From: Lactifluus volemus | Lineage: Eukaryota; Basidiomycota; Agaricomycetes; Russulales; Russulaceae | Reading direction: 5' to 3' | DNA: 64,000 bases | NCBI GenBank assembly: GCA_022376515.1 | Contig: WTXI01000009.1 | Coordinates: 806,001 to 870,000 of the forward strand | Part shown: one piece after another, positions 1 to 64,000 of the stretch | How the letters are laid out: every line of letters begins with the position of its first letter | Position numbering within the stretch: position 1 is the stretch's first letter | The notes under the pieces: model-generated | Seen by the model: only the letters and a program-made list of their open reading frames with translations | Told to the model about the DNA's origin: nothing | Databases searched by the model: none | Program-made: the position numbers and the translations under genes

Positions 1-345
1 ATCACAAGGTCAGTCCCTCCAGCTATCGGCTCCGATGGAGCAGGATTGACGGGATTAGCGGCTTGACAAGGCACTCGTGAGCGATCGGAACGACACATTA
101 AAATAGTACACACAGATAGGGTGATCATTGCTGGAGTCAGGATTACAGGTGTTTGGAACCCGTTTCCTCCAAATGGGCGACATATTTCAACTTGGTTTTG
201 AAGATGATGACGGGACGAGCGAGCAAGTGGGAACGTGGCGCCTGGGCTTTTTTTTTCTAGTACAGTACCTTGCCCTGCCCTCGGCGTCAGGCCCGATTAG
301 TCAGCGCGCACTGCAGTGCCTAGATATATTCTTCCCTTGAGTAGC
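1..345. other. left edge, no gene recognised
   Basis: Only short unsupported reading frames occur here. No splice pattern, family motif or terminal repeat was recognised. It lies just outside the duplicated block that starts near 346. Confidence 0.4.
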
Positions 346-1063
346 TGAAATGCGAATGAAAGTCGATGTGAATATACCGATAAAGAGTCACGAATAGACG
401 TCTGCGGGTGGAACGACTGCGAAATGGAGGAGAGGTACAGTAAAACAGGGTTTTTTCTAAGGGAAGATACAAGTACGAAATGAACTCCACGCACGTTCTT
501 ACCGACGGTCTAACCCTCCGCGTCGGTAGCGTCAACGTAACTTACGTCTTGGACACGCTATCCGTAAACTCCTTGAACACGCCACTGACAAATTGGCCAG
601 CTGCGCCGTGTCGATCCGATTATCGTCGCATAACTCGACCACCACGCCGCTGCGGCGAACTGCGGCTGCCCCTCTGCCGCCGTCGAGCACGGCGAGAGCA
701 TGTACCGGTCCCATTTCGAGGACAAAATGTTGGAAGTGAATGTGGGGGCCGCGTATGCTGTGTGGACGCGCGTTGAACTGTCCATAGACGCATACAGTAA
801 ATTGAAATCAGTCCATCAGTCGGATGCGGAAGTGAAGCGAGGCGAGACGGGCGTCAAAAGCGTAGCCTACAACCACAGCAGTAGCAACTGCGGAAAAGGC
901 ATGCAGATGCAGACGCCACAGAGTTTGCTCTGCACCATCGGTGAGGTATCTGGTGTGTCTGAGACATGGACGCAGACATCAAGCGGCCGCAAGGGGGTGA
1001 CTCGAAGAGGAATTCCGAGGTGCTACAGTACTATAACAGTAATATGAGATTGGACAAGACTAA

Positions 1064-2778
1064 TCAATTATCCTCTGTCCCGCTACTGTCGCTGACACTC
1101 CTGACACTGTTTATGCCACTGATGCTCTCCTCCTTCATAGGACGTGGTGACTCGGACTCATCGCGCGACTCACACTTGTTGCGCGACTCGGATCTCACGC
1201 TGTCCTCCCTTTGCTTCCTTTCTCTCCTGAGAGCCTTTGCCCTCCTTATCGCCTTATCCCTTTCTCGTTCCTCAGCCTCTTTTTCCCGGCGCCTCTCGCG
1301 CACGACTAGCGCACGGGTCTCGCAGATGCCGGGGCTGCACATCGACCCCCCGTGCTCGGGGCAATCCCACCTTTCCTCTTCCTTACCCACTATCCTGACT
1401 CTCTTCGGGTCCTCTCGCGGTGTATCATGCCCATCCCACAGATTCTCATATATCTCGGGCTCAGTTTGAGTCTGGCTCGAGGGCATGTCGTCATGGGCAC
1501 CGCACGAAATGATGGTGCTCCGACTTGGCGAATCGTCGAACAGGTCATCCATAGCTACCGCTATCGATTCTTTCGGACTATCTTCTTCATAATATCCAAA
1601 CTTTTTGTCGAGGGCCCTTAGCCCACAGCGTGGCGGGGACCGTGACTGGGACTTGTGGTTGCCGGAACCAAGAACGTTGGTAGGGACACGAGTGGGGAGT
1701 ATATCGCCAATGTCGGTGCTCTGATACCCGCTGCTCGCGTGCGTTGGCGCGGCCGAGGACATAGATGTGGTGGAAAGGCGTCTCCCTGGAGAACCATGAT
1801 CTACAGCTGATAAGATTGCAGAAAAAGGAAACGTACATTGGCTGGCGCGAATGGCTGTAGCCGAGGCGGACGCGCGAGAAGTCGTAGAAGGTGGCGGTGG
1901 CGGCGACAGAGCGTTTCTGGATCCAGAACAGGAAAAGTCGCTCTGAGAAACGATTTGCCTATTGTCCCTGGATGAAGACGCAGCATTGTTATTCCTAGCT
2001 GCAAGCCCTTCCGGCGATTCAACTATGACGCAAGATGAGTTTATAAATGCTAGGAATGAGTCGAACATGCGCAAATACCCTTTAGTACCGGCGGAGGTCG
2101 GAGGAGGAGAAAAGAGTTCTGAAGTGGGCGGCACAGTCGCGTGGCCTCAGAAGGTACATCGCAGTAGGTAGGTTTGGGATACGGGTATTTGATCCGGCTG
2201 GAGGAGACCGAACTTTCAAGACTTCCATATATCGATATACTAAGTTACTCACGTCTTGTCAGGCGCCCAACCTCGAAACCAATGTTCTTCGATCCATGTA
2301 CGTTTCCAACCTGACAATGTATAAGTAACAATAACTGAAACGTCACTAGTACTGAACCCACCGTTCTCCTCTATTGAACTTCCCGTCTCGAGGTTACAGC
2401 AGAACACTTTTGAAGACTCGCTCAACTCGGCTTGTATCGGGTTCAACAATATCCTTGACCACGAATGCATTCCCAACAAAATTTCAAACTTGTCAAACCC
2501 GCAATCGATTTCGATTATCACCATTCCTGGAGACTGAAAACTCAGACGACGAATCAGTTTCCTGACGAGTTTCCGATTAAGAAAACATTATCATAAAAAC
2601 CCACAGTCGGATTCTGGAACATGGCCGTCAAGACATCCTTTTTGCCTATGCAACACGCTAGCCAGAGCGCGAGTGCGCGCCAATCCGCGTCGAGTGCGCG
2701 TCGATCCGCGTCGAGTGGATATGGACGCACGATGGTAAGGTACTTGGGCTCGTCATCCGATGGTGGCGGTGGCGTCAT
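1064..2778 (-). CDS. N-module protein with Ser-rich and charged coiled-coil tail (copy 1)
   Basis: Function unknown. Exons read 2778-2605, 2533-2362 and 2310-2253, then from 2197. The first four exons encode a module of about 160 residues shared with the genes at 59630 and 63523 and with copy 2. Key runs are EPKYLTIVRPYPL, RALALWLACC, SPGMVIIEIDCGF, NLETG and EEHWFRGW. Alternating hydrophobic strands and helices suggest a beta-alpha-beta-beta-alpha-beta fold like an RRM, which is inference only. The 3' part is Ser-rich and carries a Cys/His knot CPEHGGSMCSPGIC, followed by an Arg/Glu-rich coiled coil and a Ser-rich tail. A 36-nt intron (gtacgt..gtag, about 1812-1847) is supported because copy 2 has 37 nt there. 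The frame of the fourth exon (RIKYPYP..) does not run into the frame of the Ser-rich part, so an unseen intron, a frameshift or two separate genes remain possible. Confidence 0.6.
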
Positions 2779-2819
2779 CGTGCGTCTTCTTCACAGTCGG
2801 TTACTACTGTAACGGGCTA

Positions 2820-3605
2820 TTACAGAGCAGCACCCAGTAGCAAAGAAAAACGTGTATTTGCAACAAAGGCAGGGTGAGGAGAGGAGGGTGGAGAGGCTTG
2901 ACAGACGAGAAGGGGGGTGGTGGGTGGCCTTTGTATTGCTAGGCCATTTGGATTTTAAGAAACAAGAAATGAGGAAGGGTGAAGCTGCGCTTGTGCGAGT
3001 CATGCGGCGACATGCGTAGCCTACGGTGGGAAGGGAGCGCCACTAGTTGCTGTCCAAAGACGCAGTCCGCAGACAATGCTTCCCTCACTTCGATCACACC
3101 ACCGCTGCTTCGATGCGCAACGCAGTATTTGATCTAACTCATCATCAAACAGCACATTACACAAAATATCCGCAATTCACCTTGACCCCTCTAGGCAATT
3201 CCCGCTGATGGCCTCGACCCCAACCCCGGCCGTTATTCGAGATCGTAAGGGCAAGAATCTGCGTCTCAGCACGATCTGATCCGCTGCTGTGCGGCATCGT
3301 TGAACCCACTGGGGCACAGCGTGGCGTAACTTATGCAGTTACAATACCAAGTTATGCCTAATTGGACTGTTGACTGTAGAGGCCATCCATGACGACTTGG
3401 CCTTTTGCGTTGATGCTGCTTCACGCTGTGCTTGATTCTCCTGCGCACCTCAGGAAATGCGTAGTTTTATGGCACTATAGGGGCTTCCGTAGCACGTAGC
3501 AGGTGAGCAGAGGTTTTCATCGTGAACAAACAAAGGCTTGATTCAGTCGGAGGAGGGCACTAGCGAGCCAGTACTATTAGTTGCTGCATATCACTCAACT
3601 TCACA
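2820..3605. other. spacer between the two genes of copy 1
   Basis: No gene recognised. A minus-strand frame at 3266-3448 is Arg/Lys-rich at its start and is conserved in copy 2 (12902-13165), but the conservation is no better than that of flanking non-coding DNA. Both genes are on the minus strand, so this spacer should hold the promoter of the N-module gene's neighbour and the 3' end of the ABC gene. Confidence 0.4.
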
Positions 3606-5546
3606 CTACATCATCGCGCCTACACCTCCTTCCAATTTGAACCTCTTCACACCATCCTCTACGCCCCACGGTACCTCATCTTCCCAATGACTGATCACGA
3701 CAACAGCCTGTTCATCGCTGACACCTTCATCACTTCTCAAAAACGCTCTCGCAGAGCGAATCATCTCGTCATCCATGCCAGCCCATACTTCATCCAGTAG
3801 CACGACCGGCGGACGACCAACAAGTGCGCGCATCAGGAGCACCATACTCTGTACGCCGGCAGGTAACGATGCGAACGGTCGCTGCGCGAACATTTCCGCA
3901 GACTCTTCACCACCCCACGTATGTGGGCCAAGCCCATGTAGGATCGCCCAGATGCGATTTGCACGCCACGCGCGCTCGGGCTCACTCAGCTCGCCATGTA
4001 GGCCGACGCCGAGGCCCCGCGGGCCGAGCGGAACAAAGCCGCCGTCAAAGCCCGTCGCGATAGCCTCCCATACGCTCATGTTGCGCGCGCGGGGCCAGGC
4101 ATTGTACAACTCCGGGGAGACGACGCCGATACGAGCGCGGAGGTGGGTCGTCTCGTGCATTCGTCGAGCGGCACCAAAAAGCGTAAGCGCAGACGTGGGC
4201 GAGCGTTGGGTGTAAGATTGTGGGTGATCCCCAGTCAGCACGGAGAGCAACGTGGTTTTTCCGGAACCTGGGTCGAGTTGCGCTGTTTGATTTTTTCAAA
4301 GTTCTGGGAGTGCAGTCATCAACTTACCGTTTGTGCCTTGGAGATGCCAGCGATCCCCGGCGCGTATAGTCCATTTGATATCTTTAAGGATCTGCACAAA
4401 ACTAGTAAAGGATTCCAAAAAAAATACAGTTGGAAGATAGGTAACTGACATGTCGTTCATGGTATCGAACATTGACGTTCTTCATATCGACCAAGACTTT
4501 GGCTTCTGCTCTCGAATCCGGTGCTTCCATTGAAGCCACTGAACGAGTGTGTGAGGCCAGCTCTTTCAAGATTGTTGTCCGTTCTCCGGTCTTCACACGT
4601 CCGCCTTGCACCAGAGCGATGTGAGTAATCCACTCGGGGATTGGGTCTTGCAGGCGAAGGCCCATGATAATGCGAGGGTTATTGGAAGCGTGAACCGAGT
4701 GAAGAAGAGAGAGCAGTGTTGGTCGGGTTTTAAAGTCGAGCCCAGCTAACTTAGATGAATTGTGAGCCTAGACTTTACATATAAAAAAGATGGGCCAGAA
4801 TTCACTCAAAGGTTCATCAAGAAGAAGGATATCGGGTTATTCTAGAAGCGCTTTGACAATCCTGGCCCGACGAGTCTGGCCATTACTAAGTGCTACGAAA
4901 GGAAGGTCGAGCAAATGAACCAATTCCAACTTTTCTGTCAACTCTTCGAACCTTTGCGCCCTTTCTTCAGTCTGCGAGGCAGGGTTTTTCGAAGAGTTAT
5001 CCACGAGAGACGACATTTTGGACTCTTGCGCGAGGCCAGATTCTTTGGGGAACATACTTTGACGGAGTGTGATACGATCTTCATCGCGCACAGCAACATA
5101 CCGTGCCGTGTAGTCATAGAATGCACCACCCGATGCACGTGGACGATGCGCGAATGAGACAAAACATATGGCTTCGTTTATGGGACGCGACTTGAGGGCG
5201 AGAGATGGGAGGGGTCCGCCAGGTGGAGGGGGAGATATGCGCATGTTACCGAGAAGGGTCTGAATATCGCGTGTGTAAACGAGTGGGCATGCATAGTGGA
5301 TCGGAAGGGGATGAAAACGTAGAACAGACTCACCTCAAGCAACGCCGTCTTTTCACCCGCACCTGACCCTACGACTGCCCAACTCTCTCCCTCTCGAACT
5401 GTCCAGTCAAGAGCACGGAGGACAGGTTTAGCATTGTTGGGGTTGTCGTGATAACTACTTTCGCACGGGAAATACCAAGGGGCACATGCGAGACCAAGGA
5501 AGTGATTGTGGCGGTATCGAGGTAGGCGCTTCAACGGGTAGAACAT
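3606..5546 (-). pseudogene. twin-ATPase ABC protein, copy 1, broken
   Basis: Same exon pattern as the intact gene at 13334-15258. Two lesions are visible. In the first ATPase domain the Gln codon after the LSNGQ signature (CAA in copy 2) is TAA here (4837-4839), just before the Walker B strand. The 5' part of exon 1 is also lost: homology to copy 2 ends at about 5437, and an unrelated reading frame (start near 5546) now precedes the shared PNNAKPVLRALDW segment. The second ATPase domain (3606-4267) is still open, with GSGKTT, VVLLDE and the switch His in VVVISH. Translation would end before the first Walker B, so the gene is probably dead, although a shorter protein from a downstream start cannot be excluded. 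Confidence 0.85.
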
Positions 5547-6207
5547 TTGAATGCTGAGGCGCTGGTGCTAGCTGAGCCAGTGACGCGATCGTGGGACACT
5601 ATGATAGTGCCTATCGCAGGCATCAGAAGCTCCGACAAACGCAAGGGCGATGTCAGCGCAATTTTGATGCCAAGGACGGACACCACGCGATGGGGCCCCC
5701 CTCATTATGGAGGACGAGAATCCAGAGACCTATGAGCAACAAAGGTCACATCACCAATGAAGAAAGTAACAGATCTAGAGGGGTAAATGCACATCACCAA
5801 GCCTGGCAGGAAAGCACCGTCCAGATGCCCTAATGCTCTTCCGACATGTCACAGATGACACCTCTTCAAGAAGGTCGTAATGTCGATGTCAATATCCAGG
5901 AATTGAGGGACAAGGAGAAATGTGTGAGTGAAGGCCAGCAGGTGTGAGAACGCAGTTTCCGAATTACCCTCCCCAACAATTGCTGATGCATGGTAATGAA
6001 TCGGAGTGTGTGAATAACATACTCGTTACAAGCAAGAACAAATGTTTTCTATGTCGCGGGACATACAGATTAAGTAGGTGAACGAGTGGAAAAAGGGACG
6101 GAAGACCCGAAGAAGCAGGACGGATGGCCAATATAGGGAAAAATACCACGTGAAGAGGATTACTAACCGGATTAGTAAGAAGGCGACTTTTGACTTTTAC
6201 AGAATAC
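5547..6207. other. no recognised feature
   Basis: Only short frames without homology I can name. This is the unduplicated DNA to which the truncated copy 1 is joined. Confidence 0.35.
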
Positions 6208-6415
6208 CTTGCAAGCAAGGTAACTTGCAAGCAAGGTAACTTGCAAGCAAGGTAACTTGCAAGCAAGGTAACTTGCAAGCAAGGTAACTTGCAAGCAAGG
6301 TAACTTGCAAGCAAGGTAACTTGCAAGCAAGGTAACTTGCAAGCAAGGTAACTTGCAAGCAAGGTAACTTGCAAGCAAGGTAACTTGCAAGCAAGGTAAC
6401 TTGCAAGCAAGGTAA
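6208..6415. repeat. minisatellite, 13 perfect copies of a 16-bp unit
   Basis: The unit cttgcaagcaaggtaa is repeated 13 times without a mismatch (208 bp). Each unit contains the near-palindrome CTTGCAAGCAAG. Because 16 is not a multiple of three, long open frames appear in all minus-strand phases with a 16-residue period; these are artefacts of the repeat, not genes. Confidence 0.95.
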
Positions 6416-6660
6416 TTCTAGATGCTTTAGGACCTGAAATTTAGGGGTAATTAAAACCCATTGTGTAGTGCATAGTGAGAGAGACAATAAAAACACACAA
6501 TCATTGAAAATCAGACCAAACACACACACTAGTCTAAAAAAGTTGTACAACCAAGCAAACTACCAGAAATTGACTGTCAAGGTGGGTTCACGGCCGTGGG
6601 AAAATCCTTATAGATGTATAATTTTATATAACAAGGATTCCGGATCTGCCCAATTCGCCC

Positions 6661-7012
6661 TCACAAGATGCCGAGGCTAGTGTTCCCGCAACAACCCGAT
6701 CTGGCGACGCAAGCGACGATTGAAGCGATATCAGAAAGAAGTTCGCCATTAACAACGCCGCAGTTGCTAACGCAAGTATTGGCGCAATCACGAGTGGAGC
6801 AATCACAGGGAGTGGAAATTTGTCGGGTTGTAACATGTGTATTGTCGGGACTCGAGCTCGTCTGCTCGAACAGGTCAGATTGCTCAAGGCTGGATCCGCA
6901 ACGAGCGTACCGTAATCTTGTTCAGGTTCCCCACTTTGGAGTTGCTCGTAGTTGGCACAGCCGATGCAGCGAGGGGTACAAGAAGAGCAGTCAATAATTT
7001 GAAGAACAACAT
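6661..7012 (-). CDS. small secreted cysteine-rich protein, 100 aa
   Basis: Not an intact single frame: exon 1 is 7012-6911 (34 codons), a 49-nt intron is 6910-6862 (gtacgc..gagcag), and exon 2 is 6861-6661 (66 codons plus TGA). Residues 1-18 form a clear signal peptide: a Lys followed by a hydrophobic core ending Ala-Ala-Ser-Ala. The mature protein is Ser/Thr-rich and then has eight cysteines at 53, 55, 60, 64, 68, 85, 91 and 92 (pattern CxC, C, C, C, C, CC). An even number of cysteines and small size fit a disulfide-stabilised extracellular protein. No family is recognised. It could be a secreted effector-like or cell-wall protein; that is inference from form only. It stands alone between the minisatellite and a membrane-protein gene. 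Confidence 0.7.
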
Positions 7013-7881
7013 TGTAGCCAAAGGGTGTAGTAAGGTGATAGATGTTCGGGGAGGGTCAGCTTGTCGCCGGGTGTGTCACTGTGTGTGCTTGAAGGAAAAT
7101 GTTCGAGCTACCTGGCTGGTACGAGAAAATATCATAGGAGTTAGAACAACGACGGCGATGACGACGGCGATAGAAGGTATACACACCGGGAACACAGAAG
7201 GAAGTAAAACTTGAAAGACTCGAAAGATGAGGGAAGTCATTGGAATCGAGGCGACTTTTATATTGAAAGATTACCCGTAAGTTCAGTTAGTGCACCGGCA
7301 TGTCCGGTCTTGTCAGAGGCGCCACCAATATATCACAGACATTGCCCCTATGCTCATTTGATTATTATGTATACAGAAGCGAGGACCGCATCTTGAAGTT
7401 GACATCACCGCCGGCTCAGGCAGTCGATGATAGTCGAAATTCACAATCAGCCGTGACTGGGCGTACAAGTACAAGGTCACAGGTCGCACAGAAATGTGAA
7501 TGATAGCCGAGAAACGGTTATCATCATTGATCATCTCCATGTAATTGAAGCTGTGTCTTTCTTACCAAGAGCTTTGTCTTTAACAATAAGATTATTTGCT
7601 AATATTATGTGATATGCGGTTTGCGCGAATCAGCTCTAGGTGATACGCTCTCTCGAAGGTGAACAGACCGCAAAGGTAATTGTAGTATTTTACCATGCAT
7701 GCATAACGTTGAAAAAGCAAAAAAAAAAAAAGACTATAAACAACATGTCTCAAGGTCAAAAGGATAAAAATATTATATGCAATCGGTGGACCCAAGGAGC
7801 AGAAAAGGTGTGTTGGAAAAAAAACTGCCGGACTTGGAGGGGAGAGTGAGGGAGAAGAACCACCTCGGGTGCGTACGCGAC
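7013..7881. other. upstream region of the secreted-protein gene and spacer
   Basis: Pyrimidine-rich tracts on the minus strand just upstream of 7012 fit a fungal promoter. From 7220 to 7880 the DNA is AT-rich, with a poly-A run near 7720. No gene, transposon end or tandem repeat was found. Confidence 0.4.
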
Positions 7882-9490
7882 TCAATCCGAGTCCATATGG
7901 AACAGCCCATCATCATCGCCTCCGGTCAGTTCTGTATCTGTATCTGAATCCACCCACTGGTCAGCAACAGCACCTCCATTTTCATCATCCTGTGGTCTGC
8001 GAGTCCGCATTCGGACTATAGTAGTCCTTCTGATACCAGACATCAGACCATCACCGTTCACAGAGCCCTTCTCAAACACCCTAGCTGGTATAGCAGAGGC
8101 GCTCAATGGAACATAATTTGCTACGGGAGGAACAGGAGAAATTGTGAACACGTCGTCCTCAGCGCTGCCGCTGCCGCGGTGCCGGTGGTGGTGGTGGTGG
8201 TGGTGGTGGTGGTGGTGGTGGTGGTGGTGGTGGTGGTGGTGAAGATGATGGTGCGCCCGGCACACTCTATGTAAATGCGCACTGCGTGTCCACATCCTTG
8301 GAGAGTGCGGTACGGGTCCATTGAGCAACATCTCAGGATGCGAGCTCGAGCGCTGCATTGGCAAGATGGGAGTAGGCGACAGGGGCGCATGACGCGCATG
8401 CGGGGTACGCTCGCGCGGCCCACGATGATGGTACGGGTGATGATGGTGACATACCGGCGTGAGATAGGTCCGAGTCGTGGTTGTGGTCGTAGCTGGACCC
8501 GACACTGGCGGCGGATCCATCATGGGCGATGCGAGGCCGGGACTGCGGGTGCGGTAGCCGGTACAATTTCCAGCTCCCGCGCTCGCGCCTGCGCGTGAGG
8601 CACAAGTGCCGTCGGGGTATCTGAGACATTTGAGGTCGACAGTAGCTCGGTGTTTGCGCGGCGCAGTCCGGAGGGAACCCAATCGCTGCTGAGTCTCAGA
8701 CTGCGTCAGCCCCATTCTCGCATAGAGTCTGCCTTGTTGTTGACGCGTGGTGTATGAAATTCGCCTGGCGATCCCCGCGTGACACTGAGGAATGCAAGGA
8801 CGGCAAGCAGCAGACAGAGCTGTGCTACTTCCAAACGTTTCTCCACAACGACCTGTGGAGAGGCTATCAACTCACGGGATACACGGTCGAATTTAAACGA
8901 AACGGGCAGACCTCCTCGGCAACCTGTGAGATGAGAGCATGTTGTGTAATGTCCATTTCCAGGCGGTGCCTTTCAAAGCCACGATCGAACGTTTGTACCC
9001 CTGGGCCTGCGCACGCCCCAGGTCCTCGAGGCGGCCAATGTCTTCGCTCAGACGCCTGAGCATCTCTTGCATGGCGCTCGTCTGTTCTTCGACATAGCGT
9101 GCGTAGAGTGTGATATTTGCCTAGAGCGCGGTGAGTCGGTTCATGGTTGTGCGATAGATAGACTTACCGGTATGTACTGTGGCTGGCGATGGAGAGGGAA
9201 AGGGGCTGACTATAGTATGTGAGATGCTTGAATGACAGAAGAAGAGGAGTTTGTTGTGAGAAGTGAATGAGAAGACGAGCGTGACGCAGATACGGTAGCT
9301 CCGGAGATGTTCACCGGCCGGGATGATAAAAGTACAGATGATGGTGGGGAAGAAGACTCGTTGCTTGAAAAGATGAGAGATCGTACAGTAGAATCATTCA
9401 TATGCTAATTAGAACCTGAGGGCGGGAGAGAAGAGGCAGGCGAAGAGGTAGTAATGGTTGAAGAATTAGGACTAGTTAGTGCAAGTTGAG
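7882..9490 (-). CDS. putative single-pass membrane protein with coiled coil and poly-His tail
   Basis: Not recognised. The 3' exon (8715-7882 or slightly longer) encodes a basic, Pro/His-rich region with an uninterrupted run of 19 His, then an acidic C-terminus ending DSD. Upstream on the same strand a frame from about 9120 encodes a coiled coil (YVEEQTSAMQEMLRRL, then EDIGRLEDL), preceded by a good acceptor (gcgctctag) and a 57-nt intron. A further frame near 8880-8780 has a membrane segment (QLCLLLAVLAFLSV). A Ser/Thr-rich stretch with N-glycosylation sites lies at 9401-9210. Order: extracellular Ser-rich, coiled coil, membrane span, His-rich cytosolic tail. Exact splicing between the membrane exon and the His exon was not resolved because the frame changes there, so limits are approximate. 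Confidence 0.45.
8184..8240. repeat. (GGT)19 trinucleotide repeat
   Basis: Nineteen perfect GGT units read on the minus strand as CAC/ACC and encode the 19-His tract of the gene above. A pure codon repeat is prone to length change. Confidence 0.95.
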
Positions 9491-9745
9491 CATGCGACGA
9501 TGGTTCAGTCCGAGCAATGTCCGTACTGTGTCGGAAGGAGAATTCTACGGTTTCAGGCGATCACGACGTTTCGGTCATCCGACGGACTGCTGTTCAGTCT
9601 CTAGGAGCAAGTCGGGATGGTGAGCGATCTGATCCTGTTGCCGCGCACTGCTTTCTTCCTCCCAGGTATCCCACTTTCATTGTTCGAGATGGGTGAGGCC
9701 ATAGACGCGAAGGAGGGGAGATGGGGCAGTAATACTCGTTTGAGT
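9491..9745. other. spacer before duplication copy 2
   Basis: No gene seen. It ends where homology to copy 1 begins. Confidence 0.35.
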
Positions 9746-9961
9746 AAATGCGAATGAAAGTCGATGTGAATGTACCAATAAAAAGTCGTCGGCGGGTGGA
9801 ACGACTGCGAAAAGGAGGAGAGGAACAGTAAAACAGGGTTTTTTCCAAGGGAAGATAGAAGTACGAAATGAACTCCACGCATGTTCTTACCGACATACGC
9901 CCCGACGACGACCCGTCTAACCCTCCGCGTCGGTAACGTCAACGTAACTTACGTCTTGGAC

Positions 9962-10353
9962 CAGTGTTGTGCCGGTCGCAAGACTGTCGTTAAAGTCGCC
10001 GACTGTCACCGATGTGACTTCTCGCAACCAAACCATGACCACGACCTTATTGAGTGCCAGGGGGTGTCCCAGTATATTATGTAATGCAATTGATATTTGC
10101 ATTGTATGTACATAATGGGATATCGTGTTCGCAGTGGCAACTTCGCACGATGAGTTCAAAATTACCTTAAGTAGAATAGGTCTGATGTAGCCACGACCCT
10201 TGCGCACACAGAGGCAGGACCCTATGGCAGTGATCATGGCAGTTGCTGGCACCCGCAAAGTCACGGACGTGTGACCGTTGACGACCTTTAGTGACTTTCT
10301 CACGATTTACGGTCAGTGACTTTGGCCTGAGGTCACCGACCGGCACAACACTG
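9962..10353. mobile_element. hAT-type MITE, 392 bp
   Basis: Perfect 17-bp terminal inverted repeats, cagtgttgtgccggtcg at 9962-9978 and its complement at 10337-10353, continue imperfectly inward. An exact 8-bp target duplication, tcttggac, flanks it (9954-9961 and 10354-10361). Copy 1 of the block holds a single uninterrupted ..cttggac.. at the same place (about 547-554), giving the empty site. The CAGTG end and 8-bp duplication are hAT hallmarks. There is no coding capacity, so it was mobilised in trans. Confidence 0.93.
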
Positions 10354-10798
10354 TCTTGGACATGCTATCCGTAAACTCCAACACCCCGCTAAAAAATTGG
10401 CCAGCTGCGCTGTGTCGATCTGATTATCGTCGCATAACTCGACCACCACGCTGCTGCGACGAACTGCGGCTGCCCCTCTGCCGCCGTTGAGCACGGCGAG
10501 AGCATATACCGGTCCCATTTCGAGGACGAAATGTTCGGAGTGAATGTGGGGGCCGCGTATGTGGTGTGGACGCGCGTTGAATAGTCCATAGACGCATACA
10601 GAAAGAAATCAGTCAATCAGTCGGATGCGGAAGTGAAGCGAGGCGAGACGGGCGTCAAAACCAGTAGCAACTGCGGAAAAGGCCTGCAGATGCAGACGCC
10701 ACAGCGTTTGCTCTGCACCATCGGTGAGGTATCTGGTGTGTCTGATACATGGACGCGCTACAGTACTACAACAGTAGTATGAGATTGGACAAGGATAA

Positions 10799-12507
10799 TC
10801 AATTATCCTCTGTCCCGCTACTGTCGCTGACACTCCTGACACTGCTTATGCCACTGGTGCTCTCCTTCATAGGACCTGGTGACTCGGACTTGTTACGCGA
10901 ATCGGATCTCATACTGGCCTCCCTTTGAGCGCTCTTCTTCCTTTCTCTCCTGAGAGCCTTCGCCCTCGTTATCGCCTTATCCCTTTCTCGTTCCTCAGCC
11001 TCTTTTTCCCGGCGCCTCTCGCGCACGACTAGCGCACGAGTCTCGCAGATGCCGGGGCTGCACATCGACCCCCCGTGCTCGGGGCAATCCCACCTTTCCT
11101 CTTCCTTACCCACTATCCTGACTCTCTTCGGGTCCTCTCGCGGTGTATCGTTCCCATCCCACAGGTTCTCATATATCTCGGGCTCAGTTTGAGTCTGGAT
11201 CGAGGGCATATCGCCATCGTCGTCATGGGCACCGCGCGAAATGATGCTGCTCCTGATCGTTGGCGAATCGTCGAACAGATCATCCATAGCTACCGCTATC
11301 GATTCTTTTGGACTATCTTCTTCATAATATCCAAACTTTTTGTCGAGGGCCCTTAGCCCACAGCGTGGCGGGGACCATGACTGGGATTTGTGGTTGCCGG
11401 AACCAAGAACGTTGGTAGGGACACGAGTGGGGATTATATCGCCATTGTCTGTGCTCTGATACCCGCTACTCGCGTGCGTTGGCGCGGCCGAGGACATAGA
11501 AGTGGTGGAAAGGCGTCTCCCTGGAGAACCATGATCTACAGCTGATAAGATTGCAGAAAAGGGAAAACGTACATTGGCTGGCGCGAATGGCTGTGGCCGA
11601 GGCGGACGCGCGAGAAGTCATGGAAGGTGGCGGTGGCGGCGACAGAGCGTTTCTGGATCCAGAACAGGTAGAGTCGCTCTGAGAAACGATTTGCCTATTG
11701 TCCCTGGATGAAGACGCAGGATTGTTATTCCTAGCTGCAAGCCCTTCCGGCGATTCAACTATGACGCAAGATAAGTTTATAAATGCTAGGAAAGAATCGA
11801 ACATGCGCAAATACCCTTTAGTACCGGCGGAGGTCGGAGGAGAAAAGAGCTTTAAAGTGGGCGGCACAGTCGCGTGGCCTCGGAGGGTACATCGCAGTAG
11901 GTCGGTTTAGGATACGGGTATTTGATCCTGCTGGAGGAGACCGATGTGAACTTTCAAGCTTTCAAGACTTGATAGTAAGTTACTTACGTCATGTCAGGCG
12001 CCCAACCTCGAAACCAATGTTCTTCGATCCACGTACGTTTCCAACCTGACAATGTATGAGTAACAACAACTGAACCGTCACTAGTACTGAACCCACCGTT
12101 CTCCTCTATCGAACTTCCCGTCTCGAGGTTACAGCAGAACACTTTTGAAGACTCGCTCAACTCGGCTTGTATCGGGTTCAACAATATCCTGACCACGAAT
12201 GCATTCCCAACAAAATTTCAAACTTGTCAAACCCGCAATCGATTTCGATTATCACCATTCCTGGAGACTGAAGACTCAGACGACGAATCAGTGACGAGTT
12301 TCCGGTTAAGAAAACATTGTCATAAAATCTCACAGCCGGATTCTGGAACATGGCCATCAAGACATCCTTTTTGCCTATGCAACACGCTAGCCAGAGCGCG
12401 AGCGCGCGCCAATCCGCGTCGAGTGCGCGTCGATCCGCGTCGAGTGGATATGGACGCACGATGGTAAGGTACTTGGGCTCGTCATCCGATGATGGCGGTG
12501 GCATCAT
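10799..12507 (-). pseudogene. N-module protein, copy 2, frameshifted
   Basis: Counterpart of the gene at 1064-2778. In the second exon one T is missing at 12190/12191 (tatcctgacc here, tatccttgacc in copy 1). This shifts the frame within the segment HSWS.. and leads to an early stop. The 3' Ser-rich, CPEHG..CSPGIC and charged coiled-coil parts remain open after removal of a 37-nt intron. The start has two consecutive Met codons. Only the one-base loss argues for inactivation; a sequencing error would restore it. Confidence 0.75.
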
Positions 12508-12539
12508 CGTGCGTCTTCTTCACAGTCGGCTACTACTGT

Positions 12540-13333
12540 AAACGGGATATTACAGAGTAGCACCCAATAGCAAAGAAAAAAGTGTATAAAGGCAGGGTGA
12601 GGAGAGGAGGGTGAAGAGTAGGGAAGTGGCTTGACGGACGAGAAGGGGGGTGGTGGGTGGCCTTTGTATTGCTAGGCCATTTGGATTTTAAGAAACAAGA
12701 AATGAGGAAGGGTGAAGCTGCGCTTGTGCGAGTCATGCGACGACATGCGTAGCCTACGGTGGGAAGGGCGCGCCACTAGTTGCTGTCCAAAGTCGCAGTC
12801 CGCAGACAAATGCTTCCCTCACTTCGATCACACCACCGCTGCTTCGATGCGCGACGCAGTATTTGATCTAACTCATCATCAAACAGCACATTACACAAAA
12901 TTCACTTTGACCCTCCTAGGCAATTCCCGCTGATGGCCTCGACCCCAACCCCGGCCGTTATTCGAGATTGTAAGGGCAAGAATCTGCGTCTCAGCACGAT
13001 CTGATCCGCTGCTTGCGCGGACCCACTGGGGAACGGCGTGGCGTAACTTATGCAGTTACAATACCAAGTTATGCCTAATTGGACTGCTGACTGTAGAGGC
13101 CATCCATGACGACTTGGCCTTTTGCGTTGATGCTGCTTTACGCTGTGCTTGATTCTCCTGCGCACCTCAGGAAATGCATAATTTTATGGCACTATAGGGG
13201 TTTCCGTAGCACGTAGCAGGCGAGCAGAGGTTTTCATCGTGAACAAACAAAGGCTTGATTCAGTCGAAGGAGGGTACTAGCGGGCTAAGTAGCCAGTACT
13301 ACTACTAGTTGCTGCATATCACTCAACTTCACA
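12540..13333. other. spacer between the two genes of copy 2
   Basis: Homologous to 2820-3605, with small deletions. No gene recognised. Confidence 0.4.
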
Positions 13334-15258
13334 CTACATCATCGCACCTACACCTCCCTCCAATTTGAACCTCTTCACACCATCCTCTACGCCCCACGGT
13401 ACCTCATCTTCCCAATGACTGATCACGACAACAGCCTGTTCATCGCTGACACCTTCATCACTTCTCAAAAATGCTCTCGCAGCGCGAATCAACTGATCAT
13501 CCATGCCAGCCCATACTTCATCCAGTAGCACGACCGGCGGACGACCAACAAGTGCGCGCATCAGGAGCACCATACTCTGTACGCCGGCAGGTAACGATGC
13601 GAACGGTCGCTGCGCGAACATTTCCGCAGACTCCTCACCACCCCATGTTTGTGGGCCAAGCCCATGTAGGATCGCCCAGATGCGATTTTCACGCCACGCG
13701 CGCTCGGGCTCACTCAGCTCGCCATGTAGACCGACGCCGAGGCCCCGCGGGCCGAGCGGAACAAAGCCGCCGTCAAAGCCCGTCGCGATAGCCTCCCATA
13801 CGTTCATGTTACGCGCGCGGGGCCAGGCATTGTACAACTCCGGGGAGACGACGCTGATACGAGCGCGGAGGTGGGTCGTCGCATGCATGCGTCGAGCTGC
13901 ACCGAAAAGCGTAAGCGCAGACGTGGGCGAGCGTTGGGTGTAAGATTGTGGGTGATCCCCAGTCAGCACGGAGAGCAACGTGGTTTTGCCGGAACCTGGA
14001 TCGAGTTGCGCTGTTTGACTTTTTCAAAGTTCCGGGAGTGCAGTCATCAACTTACCGTTTGTGCCTTGGAGATGCCAGCGATCCCCGGCGCGTATAGTCC
14101 AGTTGATATCTTTAAGGATCTGCACAAAACTAGTAAAGGATTCCAAAAAAATAAATACAGTTGGAAGATAGGTAACTGACGTGTCGTTCATGGTATCGAA
14201 CATTGACGTTCTTCATATCGACCAAGACCTTGGCTTCTGCTCTCGAATCCGGTGCTTCCATTGAAGCCACTGAACGAGTGTGTGAGGCCAGCTCTTTCAA
14301 GATTGTTGTCCGTTCTCCGGTCTTCACACGTCCGCTTTGCACCAGAGCGATGTGAGTAATCCACTCGGGGATTGGGTCTTGCAGGCGAAGGCCCATGATA
14401 ATGCGAGGGTTATTGGAAGCGTGAACCGAGTGAAGAAGAGAGAGCAGTGTTGGTCGGGTTTTAAAGTCAAGCCCAGCTAGATGAATTGTGAGCCTAGACT
14501 TTACATATAGAAAAGATGGGCCAAAATTCACTCAAAGGTTCATCAAGAAGAAGGATATCGGGTTGTTCTAGAAGCGCTTTGACAATCCTGGCCCGACGAG
14601 TCTGGCCATTACTAAGTGCTACGAAAGGAAGGTCGAGCAAATGAACCAATTCCAACTTTTCTGTCAACTCTTCGAACCTTTGCGCCCTTTCTTCAGTCTG
14701 CGAGGCAGGGTTTTTCGAAGAGTTATCCACGAGAGACGACATTTTGGACTCTTGCGCGAGGCCAGATTCTTTGGGGAACATACTTTGACGGAGTGTGATA
14801 CGATCTTCATCGCGGACAGCACCATACCGTGCCGTGTAGTCATAGAACGCACCACCCGATGCACGTGGACGATGTGCGAATGAGACAAAACATATGGCTT
14901 CGTTTATGGGACGCGACTTGAGGGCGAGAGATGGGAGGGGTCCGCCAGGTGGAGGGGGAGATATGCGCATGTTACCGAGAAGGGTCTGAATATCGCGTGT
15001 GTAAGCGAGTGGGCATGCATAGTGGATCGGAAGGGATAAAACGTTCACCTCAAGCAACGCCGTCTTTTCACCCGCACCTGACCCAACGACTGCCCAACTC
15101 TCTCCTTCTCGAACTGTCCAGTCAAGAGCACGGAGGACAGGTTTAGCATTGTTGGGATCGCCGAAACGGTAGACATTGGCTGTAGGTATTCGTACGACAT
15201 GAGAGGAGTGTGTGGCTGTATGCTGGTAGCATCTTCTAATACCGTGACAAGCGACCAT
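13334..15258 (-). CDS. ABC ATPase with two nucleotide-binding domains, no membrane spans (561 aa)
   Basis: Exons 15258-15049, 14985-14532, 14476-14181, 14119-14056 and 13995-13334 total 562 codons with the stop. Domain 1 (residues ~45-220) has an unusual Walker A, GSGAGEKT with Glu where Gly is usual, signature LSNGQ and Walker B ILLLDEP. Domain 2 (~320-561) has Walker A GTNGSGKTT assembled across two introns, a weak signature LPAGVQ, Walker B VVLLDE and switch His VVVISH. No membrane segment is present, so it is not a transporter by itself. It resembles the soluble twin-ABC proteins of the yeast YDR061W type. The basic N-terminus (RRCYQHT..) could be a mitochondrial targeting signal. It is the intact partner of the broken copy at 3606-5546. 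Confidence 0.85.
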
Positions 15259-15504
15259 TTTGGGTGGCGCGGCTGGGGCCTCGAGGCCTCAAGGCCTCAA
15301 CATCTATGTTTGGACTCCGCGTGACTTAGGCTCATAATTGGCAGCTTCAAAGGCATGAGTCCTGAGTGTACAGTACCTACCTGTTTTTCCTGATGTTTCC
15401 CTCTTACCCTCCCTCTCACCCGGGCCACTCTCCCACTCACCCGGGCCACTCTCCCTCTCACCCGTGCCCCCCTCCCTCTTATCACGCTTCCATCGCGAAA
15501 ACTT
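15259..15504. other. upstream region of the ABC gene
   Basis: Contains a short imperfect direct repeat of the type tcacccgggccactctccc (about 15415-15480). The first 15 bp upstream of the ATG recur in the ABC fragment near 45450. Nothing else recognised. Confidence 0.4.
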
Positions 15505-15872
15505 CTCAAATTAGGGATTGCTAGGGATTACTAGGGATTGCAATCCCTTGTCCACATTTATAATCCAGTTAATAAAATTGTTTGAACAATACCTCTCACC
15601 TCTATTTCGGCCATTTTGCATCATCTAGGGATTTTTGAGGTTATCTAGGGATTTTTAAGATTATCTAGGGATTTTTAAGATTATCTCGGGAATGTTATGA
15701 TTATTTAGGTATTGTCGGTCCATCCTTAGATCATCAAGGGATTGTACGACATTTTTGATCTAACAATAAATCGCACCTCGATTGAGGCCTAGTTGGATTA
15801 TCTAGGGATTGTTGCTCCATTCTTAGATCATCTAGGGTTTGTAAGATTATCTAGGTATTGTCGGTCCATTTC
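15505..15872. repeat. AT-rich degenerate array, left subterminal region of the Plavaka-type element (inferred)
   Basis: Many variants of atctagggattttt and ggtattgtcggtccat follow each other. The same word family (agggattgt, ggtattgtc) fills 35030-35660 on the far side of the Plavaka transposase remnant. The facing words caatcccttgtc (15541-15552) and gacaagggattg (35628-35639) form an inverted pair. I infer that the two arrays are the subterminal regions of one large element. Confidence 0.45.
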
Positions 15873-15999
15873 TAGACTGTCCGGGGGCCGGTCCGGGCCA
15901 CGGCCCCCCCTATTTTGCCCGGCCCTGACCCTGGCCCTCAGGGCCGGTCCGCCTTGTAGCTGGCCCTGACCCCGTTAGGGCCAGCATTAGCTGACCCTC

Positions 16000-18747
16000 A
16001 TGGACCTTAATCCAGTACTCCCACCGCTCCCAACCCTAACCTTAGGCGCAACTCAGCTAAATCCACCTGAGAAGCCTCCTGACCCCTCGATCTCCTTGCT
16101 ATTCCCGGAGACTACCCCGTACAGAGTCCCGGCGAACCCTTTCAAAGGGTCGCTCCCTAAAATGCGAAATAAGGAACATAGAGAGGCGCTCAGTGAAGCC
16201 CTAGGAAGCATACGAGCCCCCTTCTTTTTCAGCACTGAAGAACCCTTAGTGTTCAACGGTGCGTGTGTCGGCGTAGACATGTCCACAGAGACCTTTAATG
16301 CCGCGGTGACCACGGTCATTGCGGCCCTAGAGCGAGGATACTTCTCGTCACGCGACCCTACCCCTCTAGGCCCCAGCGAATGGGCTCGCCTCTCATGTGC
16401 CCTTCTTGCCGCAGTCGGCAGAGGCTACCACCGACAATACAGTACCGAGAAAGAAAGCACGCTGGATAGAGTCAGAGCTGAAGTGATCGACCCTGACCCA
16501 CTCCCGAACAACCCAACGCTGTTCCACCGGCTGGCGGCCATAGCGGACGATGTAAACACACACATTGGAGCTGACCAGGATGGGTACCAAGACTGGTACC
16601 TCACCCTGAAAAACGAGTTCAACATCAAAGCGACAAAAGCCGCAGCGGCAGAGGTCGATGAAAAGTGGCTTCTTTGGAAGTCCGAACAGCTCGAAATGCT
16701 CGCTCGCCGACACGAGAATGAAATAGCAGCCCAAGCAAGGAGCCACGGCATAGACTACTTCATCGCAACCGGACGGAGGTTGGGCCTTGACATCACACGC
16801 GGCTCTTCTGCCACAGAAGCAACCCCCACCCCCACAACGGGCAGTAAACGCACGGCCTCGGGCTCCCTCCCCAGACAAGGCTCGGCCACACCCGTGATGA
16901 GGAAGGTCCCGTTAGTAAGTCGCGCGGCATCCCCAGTTACCCCACGTGGAAGGACGAATTTCCCGCACGCCCACACACGCACGGAAAGTACGCATTTCTT
17001 TCCCCCCGCTGACCCCCATACGGCGCCGGAAGGAGAAGGAAAAGGTAGTACAGACCTAGACACCATAGCGGCAATAATCAAAGCCACACTCGGCCCCGCG
17101 ATTCAGGCGGCGATGGCCCCTCTTGCCGCAAAAATCAACGCGTTGGAACACACAATGACCCCCACCCAGATGAGTAAGGCGGACACCCGCCCCAATATGA
17201 GGAACCCCCTGGCCCCCAGAGGGACTGAAGGGAGTATGTGGGCCGCAGCAGAACCACCCCAACATTATGACACGGGGAACGATGAGTTCACACCTGTCAC
17301 CCACAAAGAAAGAGGTAAGAGAGCGAGGAGCAAGGTAGGCCCCGCTGCCCCTGCCCCCGCCCCTGCCCCACCGCAACCCCCAAAACCGAACTCCACACCT
17401 GGGTCATACGCCGGAGCAGCGGCCGCCGCAACCAACACCAGACAACCCCCAGCCCCACCGAGACAAGGCCCCCGCACCCCGACAATCACGGAGGTCACGG
17501 TCATTAGATCCGGAGGTTTCCTGGACGAGGCGCTGGAGGAAACTATACGAATACGCCCGGCCGACTCGATCGTCCGCGAAGTCACCCTCAAAATGGCGAA
17601 AGCTGTGGCACTGCCGATCCCCCTCAAGTCAGGCCGCTGGAGCATCCACCCGCGTAGCAAAGGAAACTTTGTCTACTCCTTCGATGGCAACATTCCGTTT
17701 GACCTAATCAGCTCTTACGAACATATTTTACTCACGCCTTTCCGTGGCTCAGGTAAGCTGAGCCCCTCGATGGGCTGGACACGCCTCCTGGCCCACGGTG
17801 TCCCAACGTGGGATGACATTGACTACGAGGTCTTTGGACCGGAAGCTCTGCTCAGGGAAGTGAAAGCGCTGCCAGGCCTTAAAAAGGCACACCTGGCCAT
17901 GCCTCCGCGGTGGTTGAAACCGGTGGAGCGCATTGAATCCAACTACTCAACAATCACTTTCGCCATATCGGACCCCGACGGCACCATCACCAGCAAACTC
18001 CTAACAGAAAGAACTGCTCTCTTTGGGAAAGAGGTCACCATCCAGAGATGGGTAGACAAACCCGCACTCGTTCAATGCTCACATTGTCATGCGCTAGGAC
18101 ATATTAGATCATCGAGAGGCTGCGCTCTAGGGAAAGACTCAGTCCGCTGCTACATCTGTGGCGGTCCCCACCCCTCAGATGAACACAGCCAAAACTGCCC
18201 CAGAAAGCACGAAGTCGCAGGTATCTGCGACTGTAGCCACTTTAAATGTCTCAACTGCCACAAAAAAGGCCACAACTGCAGAGACACACGATGCCCAGCA
18301 CGAGATCTTTTCCGCCCGCGCCCAAGCCGAAAAGCAAGGAAACAGAAAGACAAAGGTAGGGGACTGGATCTGTCCGCGGCCAGCGAACCCCCTACAACGA
18401 CCGCCAGCGCCCGGGCTGGCCCCTCCAACGAAACGCTGGAAGAGATCCTGGACCCAGATGGCGATCTCTACGACCCACCTCCATTACCCCCAAACGCGAC
18501 CGGCCCCCAAATCAGGTCAGCACTACACAGCAGGGCAATTGCCGCCATCTGCAATCATCAGGCCATGGAGGTAGACGAAGGGGGACCCAGGGCACGCCCG
18601 GTTAATGAATACGACCCCATCCTCTTCCCTGAGGCCCTCAACGTCAATACCTCCAACCCCCCGGAGGTAGTTAGAGACGCAGCACAGACTGACAGCTACT
18701 CCCCCTCGCGCCCCCACACTGGCGCTGCCAAGCAGTACATCATTTAA
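16000..18747 (+). CDS. LINE ORF1 (Gag-like, CCHC zinc knuckles), 915 aa
   Basis: Nucleic-acid-binding protein that packages LINE RNA and accompanies it to the target. Residues ~1-260 are helical and charged. Residues ~270-510 are Pro/Thr/Ala-rich and disordered. A conserved core follows (~520-690). The C-terminal part has three Cys/His knuckles: CSHCHALGH, CYICGGPHP and CLNCHKKGHNC. Length is typical of fungal Tad-like ORF1. The stop codon overlaps the ORF2 start as taATGa (18745-18750). The frame is open throughout. Confidence 0.9.
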   Translation: MDLNPVLPPLPTLTLGATQLNPPEKPPDPSISLLFPETTPYRVPANPFKGSLPKMRNKEHREALSEALGSIRAPFFFSTEEPLVFNGACVGVDMSTETFNAAVTTVIAALERGYFSSRDPTPLGPSEWARLSCALLAAVGRGYHRQYSTEKESTLDRVRAEVIDPDPLPNNPTLFHRLAAIADDVNTHIGADQDGYQDWYLTLKNEFNIKATKAAAAEVDEKWLLWKSEQLEMLARRHENEIAAQARSHGIDYFIATGRRLGLDITRGSSATEATPTPTTGSKRTASGSLPRQGSATPVMRKVPLVSRAASPVTPRGRTNFPHAHTRTESTHFFPPADPHTAPEGEGKGSTDLDTIAAIIKATLGPAIQAAMAPLAAKINALEHTMTPTQMSKADTRPNMRNPLAPRGTEGSMWAAAEPPQHYDTGNDEFTPVTHKERGKRARSKVGPAAPAPAPAPPQPPKPNSTPGSYAGAAAAATNTRQPPAPPRQGPRTPTITEVTVIRSGGFLDEALEETIRIRPADSIVREVTLKMAKAVALPIPLKSGRWSIHPRSKGNFVYSFDGNIPFDLISSYEHILLTPFRGSGKLSPSMGWTRLLAHGVPTWDDIDYEVFGPEALLREVKALPGLKKAHLAMPPRWLKPVERIESNYSTITFAISDPDGTITSKLLTERTALFGKEVTIQRWVDKPALVQCSHCHALGHIRSSRGCALGKDSVRCYICGGPHPSDEHSQNCPRKHEVAGICDCSHFKCLNCHKKGHNCRDTRCPARDLFRPRPSRKARKQKDKGRGLDLSAASEPPTTTASARAGPSNETLEEILDPDGDLYDPPPLPPNATGPQIRSALHSRAIAAICNHQAMEVDEGGPRARPVNEYDPILFPEALNVNTSNPPEVVRDAAQTDSYSPSRPHTGAAKQYII

Positions 18748-21700
18748 TGACAGTACAACCACCCATCCTTATATCATCCGCTAATATGCGCAAGCGAAAC
18801 GCGGTTACTCACGCCTTGCTAAACAGCAATATTAATACCCACCTTATGCTAATCCAGGAACCGTGGTTCGATACCATTGGAACAGCACGAAATGACAGCG
18901 CGCGGAACGGAGTAGACGTTCTAGGAGGGGTAGCATCCCCAGCTTGGGAGATCCATTACCCTGGCCATGCTGAAGGCCAACGGCCCAAAGTCATGGCCTA
19001 CTCACGCAAACCAACGCAGACCGACACCAGTACTCATTTTACAGTAGTACCACAGGTAGACATCTGCGCTCACCCAACTATACAAGTCCTCGACCTCATC
19101 TTTGACCAAGAGCAGTGGCGAGTAATCAATTTCTATCATGACATCCGGGACAATACATCACTTCAAAAACTCCTAGATATTGACATTGACGCAACCATAC
19201 CCACCCTAGTAATAGGGGATTTCAACACGCACTCACGAGCGTGGTCCCCCCCGATGTCCCCCGCTCATACTGGGCAGGCCGCCTGGAAGAATGGGCGGCC
19301 ACAAACCTACTCTCACTAGCGAACAACCCAGGCGAGATTACCCGACGAGGCGCAGAACATGAGAGAGACTCAGTAATCGACCTAGCTTGGTATAATGAAG
19401 CGGCGATCCAAGCGGCAACCTTCACAGGCCTAACCTTGGACTGGGAAGGCAGCCTTGCTTCGGACCACGCCATGCTGCACCTTTTTGGATGCACTCGCGA
19501 CAAACTACCCCACCAAACCCCGGAGGCGACCCTTGGTTTTGTGATCGACCCGGAAAAAAGGGAGGACTGGACCCGTGTGTTCAAAGCACGGTCAAAAACG
19601 CCCACCTTCCAGGCCAGCCCCGACGCAGAGGAAATTGAGACCGCGACAGAGGCACTGATGTTGGACATAAGCCGCACCAATGAAGAAGTCTTCCGACGTC
19701 GGAAACCCCCACACCCGAGAGCGTCCCCTTGGTGGAATGCGGCCTGTGCGATCGCAACCCACAACTTACGCAGCGCACGGTCAACAGGGACACGAGGGAC
19801 AGCACAAGCAAGGCTCAAAGGTACAGTGAGAGCAGCAAAGAGACAGTGGGCCGACAACTACATCGAAAAAACACAACTCTGGGAACTGGCGGCCTGGCGA
19901 CACGGCCGCAAAGTTTCGAAAGTACCATCGCTACAGGGACCAGATGGGTTGGCACACACGCACGAAGAAGTTGCTGACATTCTCTCACAGCGTTTCTTCC
20001 CCCGAACACCACCAAGGGTTGAAATAGCTTTCGAGGACGATCCCCCACCACGGCCTACCAGAACCTTACCCACTATCGACAAGGAACTTATCAGCTCCCT
20101 CCTCGCAAAAACCACCAACAAGTCTGCGCCTGGACAGTCAGGCCAAACCTGGATTATTCTCAAATGGGTTTGGGCCGCGGACCCAGAGCGCATACTAGCC
20201 CTCTTCTCAGTGTGCCTAAAAGCAGGATACCACCCTCGGCCGTGGAAAGAGGCTGTTGTGTGCGTAATCCCCAAACCGCACCGAGCTGACTACACCCGTG
20301 CAAAAAATTTCAGACCCATCTCGCTCTTGGAGTGCCTGGGTAAACTCCTCGAGAAGATCGTAGCTAAAATCATATACAGAGAGATGTCCAAACACGCGCT
20401 GGTCCCAACCACACAATTTGGCGGCCGAAACGCTTCATCCACCCTGGACGCCGGCCTCTCATTACTCCATGACATCCAAGCAGCCCACAGGGCGGGTCTA
20501 AGGACGGGATTACTCTTGTTTGACATACAAGGGTATTTCGACAATATCAATCATGAAAGACTAATACAAATTTTCGCCAATTTGGGCTTTGCGCCGGAGC
20601 TGGTAAGCTGGTGCCGCTCCTTCCTATCGGACCGCACAGTCCGCCTACGCTTCAACGGCCAGTCGTCAGACCCCTTCGATTTCCCAGTAGGAACCCCCCA
20701 AGGATCACCGGTATCGCCGGTCCTTTCCACGATCTACACCTCGCCACTCCTGCACAAAATGAGAGAATGGACGAACACATCACTGGGTATGTATGTAGAT
20801 GATGGTGCCATCTTCGCCTGCGGACGCAACTGGGGAGACATCGAGAACTCTATACGTGCCGGCTACACCTCATGTATCGACTGGCTAACAAGGGCGGGAC
20901 TCAGCGCAGAGCCGGAGAAAACAGAACTAATCTACTTCAGAAAACGTGGAGAAAAGTCTGACCCTCCACAGCGCATGTCCCTTCCCTCCCGGCCCCCAAC
21001 ACCCAATATGAAGTCACGGCAACAAACACCCTACGTTATCTGGGTTTCTTCTTCGACAACCGGCTCTCCTGGTCACACCATGTAGAGGTAATGTGTAACC
21101 GGGCACGGGCATCGCTTAAAGCCCTTCAACTCCTAGGCAACTCAGTACGCGGCCTTGATCAAGCAAGATGGAGGCTAGCGTACAACGCGATATGCCTACC
21201 CGTCCTCACGTATGGCTGCCAACTCTGGTACACAGGTAAACAGGTCACCCTAGTCAAACGACTCCAAACAGTCCAAAACGACGCGGTCAGACTTATCTCT
21301 GGTACCTTCCGAACTACCCCGCGCGAACCTCTACACCACCTCCTGAACATCCTCCCCATGGACCTACGCCTCAACAAGATTCTCCTAAAAACAGCCCTCC
21401 GACTTTACAAAGCTCCGAGAGAAAGCCAGCTCCTCCTTCGCTTAGGCGGCATCTGGCATTTGCCAGACGCTAATGACCTGCCGCTCCCAGCGCCGAATCG
21501 AGCCAGCCTGAACTCCACCCTCCGATCACTCGCGACCAGGATTCCCGCGAACGGACCACGCATAGACCCCTTCCCCGAGCTCCCACCAGGAGCGCCGGAC
21601 TGGGATGGTAAGGTGAAAGTCATACTCAAACAGAAAGAGTGGAACTACGAAGCCGTCACCAACTCCCTCACAACAGCGTGCAGCGAGGGTACAACAATTA

Positions 21701-22710
21701 ACATTTTCTGCAATGGTATACGCTCGAACAAGGGTCGACCAGATGGAAAACAAATTGGGGCCACAGCGGCAGCACTATACCAAGACGGGAAGGAAAAATT
21801 CCACGCAGAGGGAGTCTTCGGAGAAACGGTGACGGAACAAGACATTAGACTACGCGCCCTCCACTCTGGTTTAGACACCCTCACCTCCCTCCTAGACGCA
21901 CAACCATCCCAACAACACAAACCTATAACCATCGCTTTAACGGCAGGGGCTGCGCTCGCGAAAGCGCTGGACTCATCCCCACATGAGGACCAAGCGGAAT
22001 CCATCAAGTTACTCAACAGGCTAAACACCACCATAGCTAAGTACCCCGCGGTTCGAATCACCCTCCTATGGCTGCCCAAAAACATACTTTTCGTAGGCTT
22101 CCGCAGAACGAGACAGCTTGCGTTCGAAGCAGCCAGAACGGCAGACCTCAATGTCGTCACCGAGCCCCAAACGATCAACAACCAACTACTAAAGGCCGAT
22201 GAAACGGCAATCACAGAGTGGGCAAAACGGTACAACCAAGGGCCGCACACATCAATGGCGTATCGAACCGCGCTCACCTCCCCACCGGATGGGAAAACCC
22301 ACCACACGTTCCAACCCAAGAGAAACAACCACCCGCCAACAACGGGGAAAACGACCACCGGCCCTAACACGGAGAGGCCCAAAGCTACGTTCTCTAGACT
22401 TACACATTCCACGTTTTACAGATTTATCACAGGACACGCCTTTACAGGGGAGTACACACAAAGGTTTTTCCCCCGTCACACTCCAGAACATATCGCATGC
22501 CAATGCGGCGAAACTTTACAAACGATCGAGCATGTCATCATGCACTGCCCAATTTTCGACGCCGCGCGCCGCCGACATCTTATGTCCAAGGGCCGCACTT
22601 GGAGCCTCAAACAGCTCCTCGAAACCCAGGAGCGCGTCCAAAAGCTGCTTCGGTTCTTAGAGGAGACGAGGGCCTGCAATAAACCGCGGGCGGTCTGGGA
22701 ACCAGACTGA
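18747..22710 (+). pseudogene. LINE ORF2: endonuclease, reverse transcriptase, degenerate RNase H; two frameshifts
   Basis: Three consecutive frames, 18747-19319, ~19241-21085 and ~20970-22710, together make one polyprotein. Endonuclease residues: Glu in LIQEPWF, Asp/Asn in IGDFNTHS, Asp/His in SDHAML. Reverse transcriptase: LLFDIQGYFD (motif A), GTPQGSPVSP (motif B) and YVDD (catalytic). An RNase H-like segment near 21690-22120 lacks the expected acidic residues (IFCNG, LTAGAAL, no terminal Asp). The C-terminus has a CQC..H..C zinc motif. The first shift lies in a run of seven C (19246-19252), where one more C would restore the frame. The second lies between about 20955 and 20972. Either lesion could be a sequencing error. 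Confidence 0.9.
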
Positions 22711-22960
22711 GGCACAGGGTCTTTTTCTTCCGCATCAGAGTCACCCCTGTTGCAAGTACTTACACACATATACTCGACCACCACCTAAACATAATCACAC
22801 TACCACACACTGATGGCCTCCGGCCGTCCTCCACTCATCATCCATACATGTTAGTCATAACGCTTAGATACCATTCGCGACCGCCTCTGTGCCACGTTGC
22901 ACGCGCTGCGGAATACAAATTCGGATTCAAAAAAAAAAAAAAAAAAAATTAGCTGACCCT
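22711..22960 (+). other. LINE 3' UTR, poly-A tail and target duplication
   Basis: About 220 bp of non-coding 3' sequence precede a 20-A tail at 22929-22948. The tail overlaps by one A the 13-bp target duplication at 22948-22960. Confidence 0.9.
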
Positions 22961-24514
22961 GGCCCGACCCCGGGTCGGGCCAGGGCCGGCCCGGCCCTGC
23001 CTACAAATTGCCTCAAATTTTTTTTTTATGAAGTTGAAGTCAATTGAATGTACACGCGAAGGCACACAAGTGAGTTTGAGCATAGGTGACATCTCAAAGA
23101 TGGCTCTCTCCATGTTGGTTGGGTTGACACGAAGATGGGAGAACCTGTCGACGACAAGGACGTCCAGGGCAGATACGAGAAAGAAATCATGAACCATGCT
23201 GGCATGTGCTTTATCGGTGAGCCGATTTACATCAATTACATGCCAGCTCTTACATTTCTGATAGCTACACCAGAACCTGAATTGTTCTGTGGTTACGATC
23301 CCAAGCACAAGATCTTCAACTTGGGAAGTCGAACTCATTCATAACCTAAGCCCACCGAAGTCACTGATTCGGACGCCGAAAGATTCAAGAAAGAGCATGG
23401 CAACACTGTGACCGGACGCTCTTCTCTTGGCCACAGCCACGCGACTTGTATGTTCGAGGCCTGTCTAGTATAGCCCCGACCTCGTCCTCTGCCAGTGGGC
23501 CGTGGCTGTTTGTGGTTTACGTTTTCGGAATTTCGTCACTATCTCGATTTGATCTTCAGCGCGCCGACTATCTTATGGAGAAGGAGCAGCTGGATAAATG
23601 AATTCTCCACACAGTAGAAGCACAACTCCTCCGGACCTCCGTAGGTCTAGGGCATGCTTACATGGCTGGCCAGAAGTACAACAAGGTGTACGAAGCATAC
23701 CAGCAAGCGGTGTATCGAGACGGCCGGAATCTAACGTTTTGGTGCTCGATTGGTGTGCTGTATTTCCAAATCATCTTATCACGATGCTCTGGATGCGTAT
23801 TCATGTGCTATCCAGATCAATCCATACATACTGGAGGTCTGGTTTGATCTCGGCAGCCTCTACGAGAGCTACAACAATCAAATAGTAGATGCCATCGACG
23901 ACCACAACGAAGATCTCCCTGAGGTAATTGTTGGGGATTTATTTTGGCTAGACGACGCCCTAGAAGGTCGACGCTATGAAGCGTGTGTCACTCACGTTGA
24001 TGTGTTTGACCGGAGTCGTTTTGTGGTGCTCAGGATGTCGCTTATGCTCTGTGTGATTTGGGAGCCTATAAATACATATGTGACCTCTAATTACCTAGTG
24101 TATACTGTGTAACTAAGTTGAGTGTATAGTACAGGTGTGAAGATAAAACTAGAACTATTCGGAGATTTCGGACACAAGGGCTGTGTGACTTTACATCAAA
24201 CCTGGGGCGGCGAGGCATGATGGAGATGGCGATGTGGCGACATGGCATACCGCGTGCAAGGTAGCAGGCGGAGTTGTTGGGGATGCGTGAAGGAGCCAGA
24301 AAATGTGGGCACACAGGTGGGGATGAAGGAGTACTTGGGGGGTGAGGGGGGAAGGAGAACGAGTAGTGGTGCTGTGAAGACAGCGAAGTTGACCACAGCG
24401 CGACTCGTGTGTTTGCCCATTTTTGCGTCGGCGCGTTTGCTTTCAGCGGTCCCACCTGATGTCCTCATAATCAAAATGACAGCAAACGTTGTTGGTATCA
24501 AATCTTCACAACTA
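22961..24514. other. hAT interior between left arm and transposase 3' end
   Basis: The remainder of the GGCC arm runs to about 23006. Then come ~500 bp in which I recognise nothing, apart from a reading frame at 23135-23344 without a family. The TPR-gene fragment follows, then AT-rich DNA. This stretch seems to be acquired host DNA carried inside the transposon. Confidence 0.5.
23540..23911 (+). pseudogene. fragment of a Cyc8/Ssn6-type TPR corepressor gene
   Basis: The translation contains HAYMAGQKYNKVYEAYQQAV, then FWCSIGVLYFQI, then, after a frameshift at about 23775, YHDALDAYSCAIQINPY and VWFDLGSLYESYNNQI. These are consecutive tetratricopeptide repeats strongly resembling the general corepressor Cyc8 (Ssn6). 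There is no start, only about 100 residues, and at least one frameshift and an upstream stop (tga at 23599). It is opposite in orientation to the transposase and lies inside its element, so it was probably captured. Confidence 0.75.
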
Positions 24515-27500
24515 CTACTCTATGATGTCCATGTCCATGTCACTATCATCAAAAACAAAATCTCCCATATATTTCTTGACAATACTATCCTCAGCACTGA
24601 GCCGCCCATCCATATATCCAGCACGAAGCTTCTGAATACCAGCAAACCTGAGCTTCGTCATGTTCCGGCGTCGGGGATCATCAGTACGGGCGGAAAGCGA
24701 GAAAGATCGCTCAGCAATACAGGTCGTCGCAGGGATTGCCAAGTAATCGCGTGCCATCAAACGAAGAACTGGATATTCGGTCTGGTGCTAAGAAAGCATA
24801 TATTAGTTGAATAAGTGACGTGACATAGAACAAAAACACTTACACCCCACCAAGGGATCGGGTTGGGACAATCCTCATGCCTCAAGCAGGGCTGACTGAG
24901 ATAACGATCGATCTCAACAAGCGGATCGACAGCTGCCATTGCCAAGTCTGGATCAACATCCAAACCCATCTTTCTCTGCTTCTTCTTGATCAAGGACTCC
25001 ATCCACAGATCAGTAGATGAAAGAGCTAAAAGGTAATCAATATTCAGTTTGACCTCTGTGAGTAAGTCTACATTACCAGACCGTGATGGCGGCTGTGGGT
25101 CAGATACATGTGCCAACTTTCTCTGAGACGCGTCGTATATCTGTTTATATTTGAGAAACTAAGTAAGACATTAGTAGATGGCCGCTGAAATTTGATTCGA
25201 GTCGGCCTACCTGAGATCGAAAACGTTCCATTCCCATCTCGATATACTCATTGTCCCATGCAGCACGGAGATACTCGTGCTTGAGGACAGGATCTAGAAC
25301 TAATAGCCACGTACCACGATAAGCGTTAATGAGACCAACATATGATAACGAGACTTACCATGAGCAATGAAATACACGTCCGTATCATCTGAGCGGCGAT
25401 AATACTTCTCAAGCAATTTGATGCCGGCTTGAAGGGCTCCATGGACAGGCTCATAATCCTCATCCTCAAGGAGGTCCTCCCATTTCGACATGAGATGTTC
25501 CAACGTGGGCAACACTCTGGTGCACGTGGCCAGGCTCTCATTTGAAAGTTCGTTATGTTGAGCGGCGACGATCTAATCAGAAATGATCAATTGTACTCTA
25601 ATAATACTGTGCATGGAAGCGAACCTTGAGGCATTTATATGTGAGTTGTATTAGCCTCCATTCCGCAGGCGTGAGGCGATAGTCCTGCCAAGTCTTGTTT
25701 TTGAGACGCGGAAGATCATCGTTGGCATCCGCGGTACGGCAGAAGTAGTCGATTGCCTTTTAAATAGTATGAGTAACAAGAGATAAATGATCAATCATTG
25801 GCTTACCTTCTGCACCGCAAGTACTGACTCTAAACAATTGGAGAGGCTACCCCACCGCGTACGGACCCAGAGCCGGAGCTCAATTGGCTTTATGCCACGG
25901 ATGTTGCAGGAATGGCGGAGATAATCGCGAATACCCTCGCTGGACATTCGCACTTGGTTGACGAACGCCATAATCTTCCCAAGCGTGTCACCAGGATCAT
26001 AATCAACTGTGGTGGTGGCCAGCATGGCTTCCACATCATCGGGCGAGGCATCAACGTCCATCGAAGTGCTGATATCTTCTTCATCGTCGTCAGCAACGTT
26101 TTCTATGTCGCTCCACGCATCACCGTTTTCATCGATATTCAAGTTCGCACAGGTGGCAGTCTGAAATTTTCGCTTAGTTGTCGTAAGGGAGGGAACACTC
26201 AGGGCCTTAATAAAGTGGTATGCGGCACGGTGCATGGAATGGTCGATACACCTGAGGTACATCAGCATGAAGGACAGAACCACACAGAAAGGTGAACTCA
26301 CAAGACCCGGACTTGCTTCGGGTCCAGGCGCTTCCGTTCCGGGTCGAGAGTTTTGCATACAGTACGCACAGCGATGTCATTTGCGCTGACCCCGTCACCG
26401 ACCATCCAAGCAACCTAAACACAGGAATTAGATACTGTCATACTGTGAGCAGCAGATGAAAAGCACTTGCCTTCGTGTCGAGACCGAATTTACGAATCGT
26501 TGCAACCAGATCCTCACCAATCAATTGGCCCGTGTGCCGCCCCAACGGAGAGTTGAATTCGATCAAATGTTTCTTGAGATCCCAAAGGGAATCATCACCA
26601 GGAGGGGAATCAATAAACGAAATGCTGAACGAGGTAAAAGGTCGACGTTTTCCGCTGGACCAGCCATCCCACACCACGGATACCTTTGATTGAATGCGCT
26701 ACACAACATTGGTTAATAAAATAAAGTGTAGTGTATCAATTCTTACATTAATGATATTGATTGTTGTGTTTTCGAGACAGGCTACTTTGGTGTCGATGGC
26801 GGATGCAATGGCGGTCTTCCTGGGGATATCCGTGTCGGTGATTTTGGGATTGACGTATGATACGAAGCCCCGAAACACAGGGTGTTCAACAAAGCGAAAA
26901 GGCTGGAAGATGGTTATCAGTAACGCTGAGTAGTGAGAGGGAAGACATGAAGACATACCAAGTCACAGCTCACAACAAGGGCGAGCAGATGTTCTTGAAT
27001 CCCAGCCTTTGTAATCGGGAGGCCCGGAGATGACTTTGGCAGCATGAAATTTCCGATGGACTGTTGCTTAGTATTGCTATGCACGTTATCAGCGAATGAA
27101 AACTGTTGAGTCACTGAGGACTCACGATTTGGTTGAGCCGGGAGGAACCCAGTTTCGAGGAAACTTGAGAGGGTCCGGTGTGAAGCCGCTATTGACGCAA
27201 GCAGTCCAGTAATCGTCAGGATGACAGCTAATCATGTACAAGACAATCAAACTCTGAAGGAGAATGAAGAAAAAAAAACATACCGCTGGAGATGGCGCCG
27301 TCTTGATGTAACGTTACTGACCAAAAAGGCAGAGTTTTTTGGACGGCCAAGTTCCCTGTATAGTGTAAATCACCATCGAATGGAGAGGTAGAAAAAGTAC
27401 TTACAGACAAAACTTGCAATACCAGCCTTTTGCACGGGTATTCTTGGTGGGATGCATACCAGTACCGGGCCTACCGCATAGGCGAAGGTCTTTGGTCGGA

Positions 27501-28212
27501 TCTTTAAGCTGGGTCGGGTCTTTCTATTGTTTATCCAACAGTGAGGGAAACAAACGAACCTTGTTTATGTCACATGCGTTGCTGCTCAACTCGTCCATTC
27601 CATCAGATTCCCCATCGCAGCTCACAGTTTCTTTTCTTCGTTTGTAAGAAGTACCTCCCTTGGCCTTTCGGACTATGTCAATGCTGGCATCAGAGTCATC
27701 AGAGTCCAAACCAGTCCCAGTAATCCCCTGCTTCTGCCAATCATTAGAGGACTTGAGGCTTACTTCAATATAGACGGGCTTACTCTGGACTTGGGACGTT
27801 TGGGTCGTTTTCCATCGGACTCGGCTGGCCCACTAGTATCCTGATCCTGATCCTGCCTTTTCTGAGCACAGGGCATTGGGCATTCGGATTCTGATGGTGA
27901 GTACACCCACTCCATCTCGCTTGCGTCCTTCAATGTGCCATCTTCCCAAACCGCATCGCCATCGGGTCTAGGTGCAATGTTGTAGGCAACCCCCACTTTC
28001 TGGTTTGTCTGTACATGGCAGGGAGGGTCTCCATCATGTTAGGATGGCCGAGGAAATGGTAACGATGTGAGTCTACCTTTTTTTCCCTCACGTAGCTCCT
28101 CTGACACAGGTATTGGGTAGTCGTGACCCTGGACCCGCTTTGAAGGCAGGGGCCTCCGTGAGCCTTCAACAATAAGGCTTGGGTCGGGTTGATCGTGCTC
28201 TCCACGAGCCAT
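24515..28212 (-). CDS. hAT-family transposase
   Basis: Cut-and-paste transposase of the GGCC-armed element. It is multi-exon, with about ten short introns. The likely start is ATG at 28212 (MARGEHDQP..). Near 27480-27420 a BED-like CKFC pair precedes an intron. The RNase H-type core begins near 26670 with VWDGWSSGKRRP, continues with HTGQLIGEDLV, then VRTRWGSLSNCLE (25855) and HEYLRAAWD. The C-terminal dimerisation domain (24760-24515) shows WW, then MARDYLAIPATT, then ERSFSLSAR and RRRNM. Reading frames appear open across the last two-thirds when plausible introns are removed. The N-terminal splicing was not resolved. It lies between GGCC-rich arms that match a non-autonomous element at 33173-34612. 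Confidence 0.8.
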
Positions 28213-29120
28213 GGAAGAAAAAAAAAGGGGGTGCGTTGAAGGCCGCACAGGACAAGCAGTTCGCGGGGATCAAACTTGAGCAGGCTAAGGACGAATTTGG
28301 GATAATAAGTCGGGTCCTTTCTAGTTAAACATCGCGGACTTCAAGTTCTACTAGCGAGTTTTTTTTTTCTTTCCCCGTTCAGCCACTCAGTGCTCAGCAA
28401 CAGCAACCCAATGTTGGACCTATTTCCTGAACACCCACCGATTTTGATTTGGCCCCACAGGTTCATATCGAGAGCGACATGAAAGGTGACATGTCATCGA
28501 TGGCGAGGCTGCCCTTCTCGATGTCCTCAACATGGCAGCCCAGGGTCTGTATTTCCGTATCAACCAGGCACACTTGAACGCTTATCTGTCTCTTGTTCCT
28601 TCTCCCCATGCTTCGTACTCGTCACATCGCAGATTCGATACAGACCCCCCCCCTGCACCGCTGACAACGCCATGCGAGAGGAATACATACGGACTGGTGA
28701 GGCTTCTTACTCATGTACTCTACCACATCATGGATTGATACAGACCCCCCCCCACCGCTTACAGCGCCACACGATCTTGTAAGGTAGCTTCAGAGCGCTG
28801 CTGCAACGCCTCGACACTACTGCCCACACATCTCTCGACTCTCGTCCATATTCTTTTCTTGCCGCACCCCCCACCTTTGATGCCACCACTTACCTCAACA
28901 CAACACCAACATCATACCGCCCACACAACACTCAAGCGCTTGCCACTTTTTCATTTATTTCCTGTAGTTTCCTCTCTAATTGTCCTTACCTGTATGTAAA
29001 CCTAGACTTCCCTCCTTTAATCAATGTCATCTTGAGTCATCTTATCTTGTGTGATTTTGAGTTTTTGTCTCAGCGTGTGTCGCTGTCGCTTGGGCTGTGC
29101 GCGTGTACACATCACCTGTT
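28213..29120. other. upstream part of the hAT element
   Basis: Between the transposase start and the right GGCC arm. It contains a poly-C pair (28646-28656 and 28744-28752) and frames of 60-98 codons on the plus strand with no recognised family. Promoter of the transposase is expected here. Confidence 0.4.
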
Positions 29121-29304
29121 TAGGGTAGGCAAGGGCCGGGCCGGCCCTAGGGTCGACCCTAAGGGCCGGTCGTAAAACACTCTGGCCCTGGCCCTGGAAA
29201 TAAGGGCCAGGCCACCCTGGTGCTGGCCCGGCCCCTCAAGGGCCAGCAATTTGCTGGCCCGGCCCTAGGGTCAACGAGGGCCGGCCCGGCCCCCGGACAG
29301 TCTA
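29121..29304. repeat. right GGCC-rich arm of the hAT element
   Basis: Homologous over its length to 34428-34612, including the words gggccggtcgtaaa, ctggccctggaaataagggc and ccctcaagggccagcaa. It ends in the inverted terminus ggcccccggacagtcta. Confidence 0.9.
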
Positions 29305-29521
29305 AACCGAGTACGTATCATGACATTGAGGCATATTACAATAATCACATCCTTTCAGAACGCATTCTCGCAACGCCTATTTCAGCACGGATTCGACTTT
29401 TACAAGATGTTCGTACCCGATCTCATGCACGAGTTTGAGTTGGGTGTGTGGAAGTCAATCTTCACACATCTGATGAGGATCCTCTACGCAAATGGTGGCA
29501 CGTCTATACAAATACTGAATG

Positions 29522-31625
29522 CATCAGGAAAACCCTACATGGTAAAATTTGCACAAATGAACCAAATGGTATAAAAAAACCTAAATGATGTATGAAACTG
29601 CTGTATTTTGGTCATAATTGGTTTACTTGCAACATCCTTGTTATTTGTTTGAAAAAGTTTCAGTTTTTTGTGTTTTTTGGTGCTAAGCAAATGGAAATAT
29701 TGCATGACAAACACACAGTTTTTTTTAATTTTGCCACACACTACAATTTGTACCAAAAAATTTTATTAGAATATTATAATACATTATACTAGATAGTGTA
29801 TGCAAAATGTGGTGAGCAAGAGAAACTTGGAGTGATCCAGAGGGGGGGGGGTTGATCCGGTAGGGGGGCACAGGAAGTGCAGGAAGCGCGGGAGGTGGGG
29901 GAGGCGTGGGAGGCGCGGGAGGCGCGGGAGGCACGGGAAGCGCATGAGGTGCGGAGGCAGCGGCGGAGGAGACAGGTGACGTACGAGGTGCGCAAGGTGG
30001 TGGTGCAGGTGGGGGGGGCGGCGGCACAGGAGGAAGAGGAGGCGCAGGAGGCAGAGACAGAAGGCAGATGCAAAAGAAGAGTCAGGATACTTGGGGCGGG
30101 GCAAGCAGCATGACAACATACCGGGAAGGGTGGACAGCCCCGCAGTGCCAGTGAGTCCGTAAGCACCGATGTGGAGGAGCCGAGAGCGGTGGAGGCACAG
30201 GACGCAGCAGAGGCAGAGGCAGAGGCAGAGGCAGAGGCACAGGAGGAGAGGGACAGAAGGACGCAGCACGAAAATCAACATGGTGCCAACAAGAATAAAC
30301 AACACATGCACGTGCCACGTGGCACATACAAGACTTTCCGTTTATGGAAATGTGAGACGGGGGGACTCGGGGAGAGCGTCATGAAAATTTCGCTAAGTCG
30401 CTCCATGCACCAACCACGTGCATCTGTTGTTTATTCTTGTTTGCACGATGTTGATTTAAGTATTCATCATTTTCGTGCCTCTGCCTTCCTCACCCTCTCT
30501 TCCCTCTGTCGCCGTCGTCTCAGGGTCTGGTCCTCGCTGTCGCCACCACCGCTCATGCCGCCCCACATCTCACCGTCCGCGCCTTCTCCTTGCCACCGCG
30601 ACTGCGTTTATCGCTTTGCCCTCTTGTTTTTTTTTTTTCTTTTTTTTTTTGGCCTCTGCCTCTGCCTCCGCACTGGCACTGCAGGTGGTCCACGCTGCCA
30701 GCGCCGACGCCTTCTGCGTCTCCCCCCCGGTATGTCGTCATGATGCCTGCCCTGCCCTAGTTTGTCCTGACTATTCTCCCACTTCCTCCGCTGCCTCCTT
30801 CACCGCCGCCTCCGCCGCCGCCTCCATCACCGCTGCCTCCTCTGCTTGCACAACTTCCGTCTCCGCCGCCGCCGCCTCCACAACTCCTGGGCCTTCCGCG
30901 CCCCTTCTGCCTGTCGCGACTTCCTGTCTGCGCCTACGCTTTCTGTATCTCTCCCCGGTATGTTGTCGTGTTGCCTGCCCCGCCCCAACGTGTTCTCACT
31001 TTTTTTTCGCCTCCTTTCCGCCTCCGCCTCTGCCGCCTGGGCTACCACCTCCTGTGCCACTTCCGCATCCTGCCCCACTGCCTCCGCGTCTGCATTCCCG
31101 TGCCCCTTGCCCTCCCGCGCTTCCCGCACGCCTTGCCCCTCTCGCGTGCCTTGCCCCTCTCGCGCCTCCCGCAATTCCCACGCCTCCACCACCGCTTCCC
31201 CGTCTTGGATTGATTTGGATTGTTGGTAATTGGGATCATGGGTGTAGGGCCAGGATGCATGTTAATAGATTATGTTAATAGATTACATAGTTTTTTGTAT
31301 TTTATCTGATGTTGTTGTGTACCTTGCAATATATTTTTTTTAACTTTTTAAATATGATTGACCATAATGGAAACAATGTGAATATGGTGCTGAAACATAC
31401 TGTCATTGACAAAAACTGTGGTTAATTTAGTGGAATAATACAAAATATACCATTTGGAGCTCTATTAAAGGGGCCTTCGGGCGTTGCTCATTCATTCATG
31501 GATATTTCTGTAAATTCTGTTCAGACTGTTCATCTGTTTCATCCATTAATTTATGCTCTTTGAAGCATAATGCTACATAAATGAGCTCCATATGGTTAAA
31601 TTTACCATATAGGGTTTTCCTGATG
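29522..31625. mobile_element. 2.1 kb foldback element inserted in the Plavaka gene
   Basis: Inverted ends catcaggaaaaccct at 29522-29536 and its complement at 31611-31625 continue with few mismatches for about 28 bp. Behind them, a purine-rich left arm (about 29825-30260) is matched by a pyrimidine-rich right arm (about 30480-31200). For example, gggcaagcagcatgacaaca (30100-30119) has inverted counterparts near 30735-30755 and 30965-30985. Flanks are ..gaatg and tcatg.., with no clean target duplication. Long frames here are low-complexity and not credible genes. The interrupted transposase frame resumes on the far side. Confidence 0.7.
30263..30480. mobile_element. palindromic MITE-like core inside the foldback element
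   Basis: Left arm 30263-30314 and right arm 30410-30480 are inverted copies (tcaacat.gtgc.aacaagaa, then taaacaaca.atgcacgtg). A 15-bp insertion sits in the right arm. The same words occur singly near 45488-45515 and 55105-55150, marking a repeat family. Confidence 0.6.
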
Positions 31626-33172
31626 TCATGAAAGGTGTAGTACGAGCTTCTCACAGATCTTCTCCATACTCACTATGAAAGTTAGATATCGTCAGGTACC
31701 CACATTCGGCCACGATACCATCCGCGTTTTCAACTCCAACGCATCGGCGATGAAAAAGCTTGCGGCACGGGACTTTGAGGATCTACTACAGGTACGTATT
31801 CAAGTCTCATCTAGATCGTTGCTGACAGCAAAGCTAGTGCGCTATCCCTGTCTTCGAGGGGATACTGCCATCACCCCACAGCGCTCTCATCAGCAATCTC
31901 CTATTTGTCCTCGCGACATGGCACGCATATGCCAAACTTCGCCTTCATACGGAACACACGCTCGAGATGTTTGAAGAAGCAACATCAACGCTCGGAAAAG
32001 TGGTCCGCCACTTTTGAAAAACAAGCCGTGAGGCATTCAATACGTACGAACTTCCACGCGAGGAAGCTGCCAGAGGACGACGCAAGGCTGCAATGGCTGC
32101 TGTGTCTGACAGGAGCAGACGAGCAACTGATAAGAAGAAACGTTATCTCAATCTCTCCACGTACAAGTTCCATCGTCTGGGTGACTACGTAGAGGCTATC
32201 CGACAGTTTGGGACCACGGATAACTTCACAACACAAGTGGTAAGTTATCGATCTATATATATATTTACGATAGATGACTTTGTGCCTCTTATCTAGGGGG
32301 AGCTAGAGCATCGACGCGTCAAGCGTTTCTATGCACGTACCAATAAGAATAAGAACTTTACACAGCAAGTTGCACAACATCAACGGCGAGAGCGCATTTT
32401 GAAGAATATGCAAGCACATATGGGGTCAAGTACTCATCATGCGATGGCAGCAACTGATGAGGATGATGAAATCTTTGCATATGCGTTACCTACTGATCAC
32501 TACCATATATCGGGCTCCACGCGTGATCAAACCTACTTGACCACTTGGTTGCGAGAAATGAGGACAGATCCTGCGGTACAGGCAAGTAGTTTATCTCTCA
32601 CAAAGCGCCGCTAACAAGGATCTTAGAACTTTGTGCCACGCTTAAAGGACCACCTACTCGGGCGCCTGCGTGGCCATGCATTTGAAGGAGATGAGAACGA
32701 GTTCTCAGATACGGATCGCGGTGCGATCTCATTCAAATATAATCGCATCTATCAGCACAAGACAATGCGAATCAACTATACGACATATGACCTCCGCCGC
32801 TCGCAGGACTCGATCAATATCCAGACTCACAGCGATGTTATGGTCATCGCACACGAAGATCAAGATAATTCGCACCCATATTGGTATGCGCGTGTCATTG
32901 GCATCTTCAACGCCGATATCTGCTACCGTGATCCGGAATCCGGAAATGTCGACACCCAACACATGGACTTCCTCTGGGTTAGGTGGTTTGGGCGAGATCC
33001 TACTTATCGCTCAGGGATTGACGCTCACCGCCTACCTCGAATTGGGTTTGTCCCAAATGATGATGACTTTGCCTTTGGATTCCTCTCCCCTGAGGTAGTT
33101 TTACGAGCAGCTCATCTAATCCCAGGTTTTGCACACGAGAAGACTCAAGATCTACTTCCAAATGAGTCCATT

Positions 33173-34612
33173 TAGACTGTCCGGGGGCCGGTCCGGGCCA
33201 GGGCCACCCCCATTTTGCCCGGCCCTGGCCCTGGCCCTCAGGGCCGGTCCACCCTGCAGCTGACCCTGGCCCTTGGAGGGCCAGCTGATGCTGGCCCTGG
33301 CCCGACCCGGGGCCAGCCCGGGGCCGACCCGGCCCCACCCCTTAAAAAAACTATTTAGTTAATTAATTAGTTCTGGTAAAACTTTCTCACACTTGATCAC
33401 ATAATCAACTCACAGGCTCCCTTCTGATAATTGCACAGTGGGGATTCGAACTCTCGACCACTGCACACAAAAATTGAAGCTGATGACATCTTTACCGTTA
33501 CACCATCTGAGCTCAATATATTTTTCCTCTATAGCCTCTCTTAAACTGTTGACTTGGCTCAGTCCGCTCCCAGGTTTACTTTTTCAACATGTTCTCACGC
33601 TTGCCTTATGATCCACTCCCTCACCCCGTGTTGCCGTGCCCGTGCCCACTCTTGTTTTCCGCCACTACCTCTGTCTTCGCCCTCCCTTCTCTCGCGCCTT
33701 CTCTGTCGCCGCCATTGCCCCGTCTCACGCCTTGCATCTTCAGACTCTTCTGTTGCCCCGCCCTCTGGTGCCGCCACCTTCTCTTGGTGCCATCGTCGCG
33801 ACACCTCCCCCTCACCGCTACCACTGCCGTGGCCTGTTAAGCTTGGTCCATTGGTGTGTCATGTTCTTTTTTTTTGACTTTTCACAACTAATCTTTCTTT
33901 ACTTTCTTGTTTCCCTTTCCCCTCCTGCATCTCCTTCGAGGGATGTCCCTGCACCCACCCTTAGACAGTCTATTGGTGTCACGGTCGTTCGGGTGTCGCT
34001 GTTGCGACCGTCCGAGCCCCTGATGCCAGTGACTCGTGCTATGGCGTGCGCGGGTCCCCTCCACTCTGTGTCGCACCTGCCATCTCCCCCTTCGCCCACC
34101 GCCATTCCCAACGTGGCAGTTGCTGTCCCAACGCAGTGTGCCGCCCCCCTCGCCGCCGCCTCTGATGCCGCTCTGACGTCGCTACTGCTGCCCTGACGCC
34201 GCAGCCCTGCCGTCGCTGCTGCTGCCCCGATGCCGCCGCCACTGCCTCGCTGTCGCTGCTGCGTCCCCCCCATCGCTTTTGCTTCCCCGATGCCGCCGCC
34301 ACTGCCCCGCCGCCCCTGCCATCGCTGCTGCTGCCCCGACGCCGCCGTCACTGCCCCGCCACCCCCCTGCCGCTGCCCTGACGCCCCCATTGCGGCACCA
34401 CCCTGCAGCCCCGCCCTCGCAGCCTCCCTATGGGTAGGGCCAGCAGGGTCGGCCCCGGGCCAACCCCTAAGGGCCGGTCGTAAATCTCTCTGGCCCTGGC
34501 CCTGGAAATAAGGGCAGGGCCACCCTGGTGCTGGCCCGGCCCCTCAAGGGCCAGCAAATTGCTGGCCCGGCCCTAGGGCCAACGAGGGCCAGCCCGGCCC
34601 CCGGACAGTCTA
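33173..34612. mobile_element. GGCC-armed non-autonomous hAT element, 1440 bp
   Basis: Termini tagactgtccgggggcc (33173) and its complement (ending 34612). Exact 8-bp target duplication agtccatt at 33165-33172 and 34613-34620. It lies in a Plavaka exon between codons for PNESI and the downstream DNYQ-like continuation. Arms of 170-180 bp match those of the transposase-bearing element at 15873-29304, so that family probably supplied the transposase. The interior (33344-34430) holds a tRNA-like segment and C-rich low-complexity DNA. There is no transposase. Confidence 0.93.
33432..33518 (-). other. tRNA-like Pol III promoter segment (SINE head or tRNA pseudogene)
   Basis: Read on the minus strand it contains an A-box-like TGGTGTAACGG and a B-box-like gagTTCGAATCC about 40 nt further on, the spacing of internal Pol III promoters. 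A proper cloverleaf cannot be drawn (the T stem is mispaired), so it is not a functional tRNA. It lies inside the non-autonomous hAT element. Confidence 0.5.
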
Positions 34613-35029
34613 AGTCCATTGCACGACAACCAAGTGAGAACAACTTGGATTGGAGATATTACTATGTTAATATGTGAGTGGTGTCTATCTCACTCTTTCT
34701 CATTTCTCACACTAATATATGGCCAGCTTTGTCGATCGCGACATGTTCATGCGGTACTCTGGTGAGGGTGTCGGCCATAAATCCACACGCCGTGCTCTTA
34801 GAGACGCCCGATTTGGTAACCCGTATGAGATTGATGAAGCGGAATGGATTGATGAAGATGATACATTAATGGTCGCTGACTCGGAGGAGGACAGTCACGC
34901 TTCAGATACTGAGAGTGAAAGTAGTGCCAGTGAACATGTAGATCTTGATGAGAATCTGATGCTGTACTGAGGGCAATTACTTTAATTATACACTTTTACT
35001 CCCATCATGAGCGTGTGAAAGTGAGATAA

Positions 35030-35660
35030 CGTGTGCGTAAAAGGCTTTAAGATTTCTGATAAGATTATCACAGCAACGATTCGTTCATCACGTCAAGAGA
35101 TTGTTATCCCAACTTATGGATAACAATACCTTGACGTGAAAATCTTATCATCATAAGATCTAGTTATACAGACAATACCTTGATATCCCAAGTTATTATC
35201 AAGTTAATACAATCTTATCACTATCAGGGATTGTTATCCCAACTTATGGATAACAATACCTTGACGTGATAATCTTATCATCATAAGATCTAGTTATACA
35301 GACAATACAGTACCTTGATATCCCAAGTTATTATCAAGTTAATACAATCTTATCACTATCAGGGATTGTTATCCCAACTTGTTATCGACAATACCTGGTC
35401 CGAATAATCATATCATCATAAGATCTAGATGTAAAAGTTAGATACAACAATACCTTGACATCCCAAGTTATCATCAGGTCAATACAATCTTATCACTATC
35501 AGGGATTGTCATCCCAAGTTATCACCAGGTCAATACAATCTTATCGTTATCAGGGATTGTTATTCCAAATTATTATTGACAATACCAGGTTGAAATAATT
35601 TTATTATAAAAATATATCACAAGGTATGACAAGGGATTGTAATAACTTGTCAAATAAGAT
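35030..35660. repeat. AT-rich tandem array, right subterminal region of the Plavaka-type element (inferred)
   Basis: Four to five degenerate units of about 130 bp start near 35098, 35226, 35361, 35501 and 35554. Each carries agggattgttatcccaa, then atcttatcatcataagatc, then cttgatatcccaagtt. The agggattgt word family matches the array at 15505-15872. Confidence 0.75.
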
Positions 35661-35663
35661 TAA

Positions 35664-38600
35664 ATGATAACCCCAAAATGGCGAGGGTTACCATTGTCAA
35701 ACCTTTTTTCAGAAGTTTCCGTGATGTCTTGTCCTTCCTCGTCCCTCCCCTCGTCGATCCAGCCCGCCTCCTCGACCCAACGCACCGTCTCGTACATACT
35801 ACCCGGCTCCTCGACCCAACCCACCGTCTCGTACATACTACCCGGCTCCCCGCCTCCACTATCGCCCCCCTCGCCATTCCCCTCGTCCTACTTAGGGACT
35901 GTCACCGCTCCCGCCTCACGCCCACATCTATCTTCACATCTGATTGGTCCGCCATCAGAACCACTCCCTCCTGCATCTCCAGCTAGCCAAGCCTTCAAAC
36001 ATCGCTTCAGCTTTCAAAAACTTGCTGCACCTGAGCCATCAAAGGCTGCTCGCCAGTCTCCCCCGTTGGCTCTGCGGACCGCGGACCTTGCCGCCGTAGA
36101 TCAGAGAGACCCACGGACAGTCACGAAGGCATTGGAACGAGCCATTCAACAAAGACTAGAAGAGAGAGCCCGGGGAGAGTCGGCACAGGCAAGGGCAAAG
36201 GACGATGTTCGGTCACTTGTGGAGCGTTTACTCTCGGGTAGGCCACCACCGAATGAGGAGCGGTCCTCCATTCTTTCAGCATGTGTCCAAGCGTGCGAAC
36301 TCGGGGGCCTGAATCTTTCTACGGTTCTACAAGAATTAACGATTGATGGGTGCCCACCGATATATTGGGCCATCGTAAACAGGGCTGCAGCATCCGGGAG
36401 CGACAATGTGGAGCTTGATTCCATTGTGTTCGCTTTGTTGGACGCCTGCCGACCTCTTCGTCCAGTAACCCTTGATGCCATCCGTCGCGCCTGCATGAGG
36501 GCGTCTGATAATGTCCTTCTCCAGCGGCTGTTTCTGGACATTCCCCTTCTCTCACCTCTTTCCGCGGGAGATATGATATTGCTGGGTAAAAACCTGAAAG
36601 ATCACGTCGACGTTGATGAGAAACGGGATGGCACTGGATCATTCGTGGCTTATATCAAAATCCCAAAGTTCCCACTGCGAATGCGCCTTTGTCATTCTGT
36701 CACGATTCAGTTCGTCGCATCATGTGCGTGCCCTTCTTTCCCGCGTGTGTCCAGAGGCCTGCGTTTTTACGCAACCCTCCCACAGGCAGGCTTTGGATAC
36801 TCAGATTTAACGCGGTTGTTGAGACTGCAGCGACGAAAGGTCAACCCGAGAGCAAGTGGTATCTCTCTCTTGAATTGGGCCAAAACTCGCCGCCGACAAC
36901 GGTCAACGCAAGCCTCATCGCAGGGCCCTCAAATCCGGCAGAAAATCGCGGTCCTGACCCTGCTCGGACAGTCTCATTCGGTTGTAATACGCCCGAACTA
37001 TCTCCTGGTCGTCTGCTCAGAGTCCGGCTCGATGAATGTCCGATAGGCCCCCACTTACTTTCTGGGTATGTCAAACTAGCATGCTCACACCCGTTGCCTC
37101 TAAAGCATCTGACTATTCGAAGATCATCACTGTTTGTCGGTTCGAACAAGACCTTCCACGCCGAGCTGTCCCAGTCACAACGTCCCCAGTTGCTCGCCGA
37201 TACTTTGATTACCTCAGTTTCAAGTTCACCGCAATTGGTGATACCTACCCCTGAATTACTGCAATCTCTACCTCTTCCCCCTACACCGAAGAAAAAGAGA
37301 TCAAGCCCACCGCACACAACGTTGCGGAGAGGGGGACGAATAGGTAATACACGTGTTCGTTTTTATTCCTAGCATTAGTAAACGTATCTGGTGCTGTAGT
37401 CGACCATGGGATATGGACTACAGCCCCGACTTTAAGCTCTGGATCCCGGACCGCTCCTAAAGCCACCGCACCATGCCTTCCACTAAATTCAAGAGGTATT
37501 AGTCACACCCGATCTCATTTCCGTACACACGTTTCTGACTTGGCCGTCAGGCGCTACAGGTGGATCGACAAAATGGTCTGTAGCTGGAACCAGTGACACG
37601 AGCCCGAGCACAAGTACGCCACTATCCACAGGAGAGGGAAATGAAGTTACGCAGAGCGAAAGCGTGACGTTGACAAACCCCGACTCCGGAGACTCTCGGT
37701 TGCCACCTCCGCCTTCTAAAACGGTCTTAGTGTTTCCAATACCTGTCGCTCCGGAAGAGAATTACCGCGCCAATCATTACTCCCGTACGTTGTTATCTGC
37801 TGTGTGATCATATCACTGGAGGCAGGGTATGCTCAACTTGCCGCTTTCCAGGGAAACCGGGAGTTCCTCCTCCCAGTACTCCCATGTTTTCTGCCGCAGA
37901 ATCAAATACTGCCAGCTCTGTTGATGGCTATCAGGGATCCCGTACACGGTCGTCGTGGGCCTCTGTGCCTACCGTATCACCCGGTCTCTCACCACCTCCG
38001 GATCTAGCGCCGCCACCAAGCTTGCCACCGAGTCCGGACCTACCACCACCTTGGGATTTGTCATCACTTTCCTGTCTCCAACCACCCCCGGGTGCACCCT
38101 TTTCGTCACACGAGTCTTGTCCCTACGATCACGCGGGCAGGGGCCCCAGATTCAGTTCGATTATATCCTCGCCGGATGGTCAACAGATTTTCTCCATCGA
38201 TGGTGACGACATAAAGCATGCCACAACGGGAACAATAGATGGAAACATGTCTACATCAGTTTCTGAGCACGATTCACAAAGGGAGAATACCTTGCACCCT
38301 GAAAAAGGATCGACTCCTTATATCACAGCAAACGAAGCTTACACTCACGCTCTGCGTATGGAAACACCACTCCAGGATGCGTTGGCCATCATTGGTTTCA
38401 GTGGCGAGTACATCCTTCAGGTTGGCTTCAATCCCATCGCACTACAAGAGGGCCTACTCATTGAAGAGATATACCTCTCCCTCAACGGAGACCTGCCTTT
38501 TCTCAATGACCAACCTGAACATGAGACATTTGCATCTATTTTTACTCCATTTCCTGGTGTGGTGTGTACCAAAGAACACGTCTACTACCTCCCTGTCGAC

Positions 38601-39923
38601 CCGCTTGCCCATGGCTACCCTCACTTGTCTTCCCTGGGTGGTTTCAAAGTGAGAACCGCCAACAACAGTGCAAGTGCAAGTGCAAGTGCGAGTGCGAGTG
38701 GCGGAGGAAGCCCTGGAAGTGATGAGAGTGGCAATGGTGACCTCCGCGGAAAGGGGAAATCCAGAGAAGACCGACCTGGGGCGGAAGGAGGTGGGGAAGG
38801 TGGCAAGGATGAAGGTGATGATGCCAGCGACGTTTCAGGAAAGCCCGGTGGGGGCGACAGCACCCCTGATCCTGGGTTTCACATCACTTTAAAGTCGATG
38901 CTGTCAATCAAAACCGGAAGCACGGTTTCTCATGATGTTACAACACGTGTAAATGCTGCGGTCATGGTAAGCTCATTCAATATAGAGGTGATATAAATTC
39001 ACCTTCGGTTCATGTAGTTCGATGCCAGCGTCCCAGATCATTGGCCGGGTCCAAAGATAGGAGTCGATATGTCTGAGGTTACTGTATCCTCTGAGACCCA
39101 TTGTGAAACCCAGGGTACCCTTGCTGGCCAACCAGCATACGTGCTATCACTAGCCGAGGTCTACATGACTGGATGTTCAACCGAAGAAATCGTGCTAGTA
39201 GGAGCCACTCCTGACGGTGTCTTTGCTGGTGGGGACTCAAAGAAAAGGACTGCGAACAAAGGCTCTTCCATAAACATAGGAGCAGGTTTCGTAGCCCCGA
39301 ATGGACCAACTCTAATGGCTGGGTTCACAAATGGCAAGGGGCGGGGTGCGGAAGAGACGGTCGGCCGTTGGGATATCTCTTTCCATTCACTCACTTCCAA
39401 CGTCCGTCGAGCCCATCTAACAGACCAAACCTATTCTTCTGTTGACGGTGGATCTTGGAAATTTGTCCCAAACACTGAAGACTTTGGCCGTGTCACGGCG
39501 GCAAAGTTCAAGGATGACCTTTCTCCATCAGGGATATTCCACATGTGGAAGAGGGCACCGACAAAGCTGGAGATCAAGATAATGTCGTGCTGGGAGACCC
39601 AGCCTGCTGGGTCAGCCAATCGCTGGAACACGCTGTTCAAGACCATGCTGCGGAGACCGGCCGCAGAACCAATTCCAGCGTTTGCAAACTTTATTTGCGC
39701 GGTGTCCACCGCTATCCACATGGAAAAGGTCCCCGATAAGGATATCTACGTCCTGTTTGAGAAAAACTTTGAAGGGGAGCTACTCGAGGAGCCTCAGCGT
39801 TTCAAAACTGTCAAGAAGCTGGTTGAATATGAGAATCTGGAGGTGCCGATGCTTTCCGCAATCATGGGGAGAACATCGCTGAGTAAGGCAGTACATCGTC
39901 ATCAAGGAAATATTTTACCATGA
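35664..39923 (+). CDS. uncharacterised N-terminus fused to the shared C-terminal module, 1329 aa
   Basis: Exons 35664-36723, 36786-37343, 37379-37495, 37551-37784, 37852-38966 and 39018-39923 total exactly 1330 codons. The start may instead be Met 21 (35724), because the first codons abut repeat DNA. Residues ~1-110 are Pro/Ser-rich. Residues ~140-520 are a globular region with an ankyrin-like stretch (DGCPPIYWAIVNRA), then RLWILRFNAVV and KWYLSLEL; I cannot name the family. A Pro-rich linker follows (~650-700). From about residue 750 comes the module also found in the genes at 41556 and 47501: STPYITANEAYTHALRME, FSGEYILQVGF, LLIEEIYLSLNGDLP, a Gly/Asp-rich low-complexity stretch with (Ser-Ala)n, then SMLSIKTG, IGVDMSEVTVSS and FKDDLSPSGIF. 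There are no signal peptide or membrane spans. Function unknown. Confidence 0.8.
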
Positions 39924-40655
39924 ACACTCTCATGGCCCGCTTCCCTCACCCACATTTCCATCTCCAACGCTTCATGTGCATCCGCCGCCTACGACGATTT
40001 TGTACAAGTCCCAAGGCCCACGTTTTACTATGCGATGGGCATCGAGCCAGCTTCATATCTTCTTCAAACATTTTGAACCCTTCCGCCGATCCCGGTAACT
40101 TCCCCAGCTCTTTCCCTTCGTCTCTTTCACATCGCGCTTTCCCTTGCCTATTGAGGGCACCAATAATGCCAGCAACACACCCCACCCGAACCCCTGTCCC
40201 CACCTCATCTGAGAGCGACATGGATAGCAAGAAATGCACACAAAGAACCTTTCGGGAACAGGGAGGTCGGGTTATACCAATTTTTGCTTCCATCATTCTA
40301 CAGCACCACCTCTTCCTTAGTACGTAATACCACTAGGCGGCGCTTTGCAAACTGCGGCGTCTCGAGTGCGCCCGCACCGGAAAAGTTGGGGACGCCCCTT
40401 ACTACTTTCTGTTTCACCTTCTTTCGCTTCACTCCGTTACTGTATTATCAATAAGTAAGTGCAAACGGACTTGTTGTAATAAATTGCACGAAGGAAGATA
40501 ATATATTCAGTTATTGGCATCGTTTTTGCTTTCCTGTGTCGCGCGAACCATTTTCGCTTTCCACTCGAAGGCCCTTATCTTATTTTAACCAAGCCATGCC
40601 GGAGTTGCTTTCTAATCTGCAAGCCCGAGTGCGTGAAAAGCGTCGCGCAATTAGA
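39924..40655. other. no recognised gene
   Basis: Downstream flank of the preceding gene. Only short frames without family resemblance. Confidence 0.4.
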
Positions 40656-41150
40656 TGACTTCTTGTGCGGTACCTCTATCCTGAAGCCCGGGACCCCACC
40701 GACAGCGTAAAAAACTCTCTTGTCCGCAGCAACGATAGCTCATGGTGGCATCGTCCGATAGGATAAACTTATCCCGGAACGGAGTCACGTGGCAGGATGC
40801 CCCAGAATCGTAGACTTTGGCTTCAATGCCCTAGGAGTGTGGTATGCCCGCTGCGACTGCTGACTCGATTTCTTTGTCGCGCACGACCCACTTGATGGCT
40901 GGCTTGCCCACGCCTCCTCCCCCGCACCATCTACTGACTCGATATTGGCTTCTTCGTCTGGAGCGGCGCAGCCGCTCTTGTTCGCGCCACCTTTCGCCTC
41001 GCCCAGATTTTTGCCTTGACGTTCCCACGTTTGGCGGGGAGGGCATATTAGCGCGTGTGTGGAAATGCTGCTTGTATTCACTGATCAAACTTGGTAGTGC
41101 CCACAGTGATGGCACAATCGTCAACATGCACCGCAAGTATCACGGTGTCA
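40656..41150 (-). pseudogene. Ty1/copia retrotransposon fragment (gag end and protease)
   Basis: Read on the minus strand, a protease active-site motif VYDSGASCHVTPFRDKF is followed, after a frameshift, by AADKRVFYAVGGVPG. This is the usual gag-protease context of Ty1/copia elements. Upstream is a Lys/Gly-rich stretch like the region after a gag zinc knuckle. Stops and frameshifts interrupt it, and no LTRs were recognised nearby. It is a short relic. Confidence 0.65.
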
Positions 41151-41555
41151 CTCCCGACTCGGATCTGCCCGCGAAGCACACCCCGGGTCTGCCTGTGACG
41201 TGTAAGCGACTCGCGGCTGACATGTGTATTTTCTTTTTGTACTTAAACAATTATAACAAGCAATCACTGCCAACCAGTACAGTAAAGCCATGTAATAGCC
41301 GGGCTACAAAACCTACCAAAACGGGAATACTGTACGAGTTCCGGTGGGAATCGGGATAGTAGTTTGCGCCAACTTGAACCATTGTTGGGCCTAGTATAGC
41401 AGACTGCAGTGCAGATACGTTACCGTGAAGTTCATGGATTAAACGTGTTTGCGTTTTCTCCTTTCCCTTCACTCTTTCCGTCTCCGTGCCATCCCTATTC
41501 TTTTCGTACATATCTATTCACTCAGAAGTGGTCACTGCCACTATCTTTGACGGCC
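41151..41555. other. spacer upstream of the BTB-module gene
   Basis: No gene seen. A pyrimidine-rich stretch at 41450-41530 just before the ATG is consistent with a fungal core promoter and 5' UTR. Confidence 0.4.
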
Positions 41556-44227
41556 ATGGACTCCGAGTCAGCAGTGAGCGCGGGCCCAAATTGCGCGCGC
41601 GTCGTTCGTCGTCATCGTGAATACTATTTCAAAGAAGCGGACATCGTCTTCCGCGTAAGATGCTAGTGATCGAACATCGTGTTGGTTGTTAATGTGAATT
41701 GATAGGTTGAAGATGTTCTGTTTCGTGTTCATCGCTATTTCTTCACACGCGAGTCTCCGTACTTCCGTTTCAAACTCCCCCACCCGGGCGGTGAAGGCAC
41801 TTCCGATAGCAACCCTTTGGTCCTCGAAGACACCCTCGCGATTGATTTCGAATGCTTCCTTTGGGTGTTTTATAACCCGTGTGTTTTCCATTCTTCGTTT
41901 CTCACCTTTGCTAATGTAACGCACCAGAAAGTTTTCAATTTATGATGCCACAATTGATAACTGGATTTCTATCCTAAAGCTCTCAGGACGATGGGGGTTT
42001 GCTGAGGTCAAAGCCCTCGCCGTTCGTAAACTTGAAGAACTTCAGATTCCCCCTCTCCAGAAGATTGTTACCTACCGCACTTATTCTGTCAACCCTAGCC
42101 TCCTTCAGGGAGCTTATGCCGCACTTACACTGCGCGATGAGCCCCTCACAATCGAGGAGGGTCGCCAGCTCGGTCTGGAAACTGCCCTGAAAATCTCTCA
42201 TGCCCGCCAAATCATGCGAACACCTGATTTACGTGGACGGAAACTAACAGACCACCGTGACAATACCTATGCCCTCCTCAGGGAAACCTTCCAATTGTCC
42301 TTTCCTGACGTGGGCGTTGAAGACGCTTCGTCGGCTTTGAAGGAGAAAGAGGACCAGGGACCTGCGCCTCCGCGTCCACCACCTCCATGTGCGTTCTTTT
42401 CGTCGTACGAGTCTATCTGTGCTTATAATCATGCACTTCAGACAAGCGTCTCAAATCCGATTCGACACCATCGGTCGCCGCAGTATCCTCTCCAAATAGG
42501 CACCAGATCGTCTCCGTCAGCACTCATGACAAAGGTCAAGATTCGACAGGGTCAATAGAGGGAGACACGTCTGCTTCAGTTCCTAAAGATGACACACAAA
42601 GAGAGAACAGCTTGAATCTTGACAAAGGAGCGACTCCTTACATCACAGCAAACGAGGCTTACAGTCACGCCCTGCGCATGGAAGCACCACTCCAGGCTGC
42701 ATTTTCCAACATTGGTTTCAGTGGCGAGTACATCCTGCAGGTTGGCTTCAGTCCGGTCGCACTGCACGAAGGCCTACTCATAGAAGAGATATACCTCTTC
42801 CTCAATGGAGACCTGCCTACACTCGATGACCAAGTTGTATCTGGGACATTTGCGCCTATTTTCACGCCGTTCCCTGGAGTGGCATGTACCCAAGAACGTG
42901 TGTACTACGTCCCTGTCGACCCACCTGCCCATGGCTACCCTCACTTGTCATCACTTGGCGGTTTCAAAGTGAGGACAGCAAACAGCAGTGCAAGCGCAAG
43001 CGCAAGCGGCGGAGGAAATCCTGGAGGTGATGACAGTGGTGCCGACAATGGTGACCTCTACGGAAAAGGGAAATCTAGTAGGGAAGACCTGCCTGAGGCG
43101 GGGGAAGGTGGGGGTGGCAACCATGAAGGGGGTGGTGGTGGAGACGACCCAGGAAAGCCCAGTGGAGGTGACAGCTCCCCTGATCCAAAATTTCATATTT
43201 CTTTCAACTCAATGCTGTCAATCAAAACTGGAGACACAATCTCTCATGATGTCACAACACTTGCAAATGTTGTGATCACGGTAAGCTCGTCGTGTTGAAC
43301 ATGGCGATGACATGAACTCACCTTTGGACTTAGTTCGATGCCAGCGTCCCAGATCCAACTCATTGGCCTGGCCGAAAGATGGGAGTCGATATGTCTGAGG
43401 TTACCGTATCCTCTGAGACACAGTGCGCTGGCCAAGCAGCATACATGCTGTCACTAGCCGAGGTCTACATCGCTGGATGTTCAACCGAAACAATCATGCT
43501 AGTAGAGGCCACTCCTGACGATGTCTTTTCTGGTGGCGACTCAAAGAGAAAGACTGCGACCAGAAGCTCTTCCATAAATGTGGGAGCAAGCTTTGCAGCT
43601 GCGAATGGGCCAACTCTAACGGCCGGGGTCACAAACAGCAATGCGCAGTGCGCAGAAGAGGCGGTTGGGCGGTGGGACGTTTCTCACCATTTGCTCACTT
43701 CCAAAGATCGTCGAGCATACCTACGGGACCAACCCTATTCTTTCGTTGGCGGTGGTTCTTGGAAATATGTCCCAAACATTGAAGACTTTGGCCATGTCAC
43801 GGTAGCAACGTTCAAGGACGACCTTTCGCCATCAGGGATATTCCGCATGGAGAAAAGGGCACCGACAAAAATAGAGATCAAGATAATATCATACTGGGAG
43901 ACCCAGCCTGGTTCAGCTAATCGCTGGAATGCGCTGTTCAAAACCATGCTGCCGCGGAGGAGGCCAGCGGAGCAGATTCCGGGGTTCGCTAACTTTGTTT
44001 GCTCAGTGTACGCTTTCATCAACTTGGAAAACTCGCCTGATAAGGATATGTTTGTTCTGATTGACGACAACTACGAAACGACGCTTCGGAAGGAGCCCCA
44101 GCATTTCCGAGCTTCCAAGCAGGTGGTCGGATGTGAGAATCTGGAGGTGCAGATGGTTTCCGCAATCATGGGGGAAGCACCACTAAGTAAGACAGAACAT
44201 CGCCATCAAGGAAATATTTTACTATAG
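41556..44227 (+). CDS. BTB protein fused to the shared C-terminal module, 821 aa
   Basis: Exons 41556-41654, 41706-41878, 41928-42388, 42442-43280 and 43334-44227 give exactly 822 codons with the stop. Residues ~1-240 are the agaricomycete BTB type: ADIVFRVEDVLFRVHRYFF, FLWVFYNPKFSIYDATIDNW, LQKIVTYRTY and AALTLRDEPLTIEEGRQLGL. BTB domains dimerise and recruit partners such as Cul3 ligases. A Pro-rich linker (PPRPPPP) ends at a phase-1 intron (gtgcgt..cttcag), and the module of unknown function fills residues ~244-821. The Gly/Asp-rich insert is present here in shorter form. Frames are intact. Without the linker intron the BTB frame would stop at 42558, so the fusion rests on that 53-nt intron, which has good borders and is conserved in position in the NACHT gene. 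Confidence 0.8.
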
Positions 44228-45183
44228 GCAAGGTGGCAACTTGGGCACAAACGCCTCGTCCATCGGCACCTCATATTCCAAAACATGCGGCCACATACCA
44301 CGATCCTCCCATGACGAGTTTCTATAAATCTCAAGACTCCTCGAGCTTTTACTATTCATTGGGTCAACCATCTCCGTCGTTCTGACACTCTCCACCCTTC
44401 ATCGCGGCTTTTCTACGCCCTCTTCTCATCTCTCACGGCATTTCCCCTTTGCCTCTTGAAGGCGCCGGTGTGCCGGCAACATCCGTGTCTGCACTCGGTC
44501 TTAGAGTGGCATCTGCGGCAAACGAGATGGGAGAACGGGTTGCAAGGTGGGTCAAACTGGAACAACTGGAGACCATTTTATGTACAACACTATGTACCCA
44601 CGCCATGATACGCACGGGTGAGTTGACAGGAGCCTTCACAACTCCAATTGAAGATCTTTGATGTATGTTTCATAGCCGTATGGCTCAGATGCTCTCTGTC
44701 ATCTTTCCTTTTACTTTGAATTGAAATGGAAGGATCGCACAAAGGCGATGGTGTCCACACGCGCCATCTAGTCAGATGACTCACTCACGAGACTCCAAGA
44801 CTTTTCATTCTCCCGGGAAAGGCAAGGCTGACACACGTACCTGCAGAGGGACATGGACATGGTTGGGATGGGCAGCGTGACACCGTGGACCACTCCTCAG
44901 TGCCAGTGGGTGGACACGAGGAATTAAGGGATTACAGAAAGAGAAAGGTCAGTCAGAGATGTGAAAAATTGTGATGCACCCAGGACCGTGCTTAGAAACA
45001 ACGGCAGTGTGATGACACACTTGAGGGTGATGGCATGGCCACTGGCCTTGGTATGACGGTAATGGGAGGCGATGACTTGGGTGGGGTTGTTGACCATCGT
45101 GCAAACAAGGATGTCTACATAGATACTAATCGAGATATTATAATAAGTCGAAACAAAGTTGAAACGCGGAAAATGATCCAGTC
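42389..45183. repeat. duplicated module cassette, copy 1
   Basis: From the linker intron through the module exons and about 950 bp of downstream DNA, this matches 51506-55317. Shared downstream words include gtttctataaatctcaagac and gtcgaaacaaagttgaaacg. The copies differ by about 740 bp present after the stop only in the second copy. At 45184 the cassette is joined to an ABC gene fragment. Confidence 0.85.
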
Positions 45184-45455
45184 CGGGTGTGTAAGCGAGT
45201 GGGCATGCATAGTGGAGCGGAAGGGATAAAACGTAGAACAGACTCGGGTCGCAAAATCTGTTAAGATGACCAACTTCAAAAAATGCCGTCTTTTCACCCG
45301 CACCTGACCCAACGACTGCCCAACTCTCTCCTTCTCGAACTGTCCAGTCAAGAGCACGGAGGACAGGTTTAGCATTGTTGGGATCGCCGAAACGATAGAC
45401 AATGGCTGTAGGTATTCGTACGGCATGAGAGACGAGCGACCATTTTGGGTGGTGG
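45184..45455 (-). pseudogene. third fragment of the ABC ATPase gene (5' end)
   Basis: Matches 15000-15258: first intron, Walker A exon and start region of the intact ABC gene (gcattgttgggatcgccgaa; gaccattttgggtgg). It contains an insertion of about 45 bp and a deletion near the start codon. It carries the 5' part that copy 1 (3606-5546) has lost. No other part of the gene follows. Confidence 0.88.
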
Positions 45456-45872
45456 GCCCGGGGCGGCCGGGTTGCCCTTCACACACGAAAATCAACATTG
45501 TGCAAACAGTCGTAAATAACACACCCACCGTAACGACTTAGCGAGAATTTCGCGAGTCACGACTTAGCATATTTTTTTTCGGACTTTAGTTAAATTACAT
45601 AAATTAATTTTTTATTTCTGTTTGCTTGTCTTAAGTGTCTTACACATCTTAATTACTTAATGTGCTTATCTTTGGCCTTGATTTGCTTACTTGTTGTACA
45701 TACTCATTTTCTAAGCAAAAAATAAGCAGCTTGAGCAACTTGACAGGCTTAAAAATGAAATAAGCTGATTAAACCAACTAAGTTTTTTCTGGATTTTCCT
45801 GATGGCCAGAGCAGTGGACAAGTGGTGTGGACACTGCTTTTCACAAGAGGGGGACATGGAATGGGGATTAGG
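45456..45872. other. MITE fragment and AT-rich spacer
   Basis: 45488-45575 shares words with the palindromic repeat at 30263-30480 (atcaacattgtgcaaaca; cgacttagcgagaatttc). The rest is AT-rich with no gene. Confidence 0.5.
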
Positions 45873-45880
45873 GATAGCGG

Positions 45881-47324
45881 TAGTGTTGCCGCGGTCCGGT
45901 GCGGTCCAGTCCGGTGTGTCAACTCGGACGCAACTTGAAAAATCGAGTTCACACCGGTGCACACCGGTGTAACTCGATTTCAGACGCAAAGGGTTTCACA
46001 CGGGCCAGTCAACAGCTTTGTTATAGTAGTAAATTACAATTTGAAGTCCTATTCCCAATTTTCGTCCATGCTGTTAAGCAAATCCCTTAATTCCTCTATG
46101 TTACCCAAAGATATAAGCTCTTGTATTGCTTCCTCTGTCGCATGATCAATGGCATAGCCTTCTTCTTTGGCAACCAAGTGGGAACTGGATAAATCAAATT
46201 ATACTACTCATGAGCAAAGCTTGCAGCTAATATATTTGGCCTCGGGGCGCCGTGTCAGCCACTGGTCCTGATTGGGAGGTGGCCATTCAACCGATTTTGT
46301 TGGAGAGTCTTCAGGCCGACAGAAATACCAGACATCAGTTGCTGCAGCAGGTTGCTCTGTGACATGCCGCTTAGGCACTGGTGGTCGAAAAGAGGCTGAA
46401 GTTGAATGACATTTCCCCGCTACCGAGCGTGCAGGGGTAGCCGGTGGTGAGCTGCTTCAACAGTTGTTGGAGGGCCAACACCACATATCGAGGATGGAGG
46501 CTCTGTGGTAGGTACTGCTGGGATGCGGGGCCGTTTCCGAGGGGGCTGTTGAGGGTTACTTTTGGTTGCGGTTGACTTGCGCTTGCCCTTCCGAGTCAAG
46601 TTTGGGGTTGCCATGCCATCCCCACTATTTTGCTCAGGTGGTTCAGCAGGAGGTGCAAGGGGAAATGAGAGACACTGAGAGGGCACATTCAGTTGAGAAT
46701 CTGAATGTTGTGAAAACGCGATGGTGCCATAGCCACTTCCATGAAGATCTGGGAAGTGAATGTATGAACTGGTGAACGCGGCGGGAGCAGCACAAGCTAG
46801 CGGCCCGGGATGAGATGTCAAGATGGCCGCATTCACTGGAGGCGTAGGCTGATGCAGCTGACTTCGCTCATCGTGGTACCGTTGCCCTTGTGATGGAATA
46901 CAGTTACAGCCATTAGGACCATGAATGGGGCAACTTGAAGGGCAACTCAGAGGCATCAGTCCATCCACCACATTGAGAGGGAAACTGGGGGTGAATCTCA
47001 AGCTTGAGCCACTTGGCTCTCTTTATAACCGTCTCGTTTGAATAGTGCCATGTGGGGACAAGGATGCGAGGTAGCAATTGTGTGCAAAACAATCAAAATC
47101 TATTATGAATATGTCTTAATAACGGGTATTTACTTCGACGTCGTCTACTGACTCAACGTCAACGCATGACTCGTTTGTGTAAGTGGGAAAGTATTACTAA
47201 TCAGTCTTCCACACACCGCGGTGTGGACCGGTGTGAACTCGATTTTTCGGTCCGGTCCGAGTTGAGAAAAAAACGGGTGGTGTGCGAGTTGGACCGGTGT
47301 GACACCGGACTGGCGGCAACACTA
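45881..47324. mobile_element. hAT element, 1444 bp, internally deleted
   Basis: Inverted ends tagtgttgccgc at 45881-45892 and 47313-47324. Exact 8-bp target duplication gatagcgg at 45873-45880 and 47325-47332. Subterminal regions repeat ccggtgt and aactcga motifs, including a strong hairpin at about 45942-45979. The interior keeps only a BED-type N-terminal coding relic. It ends 177 bp before the NACHT gene ATG. Confidence 0.95.
46200..47001 (-). pseudogene. N-terminal part of a BED zinc-finger hAT transposase
   Basis: An open frame from 47001 to 46420 is Pro/Ser-rich with a basic stretch (GKRKSTATKSN, then PPRKRPRIP) that could be a nuclear signal. Beyond a stop or short intron, the frame continues ATDVWYFCRP, then RRPEAKYISCKLCS. 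This is the aromatic and Cys-x2-Cys half of a BED finger. The catalytic core and dimerisation domain are absent, so this element depends on another transposase. Confidence 0.6.
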
Positions 47325-47500
47325 GATAGCGGGGGGTGGGATGACAGCGTGGGAAGTGTAGCGGACATGTACAGTTACCCAGCGCTAAGATAAGCACAGA
47401 CAAGATAAGCACAGACAACGCGGCTTCATCCCCAACCACTACATCCTCAAGGCAGCACCCGACCCCCCAACGGATATGTCGAACCTAGCATCAGAAACTG

Positions 47501-50500
47501 GTGCGTCATTCTGATAGTCTCAAGATCGTCGATAATCTGTCTGACAAGAGGAACACAGAATTGGCCGCAATAATCGGAGAAAGCCTTCTTTTGGGAGGAT
47601 GGCGATTCACCGATAGGGAAGGCTGTCATCAAGGCACACGCAAAGGCTTCTTGGATCACATCGTCAAATGGGTCGAGAATCCCGGATCTGAATGTGGTCT
47701 CGTTCTCTTTGGCCAAGCAGGAACAGGAAAGTCCTCAATTGCTCACGAGGTCGCACTTCACTTCGTCGAGACGTATCTCGGTTCTTATGTTGCTTTTTCG
47801 CGGGCGGAGCAACCCAAGGATGAAGCTTATCATTTTGTTACGACGCTTGCCCGTGACCTCTCCGATCGCTATCCTCCGTTCAAGCTTGGCCTCAGGAAGG
47901 CCATTGCGGGCAATTCGTCTCTTCGTGCCACCCGAGATTATCATAGACTCTTTGAGTGGCTCCTCCTTATACCACTCCAGAGCCTACCACCTGGTAATCC
48001 AATTCTCATCGTCGTCGATGGCTTGGATGAGAGTGGTGTCAAAAATGGCAAAAATCCACTGCACACGTTTCTTGCCCGATGCCTTATCGACCTCCCGCCA
48101 AACTTTCGCATTCTCATCACCTCGAGGTCGGAAGATGCCATCGAACATGCATTCGCCAACGCAAGGTCCGTCCGTACTCTGTACATGAATGACCGCCAAC
48201 TGGCTTCCAATACGGAGCAAGACATTAGCCTGTATATTCAGAGCAAGCTCTGCGAGGACGTGTTCAAAGACCATGGTAGCAAACTAGTGCAGGCGTCGGA
48301 GGGCTTGTTTCAGTGGGCGGCCGTTGCATGTGGTTTCATAAACAGCCCTGCAAGTCTTGGCCTTAGCTCCAACGAGTGTGTACAGCGCCTGTTGGCATCC
48401 TCTCGAGGTCACAGTGGTGAAGGTCCGCTGGACAACTTGTACGAAGAAGTCCTCCAAGGGTACTTTAATTCAGATGAAGCCCAGGCTCTGTTTCGGTCCA
48501 TCATGGGACAACTTTTTGCTGCGATCGAACCCCTCTCTATCAATTCTTTGATTGCTCTGCAACAGCATGCACCCTTTGTTCACCCCAAAGATTCCAACCT
48601 CGTCCTCAGAATGCTCCGGTACCTCGGCTCGCTGCTGAGTAACGTCAATTCACGTGATCAAACGCGCCCAGTCCTTCCCCATACTTCATTCCGCGACTTT
48701 CTGATGAGCAAGACGAGCGACGTGTTTTATGTAGATCTTGCGGATGCTCACCATCAGTTGACACATTCCTGCCTTGGTTTAATGCTCGATGAACTCAAAT
48801 TCAACATCTGCAAACTCGAGTCGTCATATCTCGCCAACAGCGACGTCCCAGACTTAGAATCTCGAATCGTCAAATGTATTCCGTCTGCTCTATCATTTGC
48901 ATGTATTTACTGGGGCGATTATTTGTACCGTCTTGCCTTCGATCACGATGTCCTCAAAAAGCTTCAATTGTTCTTCGAAACAAAGTTTCTGTTTTGGCTG
49001 GAAGTGCTTAGTGTCAAGAAGAGCATTGGCCTTGCTTCACGAGCATTGTCATCCCTGTTGGTATGGTTGCGGCGAGAGGTATGTCCACCGCATAATTCAA
49101 TATGACATGTAGTGACTTGTGCGTGAAATCGCAATAGCGTTCACAAACGGAAGTGATGAATCTGTTGGGATTGGTGAAGGATGCATCTTCATTCGTGCGG
49201 TATTTCGGAATGGCGATGGCAAGAAGTGCACCACATATCTACGTCTCTGCCCTGCCTTTCACGCCGGCCTCTTCCCAGATCCTGAAACAATACCTTCCCC
49301 AATTTCCTCGGACATTGAGGTTGGAACGCGGGCAGTTGTTGGATTGGCCTGGATTGGAAATGTCGATTGAGGCACATGACCACTCGGTCAGCTGTGTTGC
49401 AATATCGCCGGACGTGGAGCGGATCGCATCGGCCTCTTCTGGTTTCACGATTCGGGTGTGGGATGCCACAACAGGACATATGGTAGCGGGCCCGTTTACT
49501 GGACACACCGACTGGGTCTTCTCTGTTGCATTCTCACCAGACGGGGAGCGTATCGCATCGGCCTCGGATGATCGCACAATTCGGGTGTGGGATGCCACAA
49601 CAGGACAGATCGTAGCGGGCCCATTTACTGGATACACCGATCGTGTCATATCTATTGCATTCTCACCAGACGGGGAGCGGATTGCATCGGCCGAGGATGA
49701 TCACACGATTCGGGTGTGGGATGCCACAACAGGACAGATCGTAGCGGGCCCATTTACTGGACACACTGATTGGGTCAGATCTGTTGCATTCTCGCCAAAC
49801 GGGGAGCGGATCGCATCGGCCTCAATTGATCGCACGATTCGGGTGTGGGATGCCACAACAGGACAGATCGTAGCGAGCCCATTTACTGGACACACCGATT
49901 GTGTCAGATCTGTTGCATTCTCGCCAGATGGGGAGCGGATCGCATCGGCCTCGAATGATCGCACGATTCGGGTGTGGGATGCCACAACAGGACAGATCGT
50001 AGCGGGCCCATTTACTGGACACACCGATTGTGTCAGATCTGTTGTATTCTCACCAGACGGGGAGCGGATCGCATCGGCCTCGGTTGATCGCACAATTCGG
50101 GTGTGGGATGCCACAACAGGACAGATCGTAGCGGGCCCGTTTACTGGACACACCGGTCCAGTCGGATATGTTGCATTCTCACCAGATGGGAAGCATATCA
50201 CATCTGCCTCATCTGATGACACGATTCGGGTGTGGGATGCCACAGCAGGACAGATCGTAGCGGGCCTGTTGACTAGACACACCGATTGTGTCAGATCTGT
50301 TGCATTCTCACCAGATGGGGAGCGTATTGCATCGGCCTCAGTTGATCGCACGATTCGGGTGTGGGATGCCACAACAGGAAAGATGTTAGCGGGCCCGTTT
50401 ACTGAACACACCGATTGTGTCACATCTATTGCATTCTCGCTGAACGGGGAGCGGATCGCATCGGCCTCGGAGGATCGCACGATTCGGGTGTGGGATGCCA

Positions 50501-53297
50501 CAACAGGACAGACCGTAGTGGGCCCGTTTACTGGACACACCGATTGGGTCCTCTCTGTTGCATTCTCACCAAACGGGGAGTGGATCGCATCAGCCTCGGT
50601 TGATCGCACAATTCGGGTGTGGGATGCCACAACAGGACAGATCGTAGCAGGCCCATTTACTGGACACACTGATTGGGTCAGATCTGTTGCATTCTCACCA
50701 GACGGGGAGCGGATCGCATCGGCCTCGGATGATCGCACAATTCGGGTGTGGGATGCCACAACAGGACAGATCGTAGCGGGCCCATTTACTGGACACACCC
50801 ATGGTGTCACATTTGTTGCATTCTCACCAGACGGGGAGCATATTGCATCTGCCTCTTCTGATTGCACGATTCGGGTGTGGGATGCCATGACAGGACAGAT
50901 CGTAGCAGGCCCGTTTACTGGACACACCGATTGTGTCAGATCTGTTGCATTCTCACCAGACGGGGAGTGTATCGTATCGGCCTCGGATGATCGCACGATT
51001 CGGGTGTGGGATGCCACAACAGGACAGATCGTAGTGGGCCCATTTACTGGACACACTGATTGTGTCAGATCTGTTGCATTCTCACCAGATGGGGAGCATA
51101 TTGCATCTGCCTCTTCTGATTGCACAATTTGGGTGTGGGATGTCACAACAGGACAGAACCTGTTTACTGGATACACCGATTATTCGGTCACATCTGTTGC
51201 ATACTCAGCAGATGGCCAGCGTACTGCCTCACCCTCAGACCATGACACAATTCATGAGGTGAAGACTGCAACCGAAAATGTCAAGAACCAATTTACGGAT
51301 CAATCCTTGATTGATAGTGATGGTTGGTTATATGGAGAAGAGAACAAACTTGTGCTTTGGATTCCCAAGTTACATAGGCAGTGTCTTCATAGACCCAGCA
51401 CTATCTGGATTGCAGGCAAACATGAGACACGGCTTGATCTCTCAAATTTCGCATATGGATCAAATTGGGCTGGAGCTGCATCTCCGGGTCTCCCACCACC
51501 TCCGTGTACGTTCTTTTCCTCGTACAAGTCTATCTGTGCTTATTTCGATTCCATCAGCCGCCACAGTATCCACACCAAATAGGCACCAGATCGTCTCCGT
51601 CAGCACTCATGACAAAGGTCAAGATTCGACAGGGTCAATAGAGGGAGACACGTCTGTTTCAGTTCCTAAAGATGACACACAAAGAGAGAGCCGCTGGCAC
51701 CTTGACAAAGGAGTGACTTCTTACATCACAGCAAACGAGGCTTACAGTCACGCCCTGCGCATGGAAGCACCACTCCAGGCTGCATTTTCCAACATTGGTT
51801 TCAGTGGGGAGTACATCCTTCAGGTTGGCTTCAGTCCGGTCGCACTGCACGAAGGCCTACTCATAGAAGAGATATACCTCTCCCTCAATGGAGACCTGCC
51901 TACACTCGATGACCAAGTTGTATCTGGGATATTTGCCCCTATTTTTACTCCATTTCCCGGTGTGGTTTGCACCCAAGAACGCGTCTACTACCTACCTGTC
52001 GACCCTCTTGCCTCTGGCTACCCTCACTTGTCTTCACTTGGTGCTTTCGAAGTGAGAACCGCCAACAACAGTGAAAGTCCAAGTCCAAGTGGCGGAGGAT
52101 GCCCCGGAAGCGATGAGAGTGGTAACGGTGACACTCACGGAAAAGGGAAATCCAGAGAAGACCGGTCTGAGGCGGGAGGAAGTGGGGAAGGTGGCAAGGA
52201 TGAGGGGGGTGATGATGGAGACGACCCAGGAAAGCCCAGTGGAGGCGACAGCTCCCCTGATCCTAGATTTCATATCACTTTCAAGTCAATGCTGTCAATT
52301 GAAGCTGGAGGCGCAGTCTCTCACCACGTCACAACACTTGTAGATGCTGTGATCACGGTAAGCCCATCGTGTTGGATATGCAGATGACGTCGTGGCAGGA
52401 ACTCACCTTTGGACGTAGTTCGGTGCCGGCGTCCCAGATCCAACTAATTCGCCTGGCCCAAAGATAGGAGTCGATATATCTGAGGTTACCGTAGCCTCTG
52501 GGACCGAGTGTGCTGGCAAAGCAGCATACGTGCTGTCACGAGCCGAGGTCTACATGGTTGGATGTTCAAAAGAAACAATCGTGCTAGTAGGGGCCACTCC
52601 TGGCGATGTCTCTCCTGGTGGCGACTCAAAGAGAAAGACTGCGACCAGAAGCTCTTCCATAAATGTGGGAGCAAGCTTGGCAGCTGCGAATGGGCCAACT
52701 CTAACGGCCGGGGTCACAAACAGCAAGGGGCAGTGCGCGGAAGAGGCGGTTGGGCGCTGGGGCATCTCTCACAATTTCCTCACTCCCACGGACTGTCAGC
52801 CCTACCTAAAGGACCAACCCGATTCTTTTGTTGGCGGTGGTTCTTGGAAATATGTCCCAAACATTGTAGACTTTGACCATGTTAAGGTAGCAAGGTTCAA
52901 GGATGATCTTTCGCCATCAGGGATATTCCGCATGAATCACTGGGCGCCGACCAAGGTATATATCAAGATAATATCATGCTGCCAGTGGGAGACCCAGCTC
53001 GGGCCAGCTAATCGCCGGAAATTGTTCAAACCAAAGCCAGCGGAAACAATTCCGGCGTTCACTAACTTTATCTGCTCAGCGTCCACTTCCGTCAACTTGA
53101 AGAAGGCGCCTGATAAGCACCAATTTATTGTGATTGACGAAATTTACAAAACGACGCTTCAGAAGGAGGAACAGCATTTCCGAGCTGCTGAGAAAGTGGT
53201 TGGATGTGAGAATTTGGAGGTGCAGATGGTTTCTGCAATCATTGGGGAAGCACCACTAGAAAATCGCCAAGGAAATATTTCACTATATGCAAAATAA
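47501..53297 (+). CDS. NACHT-WD40 NLR-like protein fused to the shared C-terminal module, 1874 aa
   Basis: Exons 47501-49078, 49138-51505, 51558-52357 and 52419-53297 total exactly 1875 codons. NACHT NTPase (residues ~45-360): P-loop GQAGTGKSS, Walker B ILIVVDGLDES, RILITSRSE sensor. A helical region follows (~360-600). Then come 14 WD40 repeats of 43 residues plus one degenerate unit (~620-1250), and the usual tail DSDGWLYGEENKLVLWIP and WIAGKHETRLDLS. A Pro-rich linker (GLPPPP) ends at a phase-1 intron (gtacgt..ccatcag), after which the module shared with two other genes occupies ~1316-1874. Fungal NACHT-WD40 proteins act in non-self recognition and programmed cell death. No N-terminal effector domain is seen; the true start may lie further 5', and a hAT element ends at 47324. 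Confidence 0.85.
49369..51255 (+). repeat. array of near-identical 129-bp WD40 repeats
   Basis: Fourteen 43-codon units of the type GHTD.VRSVAFSPDGERIA, SAS.DRTIRVWD, then ATTGQIVAGPFT, plus a decayed fifteenth. Most units are almost identical in DNA. Differences concentrate at the residue after HTD, the residues before SVAF, and the SxD position. High identity with variable surface positions is typical of NLR WD arrays that exchange repeats. The antisense strand is open only because of the periodicity. Confidence 0.95.
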
Positions 53298-55317
53298 GGT
53301 CAGCCCTCGAAACTTCGTTCTGTACGCCACGTACGCGCATTCCCGTCCTTATCTCGTTCTACTCTCCCAGTGACCTTCGGTTGCTTCAAAAACTCCTGGT
53401 TCATCGCCATGCCCTTCTCGTCTCGATCATGACGAAAGGGCCACGGCATCATCTCGGGCTGCGTTTTGTGTCTCGCGCCGTGCCCAAACCTTCAAGGCTT
53501 AGTCCAACGGACCAACTCTTTTCGAAGTGAACGCGAGCATCCCATGAAGCCTTCTGAGGGTGCACGCGACTTCGAAGTTTTGTTAATCTTCATTTTTACT
53601 TCTTGGCTTTTGATTTCAGTCCCGTTTGTACTCTTTACACCCCGCGCTTTCTTCCCGTTTCTTTGTCCCACTTCCGATGACCCTTTACTTACATTCTTGT
53701 CTGGTGTTTTTATACCTGTTCGACTCGCTATACGGTTACTTTCTCACCCATTCTCAGTGCGTCTTCCTATTTAGAGATTACCTGGTTCTGATGTATATAT
53801 ATGATGGACCTGCGAAATGTACTTGGAGGGGCAGCGAAGTATCGCCGCCAAGTCCCCTAGTATTCTCGAAAATATCTCGTTTGCTTCAAGTCTCTCGGCT
53901 AGACAGTTTGCTCTAGTCCATCTTTCCTTACGCGATCTCGTCTCCAGGTTCTTGACATATTCCTCGCCGCTGCTCTCTTCTCTCTCAATTCAAGTCGTCG
54001 AATCCCGAAATCACAAGCAGGCGACTTCAATTAGTTACTTTCAGCAAGACGGCAACTTAGGCACAAACACCTCGTCCATCGGCACTTCCTCCCTTCTCAC
54101 ATTCTAAAACAATGCGCGGCCTCATACCGCGATCTGCACACGACGAATTTCTATAAATCTCAAGACTCCTTGAGCCTTTACTATTCATTGGGTCCTCAAG
54201 TTCAACGAGCTCCGTAGTTTTGACACTCTCCCTCCTTCCTCGCGGCTTTTCTACGCCCGCTTCTCATCATCTCTCACGGCATTTCCGCGTTGCCTCCGGC
54301 AGGTGTCGGTGTGCCGGCAACATCCCACGTTGTCCATGTCCGCACTCGATCTTAGAGTGGCATGTACGGCAGACGAGATGGGAGAACGGGTTGTGAGATG
54401 CTTTTGAGAGCAGCAAGGTGGGTCAAATTGGAACAACTGGAGGCCATTTTATATACGGTACAATGTAAACACGCCGTGATACGCACGTAGGACTTTCACA
54501 ACTCTAATTGAAGAGCTTTGAGGTATGTTTCACAGTCGTGTGGCTCGGATGCTCTCTGTCATCTTTCCTTTTACTTTTACTTGAAATGGAAAGACCGCTC
54601 AAAGGCAATGGTGTCCACACGCGCCATCTAGAGTCAGATGACTCACTCACGAGACTTCAAGACTTTTTCATTCTCCCCTGTCCAGGGGCTGAGGACTAGG
54701 CCAGGCTGCCACATGTACATGCAGAGGGACATAGCCGCGGTTGGAATGGGCAGCGTGACAACTCACGGAAGAGGAGCAGAAGGCCTTGGGGGGCATCGTG
54801 ACACCGTGGACCACCCCTCAGTGCCAGTGGGTAGACGCGAGGTATTAAGGAATTATAGAGAAGAGAAAAGTCAGTCAGAGATGTCAAAAGAAAAAAAATT
54901 GCGACGCACCCAGGACCGTGCGTAGAAACAACGGCAGTATGATGACACACTTGAGGGTGATGGTATGACCACGGGCCTTGGTATGACGGCAGCAGCAGCA
55001 CGGGAAGGTTGCGGGGAGGAGGGGGAAGAGGAGGAGGCATCAGGGAGGCGTTGACTGCACCAGCGAGTGTGTGTGCTCGAAACGAATAGATGAGACGATG
55101 ACTCGGTGAGGTCGTTGACCATCGTGCAAACAAGGATAAACATGCACGTGATTAGTGCTTTTTTCACGACTTGGTCAGGAATCAGGATACAGTATATGGG
55201 ATCGGGCTTAGCGACGCTTAAGGACCCATTTAAGGTCAATGACTATCTAAGTTACATTGATACCAATCGAGATATCAAGTCGAAACAAAGTTGAAACGGG
55301 GAAAATGATCCAGTCCA
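51506..55317. repeat. duplicated module cassette, copy 2
   Basis: Partner of 42389-45183, starting within the linker intron of the NACHT gene. It includes about 740 bp after the stop codon (53298-54040) that the other copy lacks, and a MITE-like insertion near 55120-55250. Homology ends near 55317. Confidence 0.85.
53298..55317. other. downstream DNA of the NACHT-module gene, no gene recognised
   Basis: The segment after 54045 is homologous to 44228-45183. Frames are short, and those shared between copies are not better conserved than their surroundings. Confidence 0.45.
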
Positions 55318-56015
55318 GGTTGCACTCGGGGATGGCGGGCTTCTCTGACCTTCCGCGGTCATCTTCGGCCTCTCGGATCCCAGCACCTCCTCCCAAAGCG
55401 CTAAAATGTTCCAACAACCATCATCATGTTCACCAGATAATCCTTATGAGGTTATCGCGCTTATGTCCGGACTGCGGGACCACGCGGTCACGCGATCACG
55501 TCTCAATTGTTGGGCCAGCTAATGGCAGTTGATAAATTGATTTTACAAGGTGGACCTTACCTGCACCCTTGAATTCGGCCACTTTCACATCGAGACGCCG
55601 CCTATCAGCGCGCTTCCATTCTTCCACCGCCCCTTACCCTCTTTTTACGGACCATCGAGCGACGTCGCGCGCAAAGGCAAGCTGTTCGGAGCGTTGCCGG
55701 TACAGCGCCTCCTCGGCTGAAGCCTTTCATTCGTCTATCATTTGTTTTATACCTAGGGGGCCAGTGCTTTCTAGCATTGTCTTTAAAGACTTTCCCTTTT
55801 TCGTTGCTTGAACTACTTGACATCTATCTCGTCACTCGTTACAGCTCCGGCTACTACCACGCGTTCGACTACCCCACGCGTTCAATTCTCGTTCGCTTCC
55901 GATTCGAAAACGTCCTGCGACCGTCTTTATCGTTACCCTGCGCGTCCCTCCAAAATCCTCTTCGTCGACTCCCTTTTGCTTCCTCGGACTCGCCCGAGTA
56001 CGTTAAGCGGCCAAC
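55318..56015. other. spacer and 5' region of the vacuolar protease gene
   Basis: Pyrimidine-rich stretches and many short frames. No family recognised. Promoter and 5' UTR of the protease gene are expected in the last 300 bp. Confidence 0.4.
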
Positions 56016-59000
56016 ATGTTTAGTTCTGCAACCGCATTTGTGTCCTTCTTCTACTTGGCCGTATTCACATCCCTCTATCTAACTCAGTATGGCCCCTCTC
56101 TTCCCTCCCTCCAAAAACAAGATGAGCTGGGCATGAGTGTTAGGCGTGCGTACAGAGACCTGTACCAATTAAGTTACTCAAGCAACTTCCTTACATTTCT
56201 CATATTAAACCGTACTTTCCAATAGATCGCAGACCTCCCTCACCCTTATAACTCCCGTCAAAATGACTACGTACGCAATTTCGTACTTGGAAGACTACAG
56301 CAGATAACGAAAGAGCGTGACTTCATTCACGTCGACGATGATATCAATACGAATGCTGCGTTCTTGGATCGTTCGAGAGGCGTATACTTTCAAGGAATGA
56401 ACATTCTCGTCAAAGTCGACGGTACCGACAACATGACCAACAGTGAGTCTCTTCACTCATGGGAAAACTATGTCAAAATAAAGGATTTTCATGAACAGAT
56501 GACGGTGTACTCTTCTCGGCCCACTTCGATTCTGTCTCCACAGCTCCTGGAGCGACCGACGATGGCATGAGTGTCGCAGCGCTGATGCAAATGGTCACCT
56601 TTCTATCCAACAACCGTCCGAGGCGGACAGCAGTGTTTAACATCAACAATGGTGAAGAGAATGGCCTTCATGGTGCTCATGCGTGCGTTGCTTTCCATCC
56701 ACCCTCCGTACTTTGCTATATCGGCTTTTCAGATTCCTGCACCATCCTTGGTCGAATTTGACGTCATCTTTCCTCAACTTTGAAGGCGCAGGATCTGGCG
56801 GGTATGCTCCATAGCTGTGTCTCTTGCTTACCCCCTATCTGAGACTTTCCAGTCGACCTTTCCTCTTTCGGACTACATCATACGACGTCCTGAAAGATTT
56901 CCGTGCAGCATCACATATACATGCAAATGCAATCTCGCAAGATGCCTGGGACCGAGGCGTCATCCGCTCAGACACAGATTATTCCGTCTACTCTGCTCCT
57001 CGCACCTCGAGTTATTTTCGCTTGAAAAGCGACAATGTGACAGCAAATGCCAGTAAGCACGGATATCAAGGCCCCGGAGGCGGTATGCAAGGCGCAGATA
57101 TTGCATTTTATCACGGGCGTTCGCGATATCATACCATGGATGACTCGATTCGTGGAATGGGATATGACGGTGCCGGTGGACGGAGATCCTTGTGGGCTTT
57201 GATGGAGCTGCTTCGCACGGTGGGCAACAGCATGCTCAATAGCCAATCAGAAAGTGGCGCAGGTGATGAAAAAGAGAAGGCTGCCTATTTTGAACGTAGG
57301 ATGATTTTAGTCCATCATTGGTGAAATTAAACTCACGCATGTACCCAGTATTCGGGGTGTATCTTGTCGCCTTCCGCTTCCGCACGTTGCTAGTAGTCGA
57401 GATGGTCCTCGTTTCTATAGGCATAATCATCGGCCTCCTCGCTGTCGCCCAACGACTCCTCGGATTTGTTCCTCGCCTTTCTCTTGGCACCCCTGCGCCT
57501 TCTTCTCAGACGGCAGCTGATAATCCCATCACCTGGACTACCGCGATTGCGCACATCAGCTTTCGAGGATATGGCCGGTTCTTGCTGGCTCTTATTCTGG
57601 GTACCGGTGCCCAAGTAGGGCTCGTGGTTGGCTTTTTGAGGCTGAATCCTAACGTCTGTAGCTTTCTCTATCTGTGAATAACTGCAGTACTGACCCCGGC
57701 GTAGACCATCCACGCCCATCCAGTAGCCACTTCGATTGCCGTGTTCACATTGGCTTATTTGTCCCTGGCCATTCCTCTTCAAGGCGCCCAACGTCTACGT
57801 CCCATTCCCGCTAGCAAGCAGCGAATTGTCATCTTGATCGAACTTTACGCGCTCACCTGGGCTCTCCTCGTCGGCACATCGACCCTGACGCGACGATTCG
57901 GCATAGCAGGACTTTCCTGGATTCCGTTCTGGAACGGATCCTTACTTGTAGCAGTGACATCAGTCTTGTTTGAGCGTCGCTTGTGGGGTATCAGCAGACA
58001 AGTGGATACAGCGGAACTTCGTCAAGAGGAGACTGAAGACTCTGAGACCATGCCTTTACTTCAGAAGAGCGACCGCCCAACTGATTCGTTGGTTCTAGAC
58101 GAGAGGATCAAAGATGAAGCGCCTTTCTTGTGGATCCTCCAATTTCTGTTCTCAGCGGTGGCACCGGTGGTGAATCTCTCTACATTTTTCACCCTCTGGA
58201 TTGGCTCTATGCATCAAACCGTCCCAGATGGCGGTTCGGTTGGAATAGGTATGCGAGGCCTCCTGCTACCTTAGAGTTTTCAAGTCTTGATCGACACTAC
58301 TTTTGAATAGTATATGCGCTTATCTCAATACTCGCATTTCTTATCGTCCTCCCATCAGCGCCTTTCGTACACAAAATTCACCGTGTTCTTACCGTCATCA
58401 CGTTCGTCATCTTCATCATGTCTACGACATATGCCTTGTTTGCATCCCCCTTCACACAAGACGCCCGGCTCAAGGTGTTCTTTGCCCACGAGGTCGAACT
58501 CACAAATTTGACTGCGACAATCCCGCATCCGCGAATAACGCGGGCCGTCGCGCAAATAAACGTGATCGAGGGCTACGGCCCGCGACTCGTGACCACCCTG
58601 CCATCGTCGTGGGGTGATGCTGACCACGAGGACAGCGACGTAGAGTGTGAAGCAGGAAAGCTGCAGGCTGGCATAACGACCTGTACATGGGCTCTCCCGC
58701 CAGCTCTCTATCCGTCGACCCCTGGCGCTAGCGAGGACAAGGGCGCATGGCTGGTTGCGAATGCTACGCGCCTCGGGCCTGTCTCGCTTCGCGTCGAGAT
58801 TGAAGGCGTCGAGACGCGGTCGTGTAGAATCTACGTGGACAGTCACGCTATACGGCGATACCGCGCTCGGACAAGACAAGGATCGAGCTTGGGCAAGAAA
58901 ACGGAGAGTAGCGCGGATGTAGCTTGGAGCACGTTCGAGGTGCCCCACGGGGTGGAAGTCCACTTGCTGACGCTCTGGTCGCGTACTTGGGGTTCGCGCT

Positions 59001-59215
59001 TCGAAGTGGAACTGGACGTTGATGATGAAAGCGCCGCCGACTCGCAAGGAGAGGGGATCGCGGGCAGGGTATCGTGCACGTGGAACGATGGGCCAGATGG
59101 GGCACATATACCGGCACTCGAGGAGGCACGCAGGTTCTTGCCCGAGTGGGTCGCGATCTCGAACTGGAAAACTATGGATGGGTTGGTCGAGGCCATCAGT
59201 GGGTTTGTGCTATGA
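56016..59215 (+). CDS. PFF1: Pff1-type vacuolar membrane protease (M28 metallopeptidase)
   Basis: Zinc-dependent aminopeptidase-like protein of the vacuolar membrane. A first membrane span (FVSFFYLAVFTSLYL) precedes the luminal M28 domain. Ligand motifs: FSAHFDS, ATDDGMS, GEENGLHGA and the YHTMDD His. Then come GYQGPGGGMQGADIAFY, a set of C-terminal membrane spans (57350-58440; LLVVEMVLVSIGIIIGLL, LLALILGTGAQVGLVVGF, and others) and a long luminal tail ending in AISGFVL. Eight or so short introns are readable, for example 56442-56497 and 56805-56853. The exon 1 donor is abnormal: CAA is followed by TTAAGT (56169) instead of GTAAGT. If not an error, this would block removal of the first intron and cause an early stop. 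All other exons are intact. Confidence 0.88.
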
Positions 59216-60110
59216 AGAAGTTGACTGCGGAAATAATTTGTGATGTATTGATAAAAAGTTGCTGCGACGGAATTTTGAGACTAGGCGCGTCCAGCGGCCG
59301 ACTCCAGCCTCGTTGCTCCCCTCGTGGGAATCGCCGGAGCTACTTATAGATATTGGCGCCCAGACATTACGAGGCCCTTTTTTTGAGAAGCCTCATCGTC
59401 AACTGCGCAACTTTACTTTTGCTCAATCATTCAGGTTCTACGTACACCCCTAAAGGGTGGTTATCGTGAACACCTCGCGCACACGTCCGCAGCATGGCAC
59501 TTGTATTCTTAAATTGCCTGCTCTGGCGCAGTCCTCGCCAACTTTCATAGTTCTTCCTTTCATCTGACAAGCCACTCCGCAACCGCTTACTGTCCGTATT
59601 ATCCCCACTACTAGTGCTAAAGCTGGAAAATGCCTCAACGTGACATGTCGCCGCCGCCATCGGATAACGAACCAAAGTATCTAGTGGTCGTGCATCCATA
59701 CCCACTCAACGCCAACTTGAACATACCGGCGGATCGCCGTGCACTTGCGCTCTGGCTAGCGTGTTGCACGGGCAAAAGATATTTGCTGGCCATGTTCCAC
59801 AAACCGAGTGTGAGTGTTTTCTTGTTCCCCGTACAACCGAGTCACGCCCAGATTTGACCATAATTTGGTCTTTCAGTCTCCAGGAATGGTGATTATCGAA
59901 GTGGATTGCGAATTCAAACGGTTCAATGATCTATTGGGAAAACATACGTGGTCAAAGATGTTGGTTAACCCGGACAGCGACGAGGAGGACAAATCATCCG
60001 AAGTGTTCTATTGTAATCTCGAAACTGGCCGTGACGTAGAAAGAAAAGGTAGGATTCAGTAGTAGCGGCGAAGTTATAAGCTTTGTTATTCATACACACG
60101 CTGTCAGGTT
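58700..60110. repeat. tandem duplication unit 1: protease 3' end plus N-module gene start
   Basis: Matches 62550-64000 in order: last ~450 bp of the protease coding region, the 400-bp spacer (ttgactgcgga; gcgacgga; gcgcaactttactttt inverted in unit 2), then the N-module gene start. Unit 1 is intact and unit 2's protease part is degraded. Confidence 0.75.
59216..59629. other. spacer between protease and N-module/BTB gene
   Basis: Terminator of the protease and promoter of the next gene are expected here. Its counterpart is 63015-63522. No other feature. Confidence 0.4.
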
Positions 60111-62279
60111 GGAAGCGCATATGGGTCGAGGAACATTGGTTTTCGGGTTGGAGGCCTGACAACACGTAAGCATTATCGAAATTATGGTGTATTTTAAAAA
60201 GTTCACAAAGGTCTTCCAGCCGGTTCAAGTACCCATACCCCCAAGCTACTTATTACGATGTGCCCCCCGAGGCCAAGACAGGCGAGCCCTTATGCCGCCC
60301 TCTTACGCAAAATGACGTTTCATCTCCCATGGCGTCCATGTCAGACCTATCGTCGGAAGATTTTTCTGAAACACATTTCGACTCGTACCCCGATGCAGAT
60401 ATCATCCTTCGTTCTTCCGACTCCCATGAATACCATGTTCCAAAGCTTTTTATCATCAATAGCTCTCCCGTCCTTGCAAAGTTGGTGCAAACAGCTCCTA
60501 TCACCTCGGATGCCGCTACTTCTGCACCCGGAGAGCCTGGGGCTTCGCTCACCAGAGTCCAGCTACCCGAAAATCACACCATCCTTTCTTGCCTTCTCAC
60601 TTTCATTTTCCCCGTGTCTCCCATCCTCCCTTGGACCACCGGGCAGATCATGGAGCTCCTGTCAGCAGCTCAAAAATATGAAATGAACTCTGCGCTCATT
60701 CACATCCGCGATCACATCGCTCGACATCGTCCGTGGTTCATGGGCCCAGGCAAAGCTCTCTACGTATTTTCTCTCGCCCAGAGATATAAACTTCGCGATG
60801 AGGTACTTCAAGCAGCACGAATCACGTTAAGCACTTCAATGACTTTCGATGATCTGGATGGCCAGCTCGGAACCATTTCAGGTGCTTTTCTCTATGAGCT
60901 TTGGAAGTATCACCAAAGGGTTCGAGAGAACCTCTCACGGGACCTCCTTGGATTTAGAATGTCTGACCCACACGGAACACTGGAGCATTTTCATTGCATA
61001 AAGCTCAGCTCTTTCGGCATCCCCAGCTGGCTTGAGGACTACATTGAGTCCGTCAGGAACGCACCCTCCTGGTTTGACCTCTCCAAGTTTCACATGTCCC
61101 TGACCCGTCATACTTCCCCAACGACCACGTCATCGAGCACTTGTCCCTCATGTGCATCGATCTCTAGTGAGACAATACATGCATTCTGGGGCGCATTGAC
61201 AGCTGTCGTCCATAACAGCTTCAGGAGAGTGAGTGTCGATGAATCAGGCTTGCTTTATCAAGGTGCTGAACGATTTCCAGGCAGAATCGGAGCTCATACT
61301 CGTTGCGAACGAGACGCACTTCCAAAATCCCATTACGTCAGGCGAAGCCTTGCCGACATCCGTTGGCCTGAACTTGCGCGAGACGGATGTAATACTACAA
61401 TCATCCGACTTTGTCCACTTCCACGTCCACAAGCTAATACTAGCGACGTCCTCACCATTCTTCAGTGATATGTTTTCTCTGGCCCAACCCTCTCACGACG
61501 AAATTTATGATGGGCTCCCTGTGGTTCGCTTGCCCGAAGACGCCGAAGTGCTCCATAGCCTCGTCACAATGTTGTACCCAATTCCCACTGTCGTGCCGGA
61601 CTCTTATGAGAAGGTTTTAGATCTTCTTGCGGCTTCACAGAAATATGATATGGGCGCTGTCCAATCGTCCATTCGTGCCGAAGTCAGCCAGAAGACATTC
61701 ACAACACTCACGGGATCAGGAGTTTTCCGCGCCTATGCGATGGCAAGCAGTAAACGACTTGTTCCGGAGATGGAGAATGCTGCCCGTCTAACTTTGGATT
61801 ATCCTATGACTTTCGAATGTTTAGGAGACGATCTAGGCTTGTTCGATAGCCGGGCGCTGCGTGATCTTGTCAACTATCGCAGGCGTTGTCGAGATAGCGT
61901 TGTTTCGTGTCTTGAATCATTTCTATATCGTCGTGATGAAGCATCGGAAATCTGGGATAGTTGTCCCCAAATCATACTCGACGAAACATTGCCTGTTGTC
62001 CTGCTCCAAGGACGCAAACAGGCTATCTTCGCCAGGTGGTTACATGACTTCATTTCGCGGAATGTCAGAGAACTCGAGAGCAGTTTTACGCGACCCCTAC
62101 TCGAGCAGTCGAATTTTCGAAAGCAATACATGCAAGCGCTCCAGAATCACATTAAAGACACAGACTGTAGTTTCTGCTCAAGACAGGTTATGGAAGGGGA
62201 GTCGTACTTAGGGCAAATACAGGATGAACTAAAATCAGCGCGCGATAAGGTCTGTACAACCGTATTCTCCTCGATTTAA
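59630..62279 (+). CDS. N-module fused to two BTB domains, 811 aa
   Basis: Exons 59630-59809, 59877-60048, 60108-60165, 60220-61228 and 61263-62279 give exactly 812 codons with the stop. Residues ~1-160 are the N-module: EPKYLVVVHPYPL, RRALALWLACCTGK, SPGMVIIEVDCEFKRF, VFYCNLETG, EEHWFSGWRPDN and RFKYPYPQATYYDVP. It is the same module as in the genes at 1064 and 10799. The first BTB (~190-330) shows DADIILRSSDSHEYHVPKL. The second (~490-640) shows ETDVILQSSDFVHFHVHKL and LAASQKYDMGAVQS. Tandem BTB proteins are common in agaricomycetes; having this module in front is unusual to my knowledge. The two BTB halves are joined by a 34-nt intron (61229-61262). If it is not spliced, the first frame ends at 61468 and the second BTB would need its own start near 61239. 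Confidence 0.75.
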
Positions 62280-62545
62280 TCAAGGCCTCCGGGGGGGTTT
62301 ATTGATAACTTTCATACGCCACAGGTACCATTCCATGAACCATTGGTCAGAATGTTGTAGGATTCAGTGTTCAGTTTCGTACTGTACGCGCCATTCGTGA
62401 CGATTTGCTACAAGACTTGTAGGACTTGTTATACTACATGTTGGACTTTTAGCTAGCTCCGGTTCTTCATCGCACGTTCTCCCTCTGCCCTCTTCTGCTG
62501 CTTCCCTTGCTCCAGCTTCACGTCTCCCATATAGTATTTCCTCCG
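62280..62545. other. spacer, no gene
   Basis: Downstream of the double-BTB gene, up to the degraded protease copy. Nothing recognised. Confidence 0.4.
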
Positions 62546-63015
62546 CACCCGAGTGCCAGCAAGCTCGCCATCCGGGTTGAAGGCCCTGGGCCACCCGGGC
62601 CGATGAGAACGGAAACTGCCGGTCGCATAGCCGGTCGCAAATGCCACGCGTCTCGGGCATGCCTTGCTCCGAGTCCGCGTCGAGATTGAGGTGAGCCACG
62701 CTCTCCGCCGCTGGCGATACTACGCTCGGACGCGGCATGGGACGAGACAGCGGAGGGTAGCGCGAATATAGCATGGAGTGCGCTTGAGGGGCTCGCGGGA
62801 GTGGAAATCCACTTTCTGACGCTCTAGACGCGTACTTGGGGTTCGCGCTTCGAATATGAACCGCGTTGACGAAGGCGCCGGAGAGGTGTCGTGCCTGTGG
62901 AACGATGGGCTAGGTGGGGCGCAAATACCGGCGCTCGAGGAAGGCATGTTCTTCCCGAGTGGGTCGCGATCTCGAAAGCTACGGATGGGGTTGGTCGAGG
63001 CCATCAATCAGTGAA
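62546..63015 (+). pseudogene. degraded 3' end of a Pff1-type protease gene
   Basis: Aligns with 58690-59225: cgtctcgggc; cgcgtcgagattga; gcgtacttggggttcgcgct; aacgatgggc; ggttggtcgaggccatca. Many indels and stops break the frame, for example tag at 62826. There is no upstream protease sequence; the preceding DNA belongs to the BTB gene. It is one end of the tandem duplication. Confidence 0.8.
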
Positions 63016-63522
63016 TTGTGCTATGGAGTTCGACTGCGGAATATTGAATTGATGAAATGTTACTGCGACGGATTCTGAAAAGGCCGCACGACCGGTACGT
63101 TATTGCCAGACTGAGGCTGGGATAGGATAAAACCTCGTTGATAAGATTCACCCTTTAGGGGTTTACGTAGCCCTTAATGATTGAAGCAAAGTTGCGCAGT
63201 TGACCACGAGGCTTTGCAAAAAATAGGACGAGGCGACCCTTATCGTGAATACCTCGCGCCTACGGCCGCAGCCATGGCCTTTGATTTATCCGTATTCTTA
63301 AATCGCCGCCCTGGCGCAATCCTCGCCAACTACTCTACAGGCCTTTCATACAAAGTTCCCACCTCAACACCCTTCATCTGACAAGCCACTCGACAACCGC
63401 TAACTTTCCATTGTCCCTTTCTTTTTCTTTTTCTTTTCCCCTTCACGACCCCAACGCCGCCCTGGCCGCGGTGGTACAGTATATATACACACGGATTCAC
63501 TACCCCAACTAGTGTAAGAAGG
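63016..63522. other. spacer and promoter region of the second N-module gene
   Basis: Counterpart of 59216-59629 with rearrangement. A CT-rich tract (63410-63440) and tatatata (63478-63487) lie just upstream of the ATG and may be core promoter elements. Confidence 0.45.
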
Positions 63523-64000
63523 ATGCCTAGACGCGACAAGTCGCCGCCGCCACCAGATAACGAGCCAAAATATCTGGTGGTGGTCCATCCATATCCACTC
63601 AACGCCAACTTGGACATACCGGCGGATCGCCGTGCGCTCGCGCTCTGGCTAGCGTGTTGCACGGGCCAAAAATATTTGCTGGCCATGTTCCACAAACCGA
63701 GTGTGAGTCTTTTCTTGTTCCCCATCCAACCGAGTACGCCCAGATTTGACCATAATTTGGTCTTTCAGTCTCCAGGAATGGTGATTATCGAAGTGGATTG
63801 CGAATTCAAACGGTTCGACGATCTATTGGGAAAACATTACTGGTCAAAGATGTTGGTTAACCTGGACAGCGACGAGGAGGACAAGTCATCCGAAGTATTT
63901 TATTGTAATCTCGAAACTGGCCGTGACGTAGAGAAGAAAAGTAGGTTCAGCAGTGGCGATGAAGTCACAAATTGTGTTACTCATACACTTTCAGGTTGGA
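63523..64000 (+). CDS. N-module gene, second tandem copy, cut by the window end
   Basis: Exon 1 63523-63702 (60 codons), intron 63703-63768, exon 2 63769-63940, intron 63941-63994, and exon 3 begins at 63995 with the GW of GWKR. It is highly similar to 59630-60110: EPKYLVVVHPYPL, RALALWLACCTG, MVIIEVDCEFKRFDDLLG and CNLETGRDVE. All splice sites are canonical. What follows the module, BTB or another domain, lies outside the window. Confidence 0.85.
   Translation, partial: MPRRDKSPPPPDNEPKYLVVVHPYPLNANLDIPADRRALALWLACCTGQKYLLAMFHKPSVSLFLFPIQPSTPRFDHNLVFQSPGMVIIEVDCEFKRFDDLLGKHYWSKMLVNLDSDEEDKSSEVFYCNLETGRDVEKKSRFSSGDEVTNCVTHTLSGW

Follow-up and report, generated by a model that had tools for sequence, protein, structure and literature searches.

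An orphan C-terminal module behind BTB and NACHT-WD40 genes of Lactifluus volemus: probable recurrent 3' capture

How does a protein module without a named family come to stand at the C-terminal end of otherwise unrelated genes? The question is raised by a window of 64,000 nucleotides (the whole stretch of Lactifluus volemus DNA analysed here), in which a preliminary description had read one such module as spliced onto three unrelated proteins, headed by an ankyrin-like region, a BTB domain and a NACHT-WD40 architecture. Part of this reading stands, since the module follows the BTB head, the NACHT head and a further head outside the window, but the ankyrin-like fusion does not. We favor, with a probability of roughly 0.6, the view that a lineage-specific gene has repeatedly been captured at the 3' ends of other genes in NLR-rich DNA, with two captures in the window and one copy that is a separate neighbor. 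The features are collected in Table 1.

Table 1. Features of the module-bearing genes, in positions of the window.
Feature	Position	Strand	Remarks
Ankyrin-like (unnamed, conserved) gene region	35664..37372	+	usual C-terminus ...LRRGGR kept, 10 extra codons, TAG
Module gene 1, exon 1	37884..38966	+	ATG, Pro-rich N-terminus, first domain, Gly/Asp-rich stretch; P0002 start
Module gene 1, exon 2 (second domain)	39018..39923	+	module homology
BTB part of gene 2	41556..42388	+	exons 41556-41654, 41706-41878, 41928-42388; PF00651 E 1.8e-6
Homologous DNA segment	42358..44231	+	matches 51472-53292; begins within Pro-rich linker
Candidate linker intron, gene 2	42389..42441	+	GTGCGT...TTCAG, in frame
Module 2	42546..44227	+	exon 1 to 43280, exon 2 from 43334
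Stretch replaced in haplotype contig C64 (28848-34579)	45485..55165	.	flanks 98% identical
NACHT-WD40 head, 5'-truncated (gene 3)	47469..51471	+	paralogue homology from 47469 or 47470; ATG at 47476
Candidate linker intron, gene 3	51506..51557	+	GTACGT...CATCAG; acceptor non-homologous to that of gene 2
Module 3	51629..53297	+	exon 1 to 52357, exon 2 from 52419; gene-2-type and C64/C523-type sequence in mosaic

The module family and its copies

The same module was indeed found at all three places named earlier, as homologous copies of ~540 residues (38226-39923, 42546-44227 and 51629-53297) with pairwise identities of 65.3-76.7% over 528-536 aligned residues. Each copy consists of two coding exons separated by a GTAAGC...TAG intron, which measures 51, 53 and 61 nt in modules 1, 2 and 3, respectively. 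The module opens with a first domain for which an alpha/beta fold is modestly predicted, followed by a Gly-rich, acidic stretch and a second domain of unknown fold; an OsmC/Ohr-like fold is a candidate for the first domain. Searches for a named family gave chance-level matches alone, in line with the earlier statement that no named family with this sequence was known: Pfam returned nothing for one copy and a best E of 0.036 (one of seven copies), the best NCBIfam match (one of four proteins) had E 0.021, far below the cut-off, and the best among PDB sequences E 0.95. The public models P0001 and P0002 matched no named domain either.

In the L. volemus genome, 41 matches resolve into 21 places and three fragments. 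Heads were worked out for the places other than C617c, C112, C462, C454, C368 and the three fragments, and the module tree leaves out these same copies together with C617a. The most diverged copies, C607 and C594/C146, lie outside the clade of all others in this tree, whose rooting on C607 was a choice, and look stand-alone by ORF reading; P0002 as deposited is likewise a homologue of this genome that stands alone. Full confirmation of the two-exon module does not come from the depositors' models, since P0002 keeps exon 1 alone and P0001 carries a different C-terminal tail. Judged by sequence, the module appears to form a family of orphan genes, known to date from L. volemus and from a few public records, of which the proteins P0003-P0007 (ENA or JGI) are presumably environmental given their short contigs.

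Outside the window, four loci of a further head family (...SQGSWQPILQLNRF) continue into the module in one open exon, with frames of 335-385 aa. Members of this family without the module gave 26 matches, 21 of them with open frames of 46-76 aa and five, uninspected, of 93-234 aa, and most members end near ...SQGSWQPILQLNRF, where the four loci join the module. The public proteins P0004 and P0006 show the same join and cluster with the head-family loci at 100% support (three of the four loci are in the tree). One further match, C607:861862, extends into the linker with two stops, which indicates a more complex history than four clean fusions. In word-limited searches of about 8000 candidates each, no BTB or NACHT fusion was found among public proteins, and of 7978 candidates scored at lengths of about 1030-3280 aa not one gave a match to the module; given the size of these samples, absence outside Lactifluus is not proven. 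Among the papers listed in literature searches, none dealt with an NLR repertoire of Lactifluus.

Three junctions in the window

The module copy behind the ankyrin-like gene is best read as a neighboring, separate gene. The ankyrin-like paralogues L051 and L054 end directly after ...LRRGGR, and the window copy keeps this C-terminus, running on to a stop at 37370-37372; its first ORF matched no Pfam family above the cut-off (best E 0.13). P0002 starts at its own ATG with MFSAAESN at 37884, without the ankyrin-like part, and later departs from the exon-2 frame used here. The Pro-rich N-terminus of the module gene seems weakly constrained, given 31 replacement and 16 silent changes and 35 gap columns (ends included) in 94 codons against copy 3 of C64. 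The argument that the codon sums of the three gene models vouch for them was rejected, because any model that stays in frame necessarily sums to whole codons. For gene 1 the total of 'exactly 1330' carries no weight: 11 totals are open with up to four introns of 45-101 nt, each printed path (1329, 1330 or 1331 codons) needs four introns with weak sites, and a stricter splice scan found no open path.

Both remaining fusions hold at the level of gene structure, that of gene 3 as a candidate. The BTB domain of gene 2 scores 28.5 bits against a Pfam cut-off of 20.5 and has paralogues elsewhere in the genome, and the gene (41556-44227) has an open spliced model of 821 codons plus stop, with several alternative splice choices also open. 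Gene 3 carries a NACHT-type domain (PF24883, E 2.5e-19; PF05729, 31.3 bits against a cut-off of 26.7) and 14 WD40 stretches, and its open model of 1875 codons, stop included, rests on the candidate linker intron and on a provisional start. The start previously placed at 47501 is a GTG codon, not ATG. Homology to all five nearest paralogues begins at the same point to within one base, their N-terminal exons are absent from gene 3 (upstream ORFs were inspected for three of the five), and at about 51471 their last 2-9 residues and stop are replaced.

The two linkers are not independent, since both derive from one copied segment (from 42358 and 51472 onward), about 94-98% identical over the first ~300 bases and 77-95% thereafter. 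Linker introns had been placed at the same position in both genes; both candidates exist in frame and have the donor in common, but their acceptors differ, that of gene 2 lying within a stretch missing from gene 3. The modules of the two genes bear the marks of mosaic copying from one to the other, in either direction. Homology, copy number, junctions, haplotype replacement and substitution patterns are observed in the sequence, whereas spliced linker introns, transcripts in one piece and any binding role are inferred.

In haplotype contig C64, an ankyrin-like gene and a module gene take the place of a 9.7-kb stretch, and the NACHT-module fusion is on only one of two haplotype contigs. We propose that the NACHT-module gene is young and that its module is a relic or else an accessory domain that changes fast. 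C64 and C618 are near-identical as far as 43280, beyond which they diverge by 2.5-3.8%, a shift that could be an assembly phase switch.

Probable capture and its alternatives

Under recurrent capture, the most diverged members of the family would represent stand-alone genes, copies of which segmental duplication and recombination would repeatedly have placed downstream of other genes and in frame with them; two of these joins fall right where the host protein itself normally ends. Within the window, the BTB gene and the NACHT-WD40 gene with its truncated head would be such captures, with one copied linker common to both. It is somewhat unlikely, if well worth weighing, that these fusions are apparent only, the linker introns staying unspliced and the products ending in short junk tails. 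The unspliced BTB and NACHT frames do terminate, at 42558 and 51582; the NACHT head is truncated, the public protein searches described above matched no such fusion, and any GT-AG bridge is common in dinucleotide shuffles (683 of 1000 for gene 2, 775 for gene 3). However, in-frame bridges with a strong donor are rare in the same shuffles (32 and 38 of 1000, respectively), the same module is joined elsewhere to another head without an intron, and module 2 is under purifying selection as judged from its sequence. The branch dN/dS of this copy is 0.31-0.36 (by NG86 branch arithmetic in place of a codon model, on a branch that includes pre-fusion time). In its allelic exon 2, silent and replacement codons are equal in number (11 each), a single 6-nt indel keeps the frame, and stops are absent. 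It is probable that the BTB-module protein is made and is under constraint. A repeated segment could have led to an assembly chimera, which would account for the NACHT-module junction, lying as it does at a duplicated segment on a single haplotype contig. This is very improbable: the part of gene 3 that resembles gene 2 is 95-98% and not 100% identical to it, hence not gene 2's own sequence, and both flanks are 98% identical to C64.

Alternatively, the module might serve as an integrated sensor or decoy, receiving a non-self signal when fused to the NACHT-WD40 protein, with its second domain under diversifying selection. NACHT-fused exon 2, which has no stop codon, carries 40 replacement and five silent unique changes (P 0.0058 against neutrality, kappa 3), or by codons 36:2 compared to 29:25 on three other copies (Fisher P 1.5e-5). 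The excess depends on the mode of counting, falling to 24:3 (P 0.053) when W1 agreement is required; exon 1 shows none, and single P values are weak given the several copies and regions that entered the tests. Relaxation of constraint, small dS or conversion from a copy outside the sample would fit as well, and 17 of the 40 replacements are residues found in other family members. Plant NLR integrated domains have stand-alone relatives, as this module appears to. NLR matches are numerous in the genome (91, 150 and 138 in three separate counts), and 8% of Sordariales NLRs are reported to carry non-canonical domains (PMC12258605). Yet among the places with examined heads just one NLR ends in the module, and its own N-terminal region is missing, so that we consider this role improbable. 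Slightly more doubtful still is a lineage-specific, exchangeable C-terminal recognition domain of mushroom non-self-recognition proteins, passed among BTB, NLR and other heads, whose heads were swapped between haplotypes at one locus and whose second domain was positively selected once on NACHT-WD40, a pattern that, if true, would be expected of an allorecognition or immune locus. The 'interchangeable sensing or output domain' suggested earlier is a possible hypothesis, with which the selection patterns are compatible without demonstrating it.

Relation to known receptor systems

The module can be set beside several known systems. Fungal NLRs with integrated-decoy-like domains (PMC12258605) resemble gene 3 in carrying an extra non-canonical, often C-terminal domain; the present case differs in that an orphan family without a named fold is involved, which is also found on non-NLR heads, and in that the NLR lacks its N-terminal region. 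In a survey of fungal NLRs (PMC4986451), roughly half of the N- and C-terminal domains were unannotated, and the repertoire shares with our locus such termini and modular domain exchange, whereas here one specific module is concerned, with relatives that look stand-alone and with haplotype replacement. Plant NLR integrated domains (PMC9528084) are alike in the fusion of a domain to an immune-type receptor; our fusion is known from sequence, and the other fused heads are not NLRs. Gene 2 resembles BTB/POZ proteins (PF00651) in its above-cut-off domain and genomic paralogues, and differs from them in its C-terminal orphan module of about 540 residues.

The locus allows an unnamed domain to be studied side by side in a gene of its own and in fused form: the junctions are located to within a few bases, one haplotype contig is free of the NLR fusion, and public records share a second type of fusion. 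The module is thus a tractable case for the gain of new C-terminal domains by receptor-like proteins, and its family may be a candidate for a role in fungal non-self recognition.

A shared module and its occurrence in the genome

The C-terminal module that the preliminary description reported behind three genes is indeed present three times in the window, as copies W1, W2 and W3. These are 65.3-76.7% identical (W1-W2 70.7%, W1-W3 65.3%, W2-W3 76.7%), and each is split by a GTAAGC...TAG intron into two coding exons. Comparison of the module with Pfam, NCBIfam and PDB sequences returned no family or sequence match of meaningful E-value. It is carried by seven public proteins, two of them belonging to L. 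volemus and the other five to ENA or JGI records.

Features of the window
Feature	Position	Strand	Remarks
Direct duplication, 4.9 kb	546-5441 and 10353-15156		92.8% identical
Part of this duplication (5268-5441, 14994-15205), reappearing	45184-45431		3' of module 2
Reverse transcriptase ORF, retroelement	19190-21082	+	PF00078, E 1.7e-30; within strong C and A excess (16-22 kb)
Module copy W1	38226-39923		548 residues, spliced
Module copy W2	42546-44227		542 residues, spliced
WD40 array	49387-51157		13.7 units of 129 bp, 87% matches
Module copy W3	51629-53297		535 residues, spliced
ORF with vacuolar-protease C-terminal domain	58307-59212
Repeat	59630-60113 and 63523-64000		90%
ORFs with further BTB domains	60170-61465, 61233-62276

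A search of the genome (62.4 Mb, 628 contigs) yielded 41 module matches, corresponding to 21 places and 3 fragments with haplotype duplicates included; the copies on C617c, C112, C462, C454 and C368 are partial. By raw count, 6 of the 16 places outside the window (C523, three on C617, C610 and C454; haplotype contig C64 counted once) have a NACHT match no more than 15 kb away. NLR-related matches number at least 91 for NACHT, 138 for the NACHT region of gene 3 and 150 for its NLR tail, all lower bounds in which haplotype duplicates are counted.

Joins between the module and preceding genes

Gene 1, described as an ankyrin-like region fused to W1, is best read as two genes, because public model P0002 (L. 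volemus BGW80DRAFT_917017) has its own start at 37884 (MFSAAESN) and the ankyrin-like frame stops near the end of its paralogues. Two of these, L051 and L054, stop immediately after LRRGGR; the window frame runs 10 codons further. The window translation matches P0002 letter for letter until its last residues, and P0002 ends shortly past module exon 1 in a frame differing from the exon-2 frame of W1. Nor does the sum of 1330 codons carry weight: joined models allowing at most four introns, each 45-101 nt long, leave 11 totals open, and the paths to 1329, 1330 and 1331 each require four introns with weak sites.

For the BTB-module join of gene 2, a spliced model of 821 codons is open (donors GTAAGA, GTGTGT, GTGCGT and GTAAGC); alternative splice choices likewise leave the frame open. 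Elsewhere, a paralogous BTB gene (C13:858173 and C60:43410; L045, L046) has a single frame of more than 1140 codons with a long C-terminal extension, which in L045 is low-complexity and Ala/Lys/Glu-rich.

Gene 3, whose head contains NACHT and WD40 domains, gives a spliced model of 1875 codons from 47501, where the claimed start reads GTG, not ATG; an ATG is present at 47476. In comparisons with the five nearest paralogues, homology starts at 47469 or 47470 every time, and the upstream ORFs of three of them have no counterpart at gene 3. At the 3' end, five paralogues stop 2-9 residues past a conserved Trp, and gene 3 diverges from them at about 51471. The repeats of the WD40 array are highly similar to one another, as in descriptions of hypervariable fungal NLRs.

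DNA homology between genes 2 and 3 begins at 42358 and 51472, and their linkers derive from one segment. Over roughly the first 300 bases gene 3 shares 95-98% identity with gene 2; it is then mostly nearer to the C64 and C523 copies, and becomes gene-2-like again (85-90%) 3' of the coding region. In W1, C64 copy 3 and C523, the stretch homologous to the linker shares one open frame with the module, so the Pro-rich linker is most simply explained as what is left of the N-terminus, likewise Pro-rich, of the module gene itself. The linker intron had been placed identically in both genes; the donor is common, but the acceptors differ, that of gene 2 sitting in a 34-base stretch missing from gene 3. 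A strong-donor in-frame bridge arises in 32/1000 (gene 2) and 38/1000 (gene 3) shuffles, which is moderate evidence for splicing of the candidate introns and counts once because of the common donor.

Heads were inspected for W1-W3, C64 copy 3, C523, C345, C617a, C617b, C610, C512, C114, C607, C594 and C146; C64 copies 1 and 2 correspond to W1 and W2. On C617a, C617b, C345 and C610 the module continues in one exon from another protein family, a join identical in kind to that of public proteins P0004 and P0006. Without the module, this head family ends near the join in 21 of 26 other matches (open frames 46-76 aa); the remaining five have frames of 93-234 aa, and one of them, C607:861862, aligns into the linker with two stops. 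The C512 and C114 copies sit downstream of DUF6532-like sequence (C512 E 5.4e-28 and 2.3e-5; C114 by eye), which public model P0001 excludes. At C523:33851-38800 (L016, L042) the N-terminal region of an NLR lies on one side of the module and an NLR WD40 tail on the other. No NACHT match was found between these flanks, and at the left join the NLR and the module are in different frames. ATA occupies the position of the W1 start codon, and no intact fusion was found. The C607 and C594/C146 copies look stand-alone. In a module tree built without C617a and the partial copies, P0004 and P0006 cluster with C345, C617b and C610 (100%); a second group, also at 100%, unites the window copies with C64 copy 3 and C523.

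Haplotype variation and divergence of W3

C64 aligns to window positions 36738-45484 (98.2%) and 55166-60612 (98.4%). Between these flanks the NACHT gene and module 3 are absent from C64; their place is taken by one ankyrin-like gene and one module gene, whose module is 87.8% identical to module 3. The two contigs differ by 2 bases and one 1-base indel over 36738-43280, and beyond by 2.5-3.8%; the change at 43280 could mark either the edge of a recombined stretch or a phase switch in the assembly.

Whole-module branch dN/dS is 0.31-0.36 for W2, 0.33 for C523, 0.35 for C64 copy 3 and 0.81-0.99 for W3. In W3 it is 0.29-0.39 for first-domain codons 30-130 and 1.89-3.95 for exon 2 (lower 95% bounds 0.98-1.41). 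Positive selection is one reading of the exon-2 pattern; relaxed constraint and conversion are others. Unique exon-2 changes comprise 40 replacement and 5 silent (P 0.0058), or 24:3 when W1 agreement is required (P 0.053), and codon counts are 36:2 in W3 versus 29:25 on three other copies (Fisher P 1.5e-5), a contrast absent from exon 1 (P 1.0). Of the 40 replacements, 17 are to residues present in other family members, and W3 alters 3/38 exon-2 columns that do not otherwise vary, the same share as C345 (3/38). W3 contains no stop, and neutral simulations with 60, 100 and 140 changes stay stop-free in 16%, 6% and 2% of cases, so that the stop-free frame of W3 speaks weakly to moderately for its having been kept.

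Origin of the fusions

At the level of sequence, the module and two gene-level fusions (BTB and NACHT) are real; the proposal of three independent fusions does not hold. The module may have a recognition role. Recurrent capture is the most likely reading: in DNA that is rich in NLRs and variable between haplotypes, a lineage-specific gene would repeatedly have been captured behind other genes.
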